Assembly (NCBI RefSeq): GCF_025151535.1
Contig: NZ_CP102288.1
Location: 1,183,501-1,247,500, forward strand
Length of the DNA: 64,000 nucleotides
Source: Segatella copri DSM 18205
Lineage (GTDB): Bacteria > Bacteroidota > Bacteroidia > Bacteroidales > Bacteroidaceae
Reading direction: 5' to 3'
Part shown: positions 1 through 64,000 of the stretch, in pieces
Layout of the letters: every line of letters starts with the position of its first letter
Position numbering within the stretch: position 1 is the first letter of the stretch
Translations under genes and position numbers: made by a program
The notes under the pieces: generated by a model
Seen by the model: only the letters and a program-made list of their open reading frames with translations
Told to the model about the DNA's origin: nothing
Database searches by the model: none

Positions 1-407
1 AAGCGATGGAAGACAGCATCCGTATGGCTAAAACTGCAGAAGCAGTAAAACTGGCTGAAAATTCGGATGAGGAAAGTGCTAGCGCTGAAAAAGCTAAGCA
101 GACTGAAGCAAAAGCTAAGGCAGAAGCAAAAGAAAAGGCTAAAGATAAAGCCGAAGAAAAGGCTACTTCGAAAATAGCATCATCCCAGTATGATAAGGAT
201 GCTCGCGTACGCACGGGAGCTTACCGAATCATAGGAGTTGCCCAGACCGTTACGGTTGGCGCCGGTCAGACCCTCGAACAGATCAGCACCCGCTATTTAG
301 GTTCCGGCATGGAATGCTACGTAGAAGCCCTGAATGGTACAAGCACCGTAAAGGCCGGACAGAAAATCAAGATTCCGAAACTGGAATTGAAGAAGAAAAA
401 GAAATAA
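1..407 (+). CDS. LysM-domain protein, C-terminal part (5' end outside window)
   Basis: The reading frame is open to the left edge of the window, so the ATG at 6 is probably internal and only the C-terminal part of about 134 residues is visible. A Lys/Ala/Glu-rich, charged, probably coiled or disordered linker (residues 20-60) leads into a LysM-like module (about residues 72-125, with TVGAGQTLEQIS and a closing AGQKIKIP). LysM modules usually bind peptidoglycan. The protein ends in a run of lysines. I cannot tell what the missing N-terminal part is. Confidence 0.7.
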   Translation, partial: AMEDSIRMAKTAEAVKLAENSDEESASAEKAKQTEAKAKAEAKEKAKDKAEEKATSKIASSQYDKDARVRTGAYRIIGVAQTVTVGAGQTLEQISTRYLGSGMECYVEALNGTSTVKAGQKIKIPKLELKKKKK

Positions 408-425
408 AAAATACAAAACAAAAAA

Positions 426-467
426 TCGCCCTGTAAGAGCAAATATAATTTTGCACTTACAGGGCGA
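426..467 (-). terminator. Rho-independent terminator of the radA-queC-tlpA strand
   Basis: Two perfect 12-base arms (TCGCCCTGTAAG and CTTACAGGGCGA) flank an 18-base loop. On the minus strand the stem is followed by a run of T, so it fits the end of the thioredoxin-family gene. It may also stop transcripts of the convergent LysM gene. Confidence 0.8.
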
Positions 468-485
468 CATTGTTTTATGTTAACA

Positions 486-1610
486 TTACTTGCCCAACAC
501 TTCATCAAGCAATGTGTAGAAAGCAGGATCCTCACCAACGATGGTCTTGATTATCTTACCGTTAGCATCAATCACAATCTTTGTAGGGAAGCCCTGAACA
601 GCGTAGTCGATGAGAACCTTGCTGTCCTTCGGATTGTAAACATGAATCCATGGCAACTGGTGCTTCTCAACAGCAGCCTTCCACTTAGCCTCTGTATCAT
701 TACAATCTACACCTAGAATTTCAAACTTACCCTTGTACTTCTCGTAATACTCCTTCATCTTAGGCATTCCCTTGATGCACCATCCGCACCATGAACCCCA
801 GAAGTCGAGAACTACAATCTTGCCGCGAAGGCTGGAAAGCTTGAAATCATTTCCCTTAATATCCTTCAGCGTGAAGTCAGGAGCCTCAACACCGGCAGCC
901 TGCACCTTCTTAGCCTTCTCCTCAGCCTCAGCACGCTTCTTAGCCATATCAATCATTGGCTGGTAGAAAGCCTTCATTCTGCCGTTCTTCACATTTTCAG
1001 AGAGCAAGCCCAGCAGTTTCTCCATCTTGCTGACATCATCAAACTGCTCTATGATAGTAGCACAAGCCTCATAATCAGGATGCTGTTTTACGAAATCGAA
1101 TATCTTATCGTCCTTTGCCTTTTGCAGGGCAGGAGCCTTCTGCTCATACTCTGCCATGATGGTCTGCTGGGTCTCACCATTCTTGATTCTCTGGTTCAGG
1201 GAAGCTTCGTAATCTCTCAACTCCTTATTAGCATTCTCCAGCAGAACATCTACTTCATGATACTGCTGATAGAACTTAGAACCCAAAATATCAAAGCGGG
1301 TCTTTGCATCGCCCTTAACTTCAGCCTTCTCGCCAGGAACACAAGGCAGGTTGAACATAAACTGACCTGCACCACGATAAGCTTCAGGTGAGAGGAAAAC
1401 GTATCCTGCTGCCTTATCAAGGTTTGCAGAATAGGTAAACTTGCCATTCTTCACCAAAACCGTATCCATCTTAACATTTCTGCCCTTGTAAACAAGTACA
1501 GAATCGGAATTGAAATTCTTCAAATCCACCTTCAACTGGAAGTTGCTCTTCTGAGCCATTGCAACAGTTGATGCAAGCATCAACGCTGCAGATAAAAACG
1601 CTGTTTTCAT
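486..1610 (-). CDS. TlpA-like thiol:disulfide oxidoreductase with DUF4369-type N-terminus
   Basis: This 374-aa exported protein has a signal peptide (residues 1-20, ending AMAQ). An N-terminal domain of the DUF4369 kind, common in Bacteroidota, covers about residues 22-120. A charged helical linker (120-235) leads to a C-terminal AhpC/TSA-thioredoxin fold (about 240-374) with active site WCGWC (Cys275, Cys278) and a later GFPT cis-proline loop. The family reduces or exchanges disulfides in envelope proteins; the specific partner is not evident. It lies 75 bases after queC on the same strand and is probably the last gene of a radA-queC-tlpA run. The start is the ATG that begins the signal peptide. 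Confidence 0.88.
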   Translation of the reverse strand: MKTAFLSAALMLASTVAMAQKSNFQLKVDLKNFNSDSVLVYKGRNVKMDTVLVKNGKFTYSANLDKAAGYVFLSPEAYRGAGQFMFNLPCVPGEKAEVKGDAKTRFDILGSKFYQQYHEVDVLLENANKELRDYEASLNQRIKNGETQQTIMAEYEQKAPALQKAKDDKIFDFVKQHPDYEACATIIEQFDDVSKMEKLLGLLSENVKNGRMKAFYQPMIDMAKKRAEAEEKAKKVQAAGVEAPDFTLKDIKGNDFKLSSLRGKIVVLDFWGSWCGWCIKGMPKMKEYYEKYKGKFEILGVDCNDTEAKWKAAVEKHQLPWIHVYNPKDSKVLIDYAVQGFPTKIVIDANGKIIKTIVGEDPAFYTLLDEVLGK

Positions 1611-1685
1611 TTTCTTTTATTATATTTATTCTGATTACACCTTATTATATATAGGGAACGAAGAACGCCTGATTCGTCGTCATCC

Positions 1686-2339
1686 TTATTCTTCATACTC
1701 AGTAGTATCTTCAATACCCGCCTCGGCCAAAGCCTCCTTGCGCTCAACGCAGGTTCCGCATTTGCCACAATGCTTCTCACCGCCCTTATAGCAGCTCCAG
1801 GTTTCAGCATAGTCAATGCCCAACTTCTTACCTATCTCAGCAATCTGCCCTTTGGTAATATTCGTATAAGGAGCCACCACGCGCACATCAACAAACGTAC
1901 CTGCTTCAGCAGCCTCATCTATCGCCTTGATAAACTCCGGACGGCAGTCTGGGTAAATCGTATGATCGCCACCATGGTTAGCAATGAAAACTTTCTTCAG
2001 ATTATTACTCTCAGCAATGCCGATGGCAATGCTCAGCATGATTCCATTACGGAAAGGAACCACCGTACTCTTCATATTATCATCAGCATAATGCCCCTCA
2101 GGAATCGCATCGGCACCTTCAAGAAGAGAGCTCTTGAAATACTGATGCATGAAACCCAAATCTATCGTAATATGCTTGATTCCCAAACGCTCACAATGCA
2201 TCTTGGCGAAAGGAATTTCACGCTCGTTATGATTACTTCCATAGTTAAAACTAATGCCGAGTGCAATCTCGTCTTTCTTATCGTAGAGCAACGTGATGCT
2301 ATCCATGCCACCGCTCACAATGATTACTGAATCCTTCAT
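1686..2339 (-). CDS. queC: 7-cyano-7-deazaguanine synthase QueC
   Basis: QueC converts 7-carboxy-7-deazaguanine to preQ0 using ATP and ammonia, in queuosine synthesis. The 217-aa protein has the PP-loop SGGMDS at residues 9-14 and four zinc-binding cysteines near the C-terminus (183, 191, 194, 197 in the CYKGGEKHCGKCGTC stretch), as expected for the family. Length is normal. It follows radA by 38 bases on the same strand. No other queuosine genes are in the window. Start is an ATG directly before the first beta strand, which is usual. Confidence 0.95.
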   Translation of the reverse strand: MKDSVIIVSGGMDSITLLYDKKDEIALGISFNYGSNHNEREIPFAKMHCERLGIKHITIDLGFMHQYFKSSLLEGADAIPEGHYADDNMKSTVVPFRNGIMLSIAIGIAESNNLKKVFIANHGGDHTIYPDCRPEFIKAIDEAAEAGTFVDVRVVAPYTNITKGQIAEIGKKLGIDYAETWSCYKGGEKHCGKCGTCVERKEALAEAGIEDTTEYEE

Positions 2340-2377
2340 TTTACTTTGATTTTTGAACTGTATGATTACTTTTTACT

Positions 2378-3862
2378 TCACCCGAACAGGCAGCGGAATG
2401 CTTCTTCCACCTTCCTTACGGGATGAATTTCTATCTTATATTTCTTATGGTCGAAACCATGATTGTTGTACTTCGGGATGATGATGTGCTGGAATCCCAG
2501 TTTTTCAGCCTCAGCAATACGCTGCTCGATGCGGCTCACCGGACGGACTTCACCGCTCAGACCTACCTCGCCTGCCATACACCAACCTTGCTCGATAGGC
2601 GTGTCAACATTGCTGCTCAATACGGCTGCCAACACACTCAAGTCCATGGCAGGATCGGTTACTCTCAATCCTCCGGCAATATTCAGGAACACGTCCTTCT
2701 GCATCAGCTTGAACCCCACACGTTTCTCTAGAACCGCCAGGAGCATGTTCAAACGGCGCTGGTCAAAACCAGTTGCCGAACGCTGCGGAGTTCCATAGGC
2801 TGCTGTTGAAACCAAAGCCTGCGTTTCCACCAGGAACGGGCGTACACCCTCAATGGCAGCACTGATGGCAACACCCGAAAGCCCGTCATGATCTTCAGTA
2901 AGCAGCAACTCCGAAGGATTGCTCACCTGTCGGAGTCCGCCTTGCATCATCTCGTAGATTCCCAACTCAGAAGTACTTCCGAATCGGTTTTTGATGCTTC
3001 TCAAGATGCGGTACATGTAATGCTGGTCGCCCTCAAACTGAATCACCGTATCTACGATGTGCTCCAGAATCTTTGGTCCGGCAAGCGTTCCCTCCTTATT
3101 AATATGTCCTATCAGAATAACCGGAATGCCACTCGTCTTGGCAAATCGGAGCAGGGAGGCTGCACACTCGCGAACTTGGGAAACAGAACCCGGCGAACTG
3201 TCTACTTCTTCCGCAGCAATGGTTTGGATAGAATCTATAACTATCAGCTGTGGAGCCACTTCCTGAATATGACTGAAGATTTTCTCCAACTGCGTTTCAC
3301 AGAGAACCGTAATATGATCAAAGGCTCCTTCTGATGAAAGAGAAGCCGTTTTCAGAGTGTCTGCAGAAGAACCCTCTCTGAGCATCGCCTGTCCTTTAGC
3401 CAACCGGTCAGCACGGAGTTTAATCTGATGAGCACTTTCCTCTCCGCTCACATACAGGATGCGGCGGTCAGTCATGTTCAGAATAGTCTGCAAGGTGAGC
3501 GTACTCTTACCGATTCCCGGTTCACCGCCCAGGAGCGTAATGCTGCCAGGAACCATTCCGCCACCCAGCACACGGTTCAGCTCCTCGTCCCTCATATCGA
3601 TGCGCGGTTCATCAATCGCAGAAATATCGCGAAGTTTCATCGGCGCAGCGTCGTGCTCGCTGTGCTGCCCGCCAAACATCGTGGCAGCTCCACCATGACG
3701 CATGGTCATTACGGCATTCTTCGCAGCCTGCGATCCGGAATCAGCAGCAATACGAATTTCCTTAAATGTATTCCATTGTCCGCAGCTAGGACATTTGCCC
3801 ATCCATTTGGCACTTTCCTGTCCGCAATTGCTGCACACAAAAGCAATCTTATCTTTCGCCAT
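2378..3862 (-). CDS. radA: DNA repair protein RadA/Sms
   Basis: RadA is a RecA-like, DnaB-like ring ATPase that processes recombination intermediates by branch migration. The 494-aa protein shows an N-terminal C4 zinc finger (Cys10, 13, 24, 27), Walker A GGEPGIGKST (about 112-121), the RadA signature KNRFGS near residue 290 and a C-terminal Lon-protease-like domain. All key elements are present. It is the first gene of a leftward run (radA-queC-tlpA) and has a strong promoter just upstream. Confidence 0.97.
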   Translation of the reverse strand: MAKDKIAFVCSNCGQESAKWMGKCPSCGQWNTFKEIRIAADSGSQAAKNAVMTMRHGGAATMFGGQHSEHDAAPMKLRDISAIDEPRIDMRDEELNRVLGGGMVPGSITLLGGEPGIGKSTLTLQTILNMTDRRILYVSGEESAHQIKLRADRLAKGQAMLREGSSADTLKTASLSSEGAFDHITVLCETQLEKIFSHIQEVAPQLIVIDSIQTIAAEEVDSSPGSVSQVRECAASLLRFAKTSGIPVILIGHINKEGTLAGPKILEHIVDTVIQFEGDQHYMYRILRSIKNRFGSTSELGIYEMMQGGLRQVSNPSELLLTEDHDGLSGVAISAAIEGVRPFLVETQALVSTAAYGTPQRSATGFDQRRLNMLLAVLEKRVGFKLMQKDVFLNIAGGLRVTDPAMDLSVLAAVLSSNVDTPIEQGWCMAGEVGLSGEVRPVSRIEQRIAEAEKLGFQHIIIPKYNNHGFDHKKYKIEIHPVRKVEEAFRCLFG

Positions 3863-3900
3863 TTTATCTCATTTATATGTAATAACGTTTTAACTGCGCA

Positions 3901-3932
3901 CAAAGGTACTATTTATTATCGAAAAATCCAAA
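3901..3932 (-). promoter_or_regulatory. Bacteroidota promoter for radA
   Basis: On the minus strand TTTG (3932-3929) is followed after 20 bases by TACCTTTG (3908-3901), a perfect match to the Bacteroidota consensus. Transcription would start about 35 bases before the radA ATG. Confidence 0.8.
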
Positions 3933-4080
3933 AAAAAAGTAATTTGTTAAGAATATATTTCATTTCTCTCCATTTTGTTTAACAAATCAGGCAGAAGGAA
4001 GCGCAAAACACGAATTTTGCAAACCCGATATAGCAAACAGACGATTTCATCTACTAAAAATCATAAAAACCGCTACTATA

Positions 4081-4113
4081 TTTTGCTGAATCAAATATAA
4101 TTTGTATCTTTGC
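4081..4113 (+). promoter_or_regulatory. Bacteroidota promoter for pgk
   Basis: TTTTG (4081-4085) is followed after 19 bases by TATCTTTG (4105-4112). The resulting leader to the pgk start at 4186 is about 70 bases, AT-rich and without obvious structure. Confidence 0.75.
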
Positions 4114-4185
4114 CTTCGGTTTTTGAAACCAGCAGAAAGGTTTAGAACAATAAATTAGTACATAAACTAAATAAAATTTGGTAAA

Positions 4186-5433
4186 ATGAAAATTGAAGAT
4201 TTTAACTTTGCCGGTCACAAGGCAATCGTGCGCGTTGACTTCAACGTGCCATTGGATGAAAATGGTAATGTAACAGACGACACTCGTATCCGCGGTGCCC
4301 TTCCTACATTGAAGAAGGTACTTGCAGACGGCGGCGCGCTCATCATGATGAGCCACATGGGTAAGCCAAAGGGCAAGGTTAAACCAGAGCTTTCTCTCTC
4401 TCAGATTGTTAAGAACGTATCAGACGCTCTCGGCGTAGACGTTAAGTTCGCTAAGGACTGCGGTAACGCTGATGCTGAGGCAGCTGCCTTGAGGCCAGGT
4501 GAGGCTCTCTTGCTCGAGAACCTCCGCTTCTATCCAGAAGAGGAAGGCAAGCCAGTTGGCGTTGAGAAGGGTACTCCAGAATTCGATGCTGCTAAGGCTG
4601 AGATGAAGGAGCGTCAGAAGAAGTTCGCTGCTAAGTTGGCTTCTTACGCTGACGTATATGTAATGGACGCATTCGGTACAGCTCACCGCAAGCACGCTTC
4701 TACAGCTGTCATCGCTGATTCTTTCGACAAGGATCACAAGATGCTCGGCTTCTTGATGGAGAAGGAAGTTAAGGCTGTTGACGCAGTTCTTGGCAACATC
4801 AAGCGCCCATTCACAGCTATCATGGGTGGTTCTAAGGTTTCTACTAAGATTGGTATCATCGAGAACCTGTTGACTAAGGTTGACAACCTGATTCTCTGCG
4901 GTGGTATGACTTATACATTCTCTAAGGCTCTCGGCGGCAAGATCGGTATGTCTATCTGCGAGGATGACAAGCTCGACGTTGCTCTCGACGTAATCAAGAA
5001 GGCTAAGGAGAACGGTGTAAACCTCGTACTCGGCACAGACTCTATCTGCGGTGACGACTTCAAGAACGACTGCAATACTCAGGTTTGCCCATCTAACAAC
5101 ATCCCTGAGGGTTGGGAGGGTATGGACGCAGGTCCTGAGACTCGCAAGGCTTTCGCAGCTGCCATCAAGGGTGCCAAGACTATCCTTTGGAACGGTCCTG
5201 CAGGTGTATTCGAGTTCGACAACTTCGCTGGTGGTTCTAAGGCTATTGCTGACGCAATCGCAGAGGCTACTAAGGAAGGTGCATTCTCACTCATCGGTGG
5301 TGGTGACTCTGTAGCTTGTATCAACAAGTTCGGTTTGGCTGATCAGGTATCTTACATCTCTACAGGTGGTGGTGCTCTCCTCGAGGCTATCGAGGGTAAG
5401 GTATTGCCAGGTGTAGCAGCTATCGAGAAGTAA
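4186..5433 (+). CDS. pgk: Phosphoglycerate kinase
   Basis: Pgk transfers phosphate from 1,3-bisphosphoglycerate to ADP in glycolysis. The 415-aa protein begins with the standard N-terminal lobe ([13 protein letters not shown] about residues 16-28), has the hinge and nucleotide-binding lobe motifs ([20 protein letters not shown]) and ends with the GGGDSVA phosphate loop and STGGGA. It is monocistronic: it has its own promoter and a terminator after it. Codon use is strongly biased (TCT, GCT, AAG) as in highly expressed genes. Confidence 0.98.
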
Positions 5434-5493
5434 TCTTATGTTTAAAAGAAAGCCATTTGAAAAAGGGCTTGATTTTTTACAAGAAAAAATAGG

Positions 5494-5527
5494 TTGGAGG
5501 GCATCCTATGCGATGTCCTCCAATTTT
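5494..5527 (+). terminator. Terminator after pgk
   Basis: A 12-base stem (5494-5505 with 5512-5523, one G-T pair, loop CTATGC) is followed by TTTT. It lies 60 bases after the pgk stop. Confidence 0.75.
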
Positions 5528-5672
5528 CAGTTTTAATTGAATCCCTAATAATCTACAGATTCTCTCTATAAACAGAACTGTATCTTTCATTTAAAACAAG
5601 CAACAGAAAACATAATTCTAAAATAATTTGGTAAACTACAGGAATATAATTTTCTGATTTTAAAACGAACAC

Positions 5673-7367
5673 ATGGATTGGATTGTTAATCTCTTCGCCA
5701 ATACCGAGTCGGTGGCTCACATCGCCCTACTCTACGCTATCGTGATAGCTATTGGTGTTTACCTCGGAAAGATAAAGATTGGCGGCATTTCATTAGGTGT
5801 CACCTTCGTTCTCTTCGCAGGTATTTTGGCTGGCCACGTTGGCTTCACCGGCCCAAAGGAAATTCTCACTTTCGTGCAAGACTTCGGCCTGATCCTCTTC
5901 GTCTTCATGATTGGTCTCCAGGTAGGACCTGGCTTCTTCGAGAGTTTCAAGAAAGGTGGTGTTACGCTCAACATGCTTTCGGCTAGCGCTATTTTACTCA
6001 ACATCCTCGTGATGTTTGGTTGCTATTATCTCTTCTTTGATACGAGCAACCCTAACAACCTGCCTATGATGGTAGGTACTCTCTATGGTGCGGTTACCAA
6101 TACTCCGGGTCTTGGTGCTGCCAACGAGGCTTTGCTTAGCGTCTTCCCTAATGGGGCTCCAAGTATTGCCAACGGTTATGCTTGTGCTTATCCTCTTGGT
6201 GTAGTGGGCATTATTGGTGCTACTATCCTTATCAAGTACATCTGTAAGATTAATACTGCTGATGAGGAAGAACAGCTTAACGAAGAAGATGCTGCCAACC
6301 CACACGCTAAGGCCCATAACATGCACTTGCGCGTGGAAAATGCTTATATTACAGGCAGAACGCTGAGAGAAGTTTCTGAGTTCTTGAACCGTGACATTGT
6401 ATGTTCACGACTGCTCCACAATGGCGAGGTGAGCATTCCTAACAGCAAGACTAAGTTTGAGGTTGGAGACGAATTGCTCGTTGTATGTGCAGAGGCTGAT
6501 GCTGAAGCCATCAAGGCTTTTATCGGACCAGAGATTGAAGCTGAATGGGACCGCGAGAAGGATGAAGTACAGCATTTTGTTTCTCGCCGTATCATCGTTA
6601 CCCGTCCGGAAATGAACGGTAAGACCTTGGGTAAGATGCACTTCTCCAGCGTATACGGCGTTAACGTAACCCGTATTTCCCGTCAGGGAATGGACATTTT
6701 TGCAGGCAGAAACCACCACTTCCACGTAGGTGATAAGATTCTGGTTGTAGGCCCTGAAGAGAATGTGAACCGTGTGGCTGAAATCATGGGTAACTCTGTA
6801 AAGCGCCTCGATGCGCCTAACATTGCCACTATCTTCGTAGGCATTATGGTAGGTATTATCTTCGGTTCTCTCCCATTTGCCATTCCGGGAATGCCGGTGC
6901 CTTTGAAGTTGGGTATTGCCGGAGGTCCGCTTATCATCGCCATCCTCATCGGCCGTTTCGGCTATCGCATGAAGCTGGTAACTTATACGACGACTTCGGC
7001 TAATATGATGCTGCGAGAAATAGGACTTGTACTCTTCCTGGCGAGTGTGGGAATCAAGGCTGGTGCCGGATTCTGGGACACAGTAGTACAGGGTGACGGT
7101 TTGAAATATGTGGGATGTGGTTTCCTCATCACCGTTATTCCTATCCTCATCATCGGTACGATTGCCCGCCTGAAGTTTAAATTCAACTACTTCACCATCA
7201 TGGGTATGCTCGCCGGTACTTACACAGACCCTCCTGCATTGGCTTATGCAAATGCTTCTTGCTCAAAGGAGGCTCCAGCTGTAGGATACTCTACGGTTTA
7301 TCCATTGAGCATGTTCCTCCGTATCTTTACAGCCCAGATAGTGGTGCTGTTCTTCTGCGGAGCGTAA
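5673..7367 (+). CDS. AspT/YidE-YbjL family transporter
   Basis: This 564-aa membrane protein has two hydrophobic halves of about five helices each (roughly residues 5-195 and 390-564). Between them lie two TrkA-C-like (RCK C-terminal) regulatory modules (about 210-295 and 300-385, for example [12 protein letters not shown] and [11 protein letters not shown]). This is the architecture of the aspartate:alanine exchanger (AspT) and the YidE/YbjL proteins. The transported substrate cannot be read from sequence. It stands alone between two terminators and starts at the first ATG after the pgk terminator. Confidence 0.85.
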
Positions 7368-7417
7368 GACTTACAAATGTTAACAAAACAACTGAAAATA
7401 GTTATAAATTATAAACG

Positions 7418-7452
7418 AGGTGCACAAAGACAAAAATTTGTGCACCTTTTTT
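7418..7452 (+). terminator. Terminator after the AspT-like gene
   Basis: Perfect 11-base arms AGGTGCACAAA (7418-7428) and TTTGTGCACCT (7437-7447) are followed by a run of T. Confidence 0.85.
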
Positions 7453-7483
7453 GTTGTCTTTTCAGAAATTCTTCGTACCTTTG
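7451..7483 (+). promoter_or_regulatory. Promoter of the sodium-pump decarboxylase operon
   Basis: TTGTTG (7451-7456) is followed after 19 bases by TACCTTTG (7476-7483). It overlaps the T-run of the preceding terminator, so this operon is transcribed independently of the transporter gene. The leader is about 100 bases. Confidence 0.75.
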
Positions 7484-7590
7484 AGCACAAGAAACAAACC
7501 TAATGAATCTTCTAGGAACAGCTATCGTTCCTATATGATGCAGATTTTTTCGAAATATGAAACAATAACCCTATAAACGTTAGTAAGCGT

Positions 7591-8619
7591 ATGAAGAAAT
7601 TGGGATTTCTGATAACCATGCTAGTCATCACGTCCTTGCCCGCTTGGAGTCAAGGAGCCAAAAGTATCCGTATTACGGAGGTGATGACCGACAATCGTAC
7701 CAATCTTGTAGATGAGTACGGGCAGCACAAACCATGGGTGGAATTGAGCAATTCCTCCTTTACCACGTATAATGTACGCGGTATGTTCCTAACCACCGAC
7801 CGAAGGGTTCTCGACAAGAAAATGTCGCCTGAAGCTCGCCGACAGCTGATGTGTCCATTGCCTAACAATGAACCACGAACCACACTGGGAAGCAAGAAGA
7901 GCATTGTTATCTTCGACAGCAGTTTCTGGTACCTGGATGGCGAGAACGGACAACATTGGAAGGCAAAAAATTCTTCTAACTCGGGACCTTTTCATCTCAA
8001 TCTTATTCTACAGGAAAAGATGCCCAACTGGATAGCACTCTATGACGGAAATGCCGTTGACCTGATAGACTCCGTAAGCGTGCCAGTGTTGGCTGCCGAT
8101 GAGAGTTTTGAACTGAGCAAGGACTTCAAGACATGGGAGAAAGCCATTGCCGGATCAGTAACTCCAGGCTATCTGCCTCAAAACACAGGTTTGAGTAAAG
8201 CCCAGCAATTGAAGAAAAGCGACCCATACGGAATAGGAATCGCCGTACTTTCAATGGGAATCGTATTTGCCTGCCTTGCTCTCCTCTTCATCGTGTTCTG
8301 GTTTTTCGGAGCCTACATGAAACATAAACAGCGCATCGCCCGTGCTACAGAGAAGCACGCCACCTTATTATATAAGACAGGAAAGAAGACCATCGAGGTT
8401 ACTCAAGGCCTCAGTCATAAGACCAACGTGATTCTGAAAGATGGTTTAGAAACCAAGGGTATTGATAAGGAGATTTACATGGCAGTCATCTCCCTTGCAC
8501 TACAGGAATACCTGGAAGATGTTCATGATGTAGAATCCGGCATTATCACCATCAAGCCAAAACAGACCAGATGGAATGCTCCGAAATTCAACAACAACAA
8601 TAACAACGTTAAAATATAA
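7591..8619 (+). CDS. OadG-type decarboxylase gamma subunit with N-terminal lamin-tail-like domain
   Basis: The 342-aa protein has a signal peptide (residues 1-20, ending AWSQ), then an extracytoplasmic domain of about 170 residues that begins SIRITEVMTDNRTNLVDEYG and reads like a lamin-tail (LTD) domain. One strong membrane helix follows (about 211-236), with a basic cytoplasmic tail. The helix plus tail match the small gamma subunit (OadG) of sodium-translocating decarboxylases, which anchors the complex. A gamma subunit alone is usually under 100 aa, so the N-terminal part is an addition. It is first in an operon with a biotin carrier protein (5-base gap) and the beta subunit. The role of the added domain is unknown. 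Confidence 0.8.
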   Translation: MKKLGFLITMLVITSLPAWSQGAKSIRITEVMTDNRTNLVDEYGQHKPWVELSNSSFTTYNVRGMFLTTDRRVLDKKMSPEARRQLMCPLPNNEPRTTLGSKKSIVIFDSSFWYLDGENGQHWKAKNSSNSGPFHLNLILQEKMPNWIALYDGNAVDLIDSVSVPVLAADESFELSKDFKTWEKAIAGSVTPGYLPQNTGLSKAQQLKKSDPYGIGIAVLSMGIVFACLALLFIVFWFFGAYMKHKQRIARATEKHATLLYKTGKKTIEVTQGLSHKTNVILKDGLETKGIDKEIYMAVISLALQEYLEDVHDVESGIITIKPKQTRWNAPKFNNNNNNVKI

Positions 8620-8624
8620 AAACT

Positions 8625-9110
8625 ATGGCAAAGTACGAATATAAGGTTAAAGGCGTAGATTACGTCGTTGAAATACAGGATATTGAAGGCAATATCGCCA
8701 ATGTAACCGTGAATGGAATTCCATTCGAAGTGGAAATGAAACAGCCGGTTAAGAGCAGTAAACAGAAAGTAAAGTTAAGTGATGGACAAAACAACATTTC
8801 TGCCAGCTCTGTTACAAGCGCAGGTTCTGCCGCAGGTTCAAGTTCTGCAGCAAGTTCTGATTCTGCTTCATCAAGCAAACAGGCAACTCCTGCTGCAGGC
8901 AAAGCAGTTGTTGCCCCTCTGCCTGGCACTATCAACGAAATCAAGGTGAAAGTCGGTGACAAGGTGAACACAGGCGATACTGTTGTCGTGCTCGAAGCCA
9001 TGAAGATGCAGAACAACATCGATGCAGAAACTTCAGGAACCATTACCAGCATCAACGTGAACAAAGGAGATGCAGTAATGGAAGGAGACACGCTTGTAAC
9101 AATCGCATAA
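8625..9110 (+). CDS. Biotin carboxyl carrier protein of the decarboxylase
   Basis: The 161-aa protein ends in a biotinyl domain (about residues 90-161) with the biotinylation motif EAMKMQ; the acceptor is Lys127. A Ser/Ala-rich flexible linker (about 62-92) separates it from an N-terminal beta-rich segment. It carries the carboxyl group from the carboxyltransferase to the membrane beta subunit. The neighbours OadG-like and OadB-like show it belongs to a sodium-pumping acyl-CoA (probably methylmalonyl-CoA) decarboxylase rather than acetyl-CoA carboxylase. Confidence 0.92.
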   Translation: MAKYEYKVKGVDYVVEIQDIEGNIANVTVNGIPFEVEMKQPVKSSKQKVKLSDGQNNISASSVTSAGSAAGSSSAASSDSASSSKQATPAAGKAVVAPLPGTINEIKVKVGDKVNTGDTVVVLEAMKMQNNIDAETSGTITSINVNKGDAVMEGDTLVTIA

Positions 9111-9202
9111 TAAGCTGTTTAGACAAAAGCTAATGATTACTCTTCCAATCAAAAGACTAATCATAAAGTTCAATGTTTAACTTTCAAAGTTCAAAGTAAA
9201 TT

Positions 9203-10351
9203 ATGGATTTCATCATACAAAACTTCAATGAGTTTCTTACCTTTACGGGCTTTGCCAACGCCTCGGCAGGAAACCTCATCATGATTCTGGTGGGAGCACT
9301 CTTTATCTGGCTCGCCATCAAGAAAGATTTTGAGCCGCTGCTCCTGGTTCCTATCGGATTGGGAATCATTCTTGGCAACATTCCATTCCGTGCCGATGCA
9401 GGACTCGAAATAGGTTTATACGAAGACAACTCCGTTCTGAACATCTTCTACCAGGGAGTGAAACAGGGCTGGTACCCGCCACTCGTATTCCTGGGCATTG
9501 GAGCCATGACCGACTTCTCTGCGCTCATTTCCAACCCGAAGCTCATCCTGATTGGAGCCGCTGCCCAATTTGGAATCTTCGGTGCCTACATGATTGCACT
9601 GGCTCTGGGATTCGAACCTAACCAGGCAGCTGGCATTGCCATTATCGGAGGAGCAGACGGACCAACCGCCATCTTCCTGAGCAGCAAACTGAGTCCGAAC
9701 CTCATGGGAGCCATTGCGGTTTGCGCCTACTCTTACATGGCACTGGTGCCTGTAATCCAACCACCTTTGATGCGACTGCTTACAACCAAGAAAGAGCGCG
9801 TCCTCAAGATGAAACCGGCACGTCAGGTTTCACAGACCGAAAAGATTCTCTTCCCTATCATCGGTCTGCTTCTCACCACCTTCATCGTTCCATCCGGTTT
9901 GCCATTATTAGGAATGCTATTCTTCGGAAACCTTCTGAAAGAGAGCGGAAAGACAACCCGACTCGCCAAGACAGCAAGCAGCAGCTTGAATGATATTGTC
10001 GTTATCCTCCTCGGCCTGACCGTAGGCTGTTCTACCCAGGCTTCAGAGTTTCTGACATTAAACACCATCAAAATCTTTGCTCTCGGTGCTCTTGCTTTCA
10101 TCATCGCATCGGCAAGCGGAATCTTATTCGTCAAACTGATGAATCTCTTCTTGCCAAAAGGCAAGAAACTGAACCCACTTATCGGAAACGCCGGAGTGAG
10201 TGCCGTACCAATGAGTGCACGCATCTCCAACAACCTGGGTCTGGAATACGACCGCCACAACTTCCTTCTCATGCATGCCATGGGACCAAACGTTGCGGGA
10301 GTCATCGGTTCTGCCGTTGCAGCCGGAGCTTTGCTGGGATTCTTCAATTAA
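9203..10351 (+). CDS. Sodium-translocating decarboxylase beta subunit (OadB/MmdB family)
   Basis: The beta subunit decarboxylates carboxybiotin and couples this to sodium export. The 382-aa polytopic protein has the conserved GGADGPTAIF segment (about residues 153-162), GLTVGCSTQASEFL and a C-terminal MHAMGPNVAGVIGSAVAAG, all family hallmarks. It lies 92 bases after the biotin carrier gene. The gap holds an AT-rich repeat-like stretch (TTTAACTTTCAAAGTTCAAAG) but no terminator. The alpha (carboxyltransferase) gene is not in this operon. Substrate methylmalonyl-CoA is inferred from Bacteroidota succinate-propionate metabolism. Confidence 0.93.
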   Translation: MDFIIQNFNEFLTFTGFANASAGNLIMILVGALFIWLAIKKDFEPLLLVPIGLGIILGNIPFRADAGLEIGLYEDNSVLNIFYQGVKQGWYPPLVFLGIGAMTDFSALISNPKLILIGAAAQFGIFGAYMIALALGFEPNQAAGIAIIGGADGPTAIFLSSKLSPNLMGAIAVCAYSYMALVPVIQPPLMRLLTTKKERVLKMKPARQVSQTEKILFPIIGLLLTTFIVPSGLPLLGMLFFGNLLKESGKTTRLAKTASSSLNDIVVILLGLTVGCSTQASEFLTLNTIKIFALGALAFIIASASGILFVKLMNLFLPKGKKLNPLIGNAGVSAVPMSARISNNLGLEYDRHNFLLMHAMGPNVAGVIGSAVAAGALLGFFN

Positions 10352-10400
10352 AAGTTGAGCCACCAAGCTATCCCTCCAGGATAAGCACATAAAAATAGAA

Positions 10401-10459
10401 TCGCCCTGAAAGGACAAAAGCATCTTACATCCAATGCTTTCCCTTTCAGGGCGACTTTT
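10401..10459 (+). terminator. Terminator between the beta subunit gene and the convergent lipoprotein gene
   Basis: Perfect 13-base arms TCGCCCTGAAAGG (10401-10413) and CCTTTCAGGGCGA (10442-10454) are followed by a run of T. The arm sequence is close to the GCCCTGAAAGGGC repeat seen elsewhere in the window. Confidence 0.8.
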
Positions 10460-10471
10460 TTATTTCTTTTT

Positions 10472-11275
10472 TTAACTCTTAACCCGCATTCTCATTTTTC
10501 CTTCAAAGGAAATGATAACCTCAACCTGATAACTCAAACTGCTGTCAGGCATTGCCAGAACAGCAAGATAATGAATGCCAGATTCATCTATCTTATTGAA
10601 TACGATGTCGCTCAATATAGACTGGTCCAAGAAAGAAGCAGGAACCTGCTTATCGAAATCCTTCTTATGGAAATCACGAGAGAACAGACGGTTGGCACCA
10701 TGATAAACATGCAAGTTTACAATATTATCATAATAAACATTGTCTACCTCAACACCATCATCATTATAAGAACTCTTGTAGACCTTATAACTTGTTGGGT
10801 TAACCTGTACGTAGAGATGATATTTCTCATCGCCCCTTACAACCACCGTATCACGTTTAATCAGCGTATTCTGATTCAGCGCCACGGAAGCATGGTTGTG
10901 GATGAACTGCTGCAAATAAGACTTATCTTCCGTCTTCACCAGCTTAACCACATCCCCATTCTGCACCTTAAACTGGAAAATATGCTCAGCCTGTTTTACG
11001 ATCGGATATTTTGCAATATTAGCACCCTTCATTACAAGCGTATCGCCAGCAATGTAGAAGTAGACAGGCTGACTGGTTGAATCAGGATAATAAATCGTAT
11101 CGCCTTTTACGCGGAACGCCACATCATCCTCATCGTCATCGTTCAGCCAAATGCCTTGCAACATCTTCTTAGCCGCAGTATCTTCCTTCACTTCCTGTTG
11201 CTTTTCGGCCTTCTGCCCACAAGCAACAAGAGTCAAGATACAACTGAGCAACCATAAATTAACTATCTTTTTCAT
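10472..11275 (-). CDS. Secreted lipoprotein of unknown function (DUF4738-like)
   Basis: The 267-aa protein has a lipoprotein signal with lipobox LVAC (Cys19), so it is probably membrane anchored outside the cytoplasm. The mature part is beta-rich, with repeated short strands (GDTIYYPD, GDTLVMKG, GDVVKLVK) that suggest a lipocalin-like or small barrel fold. It resembles Bacteroidota lipoproteins annotated DUF4738, an assignment I make from memory. It is followed by rfbC on the same strand upstream, with a 45-base gap. No function can be named. Confidence 0.7.
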   Translation of the reverse strand: MKKIVNLWLLSCILTLVACGQKAEKQQEVKEDTAAKKMLQGIWLNDDDEDDVAFRVKGDTIYYPDSTSQPVYFYIAGDTLVMKGANIAKYPIVKQAEHIFQFKVQNGDVVKLVKTEDKSYLQQFIHNHASVALNQNTLIKRDTVVVRGDEKYHLYVQVNPTSYKVYKSSYNDDGVEVDNVYYDNIVNLHVYHGANRLFSRDFHKKDFDKQVPASFLDQSILSDIVFNKIDESGIHYLAVLAMPDSSLSYQVEVIISFEGKMRMRVKS

Positions 11276-11320
11276 GATGAGTTCTTTAAATAAATTAATC
11301 GGTAAAAGCTGATACCAATT

Positions 11321-11875
11321 CTACTCGAAATAATCAGCCTCTTCGAAAGACTTTGCCTTGGTTCTGTCTTTTTCTGACGTAAGCACCTCAACTCCTTCAA
11401 TAGGCCATTTTATTCCGATAGTAGGATCATCCCAATGAATACTGGCTTCGTAATCAGGAGCATAAACATTATCTACTTTATAAGTAAAGATGGCTTCGTC
11501 ACTCAGTACCAGGAAACCATGGGCAAAACCGCGAGGAATGAAAAACTGACGTTTGTTCTCTCCACTCAGTTCAACCATTACATATTTACCGAAAGTCTTA
11601 CTGCCCTTTCTCAAGTCAACAGCTACATCCAGCACGCGGCCTTTGATGACACGCACCAACTTAGCCTGCGAGAATTCACCTTTCTGATAATGCAAACCTC
11701 TGAGCACACCACGAGCCGACATCGATTCATTGTCTTGCACAAACACCACATGCCCTCCAACGTGAGCATCAAAGTCAGCCTGCTTCCATGCTTCAAAGAA
11801 ATAGCCGCGAGCATCTTCAAATACCCGAGGTTCTATCAGCCAGACTCCTTCAATTTCTATCTCTGTATATTTCAT
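11321..11875 (-). CDS. rfbC: dTDP-4-dehydrorhamnose 3,5-epimerase
   Basis: RfbC/RmlC epimerises dTDP-4-keto-6-deoxyglucose in dTDP-L-rhamnose synthesis for surface glycans. The 184-aa cupin has the expected GVLRGLHYQ motif with the catalytic His (about residue 63), the VDLRKGSKTFG segment and FIPRGFAHGFLVLSD. Length is standard. No other rml genes are near; the downstream lipoprotein is unrelated. A consensus promoter lies directly upstream. Confidence 0.95.
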   Translation of the reverse strand: MKYTEIEIEGVWLIEPRVFEDARGYFFEAWKQADFDAHVGGHVVFVQDNESMSARGVLRGLHYQKGEFSQAKLVRVIKGRVLDVAVDLRKGSKTFGKYVMVELSGENKRQFFIPRGFAHGFLVLSDEAIFTYKVDNVYAPDYEASIHWDDPTIGIKWPIEGVEVLTSEKDRTKAKSFEEADYFE

Positions 11876-11902
11876 TGATTTATACCTTATTTATTTTAGG
11901 CA

Positions 11903-11932
11903 CAAAGGTAATACTTTTTCCCGAAACGACAA
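11903..11932 (-). promoter_or_regulatory. Promoter for rfbC
   Basis: Minus-strand TTG (11932-11930) is followed after 19 bases by TACCTTTG (11910-11903), just upstream of the rfbC start at 11875. Confidence 0.7.
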
Positions 11933-11981
11933 AACAAATTAGACTTTTTATGATTTCATCGAAAATTTTCTTTATTTTCTG

Positions 11982-12012
11982 TTGGTCATTTCCGAAAAAA
12001 TCACTACCTTTG
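11982..12012 (+). promoter_or_regulatory. Promoter of the SPOR-domain gene, directly abutting its start codon
   Basis: TTG (11982-11984) is followed after 20 bases by TACCTTTG (12005-12012). Transcription should begin about 5-7 bases later, that is at or next to the GTG at 12018, which implies a leaderless or near-leaderless message. Confidence 0.7.
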
Positions 12013-12017
12013 CAAAC

Positions 12018-13130
12018 GTGAATAGACTAGAAAGACATATAGAGATCCTACTTTTGAGCAACGATTGCGTGATTGTCCCAGGATTTGGTGGCTTCATGGC
12101 TCATCATGTAGATGCGCGTTACGATGGCAGAGACAGCATGTTTTTGCCACCGCTGAGAACTATTGGCTTTAACCCACAGCTCCAGATGAACGATTCTCTC
12201 CTTGCACTTTCGTATGTTGAAGCATACGATATCAGCTATCCGGAAGCTTTGAACCGCATTGCTGATGAAGTGACAGAGATGCGTCAGACTCTGGAGAATT
12301 CAGGAAAATTTGAACTGAATGATATTGGCACCATCATATTGAACGAAGACGGAAATTATACCTTCGAACCATGCGAGGCGGGCATTCTTACCCCTGAGTT
12401 GTATGGCTTGGGCGGCTTAAACATGCTCCCACTCGCGCAGATTTCTGCAGAAGAGGTTCAGAAGACTGAAGATTCTGCTGCTTCAATCATTGAAATGCCA
12501 GCAAAGACAGTAGAAAACAATCGTACAGAAAGCGAAGTCAAGAATCAGGATAGTAACCAGAAGATGGAGAGTGGACTCTCTGTCAACAATTCTGTGTTCG
12601 TTAACGAAGAAGAAGAATCAAATGCCGAATTCATCAGCATCAAGAAGAGCTGGTTGCGCAATATTGCAGCAGCCTGCATCGCTCTCATTGCATTCTTCAC
12701 CTACTCTTCTCCATTGGGAACCCCAACTGTTCAGAAGAGCCAAATCGACACAGGTATGTTGAACCGCATCATGCCTAAGGAGATCAATAAAGTTGCGCAA
12801 CCTCAAGAACTGGTACTTAGTACAGAATCACAGGCAGAAGAGAGCATTCCTGCCAAGTCTGTCAACATGACTCAGGACAATGAATTGCAAACAGCTTCTT
12901 CTTACTATAGCATCGTTTTGGCAAGTCGTGTTACCAAGCGCAATGCTGCCTGCTATGCTGAACTCCTCCAAAACAAAGGATTCAAGGAAGCTAGGGTGTT
13001 GATTACGGATAATAATGTGAAAGTTATATACGGAACATACTCTACCGAGGGCGAAGCTTATACTGCTCTCAACCGTTTACACAACTATGATGCTTTTACT
13101 GACGGCTGGATTACGAAAGTGAAAGAATAG
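12018..13130 (+). CDS. HU-CCDC81/SPOR-domain protein, envelope-linked
   Basis: I place the start at GTG 12018 (protein begins MNRLERHIEILLLSNDCVIV, 370 aa). The family begins in this way, and the longer frame from TTG 11982 starts inside the promoter. The N-terminal part (about 1-110) resembles the HU/CCDC81-like domain of Bacteroidota proteins. An acidic linker leads to a membrane helix (about residues 215-232) and a C-terminal SPOR domain (about 295-370, YYSIVLASRVTKRNAACYAE). SPOR domains usually bind denuded peptidoglycan at septa, so a cell-division or envelope role is likely. It is monocistronic in appearance; the next gene starts about 100 bases later. Confidence 0.8.
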   Translation: MNRLERHIEILLLSNDCVIVPGFGGFMAHHVDARYDGRDSMFLPPLRTIGFNPQLQMNDSLLALSYVEAYDISYPEALNRIADEVTEMRQTLENSGKFELNDIGTIILNEDGNYTFEPCEAGILTPELYGLGGLNMLPLAQISAEEVQKTEDSAASIIEMPAKTVENNRTESEVKNQDSNQKMESGLSVNNSVFVNEEEESNAEFISIKKSWLRNIAAACIALIAFFTYSSPLGTPTVQKSQIDTGMLNRIMPKEINKVAQPQELVLSTESQAEESIPAKSVNMTQDNELQTASSYYSIVLASRVTKRNAACYAELLQNKGFKEARVLITDNNVKVIYGTYSTEGEAYTALNRLHNYDAFTDGWITKVKE

Positions 13131-13236
13131 TTTACAGTTAAGAGTTTATAGTTTATAGCTAGAACAAAGAGCAAGGAGTATCGGAAACTTCTACAACACA
13201 TTATTATAATAAAGATAGAAAAGTAAGAAAAAGAAT

Positions 13237-13773
13237 ATGAAAAGAGTACGTTGTCCTAAATGCGATAATTTTATCACCTTCGATGAGACCAAGTATCAGG
13301 CAGGTCAGAGTCTCGTTTTCGTTTGTCCTAATTGCAATAAGCAGTTTGGCATCCGAATGGGAGTTTCCAAGCTCCGCGAAACCCGCAAGGAGGAAAAACT
13401 TGATGAGAATGCCAACGAGAAGGGATACGGTTCTATCGTTGTCATCGAGAACGTATTCGCTTACAAACAGGTCATCCCGCTCCAGTTAGGCGACAACATC
13501 ATCGGCCGCTACATGAAGAACAGCGGAATCAACTGCCCTATCGAAACCGTAGACCCAAGCGTTGACATGAACCATTGCGTAATCAACGTTAGCCGCGACA
13601 AGAAAGGCAAATTGAAATATGTACTCCGTGATGGACCAAGTTATACAGGAACTTTCGTTGACAATGAGATTCTGGGCGACAGAGAACGCCGCGTTATTGA
13701 AGACGGAACCCTGTTCACCATTGGAGCAACTTCTATCATTCTCCGCACAGCAGACAGTGAAGAAGAAAACTAA
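13237..13773 (+). CDS. Zinc-ribbon and FHA-domain protein
   Basis: This 178-aa protein starts with a zinc ribbon (CPKCDN at residues 5-10 and CPNCNKQFG at about 32-40, four cysteines). An FHA domain follows (about 75-170) with GRYMKN, the conserved Ser/His region MNHCVIN and a late TLFTIG strand. FHA domains recognise phosphothreonine peptides, so a signalling or assembly role is likely, but no kinase or partner is in the window. A terminator follows directly. Confidence 0.8.
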   Translation: MKRVRCPKCDNFITFDETKYQAGQSLVFVCPNCNKQFGIRMGVSKLRETRKEEKLDENANEKGYGSIVVIENVFAYKQVIPLQLGDNIIGRYMKNSGINCPIETVDPSVDMNHCVINVSRDKKGKLKYVLRDGPSYTGTFVDNEILGDRERRVIEDGTLFTIGATSIILRTADSEEEN

Positions 13774-13802
13774 GAAGTTTCAATTATCAAAATAAACACT
13801 TC

Positions 13803-13847
13803 AAAAGGAGCAATTAGATGTTGGTTTACATCCAATTGCTCCTTTTT
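13803..13847 (+). terminator. Terminator after the FHA gene
   Basis: Perfect 13-base arms AAAAGGAGCAATT and AATTGCTCCTTTT with an 18-base spacer end in T5. Confidence 0.85.
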
Positions 13848-13955
13848 CACTTAACGAAAACGTAAAAACACGCCATATTTCTAACTTTCTGAAAGAAATC
13901 TACTATATTTCGTAATCTTTTTGCTTTTATTTTCTTTAAATTAAAAGAAAATGTG

Positions 13956-13963
13956 TACCTTTG
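13956..13963 (+). promoter_or_regulatory. -7 box upstream of hisH
   Basis: TACCTTTG sits 40 bases before the hisH start at 14003. The -33 region is a weak match (T-rich around 13931-13937). I see no attenuator or T-box in the short leader. Confidence 0.55.
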
Positions 13964-14002
13964 CATCGAAAAATAAGAAATAGAAATGAATTACGTTAGG
14001 TT

Positions 14003-14641
14003 ATGGATGTAGCAATCGTAAAATATAATGCCGGAAATATCTATTCCGTAGTCAACGCCATGAAGCGTTTAGGCATCGAACCTGTACTTACAGATGATGC
14101 AGAAATGCTCCAGAAGGCTGACCGCGTTCTCTTCCCAGGACAAGGCCAGGCAAGAGAAGCAATGGAATATCTGAAGGCTCATCAGCTTGATCAAGTAATC
14201 AAGAACTTGAAGCAACCCGTCCTGGGCATTTGTGTAGGACAGCAACTCTTGTGCCGTCATTCTGAAGAAGGTGACGTAGATTGCATCGGAATCTTTGATG
14301 TAGATGTAAAGCGATTCCAGCCTCAGAAACACGAAGACAAGGTGCCTGCTATGGGATGGAATGAAATCTATGATTTGAAGACTGACCTTTATAAGGGGTT
14401 CGGAAACAGAACGGATTCTGACTCAGACAAGTCTACCGCTGATGCACTGCTTCATCCCTACTCCTATTTCGTACATAGTTATTATGTGCCACTCTGCGAG
14501 GAGACCATTGCCAAGGCAGAATACATTCTTCCTTATAGTGCATCGCTCCACAAAGACAATTTCTATACCTGCCAGTTCCATCCTGAAAAGAGCGGAAAGG
14601 TGGGAGAACAGATTTTAAAGAACTTTTTAGAGATAAAATAA
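14003..14641 (+). CDS. hisH: Imidazole glycerol phosphate synthase, glutaminase subunit
   Basis: HisH releases ammonia from glutamine for HisF in step five of histidine synthesis. The 212-aa class I amidotransferase has the nucleophile Cys77 in GICVGQQLL and the His-Glu pair in QFHPEKSG near the C-terminus. An Asp/Ser-rich insertion at about 134-150 (NRTDSDSDKSTAD) makes it slightly longer than usual and probably forms a surface loop. It leads the hisH-hisA-hisF-hisIE run, with gaps of 13-44 bases. Confidence 0.95.
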   Translation: MDVAIVKYNAGNIYSVVNAMKRLGIEPVLTDDAEMLQKADRVLFPGQGQAREAMEYLKAHQLDQVIKNLKQPVLGICVGQQLLCRHSEEGDVDCIGIFDVDVKRFQPQKHEDKVPAMGWNEIYDLKTDLYKGFGNRTDSDSDKSTADALLHPYSYFVHSYYVPLCEETIAKAEYILPYSASLHKDNFYTCQFHPEKSGKVGEQILKNFLEIK

Positions 14642-14657
14642 AAGAGGAAATACAAAT

Positions 14658-15383
14658 ATGATAGAATTAATTCCAGCTATCGACTTGATAAATGGCCAGT
14701 GTGTTCGTCTTACCAAAGGCGATTACGACCAGAAGAAGGTTTACAATGACAATCCTGCCGAGGTGGCAAAACAGTTTGAGCAGATGGGCTTCAAACGCCT
14801 GCATGTAGTAGACCTCGATGGAGCCAAGTCAAAGCACATCGTAAATGATGCGGTGTTGAAGGCAATTACCACAGAAACCTCTCTCGTGGTTGATTTCGGT
14901 GGCGGAATCAAGACCGAAGAAGATATTGAGAAAGCTTTTGCTGCGGGAGCAAGCATGGTTACAGTGGGCAGTATTGCCGTCACCATTCCTGAACTCTTCA
15001 TGCAATGGTTGGACAAATATGGAGCCGACCGCCTGATTCTGGGAGCCGACGTAAGAAACGGAAAGATTTCTATCAACGGATGGAAAGAAGATTCTTCTGA
15101 AGATCTCCTTCCTTTCCTGAAAAAGTACATCGATAAAGGAGTACGCTATGTTCTCTGCACAGAAATCAGCAAAGACGGAACGCTGCAGGGACCTGCCATA
15201 GAACTCTACAAAGAAGTAATGGCTGCCTATCCTCAACTGCATCTTATCGCCTCAGGCGGAGTAAGTTGCAACGAAGACATCGAAGCATTGGAAACTGCAG
15301 GAATTCCTGCCGTAGTATTTGGAAAAGCTTTCTACGAAGGGAAAATCGATGTTAAGAAACTAGTTAATAGCTTCAATCGATAA
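14658..15383 (+). CDS. hisA: ProFAR isomerase HisA
   Basis: HisA opens the ribose ring of ProFAR (Amadori rearrangement) in histidine synthesis. The 241-aa TIM barrel has the N-terminal catalytic Asp in IPAIDLINGQCVRL, the phosphate-binding DFGGGIKT and SGGVSCNED loops, and LGADVRNGK. Length is normal. It sits 16 bases after hisH and 13 before hisF. Confidence 0.96.
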   Translation: MIELIPAIDLINGQCVRLTKGDYDQKKVYNDNPAEVAKQFEQMGFKRLHVVDLDGAKSKHIVNDAVLKAITTETSLVVDFGGGIKTEEDIEKAFAAGASMVTVGSIAVTIPELFMQWLDKYGADRLILGADVRNGKISINGWKEDSSEDLLPFLKKYIDKGVRYVLCTEISKDGTLQGPAIELYKEVMAAYPQLHLIASGGVSCNEDIEALETAGIPAVVFGKAFYEGKIDVKKLVNSFNR

Positions 15384-15396
15384 GAATTAAAATACA

Positions 15397-16179
15397 ATGG
15401 TGAAAATTCAAAGTAAAAGCAAAGGATTAGCTAAACGAATCGTTCCTTGTCTTGATGTAAAGAACGGCGAGACGGTAAAGGGAACCAATTTCGTAAACCT
15501 TCGCAGCGCTGGTGACCCGGTAGAACTGGGAAAAGCTTATAGCGATGCTGGAGCCGATGAGCTCGTATTCCTCGATATTACAGCGAGTTTCGAAGAGCGC
15601 AAAACCTTTACGGATATGGTAACCCGTGTGGCTGCCGAAATCAATATCCCATTTACTGTGGGAGGTGGAATCAATGAACTCAAAGATGTTGACCGCCTGC
15701 TCAACGCAGGAGCCGACAAGGTTAGCATTAACAGTGCTGCCATCCGACATCCGGATCTCATCGATGAAATTGCCAACCATTATGGCTCACAGGTTTGCGT
15801 ATGCGCCATTGATGCACGTCTCGATTCTGACGGCTGGCACTGTTATGTAAAAGGCGGAAGAGAACGGGTGGAACTAGGATTGTTTGACTGGGCTAAGGAA
15901 GTAGCCGACCGGGGTGCCGGTGAAATTCTCTTTACCAGTATGGATCATGACGGTGTGAAACAGGGATTCGCAAACGAGGCCCTCGCCCGTCTTGCTGAAG
16001 AAGTAAGCATTCCTATCATCGCCTCAGGAGGTGCTGGAAAGATGGAGCATTTCCGCGATGCGTTCACCCAAGGCAAGGCAGATGCTGCCCTAGCAGCCAG
16101 CGTGTTCCACTTTGGCGAGATTGCCATTCCTGACCTCAAGAAATACCTGAGAGAAGAAGGAATCAACGTGAGAATATAG
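15397..16179 (+). CDS. hisF: Imidazole glycerol phosphate synthase, cyclase subunit
   Basis: HisF uses ammonia from HisH to make imidazole glycerol phosphate and AICAR. The 260-aa TIM barrel has the catalytic Asp in [15 protein letters not shown] and the second in LFTSMDHDG, plus FTVGGGIN and [10 protein letters not shown] phosphate loops. The N-terminus is about nine residues longer than typical HisF (starts usually near [10 protein letters not shown]). The ATG at 15397 has an AT-rich upstream typical of the group, so I keep it. Confidence 0.96.
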
Positions 16180-16223
16180 GACACGGGGAATATAATAATG
16201 TAAGAAAATAAAAACAAGATAAA

Positions 16224-16871
16224 ATGGAAATAGATTTCGAAAAATTAGGCGGACTGGTTCCTGCCATCATCCAAGACGCAGTTACAAAGAACGTCTTGAT
16301 GCTTGGCTTCATGAATCAGGAAGCATACGATAAGACAATAGCAACCAAAAAGGTGACATTCTGGAGCCGTTCACGCAACTGCCTCTGGACAAAAGGTGAA
16401 ACATCAGGCAACTTCCTGAATCTCGTTAGCATTCAGAACGACTGCGATAACGATACCTTGCTGGTTAAGGTTCACCCAGACGGTCCAACCTGCCACAAAG
16501 GTACAGACACCTGCTGGGCAGAAGAGAATACACTCAACCCAATCCTCTTCCTCTCAGAGCTTCAGGACTTCATCAACAAGCGCCACGAAGAAATGCCAGA
16601 GGGAAGTTACACTACCAGCCTCTTCAAGAAAGGCGTTAATAAAATGGCACAAAAGGTTGGAGAAGAAGCTGTTGAAACCATTATCGAAGCCACAAACGGC
16701 AACAACGAGAAACTCATTTACGAGAGTTCAGACCTTCTCTATCACCTCATCGTTCTGCTCACAAGCAAGGGCTTGAGAATAGAAGATGTTGTGAAAGAAC
16801 TTCAGATGCGTCACGATCCGGAATGGGATAAGAAACGCCGCGTTGCCAAGAGCAAGGGCGAAATGAAATAA
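16224..16871 (+). CDS. hisIE: Bifunctional phosphoribosyl-AMP cyclohydrolase / phosphoribosyl-ATP pyrophosphatase
   Basis: This fusion catalyses steps two and three of histidine synthesis. The HisI half (about residues 1-105) shows TKKVTFWSRSRNCLWTKGE, the zinc/metal motif NDCDNDT and TCHKGTDTCW. The HisE half (about 115-200) shows the helical pyrophosphatase pattern with KVGEEAVETIIEA and SSDLLYHLIVLL. Length (215 aa) is normal for the fusion. It is the last his gene; an interspersed repeat lies between it and ftsE. Confidence 0.96.
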   Translation: MEIDFEKLGGLVPAIIQDAVTKNVLMLGFMNQEAYDKTIATKKVTFWSRSRNCLWTKGETSGNFLNLVSIQNDCDNDTLLVKVHPDGPTCHKGTDTCWAEENTLNPILFLSELQDFINKRHEEMPEGSYTTSLFKKGVNKMAQKVGEEAVETIIEATNGNNEKLIYESSDLLYHLIVLLTSKGLRIEDVVKELQMRHDPEWDKKRRVAKSKGEMK

Positions 16872-16901
16872 TATATCTAGCTCAAGGCTATCTTGCAGCA
16901 G

Positions 16902-16990
16902 CTCGCCCTGAAAGGGCAGAAGCCCCTAGCCCAGGGCAACACCCTGGGTATAAAAAGATATTGGCAATACGCCCTGAAAGGGCAAAAGCT
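16902..16990. repeat. GCCCTGAAAGGGC interspersed repeat, one full and one partial unit
   Basis: A unit of nested palindromes (CGCCCTGAAAGGGC, then AGCCCAGGGC..ACCCTGGGTAT) is followed after about 20 bases by a second CGCCCTGAAAGGGCAAAAGC. A related copy in the opposite orientation is at 32562-32655. Read as protein it gives ALKGQKPLAQGNTLGI-like peptides, which are an artefact of the repeat and not part of FtsE. Confidence 0.8.
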
Positions 16991-17024
16991 TTCAAATACA
17001 TTAAATAAAGGAGAAAAAATTAGG

Positions 17025-17741
17025 ATGTTAATAGATTATCAGAACGTCAGCATATATCAGGCCGATAAGTGCGTGCTCCCAAACATCAATTTCCATATTG
17101 ACGAAGGAGAATTCGCCTACCTTATTGGAAAAGTCGGCTCTGGTAAAAGTTCGCTATTAAAGACACTTTATTGCGAACTAGACCTTGTAGAAGGCGAAAC
17201 CGAGAAGGCTGAAATTCTCGGCAGAGACCTCAAAACTATCAGGCGAAAGGAGATTCCGGCTCTGCGTAAGGAATTGGGAATCATCTTTCAGGATTTCCAG
17301 CTGCTACACGACCGCACCGTTCGCAAGAACTTTGAATTCGTACTCAAGGCAACAGGCTGGAAAAACAAAAAAGACAGAGAAAAGCGTATCGAAGAGGTGC
17401 TCAACGAAGTAGGCATGATTGATAAAATCGACAAGATGCCTCATGAACTCTCAGGTGGTGAGCAACAGCGTGTAGCCATCGCCCGCGCCATTCTCAATAA
17501 TCCAAAAATCATCATCGCCGATGAGCCTACAGGCAATCTCGACCCAGAGACAGCCAGCAACATCGTGAGTCTGCTGAAAGACATCACCAAACAAGGCACA
17601 GCTGTTGTGATGACAACCCATAACATCCCGATGCTCGACAAATTCCCAGGCATCGTTTACCGCTGTAAGGAAGGTGTGCTCTACGACGTAACCAACGAGT
17701 ACAACCACATCGACCTCACAGAGGATGGAGAAGATAATTAA
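17025..17741 (+). CDS. ftsE: Cell-division ABC ATPase FtsE
   Basis: FtsE pairs with FtsX to control peptidoglycan hydrolases at the septum. The 238-aa ATPase has Walker [10 protein letters not shown] (about residues 36-44), signature [14 protein letters not shown] and Walker [15 protein letters not shown] choose ATG 17025 because AAGGAG lies 12 bases upstream and the protein then has family length; the longer open frame from 16893 only reads through the upstream repeat. ftsX is not adjacent, which is common in Bacteroidota. Aspartate kinase follows 27 bases later. Confidence 0.92.
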
Positions 17742-17768
17742 GTGAAATAATTAAATAAAATTACGACT

Positions 17769-19091
17769 ATGAAGGTAATGAAATTCGGAGGTACTTCTGT
17801 AGGCTCACCAGAGCGCATGAAGGGAGTAGCCTCTTTGGTTACAGAATCAGGTGAACCAACTTTCATCGTATTGTCTGCGATGAGCGGTACAACAAACTCT
17901 CTCGTTGAGATCTCTGACTATCTTTACAAGAAGAATCCAGAGGGCGCCAACGAGGTAATCAACAACTTGGAGAAGAAATACATGCAGCATGTAGAAGAAC
18001 TCTACTCTACCGAGGAGATGAAAAATACGACTCGTGAGTTCTTGCAGGGCGAATTCAACTATCTCCGCTCATTCACCAAAGACCTCTTCACTTCTTTCGA
18101 GGAGAAGAGCATCGTGGCTCAGGGCGAGATGATGAGCACCAACATGGTTGTAAACTACTTGAAGGAACAGGGTGTAAAGGCCGTATTGCTCAGTGCATTA
18201 GACTTTATGCGCACAGACAAGAACGCAGAACCGGATCCTCAGTACATCAAGGAGAAGTTGGCTGCTATCATGGAGCAGAACCAGGGCTATCAGATTTACA
18301 TCACTCAGGGATTCATCTGCCGCAACGCATACGGCGAGGTTGACAATCTGCAGCGTGGCGGTAGCGACTACACCGCATCTCTTATCGGTGCAGCTCTCCC
18401 AGCTGAAGAGATTCAGATCTGGACAGATATCGACGGAATGCACAACAACGACCCTCGTGTCGTAGAGCACACTGAAGCTGTCCGCCAGTTGAACTTCGAG
18501 GAGGCTGCTGAGTTGGCTTACTTCGGTGCCAAGATCCTCCACCCTACCTGTGTTCAGCCAGCTAAGTATGCAGGCATCCCTGTACGCTTGAAGAACACCA
18601 TGGATCCTAAGGCCGACGGTACAATCATCGACAATGTCATCGTACGCGGCAAGATCAAGGCTGTTGCTGCCAAGGACAACATCACAGCCATCAAGATCAA
18701 GAGTAGCCGCATGTTGCTCGCTACAGGTTTCCTACGCAAGGTATTCGAAATCTTCGAGAGCTATCAGACTCCAATTGATATGATTGCCACTTCTGAGGTG
18801 GGTGTCAGCATGAGTATTGATAATGATTCTCATCTTAACGACATCGTAAATGAGCTGAAGAAATATGGTACAGTAACTGTTGATTCTGATATGTGCATCA
18901 TCTGCGTTGTAGGTGATTTGGACTGGAGCAACGTTGGCTTCGAGACCATCGCTACCGATGCGATGAAGAACATTCCTGTACGCATGATTTCTTATGGTGG
19001 TTCTAACTACAACATCTCATTCCTCATCAGAGAGAAAGATAAGAAGCAGGCATTGCAGAACTTGAGCAACGTATTATTCGAGAAGAAGTAA
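17769..19091 (+). CDS. lysC: Aspartate kinase
   Basis: Phosphorylates aspartate at the start of lysine/diaminopimelate, threonine and methionine synthesis. The 440-aa protein starts with the kinase motif KFGGTSVGS (residues 4-12), has GRGGSDYTA-type loop as LQRGGSDYTASLIG and the WTDIDGMHNNDPR substrate segment. A C-terminal pair of ACT-like domains (about 290-440) should give feedback control, by which amino acid is not evident. It is a monofunctional enzyme, not fused to homoserine dehydrogenase. lysA lies downstream, so lysine/DAP is the likely main outlet. Confidence 0.95.
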   Translation: MKVMKFGGTSVGSPERMKGVASLVTESGEPTFIVLSAMSGTTNSLVEISDYLYKKNPEGANEVINNLEKKYMQHVEELYSTEEMKNTTREFLQGEFNYLRSFTKDLFTSFEEKSIVAQGEMMSTNMVVNYLKEQGVKAVLLSALDFMRTDKNAEPDPQYIKEKLAAIMEQNQGYQIYITQGFICRNAYGEVDNLQRGGSDYTASLIGAALPAEEIQIWTDIDGMHNNDPRVVEHTEAVRQLNFEEAAELAYFGAKILHPTCVQPAKYAGIPVRLKNTMDPKADGTIIDNVIVRGKIKAVAAKDNITAIKIKSSRMLLATGFLRKVFEIFESYQTPIDMIATSEVGVSMSIDNDSHLNDIVNELKKYGTVTVDSDMCIICVVGDLDWSNVGFETIATDAMKNIPVRMISYGGSNYNISFLIREKDKKQALQNLSNVLFEKK

Positions 19092-19101
19092 TGCAAATGA
19101 A

Positions 19102-19157
19102 AACGAAGAGTGAAAAGTGAAGAATTCGTATGTAATGCTTCCTATCCACTCTTCGTT
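19102..19157 (+). other. Inverted repeat between lysC and lysA
   Basis: Eleven-base arms AACGAAGAGTG (19102-19112) and CACTCTTCGTT (19147-19157) enclose 34 bases. There is no T-run, so it may stabilise the lysC message or attenuate weakly rather than terminate. Confidence 0.4.
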
Positions 19158-19206
19158 GGATATTCTGATTTAACTATAATAAGGTATTAATTTAAGATTA
19201 AGCGAA

Positions 19207-20364
19207 ATGAAAGGTACATTTCCGATAGATAAGTTTCAGGAGATACAGACTCCGTTCTACTATTACGACACCAATGTGTTGCGCCAGACATTGAAAACCA
19301 TCAATGAAGAGGCTGGCAAGCACGAGGGATTTGAAGTGCACTATGCCGTAAAGGCAAATGCCAACCCTAAGGTGCTCAATATCATCTGTCAGGCTGGTTT
19401 AGGAGCTGACTGTGTGAGCGGAGGAGAAATTCAGGCAGCCATCAAAGCCGGATTTCCAGCCAGCAAGATTGTTTACGCTGGTGTAGGTAAAAGCGATTGG
19501 GAAATCAACCTCGGATTGGAGAAAGGCATCTTCTGCTTCAATGTAGAAAGCATTCCGGAGTTGGAAATCATCAACGAACTGGCTGAAAAACAGAATAAGA
19601 TTGCGCAGGTTTGTTTCCGCATCAATCCGGATGTCGGCGCCCATACGCACGCTAACATCACAACAGGTCTGGCAGAAAACAAGTTCGGAATTGCCATGCG
19701 CGACATGGAAGCCGTAATCGAAGAGGCTGCCAAGATGAAGAACATCCAGTTCCTCGGACTGCACTTCCACATCGGAAGCCAGATTCTCGATATGGGTGAT
19801 TTCGAGGCACTCTGCAACCGTATCAACGAACTTCAGAACCAGCTCGAAGCTCATCACATCGTTGTGAAGAACATCAATGTGGGAGGCGGATTGGGCATTG
19901 ACTATAATCATCCAAACCGACAGCCAATCCCTAATTTCAAGGATTATTTCGATACATACGCAAAGAAACTGAAGTTGCGCGATGGTCAGAAGCTTCACTT
20001 CGAGTTGGGCCGCGCTGTAGTGGGTCAGATGGGTTCTCTCATCACCAAGACACTCTACATCAAGCAGGGCACAGCCAAGCAGTTTGCCATTGTGGATGCA
20101 GGAATGACTGACCTTATCCGTCCAGCTCTCTATCAGGCTTACCATAAGATTGAGAACATCTCAAGCGATGAACCTGTTGAAACTTACGACGTAGTAGGTC
20201 CTATCTGCGAATCAAGCGATGTCTTCGGCAAGGCTGTCGACATCAACAAAGCCCATCGCGGCGACCTCATCGCCCTCCGCTCAGCCGGAGCCTATGGTGA
20301 GATCATGGCGAGCCAGTATAACTGTCGCCAGTTGCCAAAGGGGTATATTACAGAAGACTTTTAA
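19207..20364 (+). CDS. lysA: Diaminopimelate decarboxylase
   Basis: Makes L-lysine from meso-diaminopimelate using PLP. The 385-aa fold-III decarboxylase has the PLP lysine in HYAVKANANP (Lys49), the glycine loop NVGGGLGIDY (PLP phosphate), HIGSQILD and the catalytic cysteine in VVGPICESSDVFG. Length is slightly short for the family (usually about 410-420), which is common in Bacteroidota. It follows lysC by 115 bases on the same strand. Confidence 0.94.
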   Translation: MKGTFPIDKFQEIQTPFYYYDTNVLRQTLKTINEEAGKHEGFEVHYAVKANANPKVLNIICQAGLGADCVSGGEIQAAIKAGFPASKIVYAGVGKSDWEINLGLEKGIFCFNVESIPELEIINELAEKQNKIAQVCFRINPDVGAHTHANITTGLAENKFGIAMRDMEAVIEEAAKMKNIQFLGLHFHIGSQILDMGDFEALCNRINELQNQLEAHHIVVKNINVGGGLGIDYNHPNRQPIPNFKDYFDTYAKKLKLRDGQKLHFELGRAVVGQMGSLITKTLYIKQGTAKQFAIVDAGMTDLIRPALYQAYHKIENISSDEPVETYDVVGPICESSDVFGKAVDINKAHRGDLIALRSAGAYGEIMASQYNCRQLPKGYITEDF

Positions 20365-20439
20365 TATAGTTGAAAGTTAAAAGTTAAGAGTTTATAGGAT
20401 TCTCCTTTCTCTAGCTTTCTATATTACGAGAAAAAGAAA

Positions 20440-21582
20440 ATGATGATCATTAGTACAACTACTATAATAGCAGGCGCAGTGGTGGTTTTATTAGCGGTTC
20501 TCGGATCGCTGATAAATCCATTTCTGCGCTCGTTGCGCTTTCAAAAAACAGAAACGGCAGAGAATCAACCTCCTGTCAGTATACTCATTACCGCACACGA
20601 TAATCTTGCTGAATTGGAGAGGAATCTCCCTATGTTCCTGCGTCAGCAGTACGCTGCCGACTATCAGGTAATCGTAGTCTGCCAGAGTACAGATGGCGAG
20701 ACACAGGATTTTCTGAAGCGAACAGCAGCCGAGAACCCTCATCTGTATTATACTTACATTCCTGAGAGTTCACGCTACATGAGCCGCAAGAAATTGCAGA
20801 TTACACTGGGTGTGAAGGCAGCCAAACATGAATGGATTATTCTGACTGAACCTAATTGCCGCCCAAGCAACGACAAGTGGCTGCAAACCATGGCCCGTCA
20901 ATGTCAGGACCCAAACCATCTGGTATTGGGATATGTAGCCCTTGATGAGGAAACCAAGAGCATACGCCGTTTCGACAGCATCCGCAAGGCTTACTATGTT
21001 TTGCGCCGTGCCCAGCAGACCTATGGTTATCGCAGCCACATGCCAAACGTAGCGTTCCGCAAGAGCGACTTCATGAAGGAACAGGGCTATCAGGGCAACC
21101 TGGAATATGTTCGCGGCGAATACGATTTTCTCGTCAACAAGTATGCCCATTATGGCGATACTGCTACAGAACTGGATTGCGATGCATGGCTCATCCGCGA
21201 AGCACCATCGAACAAGAGCTGGCACAATGCCCACCTCTATCTGCAGGCTTCACGCAGGAGTTTGGAAAGAGCCGGTTCCATGCGAACCCTCATGTTCTTT
21301 GACCATCTCATGCCACATCTCAGCCTGATAGCAACACTGGCCGTTGCAGCCTACTCTATCCTCATGAAGAATTGGATTCTTACAGGATGCGCAGGTTTCA
21401 GTTTCCTCCTGCTGTTCATCGTGAGAATGCTGATAGCCAACAAGGCCATCAGACACTTTGATGACGGAATAGCGATGTTCAAACTGCCATTCTTCGAATA
21501 TGGAATTATCTGGAGAAATCTGGCTACCAAATTGCGCTATTGGCGGGCTGACAAAAACGATTTCACTTCTCATAAACTCTAA
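20440..21582 (+). CDS. Membrane-anchored family 2 glycosyltransferase
   Basis: The 380-aa protein has an N-terminal membrane helix (about residues 4-26), a GT-A domain (about 46-270) starting PPVSILITAHDNLAELERNL, with an acidic LTEPNCRPSND stretch at the usual DxD place, and one or two helices near the C-terminus (about 290-335). It probably builds a surface glycan from a nucleotide sugar. The neighbour downstream also looks glycan related. Donor and acceptor are unknown. The usual DxD is not clear, so activity cannot be assumed. Confidence 0.8.
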   Translation: MMIISTTTIIAGAVVVLLAVLGSLINPFLRSLRFQKTETAENQPPVSILITAHDNLAELERNLPMFLRQQYAADYQVIVVCQSTDGETQDFLKRTAAENPHLYYTYIPESSRYMSRKKLQITLGVKAAKHEWIILTEPNCRPSNDKWLQTMARQCQDPNHLVLGYVALDEETKSIRRFDSIRKAYYVLRRAQQTYGYRSHMPNVAFRKSDFMKEQGYQGNLEYVRGEYDFLVNKYAHYGDTATELDCDAWLIREAPSNKSWHNAHLYLQASRRSLERAGSMRTLMFFDHLMPHLSLIATLAVAAYSILMKNWILTGCAGFSFLLLFIVRMLIANKAIRHFDDGIAMFKLPFFEYGIIWRNLATKLRYWRADKNDFTSHKL

Positions 21583-21645
21583 ACAGGGTAAAAAGGAAGT
21601 AACAGTCTATCAGAATAATAACAGTTAAAAATAACCGACAGAACG

Positions 21646-22419
21646 ATGAAAGTATATTTGTTCATTTCCAACCATAAGAAGTTGCTGAAGATGTATCTTC
21701 CATACATCGAAGCCTTGAATAAGCAGCTCGACATCACCAACAGCCTGGTTGATGCCGACATTGTGTTGATCATAGGAGCATGGACATGGCAGGGAGCCCA
21801 GATAGCAAAGAAAGCAAAGCAGATGGACATTCCCTACATCGTTTGTCCACTAGGCGATATTTCTGAGAGAAACTGCAAGAACCCTTACTTGAAGCGTTCA
21901 CTGCAACAGTCTATGTATCAGAAAGCCATGTACGCCAAAGCCAACCTCATAGTAGCTACTACCCCTATGGAGAAAAACTATCTGGAAAAGAAAGGTTGGA
22001 ACAAGCGCATCGCCCTGATTCGCTATGCAGGCTACAGTCATCTTACCAACACTGAAGCCATGATGCAAAACTGGCAGGAGACGGATGAGGAGACGCTGGC
22101 AGTCTTCGAGCAGCAAAAGGCAGAAGCCATCGCTGCCCAAACCAAACAGGCAATCATCGCACAGATTATGCAGATAAAAAGCCGCATGCCGCATCAGAAT
22201 ATTCCGCAAAAATATCTTGACGATTTACACACTCTGCTCTATGCTGATGATTATGATGAGGATGCTATCAAGCAAGAACTGGCAGAGAAGAAACTCTCTT
22301 CATATGCCGCCTCCGTTTTCCAGACCATGACAGATAAAACAGGACTCACAGAAGGCTTCATGCCGATTCCTGCCAAAAAGGGCAGAAAGAGTAAAGAGAT
22401 TCTGAAATTTGTGAAATAA
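21646..22419 (+). CDS. Glycosyltransferase-like protein of unknown function
   Basis: This 257-aa protein starts with a Rossmann-like half resembling the N-terminal lobe of GT4 glycosyltransferases (DADIVLIIGAWTWQGAQIA, IPYIVCPLGDISERN, ANLIVATTPMEKNYL, IALIRYAGYSH). Instead of a second Rossmann lobe it continues with a long charged helical tail (about 145-235) and a basic end (KKGRKSKEILKFVK). The nucleotide-sugar site of GT4 enzymes normally lies in the missing lobe, so it may bind rather than transfer. It lies between the GT2 gene and hrpB, all on one strand. Confidence 0.6.
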   Translation: MKVYLFISNHKKLLKMYLPYIEALNKQLDITNSLVDADIVLIIGAWTWQGAQIAKKAKQMDIPYIVCPLGDISERNCKNPYLKRSLQQSMYQKAMYAKANLIVATTPMEKNYLEKKGWNKRIALIRYAGYSHLTNTEAMMQNWQETDEETLAVFEQQKAEAIAAQTKQAIIAQIMQIKSRMPHQNIPQKYLDDLHTLLYADDYDEDAIKQELAEKKLSSYAASVFQTMTDKTGLTEGFMPIPAKKGRKSKEILKFVK

Positions 22420-22450
22420 AAGAAATCTGAAGTTTGTGAAATAAGAAGAA

Positions 22451-25030
22451 ATGAACTTAGATAGAATAGAACAGCAGGCTGGTCATCTGCCAGCTTACCA
22501 GATAGCCGACTCAGTCAATGAAGCATTGATGGAGTCGGCTAACCTTGTTATTACAGCTCCTCCTGGAGCCGGTAAATCTACCCTCCTCCCGCTCACCATT
22601 CTGCGGGGCATGAGTGATCAGGCATTGGAAGGCTTCATCCATGATCATCTTAAAAGTCAGGGTAAGATTCTGATGCTCGAACCGCGCCGCCTGGCTGCTC
22701 GCCAGATAGCCGAACGGATGGCACAGATTCTGGGAGAACCCGTGGGCAAAACCATCGGCTATCGGGTAAGATTCGAAAGCAAGGTTTCGGATGATACACG
22801 CATCGAAGTCCTTACCGAGGGCATTCTCACCCGAATGCTGGTCAATGATGCTACACTCGAAGGCGTTTCGTGCCTCATCTTTGATGAGTTTCATGAGCGC
22901 AGCATCAATTCCGATCTGGCGTTAGCGCTGGCCCGGCAAACACAGGAAATCATCCGCCCCGACCTGAAGCTCATTATCATGTCAGCAACAATCGATGCTT
23001 CTATCATCTGTCAGGCACTTCAGGCTCCGCTTATCGAGAGTAAAGGCAAAATGTTTCCGATAGAAACCGTTTATGCAGACCACGACATCGACAGATATCA
23101 GGTAGCACAGGAAATGGCAGCCACTATCTGTCAGGCTTTCAGAAACCAGGAAGGTGACATTCTTGCCTTTCTGCCGGGACAGGGAGAAATCATGAAATGC
23201 GAAGAACTGCTTCGCTCTGTCCTGCCCTCAGCCACTCTTTACCCGCTATACGGTAACCTCTCGCCAGAAAAGCAACGGCTCGCCATCGCTCCTTCCAAAC
23301 CGGGTGAACGAAAAATCGTACTGGCCACTCCTATCGCCGAAACTTCTCTCACCATCGAAGGAGTAAGAATCGTTGTGGATTCCGGACTCTGCCGAAAACT
23401 GGTTTATGATGCCCGTACAGGCTTGAGCCATCTCGAAACCGTTCGTATCAGTCAGGACATGGCTACGCAACGAAGGGGGCGTGCGGGCAGAATCACATCA
23501 GGCGTATGTTACCGGCTTTGGACACAGACCTCGGAACATCTGATGCCAGAACAACGGCTGCCCGAAATACTGGATGCAGATCTCTCTTCGATGGTTCTCG
23601 ACATTGCAGCTTTCGGGGAAAACAAACCGGAACTGCTGCCTTGGCTCACCCTTCCTCCCAAGGGCAACCTCGTATTGGCACAGCAACTTCTTATGTCGCT
23701 CAACGCTCTCACTCCTGATCATGATGTTCACGCTCTCAGTGGCAGCATCACCGAAGAAGGCAGCAGAATGGCTCAACTTCCTTGTCATCCGCGCATTGCC
23801 AAGATGATGATCAGCAGCGATTCTCCGGCGATCCAAGCCCTGGCCTGCGACATTGCTGCTCTGCTGGAAGAGAAAGACCCGATGGGCGAAAATGAAGATT
23901 CAGACATGACGCTCCGCCTTTCTATCCTCCGTTCCGCACGCTGCAAGAAAAATCTGGGGCGTTGGAACCGTATCGCTCAGATTGCCCAGGAATACAGGAA
24001 GATGCTGCGTATCAGGGAAGACAACGAGCCAATTGATGCTGAGGAAGTGGGCCATCTCATCGCCCTAGCCTACCCTGAGCGCATCGCCCATGCCACCGAC
24101 CATGCGGGCAACTTCAAGATGTCGAATGGCAACACGATTTTCATCGACCCGTGCGACAGCATGGCAGCAAACGAATGGCTTGCCATCGCATCACTCAACC
24201 TCGATTCAACCTCATCATCCAGTTCTGGGCAGGGACGGAAAGGAAGGGTATTTCTCTCAGCCCCCGTCAACTGGAAGAACCTGCCGGCACAAACCTGCGA
24301 GAATATTTCATGGGACAGCAAAGCGCTGGCAGTAAAGATGCAACAGGAAACACGGATAGGAGCGCTCATCATAGACAGCAAGCCGATACAAAATGCCAAC
24401 CGAGAGACTGTTTCTAATATTATCTGTGAAGCTGCCAGAAAAGACGGACTCAGTATGTTCGATTGGAACGAATCGGTTCATCGTCTGCAACAGCGCGTGG
24501 CGCAAGTAGCTGAGTGGCATCCGGAGTTGGAGATTCCCGACCTGTCAACAGAGCATCTCCTGACAACAGCCCAAGCGTGGCTCCCTTTCTATCTCGAAGA
24601 AGGTGGTAAGATGAAGACTTCTGTTACTGAGCTGAAGAAACTCAACCTGTGCGAAATCCTTTGGAACATCCTTCCTTATGAGCTTCAGCAGGAGATAGAC
24701 CGCCTTGCTCCCACCCACATCCGTGTGCCATCGGGCAGCAATATCCGCATCGATTACCGCCTGGGGGCCGAAGCCCCGGTTCTGAGTGTGCGGCTTCAGG
24801 AGTGTTTCGGAATGACATCAACTCCCACTGTCGATGCAGGCAGACAGCCCCTTCTGCTTGAGTTGTTATCTCCCGGTTTCAAGCCAGTTCAACTTACTCA
24901 GGATCTCGCAAGTTTTTGGCAAGGCACTTATTTCGAAGTCCGCAAAGAACTGAAGCGCCGATACCCTAAGCATTTCTGGCCGGAGAATCCGTTAGAGAGC
25001 CAGGCCGTGAGAGGTGTCAAACGATGGTGA
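22451..25030 (+). CDS. hrpB: ATP-dependent helicase HrpB
   Basis: HrpB is a DEAH-family helicase whose cellular substrate is poorly known. The 859-aa protein has Walker [10 protein letters not shown] (36-44), DEFH box FDEFHERS (about 142-149), SAT motif and a motif VI with [10 protein letters not shown]2 and OB-like regions and the HrpB-specific C-terminal domain follow, ending in the usual [10 protein letters not shown]. Length is normal. Its last 14 bases overlap the convergent DUF5675 gene, which marks the left edge of the accessory island. Confidence 0.95.
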
Positions 25031-25577
25031 TCCAGATGCTCTCGCCTCGGTCTCTCGCCGCCGTGATGGCATTGACGAGGCGATGCAGCCAGATGCGGGA
25101 GTTTACCACCATGCCTCGGAGTTTGTTTTCGCCCGGCAGGATGCAGCCCTGCGTATCATCGGGGTAGTTACCGGCATGGATGCGGATGCCCTCAAAGCCA
25201 GGAACGCCCTGCAGCAGGGGCAGCCACTGCTTGAATCTCGGCGACTTGGTGATGAGCACGGGATAAGTGCCCTCGGGTATGGCAGTCTTGCCCTTCATCT
25301 TCTGCGCCTTCTTCTCCGACACTCGCCCCAGACGCACATTCTCCTCTTGGGGCAACAGGGTGATTCCCAGCAGGTTGCGCCACGTTGGCTCCAGGGTATC
25401 GCAGAAGTAGTGCTCCCCGTCCAGTTTGCCCACATCTACCACATGGCAGAAGCTGCGCTTCTGGTCCTTATTGAGCGTATAGTTCACCTTGCGCTCCACC
25501 TCCTCGTCCTTCAGGATATACATACGCCCTATGGTGTAAGTATTCTGCTTAGCTATTCTTTTGAGTACGATTTCCAT
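25017..25577 (-). CDS. DUF5675 family protein, L,D-transpeptidase-like motif
   Basis: The 186-aa protein matches DUF5675 (conserved [20 protein letters not shown] and [13 protein letters not shown] at about 106-150). It contains a [12 protein letters not shown] segment, a His and a Cys spaced as in L,D-transpeptidase or murein-handling folds; that similarity is my reading, not an established activity. In related Bacteroidota cassettes an N-acetylmuramoyl-alanine amidase takes this position, so a peptidoglycan role is plausible. It starts 8 bases after the VirE-like gene and is probably translationally coupled. Its 3' end overlaps hrpB by 14 bases. Confidence 0.75.
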
Positions 25578-25585
25578 AATTGTTT

Positions 25586-28057
25586 CTATTTAGATTCTTT
25601 TTTGAGAAAACATAGCTTGCGATAAAAACTGTAATTACCGTAATTGTAATAGCAATGGCTGTTATCAGCTTTGTCATTACCAGCATTAACGCCTTGTTCG
25701 CCTGCCTCCACTTTCACGATATACTTTCTGAACACCCAGGTGGCTATCATCCGTCGGGTGCCCTTGGTATCCAGCCCCAAGTCGCTTCTCAACTGCTCAG
25801 CCTGCTGATAAGAGAACTCATTTGGCAGAAGTTGCAGCATATTGGAAGGCCCTCTTTTGCTCGACTTCACTCCCTCCTGCTCCGCCTTCACGATAGCATC
25901 TCGGAAGAATCTCATCTTGCAGTACAGGTCATACTGCTCGCTCCAGCGCACAAACTCCTCTATCTCGGATTCCCATTGGCAACCATTCGCCACATAGAGC
26001 ACGCAAGCCTTCAGATAGGCAATGACATTGGCTCTGAACGAGAGGTTCTCGTAAACCCTGTCTTGGCTCATACGGGCAAAGTCGGCATTCTCCTCTTTCA
26101 GCTTCTGTGCCAAGGCGAAAGCCTCAGGGCAATTGATAGTACCAGAAGCCATGTTAAGATGCTCGATATAGGGTTTTAAGTTCTCTCTGAATGTGTCATC
26201 GTATGTGCCATAGACAGGCATCTCGGCTCCTATCTCACGCTCTGGGATAGTACAGAAGTTGATTCTGGAGATAGGACCATCGGTCAATACCTTGGAGAAA
26301 TATCGGATACCCTTGTTGATGGTGGTCGAGGCATTCCAGTTAAATCGGATGGTTACTCGCTCCGTAACACTCTGCGTGCCCACTCGGGTTTGTCCATATT
26401 GATTACCAGGGTCGAAGGCGAGGCACATGATACGAAACTGCTGGTTGCCAATGCCCCTTAGGTTATCAAACTGGTCTATCTCGTTGAGAGCAGTATAGAG
26501 GAAATGCTCCTGCGCCTCAGCGGTACGCATCACGAAGGCAGGGTTGGTCATATCGGCGTCTATCTCCTGGATCACGAGATTTTCAGGTCGCTTACGCTTA
26601 TCCTTGTTAGCACCTTTTCTTGTCACCTCATCCTTCCACTCCTTCTCTCGTTTCAGGTTATCTTTGTCTCGTTTTCTGATATCTTCCATAATCAGGTTGA
26701 TAGGCATCTGCACGCAGTTCTTTCCTGCGCCCGTACCAGCTAAGAGACAACACATTAGCGTAGCCTCATGCTCCACATTGTCGATGTAATTAAAATAGGT
26801 GCGGCAGAGGTGGGTGGCTAGCGGAGGAAAGATGGCATGGGCTACGGCAGGCTTATAGATATCCGGTGTCTGAGACACGAGGAGCTCCACGAGCTTAGGC
26901 AGCTTCTTCGGCATCTCGGGCGGAGCGGGGTAATCATCTTCACAGTTAGGAGTTTGGAGTGAGGAATTAGGAGTTGAGAGAGTCGCTTGCTTCTCTGCTT
27001 GCGCATTGATGCGGATCACATCTCTAGAGAATGGCTTCGAACTGTCTCCATATTTCTCATAGAAGTCATGGATCAGCTGCTGGCAGTCACGCTCTTGGGC
27101 GAAGCTAGGCATCTTCACTGCCACTACTCTTCTCAGCTCCTCTTCGCTCATCACCCTGCTCGCTCCTGCGCTCATGATGGCAAGAAGTGAGGAGTGGCGA
27201 GAGCCCTCGGTATCGATATTCACATTCTTCAGTCCTGCCGACTCCGTGAAGAGGTCGAAGGCTATCAGGCTCTTCTCGCTGGCGGTACCAGAGGTTGGTA
27301 ATCCGTCAGGAATCTGATAGCCTCCAGCAGAGCCATGAGAAACAGCAGGATTGCCGTTAGAGCCCGAAAGTCGATTTGTTTGAACATTCTGTTGAGTATT
27401 TACGGTTGATGGTTTGATATTGATTTCGTAAGGCTGGTTAGCCTTGCCTCTGCCGTCGATGGTGAGACCACGCTTCAGATAAGCCTCTCTGCGAGCCTTC
27501 AGTTCATCGGCAGGAAGCACGGCATACCAGTCCTTGGAGCGATAGATCTCCGAGTCCTGATCCGTGATAAAGAGGATTCTCTCTGGGGTGAAGCAACTCT
27601 CATCGCAGGGCACGCCAAGTGCCTTACAATACGCTCTCTGCGTCTCCTCGATAGTCATACCTATCGGCATTCGGATGTCGATGTGGAGTTTCTTACGAGC
27701 CGAGTATTCCAGATGCAGTAGCATTCCCTTCCAGATGGAGTCGCTGCAATTCAGCTGCCTTGCCATTTCGATGGCGATACCCACCAGTTCCTTATCGTCG
27801 ATGTCGATGGTGGTCTGGAAGAGAAAACTCGTAGGGTCAGCATCCTTCTGCGAGCGATGATTCTTGAGGAATCGGCTGTAGTGGCCGCAGCGGAAGGGCA
27901 TCAGCCCCTTCAGTTTGTCATTGCCCCCACGTATCTGCTCCACCATATCGTGGAGCCAAGGCTGAGCTATCAGCTTGTCATATTCAGCCAGGGGCAGGCA
28001 GCTGGCGCTGCCCTTATTGCCCCCACGCTGAGGATTCATTGCAATAAAGTGGTTCAT
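25586..28057 (-). CDS. VirE / BT4734-like and DUF3987 protein
   Basis: This 823-aa protein combines a BT4734/VirE-type N-terminal domain (about residues 45-215), which resembles primase/polymerase-like regions, with a DUF3987 ATPase-like domain (about 370-760). It has a P-loop-like GTGAGKNC (about 437-444). A Ser/Asn/Gly-rich linker (about 215-270) separates them. Such proteins are frequent in Bacteroidota mobile cassettes, sometimes labelled helicase or mobilisation protein; the biochemical function is unproven. The C-terminus is low complexity ([13 protein letters not shown]). It is the middle gene of a leftward operon. Confidence 0.8.
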
Positions 28058-28091
28058 GCTTAATTATACATTATTAATTATACATTATCTA

Positions 28092-28502
28092 TTACTCCTT
28101 ATAGTCCTCCCACTCCACATTTTCCTTGAAGGGCTTGATAGCCTTCACCATCTCCTGGTGCTCACCCTTGAGACAGCGCAGAATCTCCGCCTTGCTCATG
28201 TCCTTGGAGAAGGCATAGTTCACTTGCACGGTTCGCTTGCTAGTGCGCACCACCCCATGCTTGGTCTTGAGAATCTCCGTGAAGGGCTTCTCTCGCTTGC
28301 CCTGCACATAAGGCTTGAAGTCCACCCAGTCGCCTCGCCCATTCTCGCCACCCGAGAATATCATCCTGCCCCTGATCACCTGCGGCTTGTCACTGATTAC
28401 CTCCGTCTCGTTCCATGGCGCCTTGCGCACTGATACGTTACCATTCTCCTCGGTGATCACAGCACCGTCTACCTTTACTGCATTGATTAGTCTTGTAAAC
28501 AT
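28092..28502 (-). CDS. Small conserved protein upstream of VirE-type genes
   Basis: I place the start at ATG 28502 (136 aa, beginning MFTRLINAVKVDGAVIT), since the open frame upstream would need a TTG within the leader. The protein has an N-terminal beta-rich part (about 1-85) and a helical C-terminus with a charged segment (SKAEILRCLKGEHQEMVKAI). I recognise it only as a usual companion of VirE/DUF3987 genes. The fold looks HU-unrelated and could be a single-strand-binding or accessory protein; no function is known. It ends 34 bases before the VirE-like gene. Confidence 0.6.
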   Translation of the reverse strand: MFTRLINAVKVDGAVITEENGNVSVRKAPWNETEVISDKPQVIRGRMIFSGGENGRGDWVDFKPYVQGKREKPFTEILKTKHGVVRTSKRTVQVNYAFSKDMSKAEILRCLKGEHQEMVKAIKPFKENVEWEDYKE

Positions 28503-28544
28503 ATTATATGTATTAAAAGATTGAGAACCCGCAATACGCAAAGT

Positions 28545-28581
28545 CCCCGCAACCAGACGCGCTGTGCATCTGATTACGGGG
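28545..28581 (-). promoter_or_regulatory. 5' leader hairpin of the VirE operon
   Basis: On the minus strand the 13-base arms 28581-28569 and 28557-28545 pair fully (two G-U pairs) around an 11-base loop. The arm starts almost at the predicted transcription start, so the message would begin with a strong stem-loop. It may regulate or protect the transcript. Confidence 0.6.
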
Positions 28582-28582
28582 G

Positions 28583-28590
28583 CAAAGGTA
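28583..28590 (-). promoter_or_regulatory. -7 box of the VirE operon promoter
   Basis: TACCTTTG on the minus strand; the -33 region is a poor match (GTTTC). It would start the transcript in the leader hairpin just downstream. Confidence 0.6.
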
Positions 28591-28611
28591 CTAAGAGTTT
28601 TTGAAACTTAC

Positions 28612-28664
28612 CTGCCACGGGGTTGCCCCGTCCATGTGCCACGGGGTAGCCCCGGGGTAGGCAG
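28612..28664. repeat. Two-unit GC-rich palindromic repeat
   Basis: TGCCACGGGGTTGCCCC and TGCCACGGGGTAGCCCC occur 25 bases apart, each able to fold on itself (ACGGGG with CCCCGT). They stand out in an otherwise AT-rich region just upstream of the VirE operon promoter. Confidence 0.65.
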
Positions 28665-28690
28665 GAAAGAATTACGCAACATATTAAATA

Positions 28691-29149
28691 TCAATCCATT
28701 ACATCTTTTATCTTTTCTATGAATCGCTCTATGCTTTTTTGGTCCATTCCTTTAGAATTGCCCTTTCGCAAGATTTCCTTGTTCATATTCCACAATTCTC
28801 CGAATGTAACCCAAGGTTGGTTGATGCTCAATTTATCAGAGATGAGAGAAGCCAACACACCTTTTTCAGAGATCGACATTCTCTTAGGCTGATAACAATC
28901 GTCTAGATAATCGTGTTCTTGTAGTTTATTGAGTATTTCGATAGCTTCCGGCGTATTGAGTTCATCAGGCAGTTTTAGCTCCTCCTGTCTGCCCTTAGCT
29001 ACCCAAGCAGGTTCTTCCTTCAAGCTTATCTCTCGATTGCCAGGACAACCTTGCAAATTATCACCATTGCCCATAACAAACGAGCAACCTATAAACACAG
29101 GAACTCCCAGTCCTATCAATTCAGGCAACTGGGACATTGAAAATTCCAT
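28691..29149 (-). CDS. Hypothetical island protein
   Basis: I do not recognise this protein. From ATG 29149 it is 152 aa (MEFSMSQLPELIGLGVPVF). The frame stays open to 29215, but that part lies inside a terminator-like hairpin and would need a GTG start. The N-terminal third is hydrophobic; the C-terminal part (about 60-152) is helical and resembles a winged-helix-like C-terminal module found in several Bacteroidota accessory proteins (LPDELNTPEAIEILNKLQEHDYLDD...). It is AT-rich and sits between the VirE leader and the triple hairpin. Confidence 0.5.
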   Translation of the reverse strand: MEFSMSQLPELIGLGVPVFIGCSFVMGNGDNLQGCPGNREISLKEEPAWVAKGRQEELKLPDELNTPEAIEILNKLQEHDYLDDCYQPKRMSISEKGVLASLISDKLSINQPWVTFGELWNMNKEILRKGNSKGMDQKSIERFIEKIKDVMD

Positions 29150-29180
29150 TTCGTTTTCATTTTTAAATGTTATTTTATCG

Positions 29181-29248
29181 AGAAAAAGCCCATTCTCATC
29201 CCGAGAAGGGCGCACACCACGATGGTGTCAAGGTGAAGCGTCTTCACC
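29181..29248 (-). ncRNA. Three consecutive stem-loops ending in a U-run
   Basis: Reading the minus strand: GGTGAAG-ACG-CTTCACC (29248-29232), then ACACCA-TCG-TGGTGT (29228-29214), then a 9-pair stem with one bulge (29211-29188), then TTTTT. Spacers are 3 and 2 bases. The last stem plus T-run is a good terminator; the two perfect hairpins before it suggest a small structured RNA or a strongly structured 3' end of the upstream gene. No coding start is convincing across it. Confidence 0.6.
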
Positions 29249-29280
29249 CGAAAATTTCTTAAGATTCATCGGATTTAAAT

Positions 29281-29691
29281 TTAGTTAGTTAATAATTCAG
29301 ATTGTTCATTCACCATTTTGATTGCGATGTCAGCTCTACATCCATACAGCAGTTTGAACTCATCTGTGATTTCAGTCAAAGCATCAATCTTCTCTTGCTT
29401 ACTTTTCCCATTAGGTTCAGCTTTCAATTCCTTGTCATATTGGTCTAGATAATATGCTATGAGAAAAGCCATTTTGTCTAGCGTATCAGGAGAAGCAGTA
29501 GAATTACACTGGCACAGATTGTTAAAGGTAGAGTCGCCCATTCCAAAATCTCTCTTCACTTTATATGCATTCAACACACCTCTACTGACCAAGGAGTCGA
29601 GGTGATTTCCCAACTTCTTGATGAGCTTTTCTCTCAGATTCTTTAGATAAGTATCTAGCTTGCTTTTTCCTTTTTTATTTACCTGTTCCAT
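29281..29691 (-). CDS. Hypothetical protein with HTH-like segment
   Basis: This 136-aa, lysine-rich protein is not one I recognise. A central segment (about residues 43-75, YKVKRDFGMGDSTFNNLCQC) looks like a helix-turn-helix in which a short recognition helix follows a GMG turn, so DNA binding by a small regulator is possible. The rest is predicted helical. Start is ATG at 29691, preceded by AT-rich sequence. It lies immediately upstream of the triple stem-loop, which may be its terminator. Confidence 0.5.
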   Translation of the reverse strand: MEQVNKKGKSKLDTYLKNLREKLIKKLGNHLDSLVSRGVLNAYKVKRDFGMGDSTFNNLCQCNSTASPDTLDKMAFLIAYYLDQYDKELKAEPNGKSKQEKIDALTEITDEFKLLYGCRADIAIKMVNEQSELLTN

Positions 29692-29846
29692 TATTATTAT
29701 TTATTATGAATTGTAAAATTCTTAATAAATAATGAAACCTGCAAATTTGTAGTCAAGCCAAGACTGGGAAGTCAGGCTTATTTATTAACGTTTTTGTATT
29801 CTGTTAACTTTCTTGATGGAAATTTTGAGCGAAATAACTCAATAGA

Positions 29847-29861
29847 TGTGCACAGCACATT
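29847..29861. repeat. Palindrome ATGTGCACAGCACAT, copy 1
   Basis: Six-base perfect arms around ACA. The same sequence with three more bases (TAG before it) occurs at 30844-30858. This could be an operator or a remnant of an element end. Confidence 0.5.
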
Positions 29862-30023
29862 GTCGTTAATCCTTTATAAAACTCCTTATCATAGGTTACT
29901 GCTGGTGCACCTCTTTATTTACCACTTGATAGCTCGCCCCACCATGGGTAATTATTATATATATTTATTTGTAATCACTGCTTATTATAAATTCAAGTTC
30001 CATTACTATGTCTTTCTATAAAG

Positions 30024-30088
30024 CCAAAAAAATCCCGCACATCGACAAAGTTTAAAATACGTCGATGGCGGGATTAATCTTTGTTGCT
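30024..30088 (-). ncRNA. Orphan AbiF-like structured RNA
   Basis: On the minus strand GCAGCAACAAAG leads into a 15-pair stem with one bulged base (30075-30061 with 30046-30031) and then T7. The upstream Abi gene RNA at 34552-34604 shares the GCAGCAACAAA start, the ATCCC-rich stem and the GGGA-TT-GCTTT-TA tail. No Abi gene follows it. It could alternatively be just the terminator of the small secreted-protein gene ending at 30208, but that would not explain the shared 5' sequence. Confidence 0.5.
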
Positions 30089-30207
30089 GCATCAATATAA
30101 GATTAGTTTCTCATATAGCAACATTTATCACCAAATATTTTTCATTTTGCCCTTATTTTTCTTGGTTTCTTACATTTTCAAGTCAATAAGGTTTTCTTTA
30201 CAATAAA

Positions 30208-30585
30208 TCAATCGTCTTTCTCTAATTTTAATCCTTCTTTAATCTCTTCATCATTTGCAACATATTTCTTCAAGATAAAATGATATACATTTTGGTTTCC
30301 AATAGTGATAGGATAAGCGTTTACAAACTCCCATCCTTTGGAAGTCATATAGTTAAGCACACCTACCATAGTATTAAACTTTAGAGGCTTACCATCTTCG
30401 TCTCTAAGTTTATATGTTTCAGATAGTGGCTGTCCTAGATCAACAGAAACTTTGACTTTTGTACTAAACATACTTGTTTTACCAAGCAACTCGATATACA
30501 CTACATGTTTGTCTCCAATCTTATTCTGTGAAAAACCACTTAGTGAAGACAACACCAGCAAAAATGTTAAAACTAATTTATTCAT
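30208..30585 (-). CDS. Small secreted protein of unknown function
   Basis: This 125-aa protein has a signal peptide (residues 1-19, ending GFSQ), so it is exported, with no lipobox. The mature part (about 105 aa) is mixed alpha/beta, with the run MVGVLNYMTSKGWEFVNAYPI that resembles small Bacteroidota periplasmic proteins in which a short domain follows MTSKGWEF. I cannot name a family with confidence. It has its own consensus promoter and is followed by the orphan stem-loop. Confidence 0.55.
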   Translation of the reverse strand: MNKLVLTFLLVLSSLSGFSQNKIGDKHVVYIELLGKTSMFSTKVKVSVDLGQPLSETYKLRDEDGKPLKFNTMVGVLNYMTSKGWEFVNAYPITIGNQNVYHFILKKYVANDEEIKEGLKLEKDD

Positions 30586-30626
30586 AATTTATCATTTAAA
30601 GTTAGCATCAATAGCAATGCTGCCCA

Positions 30627-30657
30627 CAAAGGTACGAAATGTTTTTGAAACAACCAA
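30627..30657 (-). promoter_or_regulatory. Promoter of the small secreted-protein gene
   Basis: Minus-strand TTG (30657-30655) is followed after 20 bases by TACCTTTG (30634-30627). The leader is about 40 bases. Confidence 0.65.
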
Positions 30658-30785
30658 GGATTTTTGAAGATTATTTGTATTACGGTAATTCCTTTTCTTG
30701 TTAGAATGTTAATGATAAGAGCAAGTCACGTTTACCTATCGTTGGGGAAAGGACTTCTAGCAAAAGTGTGCATTTTCATAGTAAA

Positions 30786-30815
30786 GGAGCTGGCAGCTCA
30801 TCAGCCACCAGCTCC
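30786..30815 (-). terminator. Possible terminator after the SHOCT gene
   Basis: GGAGCTGG and CCAGCTCC are perfect 8-base arms; the spacer can itself fold. T-runs are weak on both sides, so confidence is moderate. Confidence 0.45.
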
Positions 30816-30843
30816 ACCTACTTTTTGAAAAAAAATACGGTAG

Positions 30844-30858
30844 ATGTGCACAGCACAT
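30844..30858. repeat. Palindrome ATGTGCACAGCACAT, copy 2
   Basis: The second copy of the palindrome seen at 29847, 1 kb away, in the gap before the SHOCT gene 3' end. Confidence 0.5.
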
Positions 30859-30870
30859 GGTTGTATGTCA

Positions 30871-31950
30871 TTACCCCAGCAATTTAGCTTTTTGTTTTTC
30901 AAATTCCTCCTCTGACAATATACCTTGAGCTTTTAAATTTGCCAACTTGGTAAGTTCATCAGCTACACTGACAGGAGAAGGAACCGATTCTTCATCCTTA
31001 CTAAACTTCTTCTGATTATCTGCAATATCAAGAATGACAGAGAATATATCTTTGATGCCAGTAACCTCCTTCATCAACTCTTCATAACGCATATTGTCAG
31101 CTGTATTCTTTGTCTTAAGGATTACACCAGAATATATAACCAATCTGATATTAGGATTAGCAGTATCTTTCTTCAAGATTTTAATTACCATTTTACTAAC
31201 TTCCTTATTCTGCTTAGCTTTAGCTGTTGAGCCACCTACAATGGCACCAACTCCACCAAACAAAAGACCACCAACAACAGCACCACCCAAAGATTTGTTG
31301 TAAACATCATTACCATTCTCCTCATAACTAACGCTTACCAAATCTGAATACAACAAGAAGTAACTTTTGTTTGGTGTTAAAATGAAAACATACTGATTTA
31401 CATCATCGGTAATGAAAGCATAGTCGTTGTATGCACGCAATATAGGGTTACTTGATAACAATCGTTTGCCACATTTTTCTTCATAATCACCAGCGATACT
31501 AAATGTCTTTCGATTTATTTTTCCAGCATTTCCGCTCACTCTCAGCACTTTTCTTTGATTGGCATCCAAAACTGCAATAAATGAATCTGCATCAACCACT
31601 TCTGTTTTAACGAAATCATTCACCACTTCTTGTGTTACATTACTAGTTGTAGAAGAGCCTATAGTTATTGTCTTCTGCTGATTATTGAAATAGAGCATAA
31701 GATCTTCATCTCCATGCTTGCTATCATATACCAGTTTGTCACTAAAGTTGTTTTGTTCCTCCTCTCGTGCGCTCTTCTTTGACTGTTCTATAGCAGCCAT
31801 AATACACATTACCACACCAATCACAATTCCAGCAATAGGAATGACTGTTAAAGTACCAGCATCACTGTTATAGGATAACAGAGCCAATACAGCAAAAATG
31901 ATGGTCACAACAACAGACCCGCCTAAACTTAATTCTTCTTTCTTTTTCAT
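30871..31950 (-). CDS. Membrane protein with C-terminal SHOCT domain
   Basis: The 359-aa protein has two N-terminal membrane helices (about residues 10-55). A cytoplasmic body (about 75-325) includes a small Gly-rich hydrophobic stretch (SLGGAVVGGLLFGGVGAIVGG, about 219-240, possibly a third membrane or glycine-zipper segment). A short C-terminal SHOCT domain (LTKLANLKAQGILSEEEFEKQKAKLL) follows. SHOCT modules are short helical add-ons that mediate oligomerisation. The function is unknown. It is part of a leftward pair with the VanZ-like gene 12 bases upstream. Confidence 0.65.
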   Translation of the reverse strand: MKKKEELSLGGSVVVTIIFAVLALLSYNSDAGTLTVIPIAGIVIGVVMCIMAAIEQSKKSAREEEQNNFSDKLVYDSKHGDEDLMLYFNNQQKTITIGSSTTSNVTQEVVNDFVKTEVVDADSFIAVLDANQRKVLRVSGNAGKINRKTFSIAGDYEEKCGKRLLSSNPILRAYNDYAFITDDVNQYVFILTPNKSYFLLYSDLVSVSYEENGNDVYNKSLGGAVVGGLLFGGVGAIVGGSTAKAKQNKEVSKMVIKILKKDTANPNIRLVIYSGVILKTKNTADNMRYEELMKEVTGIKDIFSVILDIADNQKKFSKDEESVPSPVSVADELTKLANLKAQGILSEEEFEKQKAKLLG

Positions 31951-31962
31951 ACTGTTTTATGT

Positions 31963-32412
31963 TTAAACCGATTTCATAAAAACTACTAATGGAACTATAT
32001 AACATATCAAGTCATATACATCAAATGTACCAGAACACCACCCTATCAGTTGCATAAGTTCCAATGCAATTGCAGATAGAGGCAAAGGTAGAGCTAGCAT
32101 TAATCGAATCTTGCGACTTTGATACTTAGTTGTTATATACATTCCAAGCAAATATGACGCAGTCCATAACCCTGCAGGCAAGCTATTTATTACAAAGCTT
32201 GGCAAAGTATACAACTGAGCCTTTTCTCTAATTCCATCGAGATAGGGCATACCACCCATTTCTTCAATTATCGAAAACATCAAAAGACATTTGGGGCGAA
32301 ACAACAAATAGATAACTCCGCCGATGGAAATCAAGAGGATAACCTCTCCCCATTCCCCTAATCGTCTTTTATACAACCTCTGTAGCATTATACATTTATA
32401 TGATAAACTCAT
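31963..32412 (-). CDS. VanZ-like membrane protein
   Basis: This 149-aa (or 141-aa from ATG 32388) protein has four to five hydrophobic helices and a C-terminal ALELMQLIGWCSGTFDVYDLICY segment; the E-Q-then-D-D pattern matches VanZ-like proteins, whose role in teicoplanin resistance is poorly defined. The ATG at 32412 overlaps the 3' end of the truncated metallopeptidase frame by 17 bases, which suggests the two genes were once translationally coupled. It precedes the SHOCT gene by 12 bases. Confidence 0.6.
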   Translation of the reverse strand: MSLSYKCIMLQRLYKRRLGEWGEVILLISIGGVIYLLFRPKCLLMFSIIEEMGGMPYLDGIREKAQLYTLPSFVINSLPAGLWTASYLLGMYITTKYQSRKIRLMLALPLPLSAIALELMQLIGWCSGTFDVYDLICYIVPLVVFMKSV

Positions 32413-32558
32413 TCAACTCATTCTTATACTTCTCCCATAATGGCAAATGCTTATCCAACACTGCCTTGAACTGGGTATCATGATTTTTCGACACAATATG
32501 AGCCAGTTCATGTACCACCACATACTCTATGCATGGCTGAGGGTGCTTATGGGCGCAA
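32396..32558 (-). pseudogene. 3' remnant of a YgjP/DUF45-type metallopeptidase gene
   Basis: On the minus strand this frame reads AHKHPQPCIEYVVVHELAHI and continues SKNHDTQFKAVLDKHLPLWE to a stop at 32396. That is the zinc motif HELAH and C-terminal region of YgjP-like (M48-related, DUF45) metallopeptidases. The rest of the gene, about 180 codons including the usual KSRWGSC region, is missing: the frame runs directly into the GC-rich interspersed repeat, after which an unrelated nuclease gene ends. It is too short to be active. Confidence 0.75.
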
Positions 32559-32660
32559 ACCTGTCGCCCTGTAAGGGCGCCTTGCTGATTGCCATTATAC
32601 CCAGGGCGATGCCCTGGGCTAGGGGCTTCTGCCCTTTCAGGGCGTATGGGGCTAGCCGAA
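32559..32660. repeat. GCCCTGAAAGGGC interspersed repeat, second locus
   Basis: This block contains CGCCCTGTAAGGGCG, a palindromic ACCCAGGGCGATGCCCTGGGC, then CTGCCCTTTCAGGGCG, that is the element at 16902-16990 in reverse orientation with a small change. It truncates the metallopeptidase gene on one side and abuts the end of the Rpn-type nuclease gene on the other. Confidence 0.75.
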
Positions 32661-32681
32661 AGGGTGCAGCCGAAATATACA

Positions 32682-33605
32682 CTACGCCTGAAGCGGCTTC
32701 AATTCTTCTTCTGTCAATCCAGTAGCCTGCATGATTTGCGACCAAGACATACCCATTGCCAACAAGTTACGGGCTATTGTCAAACCTTTAGATAATTCAC
32801 CTTCTGCTCTACCTTCTGCTCTACCTTCTGCTCTACCTTCTGCTCTACCTTTAGCAATTCCCTTTTCCTCGCCTTCAACATACGAGCCATAAAGGCCGGA
32901 GTAGTAATCATCAACAGCCTTAATACTTTCATCGTATTTTTCCTGCTCCTCACTACTCAAGCAACGAACATCCGCCAATTTAGCAAGATGATCGAATATC
33001 TTTTTCTGTGCCGTAAAAGGCAATCTTTCCAATACTTCCATATATTTCAATACATAAATCCATTTTTCAAAACCAGTCTCGCATTCTTCCTCACTCTTAT
33101 CAAAGAAAGGAAGAGAAAGATAGATGAAACGAAGCTTATCAGAAAACATGGAATCGCTAGACTTCTCCCTCAAAGCTACGTCTGTCCTAAACTTTGTCAC
33201 CTCATGCTCCTTTGGCATAAAATTCATGATGCAAACCACATAAACCGGTACAAACTGGTATAAAATAGCTGTGCGGACACCAGCTTCATCAAATTTCTTG
33301 CGTTGGGCAACAAAAGCCTTACTAGCATAATAGATGGAACGATTCACAAAGAAAGGTACCCATCTGTTCTGCATCTCAACGATGAAATGCTTGTCATCGT
33401 CGGTAACACAATAGATGTCAAAGATGCAGCCACGGAGATCATTACTATCTCCAAGCTGTTCCTTATCCTTGAATGTTACGTCCTTGATTTGAAACTCACC
33501 TTCAAACAAGTCGTTCAAAAAATTAATCAGCAAGTCCTTGCTGAACTCTTGACCGAAGAGACGCTTGAAGCCCCAATCGGTAAAGGGGTTGATGTATCTA
33601 CCCAT
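32682..33605 (-). CDS. Rpn / PD-(D/E)XK nuclease family transposase-like protein
   Basis: The 307-aa protein belongs to the Rpn/TIGR01784 (PDDEXK_2) family: N-terminal MGRYINPFTDWGFKRLFG, followed by a nuclease core with D and HFIVEMQNRW (the ExQ form of the catalytic motif, about residues 75-84). Rpn nucleases cut DNA and affect recombination; some limit phage. The C-terminal part holds four tandem GRAE repeats (about 255-270) then a short helix. The four 12-base DNA repeats (32800-32847) could change number and alter length. It ends next to the interspersed repeat. Confidence 0.85.
   Translation of the reverse strand: MGRYINPFTDWGFKRLFGQEFSKDLLINFLNDLFEGEFQIKDVTFKDKEQLGDSNDLRGCIFDIYCVTDDDKHFIVEMQNRWVPFFVNRSIYYASKAFVAQRKKFDEAGVRTAILYQFVPVYVVCIMNFMPKEHEVTKFRTDVALREKSSDSMFSDKLRFIYLSLPFFDKSEEECETGFEKWIYVLKYMEVLERLPFTAQKKIFDHLAKLADVRCLSSEEQEKYDESIKAVDDYYSGLYGSYVEGEEKGIAKGRAEGRAEGRAEGRAEGELSKGLTIARNLLAMGMSWSQIMQATGLTEEELKPLQA
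32800..32847. repeat. Four exact 12-base tandem repeats in the Rpn gene
   Basis: CCTTCTGCTCTA is repeated four times on the plus strand, encoding GRAE units on the minus strand. Repeat number changes keep the frame, so length variants are expected. Confidence 0.85.
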
Positions 33606-33758
33606 AAATTATCAATTTAGATTCTGTAAATCTGCCGCAAAGATAAACTTTTATTTCGAAACATGCAAGAAAATCGGGGAAAAGTTTAGAAAAAGTTGCT
33701 GGCAAGGGGAAAATGTTTATAAGTGCGCGAAAATATAAGAAAGATGAAATGGTATCCG

Positions 33759-33947
33759 ATTACAATTTCAGTTATTACAGTTTTTTCCTGAGGGGTATAA
33801 GGGTTTGAAGGTAGTAACAATCTGTTACTACAAATATTTATATATAAATATATATATTTATATATTTATATATACTTTTCTATACTTACATTTTAAAAGC
33901 GTGATATTGGGTCAAAATAAAACTGTAATAACTGAAATTGTAATTTG
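33759..33947. repeat. 26-base inverted repeat similar to the VirE gene end
   Basis: The left arm begins ATTACAATTTCAGTTATTAC and the right arm is its reverse complement. Twenty-five of 31 bases also match the minus-strand VirE-like gene end near 25616-25646 by my alignment. The arms are about 140 bases apart and enclose the AT-rich palindromes. Confidence 0.5.
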
Positions 33948-34066
33948 TAATCGATTTTTTAGCGGTATCGAGATGCATACTTTCATTGCCCCTAAAACTA
34001 TGACTATCTCATCACAAAGCTATGAGTTATGACCCGCAAAACGATGAGTTATTTTCTTTAACACAA

Positions 34067-34136
34067 TATGGTAGAAATGTTAATGGAATTTCACATAACT
34101 CTGCAAGGTGATTTTTGGTGGTTTAGGAAAAATGTG
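34067..34136 (+). repeat. 56-base direct repeat, copy 1 (decayed promoter region)
   Basis: Positions 34067-34122 are identical to 34717-34772, the region upstream of smalltalk. Beyond them the copies diverge gradually; here the -7 box has become TAGTCCGA, so this copy is probably not a promoter any more. Confidence 0.8.
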
Positions 34137-34156
34137 TTAGTCCGAATACCAAACTG

Positions 34157-34672
<516 letters not shown>

Positions 34673-34716
34673 TAACGTAAAAAGTTCTAATTTCCATGTT
34701 TTTTCCCGGCAAAATC

Positions 34717-34772
34717 TATGGTAGAAATGTTAATGGAATTTCACATAACTCTGCAAGGTGATTTTTGGTGGT
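34717..34772 (+). repeat. 56-base direct repeat, copy 2 (upstream of smalltalk)
   Basis: Identical to 34067-34122 (offset 650 bases). It includes the -33 box region of the smalltalk promoter, so the duplicated unit is promoter DNA rather than coding DNA. Confidence 0.8.
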
Positions 34773-34795
34773 GTAGAAAAAATGTAGTACCTTTG
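34764..34795 (+). promoter_or_regulatory. Promoter of the smalltalk-HU module
   Basis: TTTG (34764-34767) is followed after 20 bases by TACCTTTG (34788-34795). The leader to smalltalk is about 45 bases. Confidence 0.75.
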
Positions 34796-34842
34796 CACCT
34801 GTAATCAAGAACATTATTAATCACTAAAAAAACTAGAAAATT

Positions 34843-34941
34843 ATGAAGAAAGAAACTTGGAAACAGATTTTTCAGATTGTACTCACAATCTTGACGGCGC
34901 TCGGCACTACCCTCGGAGTAACATCATGCATGGGGGCGTAA
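34843..34941 (+). CDS. Smalltalk protein
   Basis: The 32-aa protein reads MKKETWKQIFQIVLTILTAL then a short GTTLGVTSCMGA tail. The MKKETWK start, single hydrophobic helix and TSC near the end match the Bacteroidota 'smalltalk' family, found next to HU-like proteins and VirE cassettes. It probably spans or inserts into the membrane; the Cys near the end is family-typical but not a normal lipobox since it lies at the C-terminus. Function unknown. It is too short to be found by length-based gene calling. Confidence 0.85.
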   Translation: MKKETWKQIFQIVLTILTALGTTLGVTSCMGA

Positions 34942-34977
34942 CAATTCATTATTAATCACTTTAAAACAAAAAGAACT

Positions 34978-35532
34978 ATGGCAACAAAAGGAACATTGAA
35001 GTATCGTAAAGTAACTCGCACTCCTCAGAGCGGACCTAACAAGAACAAGCAGATGTATTACGCAACTGCTGTAACTGACCGTGAGATGAACTTCGAGGAG
35101 TTTGTAACTCACATCTCGGAGCACAACTCTCCTTACAGCCGAGGCACCGTACACGGCGTATTGATGGATACGCTCGACTGCCTGCAGGAGCTCATCCTCG
35201 ATGGCAAGAGCGTACGTCTCTCCGACCTGGGTCTCTTCTCCATCGGTATGACATCACGTGCCGAGGCTACCAAGGACAAGGTATCGGCAGCGAGCGTGGA
35301 GGGCGTACACCTCATCCTGCGTAACACCAAGACTTGGAGCAACGCTGAGCTGCGCAAGAAATGCCGCATAGAGGAGTATGACACCTACGGCAACACTACC
35401 GACGAGGGCTCTGTGCCGGGCGACGGCAAGGACAACGACGGAGGCGACAGCTCTACCCCTAGCGGCGGCTCTACCCCTAGCGGCGGCGACAGCGGCACTA
35501 CCGCTCCTGACGGCGGCGATGGACTGGAGTAA
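34978..35532 (+). CDS. HU-family DNA-binding protein with Gly/Ser/Asp-rich tail
   Basis: The 184-aa protein has an HU/IHF-like (DNABII) domain (about residues 1-125; VTDREMNFEEFVTHISEHNS, LSDLGLFSIGM) as in the Bacteroidota HU variants next to smalltalk. It ends in a low-complexity, acidic tail of GGDSSTPSGG repeats (about 145-184). HU proteins bend and wrap DNA; this group is tied to mobile cassettes, so it may organise element DNA rather than the chromosome. It starts 36 bases after smalltalk and ends before a terminator. Confidence 0.85.
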   Translation: MATKGTLKYRKVTRTPQSGPNKNKQMYYATAVTDREMNFEEFVTHISEHNSPYSRGTVHGVLMDTLDCLQELILDGKSVRLSDLGLFSIGMTSRAEATKDKVSAASVEGVHLILRNTKTWSNAELRKKCRIEEYDTYGNTTDEGSVPGDGKDNDGGDSSTPSGGSTPSGGDSGTTAPDGGDGLE

Positions 35533-35588
35533 GCTACGGCTAATAGAGTAGATGTGGGGAGTTACCCCCAGCACCGACACACGAAAAA

Positions 35589-35621
35589 AAAGGTCGCTCC
35601 CCTAATTGGGTAGCGACCTTT
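35589..35621 (+). terminator. Terminator at the right end of the island
   Basis: Perfect 10-base arms AAAGGTCGCT and AGCGACCTTT. A-runs on the left and T-rich sequence on the right allow it to work in both directions, for the HU gene and for the DUF4295 gene. Confidence 0.8.
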
Positions 35622-35680
35622 ATCTTTATATTTGAATTTTGATGTAATCTAAATTCAACGATGCATCATCTGCAAGGAAA

Positions 35681-35839
35681 TTAATCCTTGAAGAAATCCT
35701 TAACAGCCTCGTTTGGTACCATCTTCTCATCGAAAACGTATGCACCAGTCTTAGGGCTCTTAACCATCTTGATAACCTTTGTATATGCGCGACCATCCAT
35801 GTTACCTTCGTGGAGGGTAGCGACCGCTTTCTTTGCCAT
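35681..35839 (-). CDS. DUF4295 protein (small, ribosomal-operon companion)
   Basis: This 52-aa basic protein starts MAKKAVATLHEGNMDGRAYT and ends MVPNEAVKDFFKD. It matches DUF4295, a small family found only in Bacteroidota directly after rpmG, and its position third in an rpmB-rpmG operon fits. A ribosome-associated role is likely but unproven. Confidence 0.85.
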   Translation of the reverse strand: MAKKAVATLHEGNMDGRAYTKVIKMVKSPKTGAYVFDEKMVPNEAVKDFFKD

Positions 35840-35882
35840 AGTCTATTTAAATTGATAAAATTATTAAACTTGTAAGCTAAGC

Positions 35883-36071
35883 TTACTTAATCTCCTTGTG
35901 AAGAGTCATCTTCTTAAGGATTGGGTTGTACTTCATCAACTCAAGACGCTCAGGAGTGTTCTTACGATTCTTTGTAGTCACGTAACGGCTTGTACCTGGC
36001 ATACCACTGTTCTTGTGTTCAGTGCACTCGAGGATAACCTGTACTCTATTACCTTTTGCTTTCTTTGCCAT
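35883..36071 (-). CDS. rpmG: 50S ribosomal protein bL33
   Basis: The 62-aa protein has the bL33 pattern ([32 protein letters not shown]). It lacks the paired CxxC cysteines of the zinc-binding form; only Cys16 remains. This is the zinc-free type, which keeps function when zinc is scarce. It lies between rpmB (5 bases) and the DUF4295 gene. Confidence 0.95.
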
Positions 36072-36076
36072 GATAT

Positions 36077-36340
36077 TTATTCTCCTATAACTTTAATGTC
36101 CTTCCAATCTACGTAGCCCTTCTTTACTGCCTGATTCAAAGCAGCATCGAGACCTACCTTATTAATAAGACGAAGACCAGCAGCACTGATCTTGAGGCTG
36201 ATCCAGCAACCCTCTTCTACATAGTAGAATTTCTTGCTGAAGAGGTTAACATCAAAGCTTCTCTTTGTACGGTGCTTTGAGTGAGACACATTGCAACCTA
36301 ACTGTGCCTTCTTACCTGTAATTTGACAAATCTTAGACAT
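36077..36340 (-). CDS. rpmB: 50S ribosomal protein bL28
   Basis: The 87-aa protein begins [20 protein letters not shown], the bL28 signature, and is normal in length for Bacteroidota. It leads the rpmB-rpmG-DUF4295 operon. A -7 box TAATTTTG is on the minus strand at 36400-36393; the -33 region is weak. Confidence 0.95.
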
Positions 36341-36392
36341 TTCTATCTTTAATTTTGTAATTCGTTAATTGATACCTATTCCAAACAGAGTG

Positions 36393-36400
36393 CAAAATTA
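36393..36400 (-). promoter_or_regulatory. -7 box upstream of rpmB
   Basis: TAATTTTG on the minus strand, 53 bases before the rpmB ATG. -33 match is poor. Confidence 0.5.
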
Positions 36401-36487
36401 CAAAATAATTTGGTAATAACAAAATAATCCCTAAAAGAACGCTGTCTTTTAAGGATTATTAATATTTGATAGCCTTAAATTAGCAAT

Positions 36488-37000
36488 TTAAGCCTCTTTT
36501 TGAAGTTCTTCAGCATGTTCTTTCAAGAATTCGAGCATGCCTTTAAGCGCTGTATTTGTGGCAATTGCAAGGTTGATGTCGCGTCCGAAATCTTCGGTGA
36601 GTTTTACTACGCGAACATCGTTCTTATCGCCATAACCTACATAGATGGTACCCACAGGAATGGCTGGAGTTCCACCCGTTGGACCAGCCACACCCGTTGC
36701 TGAAATGGCGAAGTCTACATTCAGGGTCTTGATTGTGCCGAGCACCATCTCCCTAGCCACTTCTTCGCAAACGGCAGTCTGCTCCTCCAGAACCTCATGG
36801 CTCACGCCCAAAAGATTCTCCTTTACCTCGTTGGTGTAGCTTATTACACCACCCTTGAAGTAATTGCTGGCACCTGGCACAGAAATCAGCGCCTCGGCGA
36901 TACGACCGCCTGTGCAGCTCTCTGCTGTGCCTACTGTCTTGTCACTATTGTAGAGCATCTCCTGGATGCCCTTGCTCAATATCTTTGTTTCAAATTCCAT
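36488..37000 (-). CDS. pncC: Nicotinamide-nucleotide amidohydrolase (PncC/CinA C-terminal type)
   Basis: The 170-aa protein is the single-domain PncC form (no CinA N-terminal part). It has the signature TVGTAESCTGGRIAEALIS (about residues 22-40), GGVISYTNEVKENLLGV and ATGVAGPTGGTPAIPVGT. It deamidates nicotinamide mononucleotide for NAD salvage. It lies 13 bases after tsaD on the same strand. Confidence 0.92.
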   Translation of the reverse strand: MEFETKILSKGIQEMLYNSDKTVGTAESCTGGRIAEALISVPGASNYFKGGVISYTNEVKENLLGVSHEVLEEQTAVCEEVAREMVLGTIKTLNVDFAISATGVAGPTGGTPAIPVGTIYVGYGDKNDVRVVKLTEDFGRDINLAIATNTALKGMLEFLKEHAEELQKEA

Positions 37001-37013
37001 CTTGTTTTGTTAA

Positions 37014-38039
37014 TTACTTAAATGTTACTTTACTATAGGCTGGCAAGTCGATGGTTGCAAACTCACCATCACGATACTTGAAGGTTCCCACGCAGCCTAT
37101 CATCGCCGCATTATCGGTAGTATAGCTGAACTTTGGGATGTAGATAGTCCAGCCGAAGCGCTTGGCATGATCGTGGAAAGCGTTGCGCAAACCATTATTG
37201 GCACTCACACCTCCAGCTACAGCCACATGCTTGATGCCGGTCTGCTTGACAGCCATGCGGAGTTTCTTCATCAGAATATCAACGATGGTAAACTCTATGC
37301 TGGCAGCCAGATCGTACTTGTTCTTCTCTACAAAATCAGGATCAGCAGCCACCCATTTACGCAGGCTGTAGAGGAAACTGGTCTTGAAACCGGAGAAGCT
37401 GTAGTTCAAACCCGGAATATGAGGCTCAGAGAAACTGAATGCCTTCGGATTGCCCTGGCGTGCATACTTATCTACGACAGGACCACCAGGATACCCCCAC
37501 TCCAGCACCTTGGCGCACTTGTCAATAGCCTCGCCAGCCGCATCGTCGATGGTCTGTCCCAGTACTTCCATATCGTTGTAGGCATTCACCTTTACGATCT
37601 GCGAATTTCCACCGCTCACGAGAAGACAGATGAACGGGAATGGAGGTGCACTCTGGTCATCATCGCTTTCCTTGATGAAATGAGCCATCACATGACCCTG
37701 CAGATGGTTTACATCTATCATCGGAATATTGAGCGAACGGGCGAATCCCTTGGCAAAACTTACACCCACAAGGAGCGAGCCCATCAGACCCGGACCACGG
37801 GTGAAGGCTACGGCAGAAAGATCTTCCTTCTTGATGCCGGCACGCGCGATGGCCTGGTCAACGACAGGAACCACATTCTGCTGGTGGGCACGGGAAGCCA
37901 ACTCCGGAACAACACCGCCGTAAGCCTTGTGAACCTCCTGAGAGGCGGTTACATTGCTCAGCAGCACACCATTCTTGAGCACTGCGGCAGAGGTATCGTC
38001 GCAGCTGCTCTCTATACCTAATATATATATATCCTTCAT
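37014..38039 (-). CDS. tsaD: tRNA N6-adenosine threonylcarbamoyltransferase TsaD
   Basis: TsaD transfers threonylcarbamoyl to A37 of ANN-decoding tRNAs together with TsaB and TsaE. The 341-aa ASKHA-fold protein starts with ILGIESSCDDTSAAV, has the metal-binding DVNHLQGHVMAHF (two His), the LLVSGGNSQIV phosphate loop and the C-terminal YTTDNAAMIG with an Asp ligand. Length is standard. pncC follows after 13 bases. Confidence 0.97.
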   Translation of the reverse strand: MKDIYILGIESSCDDTSAAVLKNGVLLSNVTASQEVHKAYGGVVPELASRAHQQNVVPVVDQAIARAGIKKEDLSAVAFTRGPGLMGSLLVGVSFAKGFARSLNIPMIDVNHLQGHVMAHFIKESDDDQSAPPFPFICLLVSGGNSQIVKVNAYNDMEVLGQTIDDAAGEAIDKCAKVLEWGYPGGPVVDKYARQGNPKAFSFSEPHIPGLNYSFSGFKTSFLYSLRKWVAADPDFVEKNKYDLAASIEFTIVDILMKKLRMAVKQTGIKHVAVAGGVSANNGLRNAFHDHAKRFGWTIYIPKFSYTTDNAAMIGCVGTFKYRDGEFATIDLPAYSKVTFK

Positions 38040-38050
38040 TTCTTATATTA

Positions 38051-38141
38051 TAATGTTAAGTGTTAAATGTTAAGTGTTAAATGATTCAACAAACTTTATG
38101 CGCCTGCCCAACTTAACATTTAACACTTAACATTTAACATT
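38051..38141. repeat. TTAA-rich inverted repeat between tsaD and map
   Basis: The left block (TAATGTTAAGTGTTAAATG, 38051 on) and the right block (38111-38141) are made of 7-base units TTAAGTG/TTAAATG and are complementary over about 24 bases. It may act as a terminator for map or as mobile intergenic repeat DNA. Confidence 0.6.
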
Positions 38142-39000
38142 AATAAGTCAAAACCTCCACACCTGTCTCTGTCATCACAAGCGTGTGCTCCCACTGTGCA
38201 GATGGCTTCTCATCACCGGTGATTACTTCCCAACCGTACGGATCGTCGGCATCGAGGAATACCTGCCAGGTGCCCATGTTGATCATTGGCTCGATGGTGA
38301 ATACCATGCCCGGAACGAGCAGCATGCCCGTGCCTCTATGACCATAGTGAAGAACCTCAGGCTCTTCGTGGAACTGGCAACCTACGCCATGACCGCAAAG
38401 ATCGCGAACCACACCATAACCATACTTCTTGCAATGCTTCTCGATAGCATGACCGATATCACCTACGAACGAGTATGGCTTGGCAACCTCCATACCGATT
38501 TCCAGGCATTCCTTGGCTACGCGAACCAGCTGCTCCTTTTCAGGAGTAGTCTTGCCGCCAACGATGAACATACGGCTGGCGTCAGCGTAATAGCCATCTA
38601 CGATGGTTGTCATGTCCACATTGATGATATCGCCCTCTTCGAGCACATCCTCTTCCTTAGGAATACCATGGCAAACCACTTCGTTGATAGAGGTACAAAC
38701 GCTCTTAGGATAGCCTTCGTAATTGAGACACGCAGGAATGGCATTATGATCCTTACAATACTGCATGCAGAGATCATCAATCTCCTGGGTGTTGATTCCC
38801 GGACGGATCATCTCTGCTACCGCATCAAGACAACCGGTGTTTACGACACCACTCTTGCGGATGCCTTCTATCTGTTCTGGAGTTTTAATCAAGTCACGGG
38901 TAGGAACAAGTTTACCCTTGTTTTCCCAAAACATTACCTGCTTGTCGAGCTCTGTAAGAGGCTGACCTGGCAAGCAATGCCATCTTTTCTTCTTAATCAT
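38140..39000 (-). CDS. map: Type I methionine aminopeptidase
   Basis: Removes the N-terminal Met from new proteins. The 286-aa protein has all metal ligands of the pita-bread fold: Asp pair in INVDMTTIVDGYYADASRMF, His in CGHGVGCQFH, Glu in TIEPM and Glu in QWEHT. The N-terminal extension (about 40 residues, including CLPGQPLTELDKQV) is longer than in the E. coli enzyme and seems to be a Bacteroidota feature. It is transcribed alone or with tsaD; the repeat block lies between. Confidence 0.95.
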   Translation of the reverse strand: MIKKKRWHCLPGQPLTELDKQVMFWENKGKLVPTRDLIKTPEQIEGIRKSGVVNTGCLDAVAEMIRPGINTQEIDDLCMQYCKDHNAIPACLNYEGYPKSVCTSINEVVCHGIPKEEDVLEEGDIINVDMTTIVDGYYADASRMFIVGGKTTPEKEQLVRVAKECLEIGMEVAKPYSFVGDIGHAIEKHCKKYGYGVVRDLCGHGVGCQFHEEPEVLHYGHRGTGMLLVPGMVFTIEPMINMGTWQVFLDADDPYGWEVITGDEKPSAQWEHTLVMTETGVEVLTY

Positions 39001-39106
39001 TGTATTATGTATTTAATTAGCGACTGCAAAAGTACATTTTTTATTGCAGAGCACAAAATAAAATGGCAATTATTTGCATTTTAGTGCAAATAATCACCAC
39101 AAATAA

Positions 39107-39727
39107 TTACTTCAAATGCTCGTAAATCTTATCGCACCAGTCTTCGCCATTCTGCGGACAATAAGTAAACAGTCCCAGTTCAGAGGCTGCACAGCAGTTA
39201 CGGGGACCATCATCAATAAACAGGCACTCCTCTGGCATAATCTTCTCCTGAGAAAGGACATAACGGAAGAAATTCTCATCCGGCTTCATATACTTTACTT
39301 CATAAGAACGATACATCGCATCGAAATAATCGCCGATAGGATGACCGTCGGCAGAGAAGACCTCGCTGTCTACCCAAGCAGAAACATAAGGGTTGGTATT
39401 GCTGAGCAAGATTAAACGGTAGCCCTGCTTCTTAAGATTGCGGAGAGTAACCAGATTGCGTTCTGGAATTTCCTTCATGTAGCCCAGCCAGCAATGCTGC
39501 AATTCCTCGAAGGTTACCTCGCGCCCAATCTTCTTGCACACTTCCCGACGGTATTCCTCCTCGGAAATCTTGCCCTCTTCCAGCTGGCCGTTTAAGCCAA
39601 CCTGTTTATAAGGGTCCATCTTCTCCGCAAACTCCTTCATACCCAACTCAATGAAACGTTTGCCTGCCTCATTCTCGTCGAGGGTGATGATGACACCACC
39701 CATATCAAAAATCACAGTTTTAATCAT
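39107..39727 (-). CDS. HAD-family phosphatase
   Basis: The 206-aa protein has a HAD-like motif I FDMGGVI (nucleophile Asp8, with Gly10 in place of the second Asp, as in several HAD-IA proteins), motif II SNTNPY (about residue 106) and motif IV FIDDGPRNC. It is HAD-IA like, with a cap of helices at 20-85. It probably hydrolyses a small phosphate ester; the substrate is unknown. It is followed by metH-smpB on the same strand upstream, a gap of 35 bases. Confidence 0.8.
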   Translation of the reverse strand: MIKTVIFDMGGVIITLDENEAGKRFIELGMKEFAEKMDPYKQVGLNGQLEEGKISEEEYRREVCKKIGREVTFEELQHCWLGYMKEIPERNLVTLRNLKKQGYRLILLSNTNPYVSAWVDSEVFSADGHPIGDYFDAMYRSYEVKYMKPDENFFRYVLSQEKIMPEECLFIDDGPRNCCAASELGLFTYCPQNGEDWCDKIYEHLK

Positions 39728-39762
39728 ATAATTATCCTAAAAACGTTGTATTCTTTATCTTG

Positions 39763-42546
39763 TCAGAACAGCTCCAGCTTGTTCTTTCTAGCCTCTGAGA
39801 GCGAGGCTATCTTAGCCTGCTCTTCATGATAGTTCTGGCGAAGTTTCTCGTAGCGTTCCTTCAGTTCCGACTCAAACTTAGGACATTCAGCCTCGTTGAG
39901 GAATCGGGCACAGATTCCGGCATTGAGCGATGCGTCCTTCACCCAGATGACCGGTCCGTCATATTCAGGCGCAATCTTCAGAGCCACATGCAGTTCGCTC
40001 GTCGTTGCCCCACCTACCATGATAGGAATGCGCAAACCAGCTTTCTGCATTTCTCGGGCCACATGAACCATTTCTTCAAGCGAAGGGGTGATAAGTCCGC
40101 TCAAACCGATTGCATCTACTTTTTCATCGATAGCTTTCTGTACAATCTGTTCGGCTGGAACCATCACACCTAAGTCGATGATTTCGTAATTGTTACATGA
40201 CATAACCACGCAGACGATGTTCTTTCCGATATCATGAACATCGCCCTTCACAGTTGCCATCAGAATCTTGCCGGCAGTTGTTGCTCCACCCTGTTTTTCT
40301 GCCTCAATATGAGGCTGAAGGATAGAAACTGCCGATTTCATCGTGCGAGCCGTCTTGACAACCTGAGGCAAGAACATTTCGCCTTTTCCAAAAAGTTCGC
40401 CTACCAGGTTCATGCCGTCCATCAGAGGACCCTCAATTACGTTTACTGCATGAGGATATTTGGCAAGTGCTTCGTCAATATCCTGCTGCAGGAAATCGGT
40501 GATTCCCTTGCGCAGCGCATACTTCAGACGTTCTTCCACACTCTCCTTTCGCCATTCAGGAGCAGCCGGTTTCTTGGGAGCAACACCGCCTGCCTTAGCT
40601 GCAGCCTTTGCAGCATCAGCCTGGGCTTTTATCTCTGCCGCAAGCTCGATAAGTTCATCAGCTGCACCTTTTCTCCTATTCAGCACCACATCCTCGATGA
40701 GATGAAGCTGTTCTTCAGGAATTTTATTGTAATCCATTCTGGCTTTGGCATTTACAATACCAAAGTCCATACCTACCTGCTGGGCATGATGCAGGAAAAC
40801 ACAATGGATAGCCTCACGGATATAAGTATTGCCACGGAATGAGAACGAGAGGTTACTGACACCTCCGCTGACATGTGCACCAGGCAGATTCTGATGAATC
40901 CACTCCGTTGCGCGGATGAACTCAACGGCATAATTATCATGCTCCTCCATACCGGTAGCTATGGCAAGTACGTTCGGGTCGAAGATGATATCGAGCGGAT
41001 TCATACCCAACTTGTCTACCAGAAGATGATAAGCACGTTCTGCTATCTCGATGCGGCGCTCGAAAGTGGTAGCCTGACCTACTTCATCAAAACACATCAC
41101 AACGACGGCTGCGCCATAGCGTAACACATCGCGGGCATGAGAAAGGAATACTTCCTCACCCTCCTTCAAACTGATGGAATTGACAATACACTTGCCCTGG
41201 CAGCACTTCAAGCCAACCACTATGACGTCCCATTTGGAAGAGTCGATCATCACCGGAACCTTCGCAATGTCTGGTTCGGCTGCAATCATATTCAGGAAGT
41301 TAACCATCTCGGCTTTCGCATCAAGTAAACCATCGTCCATATTCACGTCAACGACAGCTGCTCCATCAGCCACTTGCTTTCTGGCAATACCGATGGCTTC
41401 TTCATAATTCTTTTCGTTAATCAAACGCAGGAATTTCCTGCTACCTGCTACGTTACAGCGTTCGCCCACATTGACGAATCGGATGGCGTCAACCGGCAAA
41501 TGTACGGAATCATCGACCTGCAGAAGGTCTAATCCCGAGAGCCACATATACTTAGGTTTCTCCACCACTTGATGCGGCTTCTTACCCTCAGCGATACGGG
41601 CGTAATGTGCGATGAATTCAGGACTAGTACCGCAGCATCCGCCTATGATGTTCACGATGCCTTCATCGATGAATTCGGCTATTTGCGGAGCCATCGATTC
41701 GGCTGTCTCGTCATATTCGCCCATTTCGTTAGGCAAACCGGCATTAGGATGCGCACTAATATAATAAGGTGCAACCTGAGCCATGTGCTCGATGAAAGGT
41801 TTCATCTGAGGAGCACCAAAGGCGCAGTTCATGCCGACAGAGAAGATAGGATAAGGAGAAAGCGAAGCAAGGAAAGCATCTACAGTCTGACCGCTGAGCG
41901 TTCTGCCCGCCAGATCACTTACCGTAAGACTGATCATGACAGGCAACTCTACTCCATGTTTCTTCATCATGGTGAGCGCTGCATCTATCATCGCCTTGCA
42001 GTTGAGTGTATCAAAGATGGTTTCGATGAGAATCACGTCAGCACCGCCTTCGATAAGTCCGTCCACCTGTTCGCATACATCGGTAAAAAGCTCATCGTAG
42101 GTAATCTCGCGGGCGGCAGGATTGCTGACGTCCGGACTCATGGAGCAAGTCTTGTTGGTTGGTCCCACATCTCCTGCAACGAAGCGTGGTTTATCAGGCG
42201 TAGAAAACTTATCGCATTCGATACGTGCCAGTCGGGCACCCTCGAATGCCATTTCGCGGGCGCAGTTCTCCAGGTGATAATCAGCCTGCGAAATGCGCTG
42301 GCACGAAAAAGTATTCGCGGTAATAATATCGGCGCCAGCCTCCAGGTAGCGTCGGTAAATATCAGATATCACATCAGGACGAGTAATGTTGAGCATGTCG
42401 TTGTTGCCTTTCATCATACCCGGCAAATCGCGGAACCGCTCACCTCTGAAGTCTTCTTCTGTAAGATTATACTTCTGAATCTCAGTACCCATGGCACCAT
42501 CGAGAATCAGAATTTTCTCCTTTACAATCTCTCTTAAATTCTTCAT
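39763..42546 (-). CDS. metH: Cobalamin-dependent methionine synthase lacking the reactivation domain
   Basis: MetH methylates homocysteine from methyltetrahydrofolate through cobalamin. The 927-aa protein has the homocysteine/zinc domain (about 1-325, with CAFG and GGCCGTS), the pterin domain (about 345-620, [15 protein letters not shown]) and the B12 cap and binding domain (about 660-905, with [11 protein letters not shown] and its axial His). It stops at about KNKLELF where full-length MetH (about 1200 aa) would begin the AdoMet reactivation domain. Either reactivation is by a separate protein or is absent. No such gene is in the window. Confidence 0.94.
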
Positions 42547-42549
42547 TGT

Positions 42550-43029
42550 CTAAAAGTGCTTGATTGCTCTATCCATCTCTCTTCTGTCTTCCTTTTCTTT
42601 CAGAGTCTGGCGCTTGTCATACTCCTTCTTTCCCTTACAGAGGGCAATATCCACCTTGGCTCTACCGTGATTATCGATAAAGATGAGGGTTGGAACAATG
42701 GTGAAACCAGGCTGCTTGCTGTCCTCTTCAAGACGGCGCAATTCGCGCTTGGTGAGAAGAAGCTTGCGGTCGCGGCGAGCCTCATGATTGCTGAAAGAAC
42801 CATAAAAATAAGGAGAGATGTTCATTCCCTTGACCCAAAGTTCGCCCTGATAGAAATCGCAATAACAATCTACCAGCGAAGCCTTTCCGCCACGGATTGA
42901 CTTAATCTCTGTTCCCGTAAGCACAATGCCTGCGGTATATGTGTCAACGAAGAAGTACTCGAACGAAGCCTTCTTGTTGCGTATCTGTATCGGACTCTTC
43001 TTACGGAGTTCCTGTTCTTGCTTGTTCAT
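42550..43029 (-). CDS. smpB: tmRNA-binding protein SmpB
   Basis: SmpB delivers tmRNA to stalled ribosomes for trans-translation. The 159-aa protein has the beta-barrel core ([19 protein letters not shown], about 40-58; [15 protein letters not shown]) and the lysine/arginine-rich C-terminal tail ([19 protein letters not shown]). It ends 3 bases before metH, so the two are probably co-transcribed although functionally unrelated. tmRNA itself (ssrA) is not in the window. Confidence 0.96.
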
Positions 43030-43052
43030 ATATATATATATAATAATGTATT

Positions 43053-43082
43053 ATAAGTTTATAGTTTAAAGTTTATAGTTAT
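43053..43082. repeat. AGTTTATAGTTTAAAGTTTATAG-type intergenic repeat
   Basis: Short AT-rich units (TTTATAGTTTAAAGTTTATAG) precede the smpB promoter side. Similar units occur at 13136-13160, 20368-20400 and 63035-63117. Confidence 0.5.
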
Positions 43083-43127
43083 AGGGCAAGCCTGCTATAC
43101 GGCGAAACCGCTATTAACTATCAACTA

Positions 43128-43637
43128 TTAACTTTTGACAATTTCGCAGAAATTGTCGATATGATCATCGATGTAGAAGGCAACCTTGCTGGTCCACTCT
43201 TCTTCGTTCTCAACGAACTCATCGTCAAAATCATCAAACTCAGGAAATTTTTCGTAGAGCGCCATAAACTCCTCATCGGTCAGATCGCGCTCAATCTCCT
43301 CATGGTTTGTTTTATACAGGAAATGACTCTTCTTGATAAGTTTGGCGAGTTCTGTCAATCCCCAGTTTTTAAACGCCTTGTCGGTAGGGTTCTTCCAGAG
43401 GAAAGCACCGTAACCGTTATGTATGAGCTGAACCATTCCGCCATCCATCATCTCCTCATGCAGGATATCCCAAGCCAGAAGAGTAATCTGGTCGCTGTTG
43501 AGCTGTGCCATGGTTTCGGCAGTCAGTTCACCACCAATCGCTTCGCGGATAGCGTCCACGAAAGCCTTTACAAATTCATCCATGCCCGCCTCGGCAGCAT
43601 GCTGAAGCTTGGCATCGTTTATCTTTACTTCGATCAT
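43128..43637 (-). CDS. DMP19/DUF4375-like protein
   Basis: This 169-aa acidic protein has the DMP19-type pattern DGGMVQLIHNGYG (about residues 66-78) with following helical parts (FPEFDDFDDEFVENEEEW, very acidic). DMP19 family members can mimic DNA and bind nucleoid or regulator proteins in other bacteria, but here only the fold family is supported. It has no operon partner; smpB is 98 bases downstream on the same strand. Confidence 0.65.
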   Translation of the reverse strand: MIEVKINDAKLQHAAEAGMDEFVKAFVDAIREAIGGELTAETMAQLNSDQITLLAWDILHEEMMDGGMVQLIHNGYGAFLWKNPTDKAFKNWGLTELAKLIKKSHFLYKTNHEEIERDLTDEEFMALYEKFPEFDDFDDEFVENEEEWTSKVAFYIDDHIDNFCEIVKS

Positions 43638-43768
43638 AATCTACAAAATTGCAATTTTCAGTTTGCAAAGATACATGAAATTGTGCATAAACCCAAGAAA
43701 AAATCTAAATATTAGGTTAAAGAGTTAAAAAGAATACCCAATTTTAGGTATTTTCCGGATTTTTTTTG

Positions 43769-43776
43769 TACTTTTG
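43769..43776 (+). promoter_or_regulatory. -7 box upstream of the IscU-like/GGGtGRT operon
   Basis: TACTTTTG after a T8 run; the -33 region is a weak match. The leader is about 100 bases. Confidence 0.45.
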
Positions 43777-43878
43777 TGCTCGGAATTGAGGTGATGGCAC
43801 CGATGTTTCAGCAAAATAATATGAATTAAGTACAGAACTTTATACTTATAATATTCATTAATATAAAATTTAGCGAAT

Positions 43879-44580
43879 ATGATCTATTCTAAAGAAGTAG
43901 ACAACATGTGCGTTGTCGCTAAGGGTCCTAACCACGGACCAGCTCCAATTCCTGAAGAGGGAAAATGGATTCAGGCAAAAGAGATCAAAGACATCTCTGG
44001 TTATACTCACGGTGTGGGTTGGTGTGCTCCTCAGCAGGGTGCTTGCAAGCTCTCTTTGAACATCAAGGAAGGCGTTATTCAGGAGGCTCTTGTTGAGACT
44101 ATCGGTTGTACTGGTATGACTCACTCAGCTGCTATGGCTTCTGAGATTCTCCCAGGCAAGACTATTCTTGAGGCTTTGAACACTGACCTCGTATGCGATG
44201 CTATCAATACAGCTATGCGCGAGCTCTTCCTCCAGATTGTTTATGGTCGTAGCCAGAGCGCTTTCTCTGAGGGCGGTCTCGTTATCGGTGCAGGTCTTGA
44301 GGACTTGGGTAAGGGTCTTCGTTCACAGACTGGTACTCTCTATGGTACTGTAGCTAAGGGTACACGTTACCTCGAGTTGACAGAGGGTTACATCACAAAG
44401 CAGTTCCTCGATAAGGACAGCCAGGTTTGTGGTTATGAGTATGTTCACCTCGGCAAGATGATGGAAGCTATCAAGAACGGTATGGACGCTAACGAGGCTG
44501 TCAAGAAGTTCACAGGTAGCTACGGTCGTACAACTGCTGAGCAGGGTGTTGTTAAAGCAATTGATCCACGTAAAGAATAA
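43879..44580 (+). CDS. IscU/NifU-like iron-sulfur scaffold-type protein
   Basis: This 233-aa protein has an IscU-like core (about residues 48-110: CKLSLNIKEGVIQEALVETI, then GCTGMTHSAAMASEI), and GKTILEAL. Cysteines near 49 and 76 suit a cluster or metal site. The N-terminal 45 and C-terminal 120 residues are additions that occur in the group which sits beside GGGtGRT proteins. It precedes that gene by 15 bases. Codon use is highly biased, so expression is probably high. Its real client is unknown. Confidence 0.75.
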   Translation: MIYSKEVDNMCVVAKGPNHGPAPIPEEGKWIQAKEIKDISGYTHGVGWCAPQQGACKLSLNIKEGVIQEALVETIGCTGMTHSAAMASEILPGKTILEALNTDLVCDAINTAMRELFLQIVYGRSQSAFSEGGLVIGAGLEDLGKGLRSQTGTLYGTVAKGTRYLELTEGYITKQFLDKDSQVCGYEYVHLGKMMEAIKNGMDANEAVKKFTGSYGRTTAEQGVVKAIDPRKE

Positions 44581-44595
44581 TAAGGAGATACAGAT

Positions 44596-45609
44596 ATGAT
44601 TAGAAAAGTAAGTTACGAAAGTCAGGAACGTCGCGAGAAGCAGGTTCTTGCTGCTCTTAATGCTAACGGTATCAAGAGCTTGGAAGAGGCTAATCAAATC
44701 TGCGAGGACGCAGGTGTTGACCCTTATCAGATGTGTGAAGATACTCAGCGTATCTGCTTCGAGAACGCTAAGTGGGCGTATGTAGCTGGTGCTGCTATCG
44801 CTATCAAGAAAGGTGCTAAGACTGCTGCTGACGCAGCTGAGGCTATCGGTATCGGTTTGCAGGCTTTCTGCATCCCTGGTTCTGTAGCTGACGACCGTAA
44901 GGTTGGTCTCGGTCATGGTAACTTGGCTGCTCGTTTGCTCCGTGAGGAGACTCAGTGCTTCGCTTTCTTGGCTGGTCACGAGTCTTTCGCTGCTGCTGAG
45001 GGTGCTATCAAGATTGCTGAGATGGCAAACAAGGTTCGCAAGAACCCATTGCGCGTTATCTTGAACGGTCTTGGTAAGGATGCTGCTCAGATCATCAGCC
45101 GCATCAACGGTTTCACATACGTACAGACAAAGTTCGACTACTATACAGGTGAGTTGAAGGTTGTTAACCGCATCGCTTACAGCGACGGTCCACGTGCTAA
45201 GGTTAACTGCTATGGCGCTGACGACGTTCGCGAGGGTGTTGCTATCAACTGGAGCGAGGATGTAGACGTATCTATCACAGGTAACTCTACAAACCCTACA
45301 CGTTTCCAGCACCCAGTAGCTGGTACATACAAGAAGGAGCGTGTGGCTGCTGGTAAGCCATACTTCTCTGTAGCTTCTGGTGGTGGTACAGGTCGTACAT
45401 TGCACCCAGATAACATGGCTGCAGGTCCTGCTTCTTACGGTATGACTGATACTATGGGTCGTATGCACTCAGACGCTCAGTTCGCAGGTTCTTCTTCAGT
45501 TCCTGCTCACGTAGAGATGATGGGCTTCCTCGGTATGGGTAACAACCCTATGGTAGGTGCTACTGTTGCTATCGCTGTAGCTATCGACCTCGCTATCAAC
45601 AAGAAGTAA
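44596..45609 (+). CDS. GGGtGRT protein
   Basis: This 337-aa protein carries the motif GGGTGRTLHPDNM (about residues 262-274) that names the family. It is helical-rich with conserved KIAEMANKVRKNP and SSVPAHVEMMGFLGMGNN segments and no known cofactor site. Family function is unknown, but it is always paired with the IscU-like protein upstream, so the pair probably forms one system. The DNA has strong codon bias and a perfect terminator. Confidence 0.85.
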   Translation: MIRKVSYESQERREKQVLAALNANGIKSLEEANQICEDAGVDPYQMCEDTQRICFENAKWAYVAGAAIAIKKGAKTAADAAEAIGIGLQAFCIPGSVADDRKVGLGHGNLAARLLREETQCFAFLAGHESFAAAEGAIKIAEMANKVRKNPLRVILNGLGKDAAQIISRINGFTYVQTKFDYYTGELKVVNRIAYSDGPRAKVNCYGADDVREGVAINWSEDVDVSITGNSTNPTRFQHPVAGTYKKERVAAGKPYFSVASGGGTGRTLHPDNMAAGPASYGMTDTMGRMHSDAQFAGSSSVPAHVEMMGFLGMGNNPMVGATVAIAVAIDLAINKK

Positions 45610-45632
45610 TTTCTTAGAGATACAAAACAAAT

Positions 45633-45668
45633 AAAAGCCTTGAGAATCAGCTGATTCTCAAGGCTTTT
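45633..45668 (+). terminator. Terminator after the GGGtGRT gene
   Basis: A perfect 36-base palindrome (AAAAGCCTTGAGAATCAG and its complement) followed by T-rich DNA. Confidence 0.9.
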
Positions 45669-45696
45669 TCTTTATTTATCCTACTGGAATAAAAAA

Positions 45697-45775
45697 TATC
45701 TCCGAGAGATATTTTTTTATCTTTCGGAGATATTCTTCTATCTTTCGGAGATATTCTTCTATCTTTCGGAGAAAA
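45697..45775. repeat. 21-base tandem repeat with hairpin
   Basis: CTTTCGGAGATATTCTTCTAT occurs twice and a half (45721-45772). Just before it ATATCTC-CGA-GAGATAT forms a hairpin built from the complementary sequence. The region is between a terminator and the convergent flippase gene. Confidence 0.8.
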
Positions 45776-45801
45776 TAATTTATCCCATAGTATTTCTATT
45801 T

Positions 45802-47286
45802 TTATCTAATCAGTTTTCTAATTTTCCTAAAACTAAACGATGTGCTCATGAGTACAATGATTACGCCAATCAGCCAATAAAGCCAATCACGATAACTGAT
45901 CATGAAAACCAGGAACAACACCAGGAGCAGAATCAGAAGTTGAAAGATACAGAATCTGAAACCAAGAGCAGATAAACGATAACCATAAACGGCTCTGCTG
46001 AAAATCAAGACGGCAATGGTCTCTATGGCATAAGCCACAGCAATGCCTCCCCCTACTCCTCTCAATTCATCTAACTGATAACCAGCTATTTCACAGATTA
46101 TCAGCAAGATAACACAAAAACTTTCCTGAATGAGAAAAAGTCTGGAATCTCCCCTTGACAGCGGGAGATATTCTATTGGAAGATAAACCGCCTTGAACAA
46201 CATGGCAACAGCAGCAAGCTGAGTCATCTGGAGCATCCCCATAAACTGGGCATTGTATAAAATCGGAATAATGAGAGGCAGTCCCAAAATGATAGCAGCT
46301 ACTATAGGCCCCAACAACAAGACATTCATCTCAAGCTGGCGGTTCACACAGAGATTGCGCTCTTTGACAGACTCCTCGTTTTTTCTGGAACCCGAAATGC
46401 CGGAGAGACGGGGATAAAAATCCTGATCCATGACCGAAAATACCATTCCCGCATAAACAAAGACTATCGTAATACCGGCATTGAAAAGTCCGACAACTTC
46501 CAGATCGCCTTGTTGGTTCAAAAAGGCACGAATCAGAAATTCGCAGCCGCTATTCATCAAACCCGAAAGTACAAATGCCCCGCCAAGTCGCAAAAGTGGG
46601 AAACCTGCAACTAGCGTCATTTTTCGCATATTTACGCCCCACCGTACAACTCGTCGGGAATATCGAAAATTCAGAGCCCATTGCATAAATGCCAAAATGA
46701 ACAGAACGGGCAGAATACCTCTCTCACCAAATATCCAATAAACCGGAACCGAAACCAAAAGCAGAAGAATAGCCTGAAGACTTGCCTGCATCGCCAACGC
46801 ACGCAACTGTCCGGTAGCTTTCAGAATGGCTGTTTCACCTCCAGCAAGAATCGTGAAGAAAATGGTTGGTGCCAGGAGAATGAAATGTAGCGTATGATTG
46901 CCCCAGGAAAAAGTAAACCCATTGAGTAACGGACCCAGAAGAACACAGACGATGGCTCCGAAAAATGCAGCAAGCAGACTATAGGTGCGAACAAGAAGAA
47001 CCGCCTCGGCGATATCAGCCTTTTCAGACTGCGATTCATCTGCAGCATGTTCCTTTTCAGAAATAAATTTAACACCACTTGTAGGAATGCCGAAATTACA
47101 CGCAGAACTGAGAACAGAAATCGTTGAGCTGAAAAGAGACAGCAGTCCCATTCCAGAAGGTCCGAGGAAGAGCGCCGTAAATTTATTGCGCAAAACTCCT
47201 ACAAGAATTCCCAATCCTTGCACACTGCCAAACAATCCTGTATATTTCAGAATATGCGAATAACTGTTTTCCTTTTTATCACCCAT
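45802..47286 (-). CDS. Wzx-like oligosaccharide/polysaccharide flippase
   Basis: This 494-aa membrane protein has about 12-14 helices and the N-terminal TGLFGSVQGLGILVGVLRNK pattern of the MATE/MOP flippase superfamily. It probably moves lipid-linked oligosaccharides across the inner membrane. I place the start at 47286 (MGDKKENSYSH), since the longer frame from 47334 would begin inside the rpsP terminator. No neighbouring glycan cluster is present, so the substrate is unknown. Confidence 0.8.
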   Translation of the reverse strand: MGDKKENSYSHILKYTGLFGSVQGLGILVGVLRNKFTALFLGPSGMGLLSLFSSTISVLSSACNFGIPTSGVKFISEKEHAADESQSEKADIAEAVLLVRTYSLLAAFFGAIVCVLLGPLLNGFTFSWGNHTLHFILLAPTIFFTILAGGETAILKATGQLRALAMQASLQAILLLLVSVPVYWIFGERGILPVLFILAFMQWALNFRYSRRVVRWGVNMRKMTLVAGFPLLRLGGAFVLSGLMNSGCEFLIRAFLNQQGDLEVVGLFNAGITIVFVYAGMVFSVMDQDFYPRLSGISGSRKNEESVKERNLCVNRQLEMNVLLLGPIVAAIILGLPLIIPILYNAQFMGMLQMTQLAAVAMLFKAVYLPIEYLPLSRGDSRLFLIQESFCVILLIICEIAGYQLDELRGVGGGIAVAYAIETIAVLIFSRAVYGYRLSALGFRFCIFQLLILLLVLFLVFMISYRDWLYWLIGVIIVLMSTSFSFRKIRKLIR

Positions 47287-47297
47287 AATCAAAAGAA

Positions 47298-47339
47298 ACA
47301 AAAAAAGGTTGGATTTCCCGAAAGAGAAATTCAACCTTT
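47298..47339 (-). terminator. Terminator after rpsP
   Basis: On the minus strand AAAGGTTGAATTTC pairs with GAAATCCAACCTTT (one G-U pair), followed by T-run. It covers the possible longer start of the flippase gene. Confidence 0.85.
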
Positions 47340-47375
47340 ATACTTTAAAATCTCAAAAGAAGATTCTGTCGAAGA

Positions 47376-47906
47376 TTAAGCCTCAGCTGGAGCCTCCTCT
47401 GCAGGAGCTTCCTCAGCAGCCTTAGCCTCTGCCTCAGCAGCAGCTGCAGCAGCCTTCTTATCAGCTACCTTCTTAGCGATTGCCTCGTTCATCTTCTTCT
47501 CAGCCTCGAGCTCCTTAGCAGCAGCTTCCTTCTTTGCCTTAGCATCGCCCTCGCGAACAGCAGAAATCTTAGCGTCCTTGCCATTCTTCCAAGCGTCGAA
47601 ACGCTTCTGAGCCTCAGCATCGTCGAATGCGCCCTTCTTAACGCCACCCTTGAGGTGCTTCATCAAATAAACGCCCTCACCCTTGAGGATATTGCGAACT
47701 GTGTCTGTTGGCTGTGCACCAGTCTCTACCCAGTAGAGTGCGCGCTCGAAATTCAAATCTACAGTAGCTGGATTGGTGTTAGGGTTGAAAGTACCAATCT
47801 TCTCAGTAAATTTACCATCACGTGGTGCTCTAACGTCAGCGATTACAATGCTATAGAAAGCATAGCTTTTACGACCGCCGCGCTGCAATCTGATTTTTGT
47901 TGCCAT
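47376..47906 (-). CDS. rpsP: 30S ribosomal protein bS16 with Ala/Glu/Lys-rich C-terminal extension
   Basis: The N-terminal about 85 residues are normal bS16 ([31 protein letters not shown]). The 176-aa protein then continues with about 75 residues of Ala/Lys/Glu ([19 protein letters not shown] and an [10 protein letters not shown] end), probably a helical tail. Similar tails occur in Bacteroidota bS16. A -7 box TAATTTTG is on the minus strand at 47981-47974. Confidence 0.95.
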
Positions 47907-48040
47907 TTTTAAATCTTAATTTTAATTTATAATGAGGTTTGAATTTTGTGCTGCCATCTCGTGACAGCGGGTACAAAATTACTACTTTTATTTGAATTGA
48001 GCAAACTTTTATCGATATTCAAATGCTTTTTTAGCATTTT

Positions 48041-48508
48041 TTATCTGATTCGATCTGCTGCTCTCAAGAGTTTGATGTCATCGTTCACACCTTTCATTGC
48101 CATCCATTCGAATATGATTGCTACCAAAGGAAGGCAAGCGGCAAACTGAAACTTCATCGTTCCTTCTGCTTCAGGAACAGGAATCAAGCCCATGAACATC
48201 ACGATATAATCTACATACCATAAACCTGCAAAAAGCATGGCCAGAGAACAGAGTGATTTCTGAAGCTTCAGATTCTTGTACAAAAAGATGTTTACCAATG
48301 CTATGATGGCTGAAACGGCGAGCAGAAGGAACAGAGGAACGCAAGTAGTTGAAATCTGCATTCCTGCCTCCCCTACCACTCCGAGGTTATAAACCATAGT
48401 GTCTCCTCCCATCGTCTTAGCTGCGATGCTGGCGATAGGAAGGAAAAGACAGATAGCAATGGCGATGACAGCAAAGAGCAGAAATAATGTCTGTTTACGC
48501 TGTATCAT
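48041..48508 (-). CDS. DUF4293 membrane protein
   Basis: This 155-aa protein starts at ATG 48508 (MIQRKQTLFLLFAVIAI), the common start of the DUF4293 family; the frame stays open for 23 codons upstream but that part overlaps the rpoZ-like gene. It has four membrane helices. Function unknown. It follows the omega-like gene on the same strand, a pairing that is usual in Bacteroidota. Confidence 0.75.
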   Translation of the reverse strand: MIQRKQTLFLLFAVIAIAICLFLPIASIAAKTMGGDTMVYNLGVVGEAGMQISTTCVPLFLLLAVSAIIALVNIFLYKNLKLQKSLCSLAMLFAGLWYVDYIVMFMGLIPVPEAEGTMKFQFAACLPLVAIIFEWMAMKGVNDDIKLLRAADRIR

Positions 48509-48522
48509 ATAGCTCAGGAATA

Positions 48523-48873
48523 TTAAATTTCGCTCTCGTGAACCATTGGTGCAGATGTCTTGGTAGGATCGCGCCAATAAATATTATTCTCAATAAACTC
48601 TTCTGTAGCGAGCAAAGTTGGCTTTGGCAACTTCTCGTAGTAGCGAGAGATTTCAATCTGTTCGCGGTTCTCAAAAACTTCCTCCAAAGAATCGTTATAA
48701 GAAGCAAACTCCTGAAGTTTCTTGCTCAACTCCTGCTTGATTTCGATAGAAATCTGATTAGCGCGCTTTGCAATGATAGCTACGCTCTCGTAGATATTAT
48801 GGGTATCATCGCAGAGATCCATAATGTTGCGAGTTACTGTGTTTACTGGTGCCTTTGATTTTTTGAAATCCAT
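48523..48873 (-). CDS. Omega-like RNA polymerase subunit (Bacteroidota RpoZ family)
   Basis: The 116-aa protein (MDFKKSKAPVNTVTRNIMDL, ...YESVAIIAKRANQISIEIKQ) matches the Bacteroidota-type omega family, with the ARRANQ-like segment at about residues 33-41. Omega supports polymerase assembly and stability. It lies between bamD and the DUF4293 gene. Confidence 0.8.
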   Translation of the reverse strand: MDFKKSKAPVNTVTRNIMDLCDDTHNIYESVAIIAKRANQISIEIKQELSKKLQEFASYNDSLEEVFENREQIEISRYYEKLPKPTLLATEEFIENNIYWRDPTKTSAPMVHESEI

Positions 48874-48927
48874 AATTATAGTACTATTATTATTATATTG
48901 TTTTTACCTTATTATATATATGCTTTT

Positions 48928-49794
48928 TTAATTGGCATTATTGCCAAGCTGTTCGAGAGCTGTCTCCGGATGCTCTTTCTCGTACTGCTTGCACTTCTCA
49001 ATATACTTCTCGGCAAGTGCACGGTCCTTTGAATCAGGATATTCGTTGATAAAGCCATAACACTCATCCTCAGCATCCTGATAGCGCTCCAGCTGCTTTT
49101 TCTCGACACTCATCTTTGCCAGTTCGTACTTACCTTTCATGATGAGCGATGCAAACTCCTCGCGTCGGTTGCTGTAAGGATAATCCTTAAGCGCATTCTG
49201 TGCAGTTACGATACAAGCCTCATAATTATTGCCTCCGCTGGTACAGTTGCCGAAATAGGTGCCCATATCAAAATAGAGTTTGGCACTCTTATACTCCTTC
49301 TCAACCAAGAGGTCCTGAAGAGCAAAAAGGCGGTTTGTAGCCTGCTGCTTGAGTCGGGCATCTGGATAAAGATCCAGGAACTCCTGGAAGGCTGCGATGG
49401 CTGTAATCGTGGTACTCTGGTCAAGACGAGGCTCTGGAGCATTCTGATACAGACTCTCTCCCACAAAGTACTTTGCATTTTCAGCAAACTTACCTTTAGG
49501 ATAAGAAGAGTAATACTTCTTGAAATACTCTGCAGCAGTCTCATAATCCTTCATACCATACTCGGCCATAGCCAGCATGTACAAACATTCCTCACCCTCG
49601 GTAGAACCTTTCTTCATCGTTACCAGTTCCTGCAGAAGAGGAATGGCACGGGAATACTTGCCCTGGGCATAGCTCTGCTTGGCGTACTCATACTTATAAG
49701 TATAATCGCCTGATTTCAATACCTGGTTATATTCGTGGGCACAGCTCGACAAGAGCAATGCAACACACGATGCAATAAGAGTCAATTTTTTCAT
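48928..49794 (-). CDS. bamD: Outer membrane assembly lipoprotein BamD
   Basis: BamD is the essential lipoprotein of the beta-barrel assembly machine. I place the start at ATG 49794 (288 aa), because the promoter at 49813-49842 makes the earlier in-frame ATGs unlikely. Lipobox LLLSSC (Cys18) is followed by several TPR repeats (about 25-250). A FYEYAKQSYAQGKYSRAIPL-like first TPR and a QDAEDECYGFINEYPDSK last TPR are clear. It lies 55 bases upstream of the omega-like gene. Confidence 0.9.
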   Translation of the reverse strand: MKKLTLIASCVALLLSSCAHEYNQVLKSGDYTYKYEYAKQSYAQGKYSRAIPLLQELVTMKKGSTEGEECLYMLAMAEYGMKDYETAAEYFKKYYSSYPKGKFAENAKYFVGESLYQNAPEPRLDQSTTITAIAAFQEFLDLYPDARLKQQATNRLFALQDLLVEKEYKSAKLYFDMGTYFGNCTSGGNNYEACIVTAQNALKDYPYSNRREEFASLIMKGKYELAKMSVEKKQLERYQDAEDECYGFINEYPDSKDRALAEKYIEKCKQYEKEHPETALEQLGNNAN

Positions 49795-49812
49795 AATTCT
49801 CATTTTGAACTG

Positions 49813-49842
49813 CAAAGTTACTCATAATTTACTTATTATCAA
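49813..49842 (-). promoter_or_regulatory. Promoter for bamD
   Basis: Minus-strand TTTTG (49844-49840) is followed after 19 bases by TAACTTTG (49820-49813). Transcription would start near 49808, which argues against the in-frame ATG at 49815. Confidence 0.7.
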
Positions 49843-49904
49843 AAGAAAAGATACATTTTTTCGTAAAAAATTAATCTTTATAACGATTAATGGCGTTTTT
49901 TTTG

Positions 49905-49912
49905 TAATTTTG
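49905..49912 (+). promoter_or_regulatory. -7 box upstream of uvrB
   Basis: TAATTTTG, 41 bases before the uvrB ATG; the -33 region is not a clear match. Confidence 0.45.
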
Positions 49913-49952
49913 CACCTTGAAACAGAACTTTTGAGAAGAAATCAGGAAGAAA

Positions 49953-51998
49953 ATGGATTTTAAGATTACATCAAAATATAAGCCAACTGGCGACCAGCCG
50001 CAAGCCATCAGGCAACTCACAGAGGGGGTACTTGAAGGAGACCCTGCACAGGTGTTGTTGGGTGTAACCGGCTCGGGTAAAACCTTTACGGTGGCAAACG
50101 TGATTGCCAACGTGGGGAAGCCTACGCTCATCTTGAGCCACAACAAGACTCTTGCCGCCCAACTGTATCAGGAGATGAAGGGTTTCTTCCCTGAGAACGC
50201 TGTAGAATATTATGTTTCATACTACGACTATTATCAGCCGGAAGCTTACCTACCAACGACTGATACATATATAGAAAAAGACCTCGCCATCAATGATGAA
50301 ATAGACAAGTTGCGACTCGGTGCTGTTTCTGCCCTGCTCTCGGGCAGAAAGGATGTCATCGTTGTCTCATCCGTATCGTGCATCTATGGTATGGGCGGAC
50401 CTGTGGCGATGCAGGAGAACATCATCAAGATTCATCGCGGGCAGCGACTCGACAGAAATGAATTTCTGAGGAAACTCGTTGATGCACTTTACATTAGAAA
50501 TGACATAGAACTGCAACGTGGCAACTTTCGCGTGAAAGGCGAAACGGTTGACATCTTTATGGCTTACAGCGATCATGTTTTGCGCGTAACATGGTGGGAC
50601 GATGAGATTGACAGTATCGAAGAAGTGGATTCACTCACTTATCACCGCCTTGCCTCGTTCGAAGATTACGAGATTTATCCAGCCAACCTTTTCGTAACAA
50701 CAAAAGAACAGCAGGAAAGTGCCATTCGCAGAATTCAGGACGACCTGGTTAAACAGGTAGAATTCTTCAAGAGTATTGGAGATGGAATCAAGGCACAGCG
50801 CATCAAGGAACGTGTAGAATATGATATGGAAATGATTAAGGAATTAGGCCACTGTTCGGGCATCGAGAACTATTCCCGCTATTTTGATGGCAGACACGAA
50901 GGCGAACGCCCGTATTGCCTGCTCGATTTCTTCCCTAAAGATTTCCTGCTTGTGGTTGACGAGAGCCATGTGAGCATCCCACAGATTGGCGCCATGTATG
51001 GAGGCGACCGGGCACGAAAGAAGAACCTGGTAGAATATGGTTTCCGTTTGCCTGCTGCCTTCGACAACCGTCCGCTGAAATTCGAGGAATTTCACGATCT
51101 CATTCCGCAGGCCATCTATGTAAGCGCAACTCCGGCAGACTATGAATTGAGAGAAGCCGAAGGCGTGGTTGTGGAACAGTTGATTCGTCCAACAGGACTC
51201 CTGGACCCGGAAATCGAAGTCCGTCCAAGTGAGAATCAGATAGATGATCTTCTGGACGAAATATTAACAAGAACACACCGCAACGAGCGAGTTCTGATTA
51301 CGACTCTTACAAAGCGCATGGCAGAAGAACTCACCGAGTTCCTGCTCAACCACAACGTAAAGGCTGCCTATATCCACAGTGATGTGGCAACCTTAGACCG
51401 AGTAAAGATCATGAACGATCTCCGTGCAGGAGTATACGATGTACTGGTGGGTGTCAACCTGTTACGAGAAGGACTCGACTTGCCGGAAGTTTCGCTCGTA
51501 GCTATTCTCGATGCAGACAAGGAAGGATTCCTTCGCAGTCACCGTTCTCTGACCCAGACGGCAGGCCGTGCAGCCCGAAACGTGAACGGCAAGGTAATCA
51601 TGTATGCAGACAACATCACAGACAGCATGCAGAAAACAATAGATGAAACTGCCCGCCGCCGAAGCATCCAGTTGAAATACAATGCAGACCATGGCATTAC
51701 ACCAAAACAGATTGTGAAAGCAATAACCTCAGCTCTGCCTACTAGCAAGGAAGAAGGAGCAAAGATTGTTCCGATGGGAGCCGAGGGTTCTAAGCCTCGC
51801 GTCTACGTGGAACCGGAAAGTGCAGCCTTCGTTGCCGACCCTATTGTTCGCAGTATGAGCAAGGAAGAATTGGAGAAGAGCATTGCCAATACTACGGCAT
51901 TGATGAAGCAAGCAGCCAAAGACCTCGACTTCATGCAAGCTGCCCAATATCGCGATGAAATCATCCGATTGCAGAAGGAATTGGAAGAAAAGGGATAA
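49953..51998 (+). CDS. uvrB: Excinuclease ABC subunit UvrB
   Basis: UvrB verifies DNA damage and recruits UvrC in nucleotide excision repair. The 681-aa protein has Walker A GVTGSGKTF (37-45), the beta-hairpin YYDYYQPEAY, helicase motif DESHVSIPQ, QTAGRAARNV and a C-terminal UVR domain (about 640-681). Length is standard. It is monocistronic with a strong terminator. Confidence 0.97.
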   Translation: MDFKITSKYKPTGDQPQAIRQLTEGVLEGDPAQVLLGVTGSGKTFTVANVIANVGKPTLILSHNKTLAAQLYQEMKGFFPENAVEYYVSYYDYYQPEAYLPTTDTYIEKDLAINDEIDKLRLGAVSALLSGRKDVIVVSSVSCIYGMGGPVAMQENIIKIHRGQRLDRNEFLRKLVDALYIRNDIELQRGNFRVKGETVDIFMAYSDHVLRVTWWDDEIDSIEEVDSLTYHRLASFEDYEIYPANLFVTTKEQQESAIRRIQDDLVKQVEFFKSIGDGIKAQRIKERVEYDMEMIKELGHCSGIENYSRYFDGRHEGERPYCLLDFFPKDFLLVVDESHVSIPQIGAMYGGDRARKKNLVEYGFRLPAAFDNRPLKFEEFHDLIPQAIYVSATPADYELREAEGVVVEQLIRPTGLLDPEIEVRPSENQIDDLLDEILTRTHRNERVLITTLTKRMAEELTEFLLNHNVKAAYIHSDVATLDRVKIMNDLRAGVYDVLVGVNLLREGLDLPEVSLVAILDADKEGFLRSHRSLTQTAGRAARNVNGKVIMYADNITDSMQKTIDETARRRSIQLKYNADHGITPKQIVKAITSALPTSKEEGAKIVPMGAEGSKPRVYVEPESAAFVADPIVRSMSKEELEKSIANTTALMKQAAKDLDFMQAAQYRDEIIRLQKELEEKG

Positions 51999-52019
51999 AC
52001 TCAAAAGAAATAACCATCA

Positions 52020-52060
52020 AAAAGGGGGTGTATCATTAATTAATGATACACCCCCTTTTT
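52020..52060 (+). terminator. Bidirectional terminator after uvrB
   Basis: A near-perfect 40-base palindrome (AAAGGGGGTGTATCATTAAT and its complement) with flanking A and T runs. Confidence 0.9.
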
Positions 52061-52074
52061 GATGGAATATTACT

Positions 52075-52129
52075 GATATGTTAATGGAAAACATAGGATA
52101 TGTTATTGGAAAACATAGGATTTGTTGTT
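52075..52129. repeat. 22-base tandem repeat
   Basis: GATATGTTAATGGAAAACATAG is followed by GATATGTTATTGGAAAACATAG (one change) and a truncated third copy GATTTGTTGTT. Confidence 0.8.
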
Positions 52130-52150
52130 AAGATAGTTAGTATCTCCGGT

Positions 52151-52238
52151 CGCACAACAGGTGTTGTGCGCTTGCATAGCAGCTGATATGCGCATGCACA
52201 ACAGGTGATGTGCATGCGGTGGGCAGCTGTTATGCGCC
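52151..52238. repeat. Row of four palindromes with CAGGTG/CAGCTG centres
   Basis: 52151-52170 is a perfect 8+4+8 palindrome (CGCACAAC-AGGT-GTTGTGCG); 52174-52191 has GCATA/TATGC around GCAGCTGA; 52192-52217 has 9-base arms GCATGCACA/TGTGCATGC around ACAGGTGA; the fourth (52218-52238) is weaker, around CAGCTG. Centres alternate CAGGTG and CAGCTG. Confidence 0.75.
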
Positions 52239-52312
52239 AACTATAATCCAGGCCTATAACACACCCTCTTTTTATTTACCCAGCAGTTATTCATCTGTCT
52301 GTCAGTTATCTG

Positions 52313-52900
52313 CTATTCAAACGACAGCTTTTTCAGACGGGAACGCAACTGCTCCGCCTCGCTCTTTCTGATAGAAAGTTTGATGCTGCAAGTATTATCG
52401 AAAGTCTGATCCAGGATACGCGGATTCATATCTTTGACTATCCTCATCACATCATTCATCATCGGATAAGTAAAATCATAGGTTACTATTTCCTCTATCT
52501 GTTGCGTAACCTCCTCACAATGAGCCAAAGCATCAATGGCAGCTTCACGATAAGCAACAATGAGTCCGCTGGTTCCCAATTTTACTCCTCCGAAATATCG
52601 GATGACGACAATTAAAATATCCGTCAATTCTGATTTCGTGATTTGGCCGAGGATTGGTTTTCCTGCCGTAGAAGAAGGTTCGCCATCATCATTGGCACGG
52701 AACTCTGTCCGTTCAGGACCTAGCATATATGCATAACAACAATGTCGGGCATCGTAATATTTCTTACGGTACCCGGCAACAATTTCCTTCACCTCGTCAA
52801 CAGTTGTAACATGGTGAGCAAAGGCGAGAAACTTACTCCTTTTCTCGGTGTAATATCCCTCGCCTATCGTATCTGATATAGTCTTAAATTCGTCTATCAT
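52313..52900 (-). CDS. YigZ/IMPACT family protein
   Basis: The 195-aa protein has the UPF0029/IMPACT N-terminal domain (about residues 15-120, with RAHHCCYAYMLG-like RHCCYAYMLG, ANDDGEPSSTAGKPIL and VVIRYFGGVKLGTSGL) and a C-terminal ferredoxin-like domain. Members may act on RNA or protein synthesis control; a clear activity is not established. It shares one base with the DUF1015 gene upstream on the same strand. Confidence 0.85.
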   Translation of the reverse strand: MIDEFKTISDTIGEGYYTEKRSKFLAFAHHVTTVDEVKEIVAGYRKKYYDARHCCYAYMLGPERTEFRANDDGEPSSTAGKPILGQITKSELTDILIVVIRYFGGVKLGTSGLIVAYREAAIDALAHCEEVTQQIEEIVTYDFTYPMMNDVMRIVKDMNPRILDQTFDNTCSIKLSIRKSEAEQLRSRLKKLSFE

Positions 52901-54234
52901 TAATCCAACTTGTGAATAATCAAACCGCTACGCAACTTAGGTTCAAACCAAGTTGCCTTAGGTGGCATAATCTTACCACTGTCAGCGATGTCCATAATCT
53001 GCTGCATAGTAACCGGATGCAAAGCAAGTGCCATCTTCATCTCGCCACTATCCACACGACGTTTCAACTCACCGAGACCGCGAAGACCGCCCACAAAATC
53101 GATGCGCTTATCAGAACGCAAATCCTTGATACCCAGAATGTCGTCAAGAATCAGACGAGATGAAATATCCACATCGAGCACGCCGATTGGATCAGCATCG
53201 TCGTAGGTTCCCGGCTTGGCAAACAAACCATACCATTTACCATCCAGATAGAGGAGGAAAGAATGGAGAGCTGCTGGTTTCAGAATATCCAAGCCAAACT
53301 GGCTGATAGCAGCATCAATAGCCATCTTTTCATAGCAAGGAATGCCCTCTTCATCACCAGATACATTCACATTGATTGCATCAATATCTATCACCTCGAA
53401 ATTCTTTGTCAAAGCATCGAGGAACTGATCAGAAGTCAGACCGTTCAAATCCTTCACAACTCGGTTATAATCGAGAATGGTAAGCTGACTTGCCTGGAAA
53501 CAAACTGCCATAAAGTAGTTATATTCCTCCTTACCTGTATGATTAGGATTCTGCTTAGCTTTTTCTGCACCTACCAGAGCTGCTGCAGCAGAACGGTGAT
53601 GACCGTCAGCAATATAAAGGCTAGGCATCTTGGCAAATTCCGCTGTAATTGTGGCAATATCCTGATCATCGCTTACAACCCAGAACTGATGACGGAAACC
53701 ATCAATTGGAGCTATGAAATCATATTCCGGTGTTGTTGCTGCATAACGCATCAGAAGTTCGTTAAGCACCTCATTATCAGGATAAGCGAAGAATACTGGC
53801 TCGATATTGGCATTGCATACACGCACATGCTTCATACGGTCTTCTTCCTTATCGCGGCGTGTCAGCTCATGTTTCTTGATGACACCCGTCATATAGTCGT
53901 TTACATACGCACCTACCACAAGACCATACTGAGTCTTGCCGTTCATCGTCTGTGCATATATATAATACTGTTCCTTATCATCCTGTTTTAACCAGCCTTT
54001 CTCCTGGAACTTTCTGAAGTTCTCTGCAGCGCTTTCATAAACGCGAGGATCGTACTCAGAAGTACCTGGTTCGAAATTGATTTCAGGTTTAATAATATGA
54101 TAAAGGCTCTTCTCGTTATCGCCTGTCTCGGCACGTGCTTCCTCAGAATTGAGAACATCGTAAGGACGAGACTCAACTTGCTCAACTAAATCTTTTGGGG
54201 GACGAATACCCTTAAATGGTTTAACTATAGCCAT
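52900..54234 (-). CDS. DUF1015 family protein
   Basis: The 444-aa protein begins MAIVKPFKGIRPPKDLVEQV and has ADGHHRSAAAALV (about residues 216-228) and a LDGLRGLGEL-like FVGGLRGLGELK. The family has been linked to serine metabolism by gene neighbourhood; its start codon overlaps nothing, but its stop overlaps the YigZ-like start by one base. Here it lies downstream of serC and serA. The reaction is unknown. Confidence 0.8.
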   Translation of the reverse strand: MAIVKPFKGIRPPKDLVEQVESRPYDVLNSEEARAETGDNEKSLYHIIKPEINFEPGTSEYDPRVYESAAENFRKFQEKGWLKQDDKEQYYIYAQTMNGKTQYGLVVGAYVNDYMTGVIKKHELTRRDKEEDRMKHVRVCNANIEPVFFAYPDNEVLNELLMRYAATTPEYDFIAPIDGFRHQFWVVSDDQDIATITAEFAKMPSLYIADGHHRSAAAALVGAEKAKQNPNHTGKEEYNYFMAVCFQASQLTILDYNRVVKDLNGLTSDQFLDALTKNFEVIDIDAINVNVSGDEEGIPCYEKMAIDAAISQFGLDILKPAALHSFLLYLDGKWYGLFAKPGTYDDADPIGVLDVDISSRLILDDILGIKDLRSDKRIDFVGGLRGLGELKRRVDSGEMKMALALHPVTMQQIMDIADSGKIMPPKATWFEPKLRSGLIIHKLD

Positions 54235-54303
54235 AATGTTGTATTGATTTTAATGAATAAAAGCCCACGAAGGGCAAGTATATCATGAAGTCTGTAAAGA
54301 TAA

Positions 54304-54347
54304 AAAGCCCATAAAGGGCACTAGCTAAAGCACCCTCTATGAGCTTT
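54304..54347 (-). terminator. Terminator after serA
   Basis: An 18-base stem with a few G-U pairs (54304-54321 with 54330-54347) is followed on the minus strand by TTTTT. A partial copy of the AAAGCCC...GGGC stem occurs about 50 bases further on. Confidence 0.75.
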
Positions 54348-54362
54348 TTTATATCCTAATTT

Positions 54363-55280
54363 TTATTTATTTACTTGATATTTTGTGCAGCCATCAGCAA
54401 AGAACGCATTAATCTGCTTAGCTGCTGCAATACCAGCATTGATATTTGCTTCAGCAGTCTGTGCACCCATCTTCTTAGGAGTTGAGAAGTATCGACCCTC
54501 GAACTTGGCAAAGTCTGCATCAGCATCAGGCTTGATATCAGTGATGAACTTCAAGTCCTCACGCTCAGCAAGAAGTTTCAGGAGCTCAGGCTCATTGATA
54601 ACCTCCTTACGCGCTGTATTGATGAGGATGCCACCCTTAGGCAACTGGTTTACGGTCTTGTAGTCGATGCTCTTGATAGTCTCTGGAGTAGCAGGGATAT
54701 GAAGCGAAACGATGTCACAAGTCTGGAACAACTCATCCTGTGACTTTACAGCATGCACACCGGCAGCCTCGATAACATCAGCTGGGCAGAATGCATCGTA
54801 AGCAGCTACTTCCATACCAAATCCCTTGGCGATGCGAGCCACATTTCGACCAACATTACCGAAAGCAAGAATACCCAGTTTCTTACCCTTCAACTCGCTG
54901 CCAGCCTTGCCGTTGTAGAAATTACGTACAGTAAAGACCAACAAGCCGAATACCAACTCAGCTACTGCGTTAGAGTTCTGACCAGGAGTATTCTCAGCCA
55001 CTACATTATGAGCAGTAGCAGCAGCAAGGTCGATGTTATCATAACCTGCACCAGCACGAACGATAATCTTCAGGTTCTTTGCCGCATCGAGCACCTCAGC
55101 ATCAGCCTTGTCAGAGCGGATAATCATCGCGTCCACATCCTTCACTGCATCGAGAAGCTGAGCTTTCTCTGTATACTTTTCGAGCAAGACAAGTTCGTTG
55201 CCCGCTCCTTCTATTTCTTTTTTGATTCCATCTACAGCAGCTGCTGCAAATGGTTTTTCTGTTGCAACTAATACTTTCAT
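54363..55280 (-). CDS. serA: D-3-phosphoglycerate dehydrogenase (short form)
   Basis: SerA oxidises 3-phosphoglycerate in serine synthesis. The 305-aa D-2-hydroxyacid dehydrogenase has the Rossmann loop LAFGNVGRNVA (about residues 141-151), the catalytic Arg region NTARKEVIN and HIPATPETIKSID. It lacks the C-terminal ACT/ASB domains, so it is probably not feedback inhibited by serine. It follows serC by 13 bases, which supports the assignment over other 2-hydroxyacid dehydrogenases. Confidence 0.92.
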   Translation of the reverse strand: MKVLVATEKPFAAAAVDGIKKEIEGAGNELVLLEKYTEKAQLLDAVKDVDAMIIRSDKADAEVLDAAKNLKIIVRAGAGYDNIDLAAATAHNVVAENTPGQNSNAVAELVFGLLVFTVRNFYNGKAGSELKGKKLGILAFGNVGRNVARIAKGFGMEVAAYDAFCPADVIEAAGVHAVKSQDELFQTCDIVSLHIPATPETIKSIDYKTVNQLPKGGILINTARKEVINEPELLKLLAEREDLKFITDIKPDADADFAKFEGRYFSTPKKMGAQTAEANINAGIAAAKQINAFFADGCTKYQVNK

Positions 55281-55293
55281 ACAAATTCAAAAA

Positions 55294-56364
55294 TTAATGT
55301 TGTGCTTCAAAATCCTGCATGGCCTTGACGAGTGCCTGAACACCCTCCATGGTCTGTGCATTGTAGCAGCTGGCACGGAAACCACCCACTGAGCGGTGGC
55401 CCTTGATACCTACCATGCCACGCTCTGTAGCGAAGTCGAGGAATGGCTTCTCCAACTCCTTGTACTCATCGTTCATCACGAAGCAGATGTTCATCAATGA
55501 ACGTGAAGTCTCTTCCACTGTACCCTTGAAGAGTTTGTTGCGGTCGATTTCAGCATAAAGAACTTCAGCACGTTCGTGAGCACGCTTATCAGCTGCCTCA
55601 ACACCACCGTTAGCCTTCAACCAGCGGAGATTCTCCATCAAGGTATAGATAGGAACAACAGGAGGAGTATTGAACATACTGCCCTTCTCAACGTGAGTAC
55701 GATAATCGAGCATTGTAGGAAGCTCGCGAGGAGCCTTGCCAAGCATATCATCCTTAACGATGACAACGGTAACACCTGCCATAGAAAGATTCTTCTGAGC
55801 ACCTGCATAGATGGCAGTATACTTAGAAACATCTACTGGACGGCTCATGATATCTGAAGACATATCAGAAATCAATGGTACGTTTACATCTGGATCAACA
55901 CGGAGTTCAGTACCATATATAGTATTGTTGCTTGTCAAATGCAAGTAATCACAATCGGCTGGTACAGTGTCAGGAACCTGTGGATAGAAAGTGAAATTAG
56001 CGTCGGACGATGATGCGATCTCCACGACCTCACCAAAATGCTTCGCCTCTTTCATTGCCTTCTTAGCCCAAGTGCCAGAATTAATGTAGGCAGCCTTCTT
56101 GATGAGGAAGTTAGCTGGAATCTGCATAAACTGCAATGACGCACCACCACCAAGGAAGATTACGGAATAACCCTCAGGAATGTCAAGCAGCTCCTTGAAT
56201 AAGGAGACTGCCTCATCAACTACTGGCTGGAAATCCTTAGCACGGTGGCTGATTTCCATCAATGAAAGACCTGAACCATTAAAATCCAAAATCTGCTTTG
56301 CTGTGTTCTCAATCACTTCGCGTGGAAGCATTGATGGACCTGCATTAAAATTGTACTTCTTCAT
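55294..56364 (-). CDS. serC: Phosphoserine aminotransferase
   Basis: SerC makes phosphoserine from 3-phosphohydroxypyruvate. The 356-aa fold-I aminotransferase starts [15 protein letters not shown], has [12 protein letters not shown], the PLP lysine in YAGAQKNLS and [13 protein letters not shown] near the end, all typical. It leads a serC-serA-DUF1015 set. Confidence 0.96.
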
Positions 56365-56476
56365 CTTTGTATAATTATTTAAGTTTTATACGATATAATC
56401 CTGTTAGCAGGAAAAATTAGTGCACAATACACCCATATAGGATACATAGTAAACCTTTGGATTGTATTTACGACTG

Positions 56477-56511
56477 CGAAATTACACTTTTTATTTGAAA
56501 CTACCAAACTT
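56477..56511 (-). promoter_or_regulatory. Promoter for serC
   Basis: Minus-strand TTTG (56511-56508) is followed after about 20 bases by TAATTTCG (56484-56477), one mismatch from the consensus. The leader is about 110 bases and includes a TCCTG-CTAA-CAGGA hairpin (56399-56413). Confidence 0.55.
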
Positions 56512-56650
56512 TTCTGCACATTTTTAGCGTTTTGCGCAGATTTCTTTCATTTTGTTAGTCATTTTAGTATAATAACTGCATATTTATGTCTATTTTTACA
56601 TTTATTATACATTAGCAAACAACAGAGAAAAGATAATAGCAGTTTGTCAA

Positions 56651-57970
56651 CTACCTTACCTCTTCCACTATCGTTTTGACGCCTTTTATCTTTTCGCCCT
56701 TTACATTATTCAGTACGCTGCGCAACTTCGTTCGGGAAATGGCAGCATAAGCATAACGGTCATTAACATCAATCTTACCGATTTCAGCCGACTGCAGCCC
56801 ACCCTTCTTACAAAGGAAGCCTAAGATGTCACCCTTGCTGATTTTATCCTTTTTGCCTTTACCTATATATATAGTAGCCATCTTAGGTTTGGCTGGCGCA
56901 GGAAGCAGATCAGCAACAGGCATCTCATAATTCTCAATCTCTGCATCCACATATTCCGGAATATGTTCTTCAGGACCTAACAGGAAGAAAGCCTTTCCCT
57001 GGGCTTCCCATCGTGCCGTACGTCCTACACGATGGATATAACCATCTTCGCTCTCCGGCATGTGATAATGGATGATATTATCTATATCTGGAATATCAAG
57101 TCCGCGCGAAGCCAGATCCGTACTCACCAGGATATTGGCACTACCGTTGCTGAAACGATAGAGAGAAGCCTCGCGTTCCTTCTGTTCCAATCCACCATGG
57201 AAGAAAGAGGTTGAAAATCCCTGCTCCACCAGATATTTATTGGTGCGCTCAACACTGTCGCGATAATTGAGGAAAACAATGGTACTCTGATCGCCTAAAC
57301 TGCGTAGCAAAAGTGACAGACTCTCCAGTTTATCCTTTACCGGACTATCCACCTTATATATATGTACACGGTCAGGAACCTGATCTTCATCCACACGGTA
57401 ATCTATCTTTTCTACCCTACCCATGTGTACGAAATGAGGAATCTCCTCCGCTTCGGTAGCAGAAAGCAGGAAATGTCGACGCAAGCCAGGCAATGACTTA
57501 ATCAGTCGGCTCATTTCGTCCTGGAAACCCATCTCCAGACACTTATCAAACTCATCAATAATCAGGTATTTGATGTGATATGGAGAAAGATTTCCCTTAT
57601 CCAGATGATCATTGAGACGGCCCGGAGTTCCAAATACAATCTGAGGACGAACCTGTTTCATCACGCGATGCTCATCCATCGTAGCACGACCACCATAGCA
57701 AGCCATCGCACGCAAACCGCTGCCCATATTCTTCAATACGTTAGCCGACTGCAAAGCGAGTTCCCGACCAGGAGTTACCACCACCGCCTGTGCCTCGTCA
57801 TCAGTAGCATCTATAAGTTGGGTAAGAGGCAAAAGATAAGCCAGTGTCTTGCCACTACCTGTTGGCGAAAGTACCACCACATCCTTGTTCCCGTGCAAGA
57901 TTGCCTGCATAGAATCCTGCTGCATATCATTGAGCTCAATGCCCAGTTTATCTAAAATTCTGTCTACCAT
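56651..57970 (-). CDS. DEAD/DEAH-box RNA helicase, DbpA-like
   Basis: From ATG 57970 the 439-aa protein has Walker A SPTGSGKT (about residues 36-43), the box as IIDEFDKCLEMGF (DEFD in place of DEAD), LLSATEAEE and HRVGRTARWE. The C-terminal about 75 residues match a DbpA RNA-binding domain (GKGKKDKISKGDILGFLCKK). It is probably involved in large-subunit rRNA folding as DbpA is. The longer start at 57994 is less likely. No operon partner. Confidence 0.88.
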   Translation of the reverse strand: MVDRILDKLGIELNDMQQDSMQAILHGNKDVVVLSPTGSGKTLAYLLPLTQLIDATDDEAQAVVVTPGRELALQSANVLKNMGSGLRAMACYGGRATMDEHRVMKQVRPQIVFGTPGRLNDHLDKGNLSPYHIKYLIIDEFDKCLEMGFQDEMSRLIKSLPGLRRHFLLSATEAEEIPHFVHMGRVEKIDYRVDEDQVPDRVHIYKVDSPVKDKLESLSLLLRSLGDQSTIVFLNYRDSVERTNKYLVEQGFSTSFFHGGLEQKEREASLYRFSNGSANILVSTDLASRGLDIPDIDNIIHYHMPESEDGYIHRVGRTARWEAQGKAFFLLGPEEHIPEYVDAEIENYEMPVADLLPAPAKPKMATIYIGKGKKDKISKGDILGFLCKKGGLQSAEIGKIDVNDRYAYAAISRTKLRSVLNNVKGEKIKGVKTIVEEVR

Positions 57971-58050
57971 AAATTTCCTAATAATCAATTTCAATAGAGA
58001 AGTATTCTTTTATTAAAGAGAAGTTTTCATAAATTTCTCATCATGAGGCT

Positions 58051-59277
58051 TTATTTCTTTTTCTGATTGAGCAGTTTATCTATCTCATCAAACTCCTTAC
58101 CCATGTTCAGGTTCAGATAGATGGTATATAGCGGCAAAGCCCACTGGTCCTGCATATCAGGCGCCATCGTTCTGTACTTCTGCAGATAAGGCATTGCACT
58201 CTTGTAAAGTCCGTCTATCACCTGATGAGTTTTGCGGGATTGCAGTGAATTCTTATCCATTTCAACCGCCTGATTGAAATAAGCCAAACCTATATTATAA
58301 TAAGCACCAGCCAAAGATTCGTTCACGGCAAGTGCCTTTTTGCTCACTTCGATGCATTGTTTGAAATCACCCATATTCAGGAGAATGGTTCCCTTGGTAA
58401 AGAGATAGATATCATTGTCGGGAGCTATCGCCAGCGCCTTATCTGCTACGGCGAGTGCAGAATCGAGTTGGTTTTCCTGCGAATAATACTCTACCAGACG
58501 CGGGAAAAAGAACGGGAATTTCGGATCTCGTTCAAAACCTTCCTTCAAGGTCGAGAGATAGCGCGCAGTATCCTTCTCCAGTATGTAAGTCTCAGCCAGA
58601 TACTGTAACATATAGTTATAATGAGCCGTATCTTTCAGCGCCTCATAAGAATGATGAAGCGTAGCTTTGGTATCTTGCATCTTATATCCGGCATAAACAG
58701 CCCAATAAGCTGCCGAAGAAAGATATTTGTCTTTCTGGGCATACTTATAAGATTGGAACATCGGTGCAGTACTGCACTCTATGTACTGGTCAAAGAACTG
58801 ATAAGCCTCCTTGTATTTCTGCTTCCTGATAAACCAGGTTCCTCCGTTATAGAGGTTCGGACGTATCTTGTTCAAATATTCAGAATGAGACTTGCGGAAA
58901 TCAAACTCACATTTTCCTTTCTTGTTAGGAATCATCTCAACGGAATCAAGTCCTTGGGCTATAACGAAGAGCTGTCGGGTTGCATTGAAGAGTTGGGCTG
59001 TATCATACGCCTGTTTGAGGTAGAGTTTCTCATTACCCTGTTCATACTGCTTCTTCACAGCATCGAAGAGAATATTCCAAATTTTCTTGTTATTCCGGTT
59101 GGCAGAATCCGTCAGGAGTTTGCGCATACTGGATTCGGCCTTCGCCAAATCCTTGCCAGCCTTTACCAGATCTTTGGCTGCAGAAATCTCCTTCTTCTGT
59201 GCCTGCAACCCTAATGGCTCCAACAGAAGAAAAACTATCTGTAAAAACCATAAGTTTCTGAATATCTGCATTTTCAT
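58051..59277 (-). CDS. TPR-repeat periplasmic protein
   Basis: The 408-aa protein has an N-terminal signal segment (about residues 5-26, ending GLQAQ). The mature part consists of tetratricopeptide-like helices, especially at about 250-340 (NQLDSALAVADKALAIAPDN, GDFKQCIEVSKKALAVNESL). It may scaffold an envelope complex. No other domain is evident. It lies 23 bases downstream of the DUF6057-like membrane protein gene, so the two form an operon. Confidence 0.8.
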   Translation of the reverse strand: MKMQIFRNLWFLQIVFLLLEPLGLQAQKKEISAAKDLVKAGKDLAKAESSMRKLLTDSANRNNKKIWNILFDAVKKQYEQGNEKLYLKQAYDTAQLFNATRQLFVIAQGLDSVEMIPNKKGKCEFDFRKSHSEYLNKIRPNLYNGGTWFIRKQKYKEAYQFFDQYIECSTAPMFQSYKYAQKDKYLSSAAYWAVYAGYKMQDTKATLHHSYEALKDTAHYNYMLQYLAETYILEKDTARYLSTLKEGFERDPKFPFFFPRLVEYYSQENQLDSALAVADKALAIAPDNDIYLFTKGTILLNMGDFKQCIEVSKKALAVNESLAGAYYNIGLAYFNQAVEMDKNSLQSRKTHQVIDGLYKSAMPYLQKYRTMAPDMQDQWALPLYTIYLNLNMGKEFDEIDKLLNQKKK

Positions 59278-59300
59278 ATTAATCTCCTAAATTAAAACTT

Positions 59301-60410
59301 TCATTTGTTTCCATACTCATAATAATACCAGTAGGTATTTCCATAAGTATCCCGAAGAGCATTCTGCTTTTCTGTCTCATTAGCATATTTGTGATCCATC
59401 TGCTGGAAATCCTCAAAGTCTGTATCCATCACATTATCGTGATAAACGATACTTGGATTACTGCGGCGATGCGTATAAAGAACCAACGCTTCCTTATAAT
59501 GAACAGGCAGTTTGCCCGAAGTTACTTTATAATGTTTCTGCACCTCTGCTACGAACTTGTCTAGTTGCTTGTACAGCAAGAGTGCACAAAGCTGATAGTC
59601 AACAGGCAGACGATACTTGAGATGATGTTTAACCATCCATGCCGAAGGTTTCTGCATCCATTTTGGCGCCTTCCACATCATAGCCTTCACGGTTACGCTA
59701 TCCGGCATCATCGCCTTACTTCCACCTACCAGCGGATAAGTAAAGAGACGGCTGCCCAGCTCGCCTGTTTCGTTGAGACAGGCTATACGGAGCATTGTCA
59801 GCGAAGAATCTGTTTTCAGAGATTTTTCACCTACTTCCAAAGCTTTTTCATACTGTTTTTCTTTCATCAGATGTTCCATGCGCATACGTTCATGAAACAG
59901 CCGATCATTGCTAGCAACAAAGTTGACAAGCAATATCATCACCAGCATCTGGAGCAGATTCACCCACATATAGCGGGAGAACCAGCCGTTGCTGTGAGGC
60001 TCTGTTTCTATCGGCTCCAACTGGCGGGCTATCCATATCAATCCGCCCCATAGAATCAGACAGAGTGGCAAAATAATCCACCACGCCCCCAGCGAATGAT
60101 AACGGTCGATATCAACGGGGATATCGGTAATCATCGTCAGGATGAGGAACGAAGGGAAATAAGTAAGCCCGTGGAAACGGCGTTTCACACGGGTTACCGC
60201 GTACACTCCCACTTGCAGCAGATAGAGTACGAGCGTGATAAGCAGTGGAGCCAGCGTGTAACTGTAGTTGGTCAAACCGCCTGAGAAAACATGCTGAGCC
60301 ACTGCCAGTACGTCTGCCTGGTAAAATGCCAGGTAGACGTAGGTAAATGGGATAAAGATGATAGCACAGGCGATTTGCATCTTCGCAGTACTACTCCTTT
60401 TATTTTTCAT
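59301..60410 (-). CDS. Membrane protein with periplasmic C-terminal half (DUF6057-like)
   Basis: The 369-aa protein has four to five hydrophobic helices in its first half (about residues 10-160) and a soluble, possibly TPR-like second half (about 170-369, EKQYEKALEVGEKSLKTDSS). I note a resemblance to DUF6057 from memory only. It lies between glgB (11 bases) and the TPR protein (23 bases), so the three could be one transcript, but no link to glycogen is evident. Confidence 0.6.
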   Translation of the reverse strand: MKNKRSSTAKMQIACAIIFIPFTYVYLAFYQADVLAVAQHVFSGGLTNYSYTLAPLLITLVLYLLQVGVYAVTRVKRRFHGLTYFPSFLILTMITDIPVDIDRYHSLGAWWIILPLCLILWGGLIWIARQLEPIETEPHSNGWFSRYMWVNLLQMLVMILLVNFVASNDRLFHERMRMEHLMKEKQYEKALEVGEKSLKTDSSLTMLRIACLNETGELGSRLFTYPLVGGSKAMMPDSVTVKAMMWKAPKWMQKPSAWMVKHHLKYRLPVDYQLCALLLYKQLDKFVAEVQKHYKVTSGKLPVHYKEALVLYTHRRSNPSIVYHDNVMDTDFEDFQQMDHKYANETEKQNALRDTYGNTYWYYYEYGNK

Positions 60411-60421
60411 AAATCAATCTA

Positions 60422-62521
60422 TTAATTTTTCTTCAGCACCAAAGCTGTACGAGCTGGCAGATAAAGTTTCAGCCACTCCTTACGGTCTTTCACATAAAGT
60501 GGATCGTAATTAGTCAGATGCGTCATCGTGTCATCATTCAAGCCGTTACCGCCGAAATCCTTGCTGTCAGAATCAAGCACTACGCTGTAGGAACCGGTTG
60601 GAACCAGGAATCCATAGTCGGTGAAAGAGCGGGTTGGCGAGAAGTTAAACACGAAGAGCAGATCGCCACGCATAAAGGCGAGAACCTGATCGCCATCATT
60701 ATGCCAGATTTCTACAACTGGTGTCTTGTTAAAATTCTTGTCGCTTGTAATCGTCTTGAGCATTTCTCGGTCGAAATCTCCAAGATAGTGGTAGCAGAGT
60801 TCATGATTATCTACCAGATTCCACTGCCTGCGGGCATATTTATAGCTCCAGCCATTACCCTCGCGAGGGAAATCAATCCACTCTGGGTGACCGAACTCAT
60901 TACCCATGAAGTTGAGATAACCGCCATTGATTGTAGAGGCGGTAACCAGACGGATCATCTTATGCAGAGCAATACCACGATGAACCATTTCGTTTTCATC
61001 GCCCTTCTTGAAATGCCAGTACATATCGGCATCAATCAGACGGAAGATGATGGTTTTATCGCCCACCAATGCCTGGTCATGACTCTCACAATAAGAGATG
61101 GTTTTCTCATCCGAACGGCGGTTCTTTACCTCCCAGAAGATGCTGGATGGTTTCCAGTCTTCATCCTTCTGTTCCTTGATGGTCTTGATCCAATAATCTG
61201 GAATATTCATCGCCATGCGATAATCGAAACCATAACCGCCATCCTCAAACTTGGCAGCCAGGCCCGGCATTCCGCTCACCTCTTCGGCAATCGTAATGGC
61301 ATGCTTGTTAACCTCGTGAATCAGACAGTTGGCAAGGGTAAGATAGCAGATGGCATTATCATCCTCATGACCATTGAAATAATCGCCGTAGTTGCAGAAT
61401 GCCTCACCCAAACCATGACTGTAATAGAGCATGGATGTTACACCATCAAAACGGAATCCGTCGAAATGGAACTCATTAAGCCAGTACTTGCAGTTGCTCA
61501 GCAGGAAGTGGATGACTTCATCCTTTCCATAGTCGAAGCAGAGACTGTCCCAAGCCGGATGCTCATGACGGTCGCCAGGATAGAAATACTGGTTAGGATC
61601 GCCAGCGAGATTACCCAGTCCTTCCACCTCGTTCTTTACGGCATGAGAGTGAACGATGTCCATGATGACGGCAATACCATTCTGGTGAGCTGTATCAATG
61701 AGATCCTTCAACTCTTCAGGAGTTCCGAAGCGGCTACTTGCAGCAAAGAAACTGCTTACATGATAGCCGAAGGAGCCATAATACGGATGCTCCTGGATAG
61801 CCATAATCTGAATGCAGTTGTAACCATCCTTGATGATACGTGGCAACACATTCTCCTTAAATTCTATGTAAGTGCCAACCTTCTCAGCATCCTGTGCCAT
61901 ACCGATATGGCATTCATAGATGAGCAGAGGTGCCACATTTGGTCTGAAGGTTTTCTTCTTCCATTTATATGGTTCCGGATTCCAAACCTGAGCAGAGAAA
62001 ATCTTGGTCTGGTCGTCCTGTACTACGCGCTGTGCCCATGCTGGAATACGCTCGCCTTCACCACCTTCCCAATGAACTTTCATCTTGAAGAGATCGCCAT
62101 GTTTCATCGCTTTCTCCGGAAGTTTGAGTTCCCAGTTGCCGGTATTCTTTACTCTTTTAGCACGATACTTTTCGGTTTCCTGCCAGTTGTTGAAGTCACC
62201 TATCAGATAGATGTCTGTAGCATTAGGTGCCCACTCACGGAACACCCATCCACGGGTAGTCTTATGCAGTCCGAAATACTCGTATCCATTGGCAAAATCG
62301 CTCAATGTCTGTTTGCCGTTATTAGTCAGCTGACCGAGTTTCCAGAGTGCATGGTCGTGTCGACCCTTGATGGCATTCTCATAGTCTGCCAGATATGGGT
62401 CGTTCTTCACGAGTCCGATATGCTTTACCACAGCCTTCGCTGCCTTTTTTGCAACTGGTTTCTTTGCAGTTGCCTTTTTAGTTGCAGCCTTCTGGGCTGC
62501 AGTTTTCTTTTCTGTTGCCAT
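60422..62521 (-). CDS. glgB: 1,4-alpha-glucan branching enzyme with histone H1-like N-terminal tail
   Basis: GlgB adds alpha-1,6 branches to glycogen. The 699-aa GH13 enzyme has a CBM48-like region (about 60-170), the catalytic Asp in GFRFDGVTSMLY, the general acid Glu in IAEEVSGMPG and the SHDQ transition-state Asp. It is of the eukaryote-like branching enzyme type common in Bacteroidota. A tail of about 34 residues rich in Lys and Ala (KKTAAQKAATKKATAKKP) precedes the catalytic part, as in histone H1-like proteins. No other glycogen genes are in view. Confidence 0.93.
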   Translation of the reverse strand: MATEKKTAAQKAATKKATAKKPVAKKAAKAVVKHIGLVKNDPYLADYENAIKGRHDHALWKLGQLTNNGKQTLSDFANGYEYFGLHKTTRGWVFREWAPNATDIYLIGDFNNWQETEKYRAKRVKNTGNWELKLPEKAMKHGDLFKMKVHWEGGEGERIPAWAQRVVQDDQTKIFSAQVWNPEPYKWKKKTFRPNVAPLLIYECHIGMAQDAEKVGTYIEFKENVLPRIIKDGYNCIQIMAIQEHPYYGSFGYHVSSFFAASSRFGTPEELKDLIDTAHQNGIAVIMDIVHSHAVKNEVEGLGNLAGDPNQYFYPGDRHEHPAWDSLCFDYGKDEVIHFLLSNCKYWLNEFHFDGFRFDGVTSMLYYSHGLGEAFCNYGDYFNGHEDDNAICYLTLANCLIHEVNKHAITIAEEVSGMPGLAAKFEDGGYGFDYRMAMNIPDYWIKTIKEQKDEDWKPSSIFWEVKNRRSDEKTISYCESHDQALVGDKTIIFRLIDADMYWHFKKGDENEMVHRGIALHKMIRLVTASTINGGYLNFMGNEFGHPEWIDFPREGNGWSYKYARRQWNLVDNHELCYHYLGDFDREMLKTITSDKNFNKTPVVEIWHNDGDQVLAFMRGDLLFVFNFSPTRSFTDYGFLVPTGSYSVVLDSDSKDFGGNGLNDDTMTHLTNYDPLYVKDRKEWLKLYLPARTALVLKKN

Positions 62522-62586
62522 ATATCATGATTTTAGATGATTACTCTATATTATTCTTCTTTAATTTTATCTTGAAGATTTCTTCT

Positions 62587-63030
62587 TTAATTCTTAATCT
62601 TGAAGATAGCCTTGTGGATATCACCACTACCGATGCATGGCTGATGACCATCTTGTGGCCAGAAGATAGCAAACTGACCTGGCTTGCAGGTAACGAGCGT
62701 CTGCGCTTTCACACCAGGATACTTGGTTACATCCTTAGCCTCGTTATATTCCACTTCAGGAAGATCAGCAAGAGGAGTATAGCCATAAGTCTCCTCGTTG
62801 TCAAGAGGAATCTGAATATCAATCATCTTGCGATGTGTTTCAAGAACAGCATCTTCCTCGCTTTTTCCGTGAGCTGTCGTTATATTAACAAAGAGGTTAC
62901 TCTCCTTGATAAAATGCTTACCGTCCTCCAATTTAGAGAGGTCATTATCTTTGATAAACTTCACTACATCAGCGAAGAGCGGATTGAGAGAAACATATTT
63001 CTCCAGATTGTCTAAAGTATCTACTACCAT
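62587..63030 (-). CDS. YhcH/YjgK/YiaL family protein (DUF386)
   Basis: The 147-aa cupin-like protein has the family motif KMIDIQIPLDNEETYGYTP (about residues 68-86) and the metal-binding FAIFWPQDGHQPCIG. Members act in sialic acid, gulonate or arabinose metabolism or in biofilm control. No sugar genes adjoin it except glgB 65 bases downstream. The precise activity is not evident. Confidence 0.85.
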   Translation of the reverse strand: MVVDTLDNLEKYVSLNPLFADVVKFIKDNDLSKLEDGKHFIKESNLFVNITTAHGKSEEDAVLETHRKMIDIQIPLDNEETYGYTPLADLPEVEYNEAKDVTKYPGVKAQTLVTCKPGQFAIFWPQDGHQPCIGSGDIHKAIFKIKN

Positions 63031-63034
63031 AATT

Positions 63035-63117
63035 CTAGTTTAAGCTTTGAGATTTGAACATTTACTTTTAACTTTGAGATTTGAAAACAGAACATTGAAC
63101 ATTCAATATTCAACATT
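63035..63117. repeat. AT-rich short repeat cluster
   Basis: Units such as CTTTGAGATTTGAA (twice) and AACATTGAACATTCAATATTC with internal symmetry fill the gap before the YhcH-like gene start. They resemble the TTAA/TTTATAG repeats elsewhere in the window. Confidence 0.55.
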
Positions 63118-63209
63118 ATAATATGTTCTTTTTCTCATTATTTAAAATATTAAGGTTCTCTATCTCGTTATTTATAATTTCTTTGTATTTTTCTAATTTT
63201 CTGAAGAGA

Positions 63210-64000
63210 TTAGTCTTCAAATCGTTTGCCGTTTTCGTAGGCTCCCTTGGCTGTAACCTGTCCGTTGCGGTCTTTTTCTACAAATCTTCCGTCACGCACA
63301 TCGTTACGATAGGTTCCTTCGAAACGCTTACCGTTTTTATCTTCTTCTATGCAAGGTCCCTGGCGCTTGCCTTTGTGATAGGCACCCTTGAATCTTCTGC
63401 CATCAGCATAATGAATCACGACATTACCATCAACTAGACCATTCTTGAACTCACCTTCAAACACGTCACCGTTCTTCTTGGTCAGTTTGCCCCTGCCGTG
63501 CTGCAGATCATCCTTCCAGTCGCCTACATAGATATCGCCATTCTTCCAGATGAAGGTACCCTGACCGGTACGCAGGCCATCCTTAAACTGTCCGTTATAC
63601 TTGGCGCCCTTTGCAGAGCGGAAGATGCCTATACCCGTGCGTTCTCCCTGCACATAATCGCCTTCATAAATGTCGCCATTATGAAATTTATAGATACCCT
63701 TTCCGTCCTGGATATCATCCTTCCAGTCGCCGATATACACATCGCCATCAGCATATTTGAAAGTTCCTTTTCCTGAGCGCTGGTTGTCTAGCCACTGACC
63801 GTCATAAGTAGTTCCGTCTCCCCAGTTGAAGAAGCCGTTTCCATTCTTCATATCGTTCATCCACTGGCCTTTATACTGTGCGCCATTGGCATAAGTATAA
63901 ACGCCACGTCCCTGACGCTTGTCCTTATACCAGTCGCCGTCATATTTATCACCATTATAATAGAACATGACGCCATGACCATGCTGGTAATCGCGGAACC
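63210..64000 (-). CDS. MORN-repeat protein, 5' end outside the window
   Basis: The frame is open through the right edge (it reads ...RDYQHGHGVMFYYNG before the ATG at 63968), so the protein is longer than the 252 aa visible from that ATG. It consists of about ten tandem MORN repeats (about 23 aa each, YxGxWxxGxxxGxG pattern). MORN repeats often bind lipids or form elongated scaffolds. It is followed by no gene on the same strand for 180 bases. Confidence 0.85.
   Translation of the reverse strand, partial: FRDYQHGHGVMFYYNGDKYDGDWYKDKRQGRGVYTYANGAQYKGQWMNDMKNGNGFFNWGDGTTYDGQWLDNQRSGKGTFKYADGDVYIGDWKDDIQDGKGIYKFHNGDIYEGDYVQGERTGIGIFRSAKGAKYNGQFKDGLRTGQGTFIWKNGDIYVGDWKDDLQHGRGKLTKKNGDVFEGEFKNGLVDGNVVIHYADGRRFKGAYHKGKRQGPCIEEDKNGKRFEGTYRNDVRDGRFVEKDRNGQVTAKGAYENGKRFED

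What the first reader, a model, noticed from the sequence alone, without database searches (positions are those of the whole stretch)
25017..35532. Accessory island built from VirE-DUF5675 and smalltalk-HU modules with defence-like cargo
Seen: VirE/DUF3987, DUF5675 and a small leader-hairpin gene on the left; smalltalk and HU-like on the right; between them nuclease, Abi, metallopeptidase and unknown membrane genes. Known: VirE, HU, smalltalk and a murein enzyme recur together in Bacteroidota. Inference: these modules form a mobile or phage-like system of unknown function that carries or protects cargo, and the two halves have been pushed apart. DUF5675 may replace the usual amidase.
Basis: partly seen in the sequence, partly recalled or inferred. 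Interest (0 to 1): 0.8.

Follow-up and report, generated by a model that had tools for sequence, protein, structure and literature searches.

The report
Mobile defence cassette with phage-lysis genes
A gut bacterium's chromosome holds several copies of what looks like a horizontally moving DNA cassette whose two fixed arms (a DNA-copying-type and cell-wall-type gene pair, and a DNA-binding and tiny-protein pair) enclose interchangeable cargo, in relatives often anti-virus restriction systems.

Summary
The island is real: DUF5675, a VirE-type protein, smalltalk and HU_rel bracket an Rpn nuclease and an abiF RNA with a truncated Abi gene. It is one of five close copies (VirE 70-72%, each followed by DUF5675) in this genome. 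In 80 relatives kept from 293, HU/smalltalk lie divergently upstream of VirE in 24 of 37 loci with 8 kb visible (12 none, 1 same strand), so separated arms are the usual layout. The gap holds changing cargo; 14 of 26 gaps carry restriction-modification genes. The unit relocates: with VirE at least 90% identical, 4 of 52 locus pairs share a downstream gene, whereas tsaD neighbours are shared in 171 of 171 pairs; one locus shows reciprocal empty sites. VirE is followed by one of several unrelated phage-endolysin-type genes in 63 of 73 loci, supporting a murein role for DUF5675, though its model matched no solved fold. A promoter-proximal hairpin marks the five copies. No tyrosine integrase lies in the islands; how the unit moves, and whether it is a phage satellite, is open. 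The window copy's cargo is worn.

The parts
25017..25577 (-). DUF5675 protein, 186 aa, murein-enzyme slot; its stop overlaps the end of the hrpB ORF by 14 bp
   Evidence: Pfam PF18925 4.2e-30; relatives in 166 phage records; coordinates
25586..28057 (-). VirE-type protein, 823 aa: invariant D85/D87 in the N-terminal half, GTGAGK (Walker A, name recalled) in the C-terminal half
   Evidence: 5 close copies in the genome; invariant columns; DUF3987/BT4734-like_N in some relatives
28092..28541 (-). small backbone ORF (HP149)
   Evidence: 61% identical copy in front of VirE in L056
28517..28590 (-). promoter-type box TACCTTTG followed at once by a leader hairpin and U-rich tract
   Evidence: covariance model R1: 5 significant sites in the genome, one per cassette; 8 of 13 pairs with double changes
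28691..29215 (-). backbone ORF with conserved C-terminal part (HP174)
   Evidence: relatives in L052, L053, L055
29281..29691 (-). ORF HP136, distant relative in L056
   Evidence: 27% over 134 aa
30208..30585 (-). ORF of 125 aa, signal-peptide-like start by eye (cargo)
   Evidence: no family above cut-off
30871..31950 (-). 359-aa membrane protein with SHOCT domain (cargo)
   Evidence: PF09851 6.1e-9; phrog_888 4.6e-28
31963..32412 (-). 149-aa membrane ORF, weak VanZ-like match (cargo)
   Evidence: PF04892 0.011, below cut-off
32396..32521 (-). 41-aa remnant that looks like a metallopeptidase C-terminus
   Evidence: ORF only; family by eye
32682..33605 (-). Rpn/PDDEXK_2 nuclease ('recombination-promoting nuclease/putative transposase'), cargo shared by three cassettes
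   Evidence: PF12784 3.7e-55; TIGR01784 1.5e-28; phrog_3300 transposase 9e-21; 97.7% DNA identity over 915 bp to L053
34067..34135 (+). left copy of 69-bp direct repeat around the Abi block
   Evidence: 97% identical to the right copy
34157..34648 (-). truncated Abi_2/AbiD gene (C-terminal part)
   Evidence: PADLOC AbiD 6.2e-19
34557..34593 (-). abiF RNA
   Evidence: Rfam RF03085, 46.9 bits, cut-off 37
34717..34785 (+). right copy of the 69-bp repeat, upstream of smalltalk
   Evidence: uninterrupted version at L062
34843..34941 (+). smalltalk, 32 aa
   Evidence: NF033879 1.7e-14
34978..35532 (+). HU-related DNA-binding protein, 184 aa
   Evidence: TIGR01201 6.7e-22; copies 77% identical over 137-140 aa in L052, L053, L054

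Best explanation
A family of horizontally mobile chromosomal cassettes of Bacteroidaceae. Arm 1, read outward: leader hairpin, small ORFs, a primase-helicase-like VirE protein and a phage-type murein gene. Arm 2, read the other way: smalltalk and an HU-like protein. The divergent arms enclose a cargo bay that trades genes between cassettes, often whole restriction-modification systems. Shown by sequence comparison: recurrence, the two-armed layout, change of location, cargo exchange, the endolysin-type slot, the conserved leader. Inferred: VirE copies the cassette when it is induced; the hairpin just behind the promoter keeps that arm mostly shut until a trigger; the murein enzyme helps DNA leave a lysing cell; HU packs or bends the DNA; defence cargo pays the host for carriage. 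The transfer machinery is probably supplied from outside (a phage, or recombination with homologous copies, perhaps helped by Rpn-type cargo). The window copy is a resident with partly decayed cargo.
For: Five close VirE+DUF5675 copies in one genome; two of them 93-98% identical in DNA over most of about 10 kb, at 141 kb and 2.79 Mb, with homology ending at the arms. Patchy: VirE in 43 of 120 genomes of the genus sample at E<=1e-60 and 88 of 301 of the family sample at E<=1e-30. Divergent HU/smalltalk in 24 of 37 loci. VirE and HU identities correlate over 36 loci, r=0.43, 0 of 2000 permutations (host kinship not removed). Location: 4 of 52 close pairs share a right-flank gene; in 19 genomes 4 of 120 pairs against 171 of 171 for tsaD neighbours. 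VirE more alike than TsaD in 42 of 54 close pairs. Reciprocal empty sites at porX-lysO. Cargo: 16 of 21 close pairs share no cargo gene of 200 aa or more; PADLOC 246 families against 53 in a length-matched control, 108 proteins each; 14 of 26 gaps with RM genes. Murein-type gene after VirE in 63 of 73. Leader.
Against: No integrase: the genome's four tyrosine-integrase matches lie outside the five islands; serine recombinases and the relatives were not searched. No target-site duplication or inverted termini found at the ends of the three cassettes inspected; the repeats there also occur at ordinary gene ends. No plasmid or phage record carries VirE; only 2 viral contigs did. 12 of 37 loci show no HU/smalltalk within view. 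The leader model found 9 of 80 loci besides the window, 8 of them training rows. Neither the DUF5675 nor the VirE model had a significant PDB match. Of the 21 close pairs, 5 do share large cargo. In the window itself no complete defence system was recognised.
Confidence: 0.7

Rival explanations
1. Phage satellite in the strict sense: a helper phage induces the cassette, VirE replicates it, it is packaged in the helper's particles and the cassette's own murein enzyme speeds release.
For: Replication-like gene; representatives of three murein families match PHROG endolysins; a Bro-N/KilAC antirepressor beside the L053 VirE with relatives in L052 and L055; defence cargo; promoter-proximal hairpin suited to conditional switching.
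Against: No tyrosine integrase in the islands; no terminase or head gene among 10 window proteins; VirE absent from 50,697 phage records and found in 2 viral contigs only. The relatives' cargo was not scanned with PHROGs.
Confidence: 0.25
2. Passive defence islands: the cassettes do not move themselves; they spread by natural DNA exchange and homologous recombination between similar backbones and dispersed intergenic repeats, perhaps promoted by Rpn nucleases.
For: No recombinase of the tyrosine type in the islands; dispersed repeats at the ends; Rpn-family cargo in three cassettes; cargo exchanged between copies in one genome (Rpn 97.7% DNA against 74-77% for VirE).
Against: The backbone carries replication- and lysis-type genes kept side by side in many loci, which passive islands would not need.
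Confidence: 0.3
3. The backbone is itself an abortive-infection or lysis defence (VirE senses, the murein enzyme kills) and the RM genes are only neighbours in a defence hotspot.
For: Primase-like plus murein enzyme plus tiny protein would fit a suicide module; defence genes cluster (general knowledge).
Against: Right-flank genes are rarely shared between close copies (4 of 52), so the unit moves, and defence families are commoner inside the gap than in the flanks.
Confidence: 0.12
4. Ordinary core DNA or a decayed prophage.
For: The window copy has worn cargo.
Against: Patchy presence, not seen at this site in the relatives examined, five copies, no structural phage genes among the 10 window proteins scanned.
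Confidence: 0.03

Closest known systems
P4-like satellites and phage-inducible islands with defence hotspots (recalled; Rousset 2022 seen only as a reference-list entry)
   Same: Replication-type gene plus an exchangeable defence-cargo bay on an accessory element
   Different: No tyrosine integrase in the islands and no packaging gene among the window proteins scanned; own endolysin-type gene; two divergent arms with smalltalk and HU
VirE_N primase-polymerases (CAPP_B and VirE proteins of mobile elements; PMC8211822, passages read)
   Same: VirE-type N-terminal part joined to a helicase-like part; described there from mobile elements and, as CAPP_B, from Bacteroidetes
   Different: This subfamily mostly escapes Pfam (1 of 16 matches BT4734-like_N); CRISPR genes beside it were not sought
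DUF5675 proteins of crAss-like phages, some annotated L,D-carboxypeptidase/transpeptidase
   Same: 35-40% identity in the 25 rows shown of 166 records
   Different: Chromosomal, directly after VirE; no fold match to a solved structure
DUF3987, HU, smalltalk and amidase genes of Bacteroides (annotations in PMC10434189, passages read)
   Same: Same gene names; amidase-smalltalk-HU trios also occur in this genome (L069, L072, L073)
   Different: No description of a cargo-carrying two-armed unit turned up in searches
AbiF with abiF RNA (PMC12373285, abstract and outline read)
   Same: abiF RNA next to an Abi_2 gene
   Different: Here the protein is truncated

Membership tests
Phage satellite (PICI/P4-like) | own integrase and attachment site | tested here: not met
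   tyrosine integrases lie outside the five islands of this genome; serine type and relatives not tested
Phage satellite (PICI/P4-like) | replication gene | tested here: inconclusive
   VirE-type protein; recurrent but weak primase-polymerase fold hits, best E 0.3 or worse
Phage satellite (PICI/P4-like) | packaging or capsid-hijacking gene and helper dependence | not testable with these tools
   none among 10 window proteins; some murein proteins also match head/tail families, apparently through the murein domain; helper needs an experiment
Phage satellite (PICI/P4-like) | variable defence cargo | tested here: met
   (relatives; the window copy holds only Rpn and an Abi remnant)
Prophage | structural genes and terminase | tested here: not met
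   PHROGs on 10 window proteins: none; Abi remnant and smalltalk not scanned with PHROGs
Mobile genetic element (general) | same unit at different chromosomal sites, with empty sites | tested here: met
Mobile genetic element (general) | defined ends or target-site duplication | tested here: not met
   ends of three cassettes inspected; repeats there are generic
DUF5675 (Pfam) | score over the curated cut-off | tested here: met
   104.4 bits, cut-off 26.7
L,D-transpeptidase / murein enzyme | fold or activity | tested here: inconclusive
   model pLDDT 83, no PDB match with E<=0.001; nearly invariant H134 and C145; slot replacement by endolysin-type genes
VirE_N / DUF3987 | profile match | tested here: inconclusive
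   window protein: none; DUF3987 in 4 of 16 and BT4734-like_N in 1 of 16 members scanned
AbiF system | full toxin plus abiF RNA | tested here: not met
   RNA met, protein truncated
Rfam families | match of the leader hairpin to any family | tested here: not met
   0 matches at E<=1 in 28480-28720

The most novel reading that the evidence does not exclude
A new class of Bacteroidaceae phage satellite: integrase-free, two-armed, holding its replication-lysis arm behind a promoter-proximal hairpin, bringing its own interchangeable endolysin, and shuttling restriction-modification systems between species.
Probability: 0.25. Interest if true: 0.92.

Novelty: new variant of a known kind. Interest (0 to 1): 0.76.

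Why it matters
It would give a vehicle for part of the restriction-modification diversity of gut and rumen Prevotella-type bacteria, suggest a role for families annotated only as VirE, smalltalk, HU-related and DUF5675, and offer a marker (divergent VirE-murein and HU-smalltalk arms plus the leader hairpin) for finding new defence systems inside the cargo bay.

Tried and rejected
Terminal inverted repeats: TTTTTACC heptads sit in opposite orientation at the ends of cassettes L052 and L054-L055 (and at one end of L053), but also at many ordinary gene ends, so rejected. Phage or plasmid residence: no VirE match. Known RNA family for the leader: none. Fold identification of DUF5675 and VirE: no significant match; the primase-polymerase hits are weak and only suggestive. 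The first tsaD neighbour count wrongly allowed ORFs overlapping tsaD; redone with the same 171 of 171. The RM-by-BLAST count uses seeds from the cargo itself, so its zero in flanks is not an independent control; the PADLOC comparison is, though PADLOC models overlap, my simple ORF caller keeps some spurious ORFs and some backbone ORFs remain among the cargo. In one search the string test counted 'window' with the L loci: 27 and 26 there mean 26 and 25 loci plus the window. Some of L115-L194 are the same places as L079-L108; the L079-L108 copies were not used in the counts. In one search L183 was scored 'none' although one search shows DUF5675 there. The members of the P5-like and M15 profiles were chosen by eye; PHROGs or Pfam tested two representatives of each.
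Full report
What is there. The window is part of a 3.33-Mb single-contig genome. G042, the best match in the 120-genome genus sample for the hrpB/cinA query, has the contig lengths of Segatella copri strain Indica. The island lies between hrpB (its stop overlaps the DUF5675 stop by 14 bp) and a cluster of small ORFs read as rpmG/rpmB by eye. The cargo stretch is AT-rich (GC 0.32-0.44 between 29.0 and 34.5 kb) against 0.47-0.53 for the VirE arm.

A family of cassettes. The VirE protein has four close sisters in the genome (70-72% identity), each followed by DUF5675 (67-73%). In three of these (L052, L053, L054-L055) an HU copy 77% like the window's over 137-140 aa lies divergently, 5 to 23 kb away; in the fourth (L056-L057) the next HU/smalltalk, 19 kb away, is of another type and its membership is unclear. 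A more distant VirE at L063 shows the same layout.

The layout is general. A profile of 16 VirE proteins found 293 relatives in genome contigs, of which the best 80 were kept. With at least 8 kb visible upstream (37 loci), HU/smalltalk were divergent in 24, absent in 12 and on the same strand in 1 (L125).

It changes place. Among 83 locus pairs with VirE at least 90% identical, 52 had comparable right flanks; 4 shared any flank gene and 1 shared two. Control in 19 genomes: neighbours of tsaD (ORFs outside tsaD only) shared in 171 of 171 pairs, right flanks of the cassette in 4 of 120, and in 1 of 35 of the close pairs. VirE was more similar than TsaD in 42 of 54 close pairs, means 92.4 and 89.3% (best-segment identities, which favour VirE's conserved half). 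In this genome the L052 and L053 cassettes are 93-98% identical in DNA over most of their shared parts although 2.65 Mb apart along the contig, with homology ending at both arms, and L197 keeps only remnants of the two ends. Against S. copri Indica there are reciprocal empty sites: there the cassette lies between porX and lysO (gene names by eye), here directly after lysO, with collinear genes on both sides. At the window's own site, the stretches fetched around hrpB (G042, G063) and the rpmG cluster (G042, G063, G016, G024) held none of the backbone families (L109-L114), and in G042 and G063 hrpB and cinA are on different contigs, so the site also looks like a synteny break.

Cargo. Of 21 close pairs with large cargo on both sides, 5 shared a cargo gene of at least 200 aa. 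I took 108 dereplicated cargo ORFs and 108 length-matched flank ORFs (146 cargo ORFs before 15 core ORFs were dropped and the rest dereplicated; 245 dereplicated flank ORFs to draw from): PADLOC at 1e-10 gave 246 families against 53 (25 of each shown). The control held one type I and one type II methyltransferase match count among the rows shown. Pfam on the cargo lists N6_N4_Mtase 7, ResIII 4, Peptidase_M78 4, DNA_methylase 2, MjaI 2, and EcoRII, DpnII and BsuBI/PstI endonucleases 1 each (first 25 of 70 families shown). Single scans confirmed type III, EcoRII, BsuBI/PstI, MjaI, DpnII and NgoFVII-like genes in named loci; ten others were TPR (2), WYL, HIRAN, GIY-YIG, M78, AAA (2) or without a match (2). 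By similarity to these RM seeds and one type IIG enzyme, 14 of 26 gaps carry RM genes. Cargo is traded: the Rpn nuclease is 97.7% identical in DNA between window and L053 while VirE is 74-77%, and one three-gene group (a PLD nuclease, an ORF not scanned by itself and an N6_N4 methyltransferase in L132) recurs at 57-63% identity in L063, whose VirE BLAST cannot align with that of L132. Window, L052 and L053 share Rpn; window and L052 hold Abi pieces; no RM system was recognised in these three.

The murein slot. Of 73 loci with 1.5 kb downstream, 63 have a murein-type gene right after VirE (DUF5675 43, P5-like 11, both 4, M15 5); of the other 10, four have a GH24 lysozyme and one a P5-like gene upstream, and L183 has DUF5675, leaving four without. 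Two representatives each of the M15, GH24 and P5-like sets match PHROG endolysin families. Exchange of unrelated murein enzymes is the best argument that DUF5675 acts on the wall; its model (pLDDT 83) matched no solved fold, which gives no support to the L,D-transpeptidase annotation seen in phage records.

VirE. Invariant D85 and D87 (43 of 43 sequences) fit a primase-polymerase; the structure search gave archaeal primase, LigD polymerase, CAPP and SCCmec helicase entries among its first 50, all with E of 0.3 or worse and mixed with unrelated folds (overall model pLDDT 73). PMC8211822 (passages) describes VirE N-terminal domains as primase-polymerase domains. This part remains inference.

The leader. 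Directly behind a TAnnTTTG box (Bacteroidota promoter motif, recalled) lies a 13-16-bp hairpin and a U-rich tract. In 13 aligned leaders 8 of 13 pairs show double changes (L052, L053 and L055 are near copies). The model found five sites in the whole genome, one per cassette, the next at E=0.8 (those five were training rows, so the specificity is the news). Among 80 loci and the window it found 10 at E<1e-4, one (L172) outside the training set. A model-free scan found 11 such sites in 180 kb upstream of VirE, 0 on the opposite strand and 3 in 1.1 Mb of flanks; a looser first scan gave 13 of 81 boxes against 3 of 56 in flanks. Rfam has no match. A terminator-like attenuator is my reading; a 5' stabiliser or a priming site would also fit.

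Literature. Searches found no description of the unit; the library holds open-licence papers only. PMC10434189, PMC13356809, PMC11834463, PMC8211822 and PMC4349605 were read as passages, PMC12373285 as abstract and outline; other papers only as search listings.

Verdict. A patchy, relocating, cargo-swapping cassette family with phage-type parts is well supported. How it moves is not known; the satellite reading is the boldest not excluded.

Noticed in passing
window 34067-34785; L062:6169-6685: The Abi/abiF-RNA block sits between 69-bp direct repeats; L062 elsewhere in the genome has the same flanks joined with a single repeat and no block, plus a lone smalltalk copy.
   Followed up: partly
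L197:3310-4399 (G000 about 206-207 kb): Remnant resembling only the two ends of a cassette (HU-side upstream stretch and Bro-N C-terminus) (likeness by eye).
   Followed up: partly
L056:12644-13873; L057:365-1594 and 6928-8157; L057:8442-10409: Three near-identical 409-aa transposase-like ORFs and a 655-aa ORF that looks like a tetQ-type ribosome-protection gene (names by eye) between a VirE arm and the next HU/smalltalk.
   Followed up: no
own genome, 15 exact sites: TTTTTACC heptad repeats at the ends of many unrelated genes, often next to GGGGACCAGCGATGG... palindromes.
   Followed up: partly
L057:12566, L063:7490, L064:7653, L066:7417: Four 96-100% identical 221-224-aa HU-type genes with smalltalk; of these stretches as fetched only L063 holds a VirE match.
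   Followed up: no
L061:5065-12140: Same two-armed layout with a separate CHC2-like primase and helicase instead of one VirE protein, and a DUF5675-like start in the murein position (by eye).
   Followed up: no
L071:9610-12099: HU/smalltalk fragment beside one of the genome's four tyrosine-integrase matches.
   Followed up: no
window 34785-34807 and 28571-28593: The smalltalk promoter start repeats the first half of the VirE leader hairpin (GTAATCA), 91% over 23 nt inverted; possible cross-talk of the two arms.
   Followed up: no
window 32540-32700: Palindromic repeat sequence seems to interrupt the metallopeptidase remnant (by eye).
   Followed up: no
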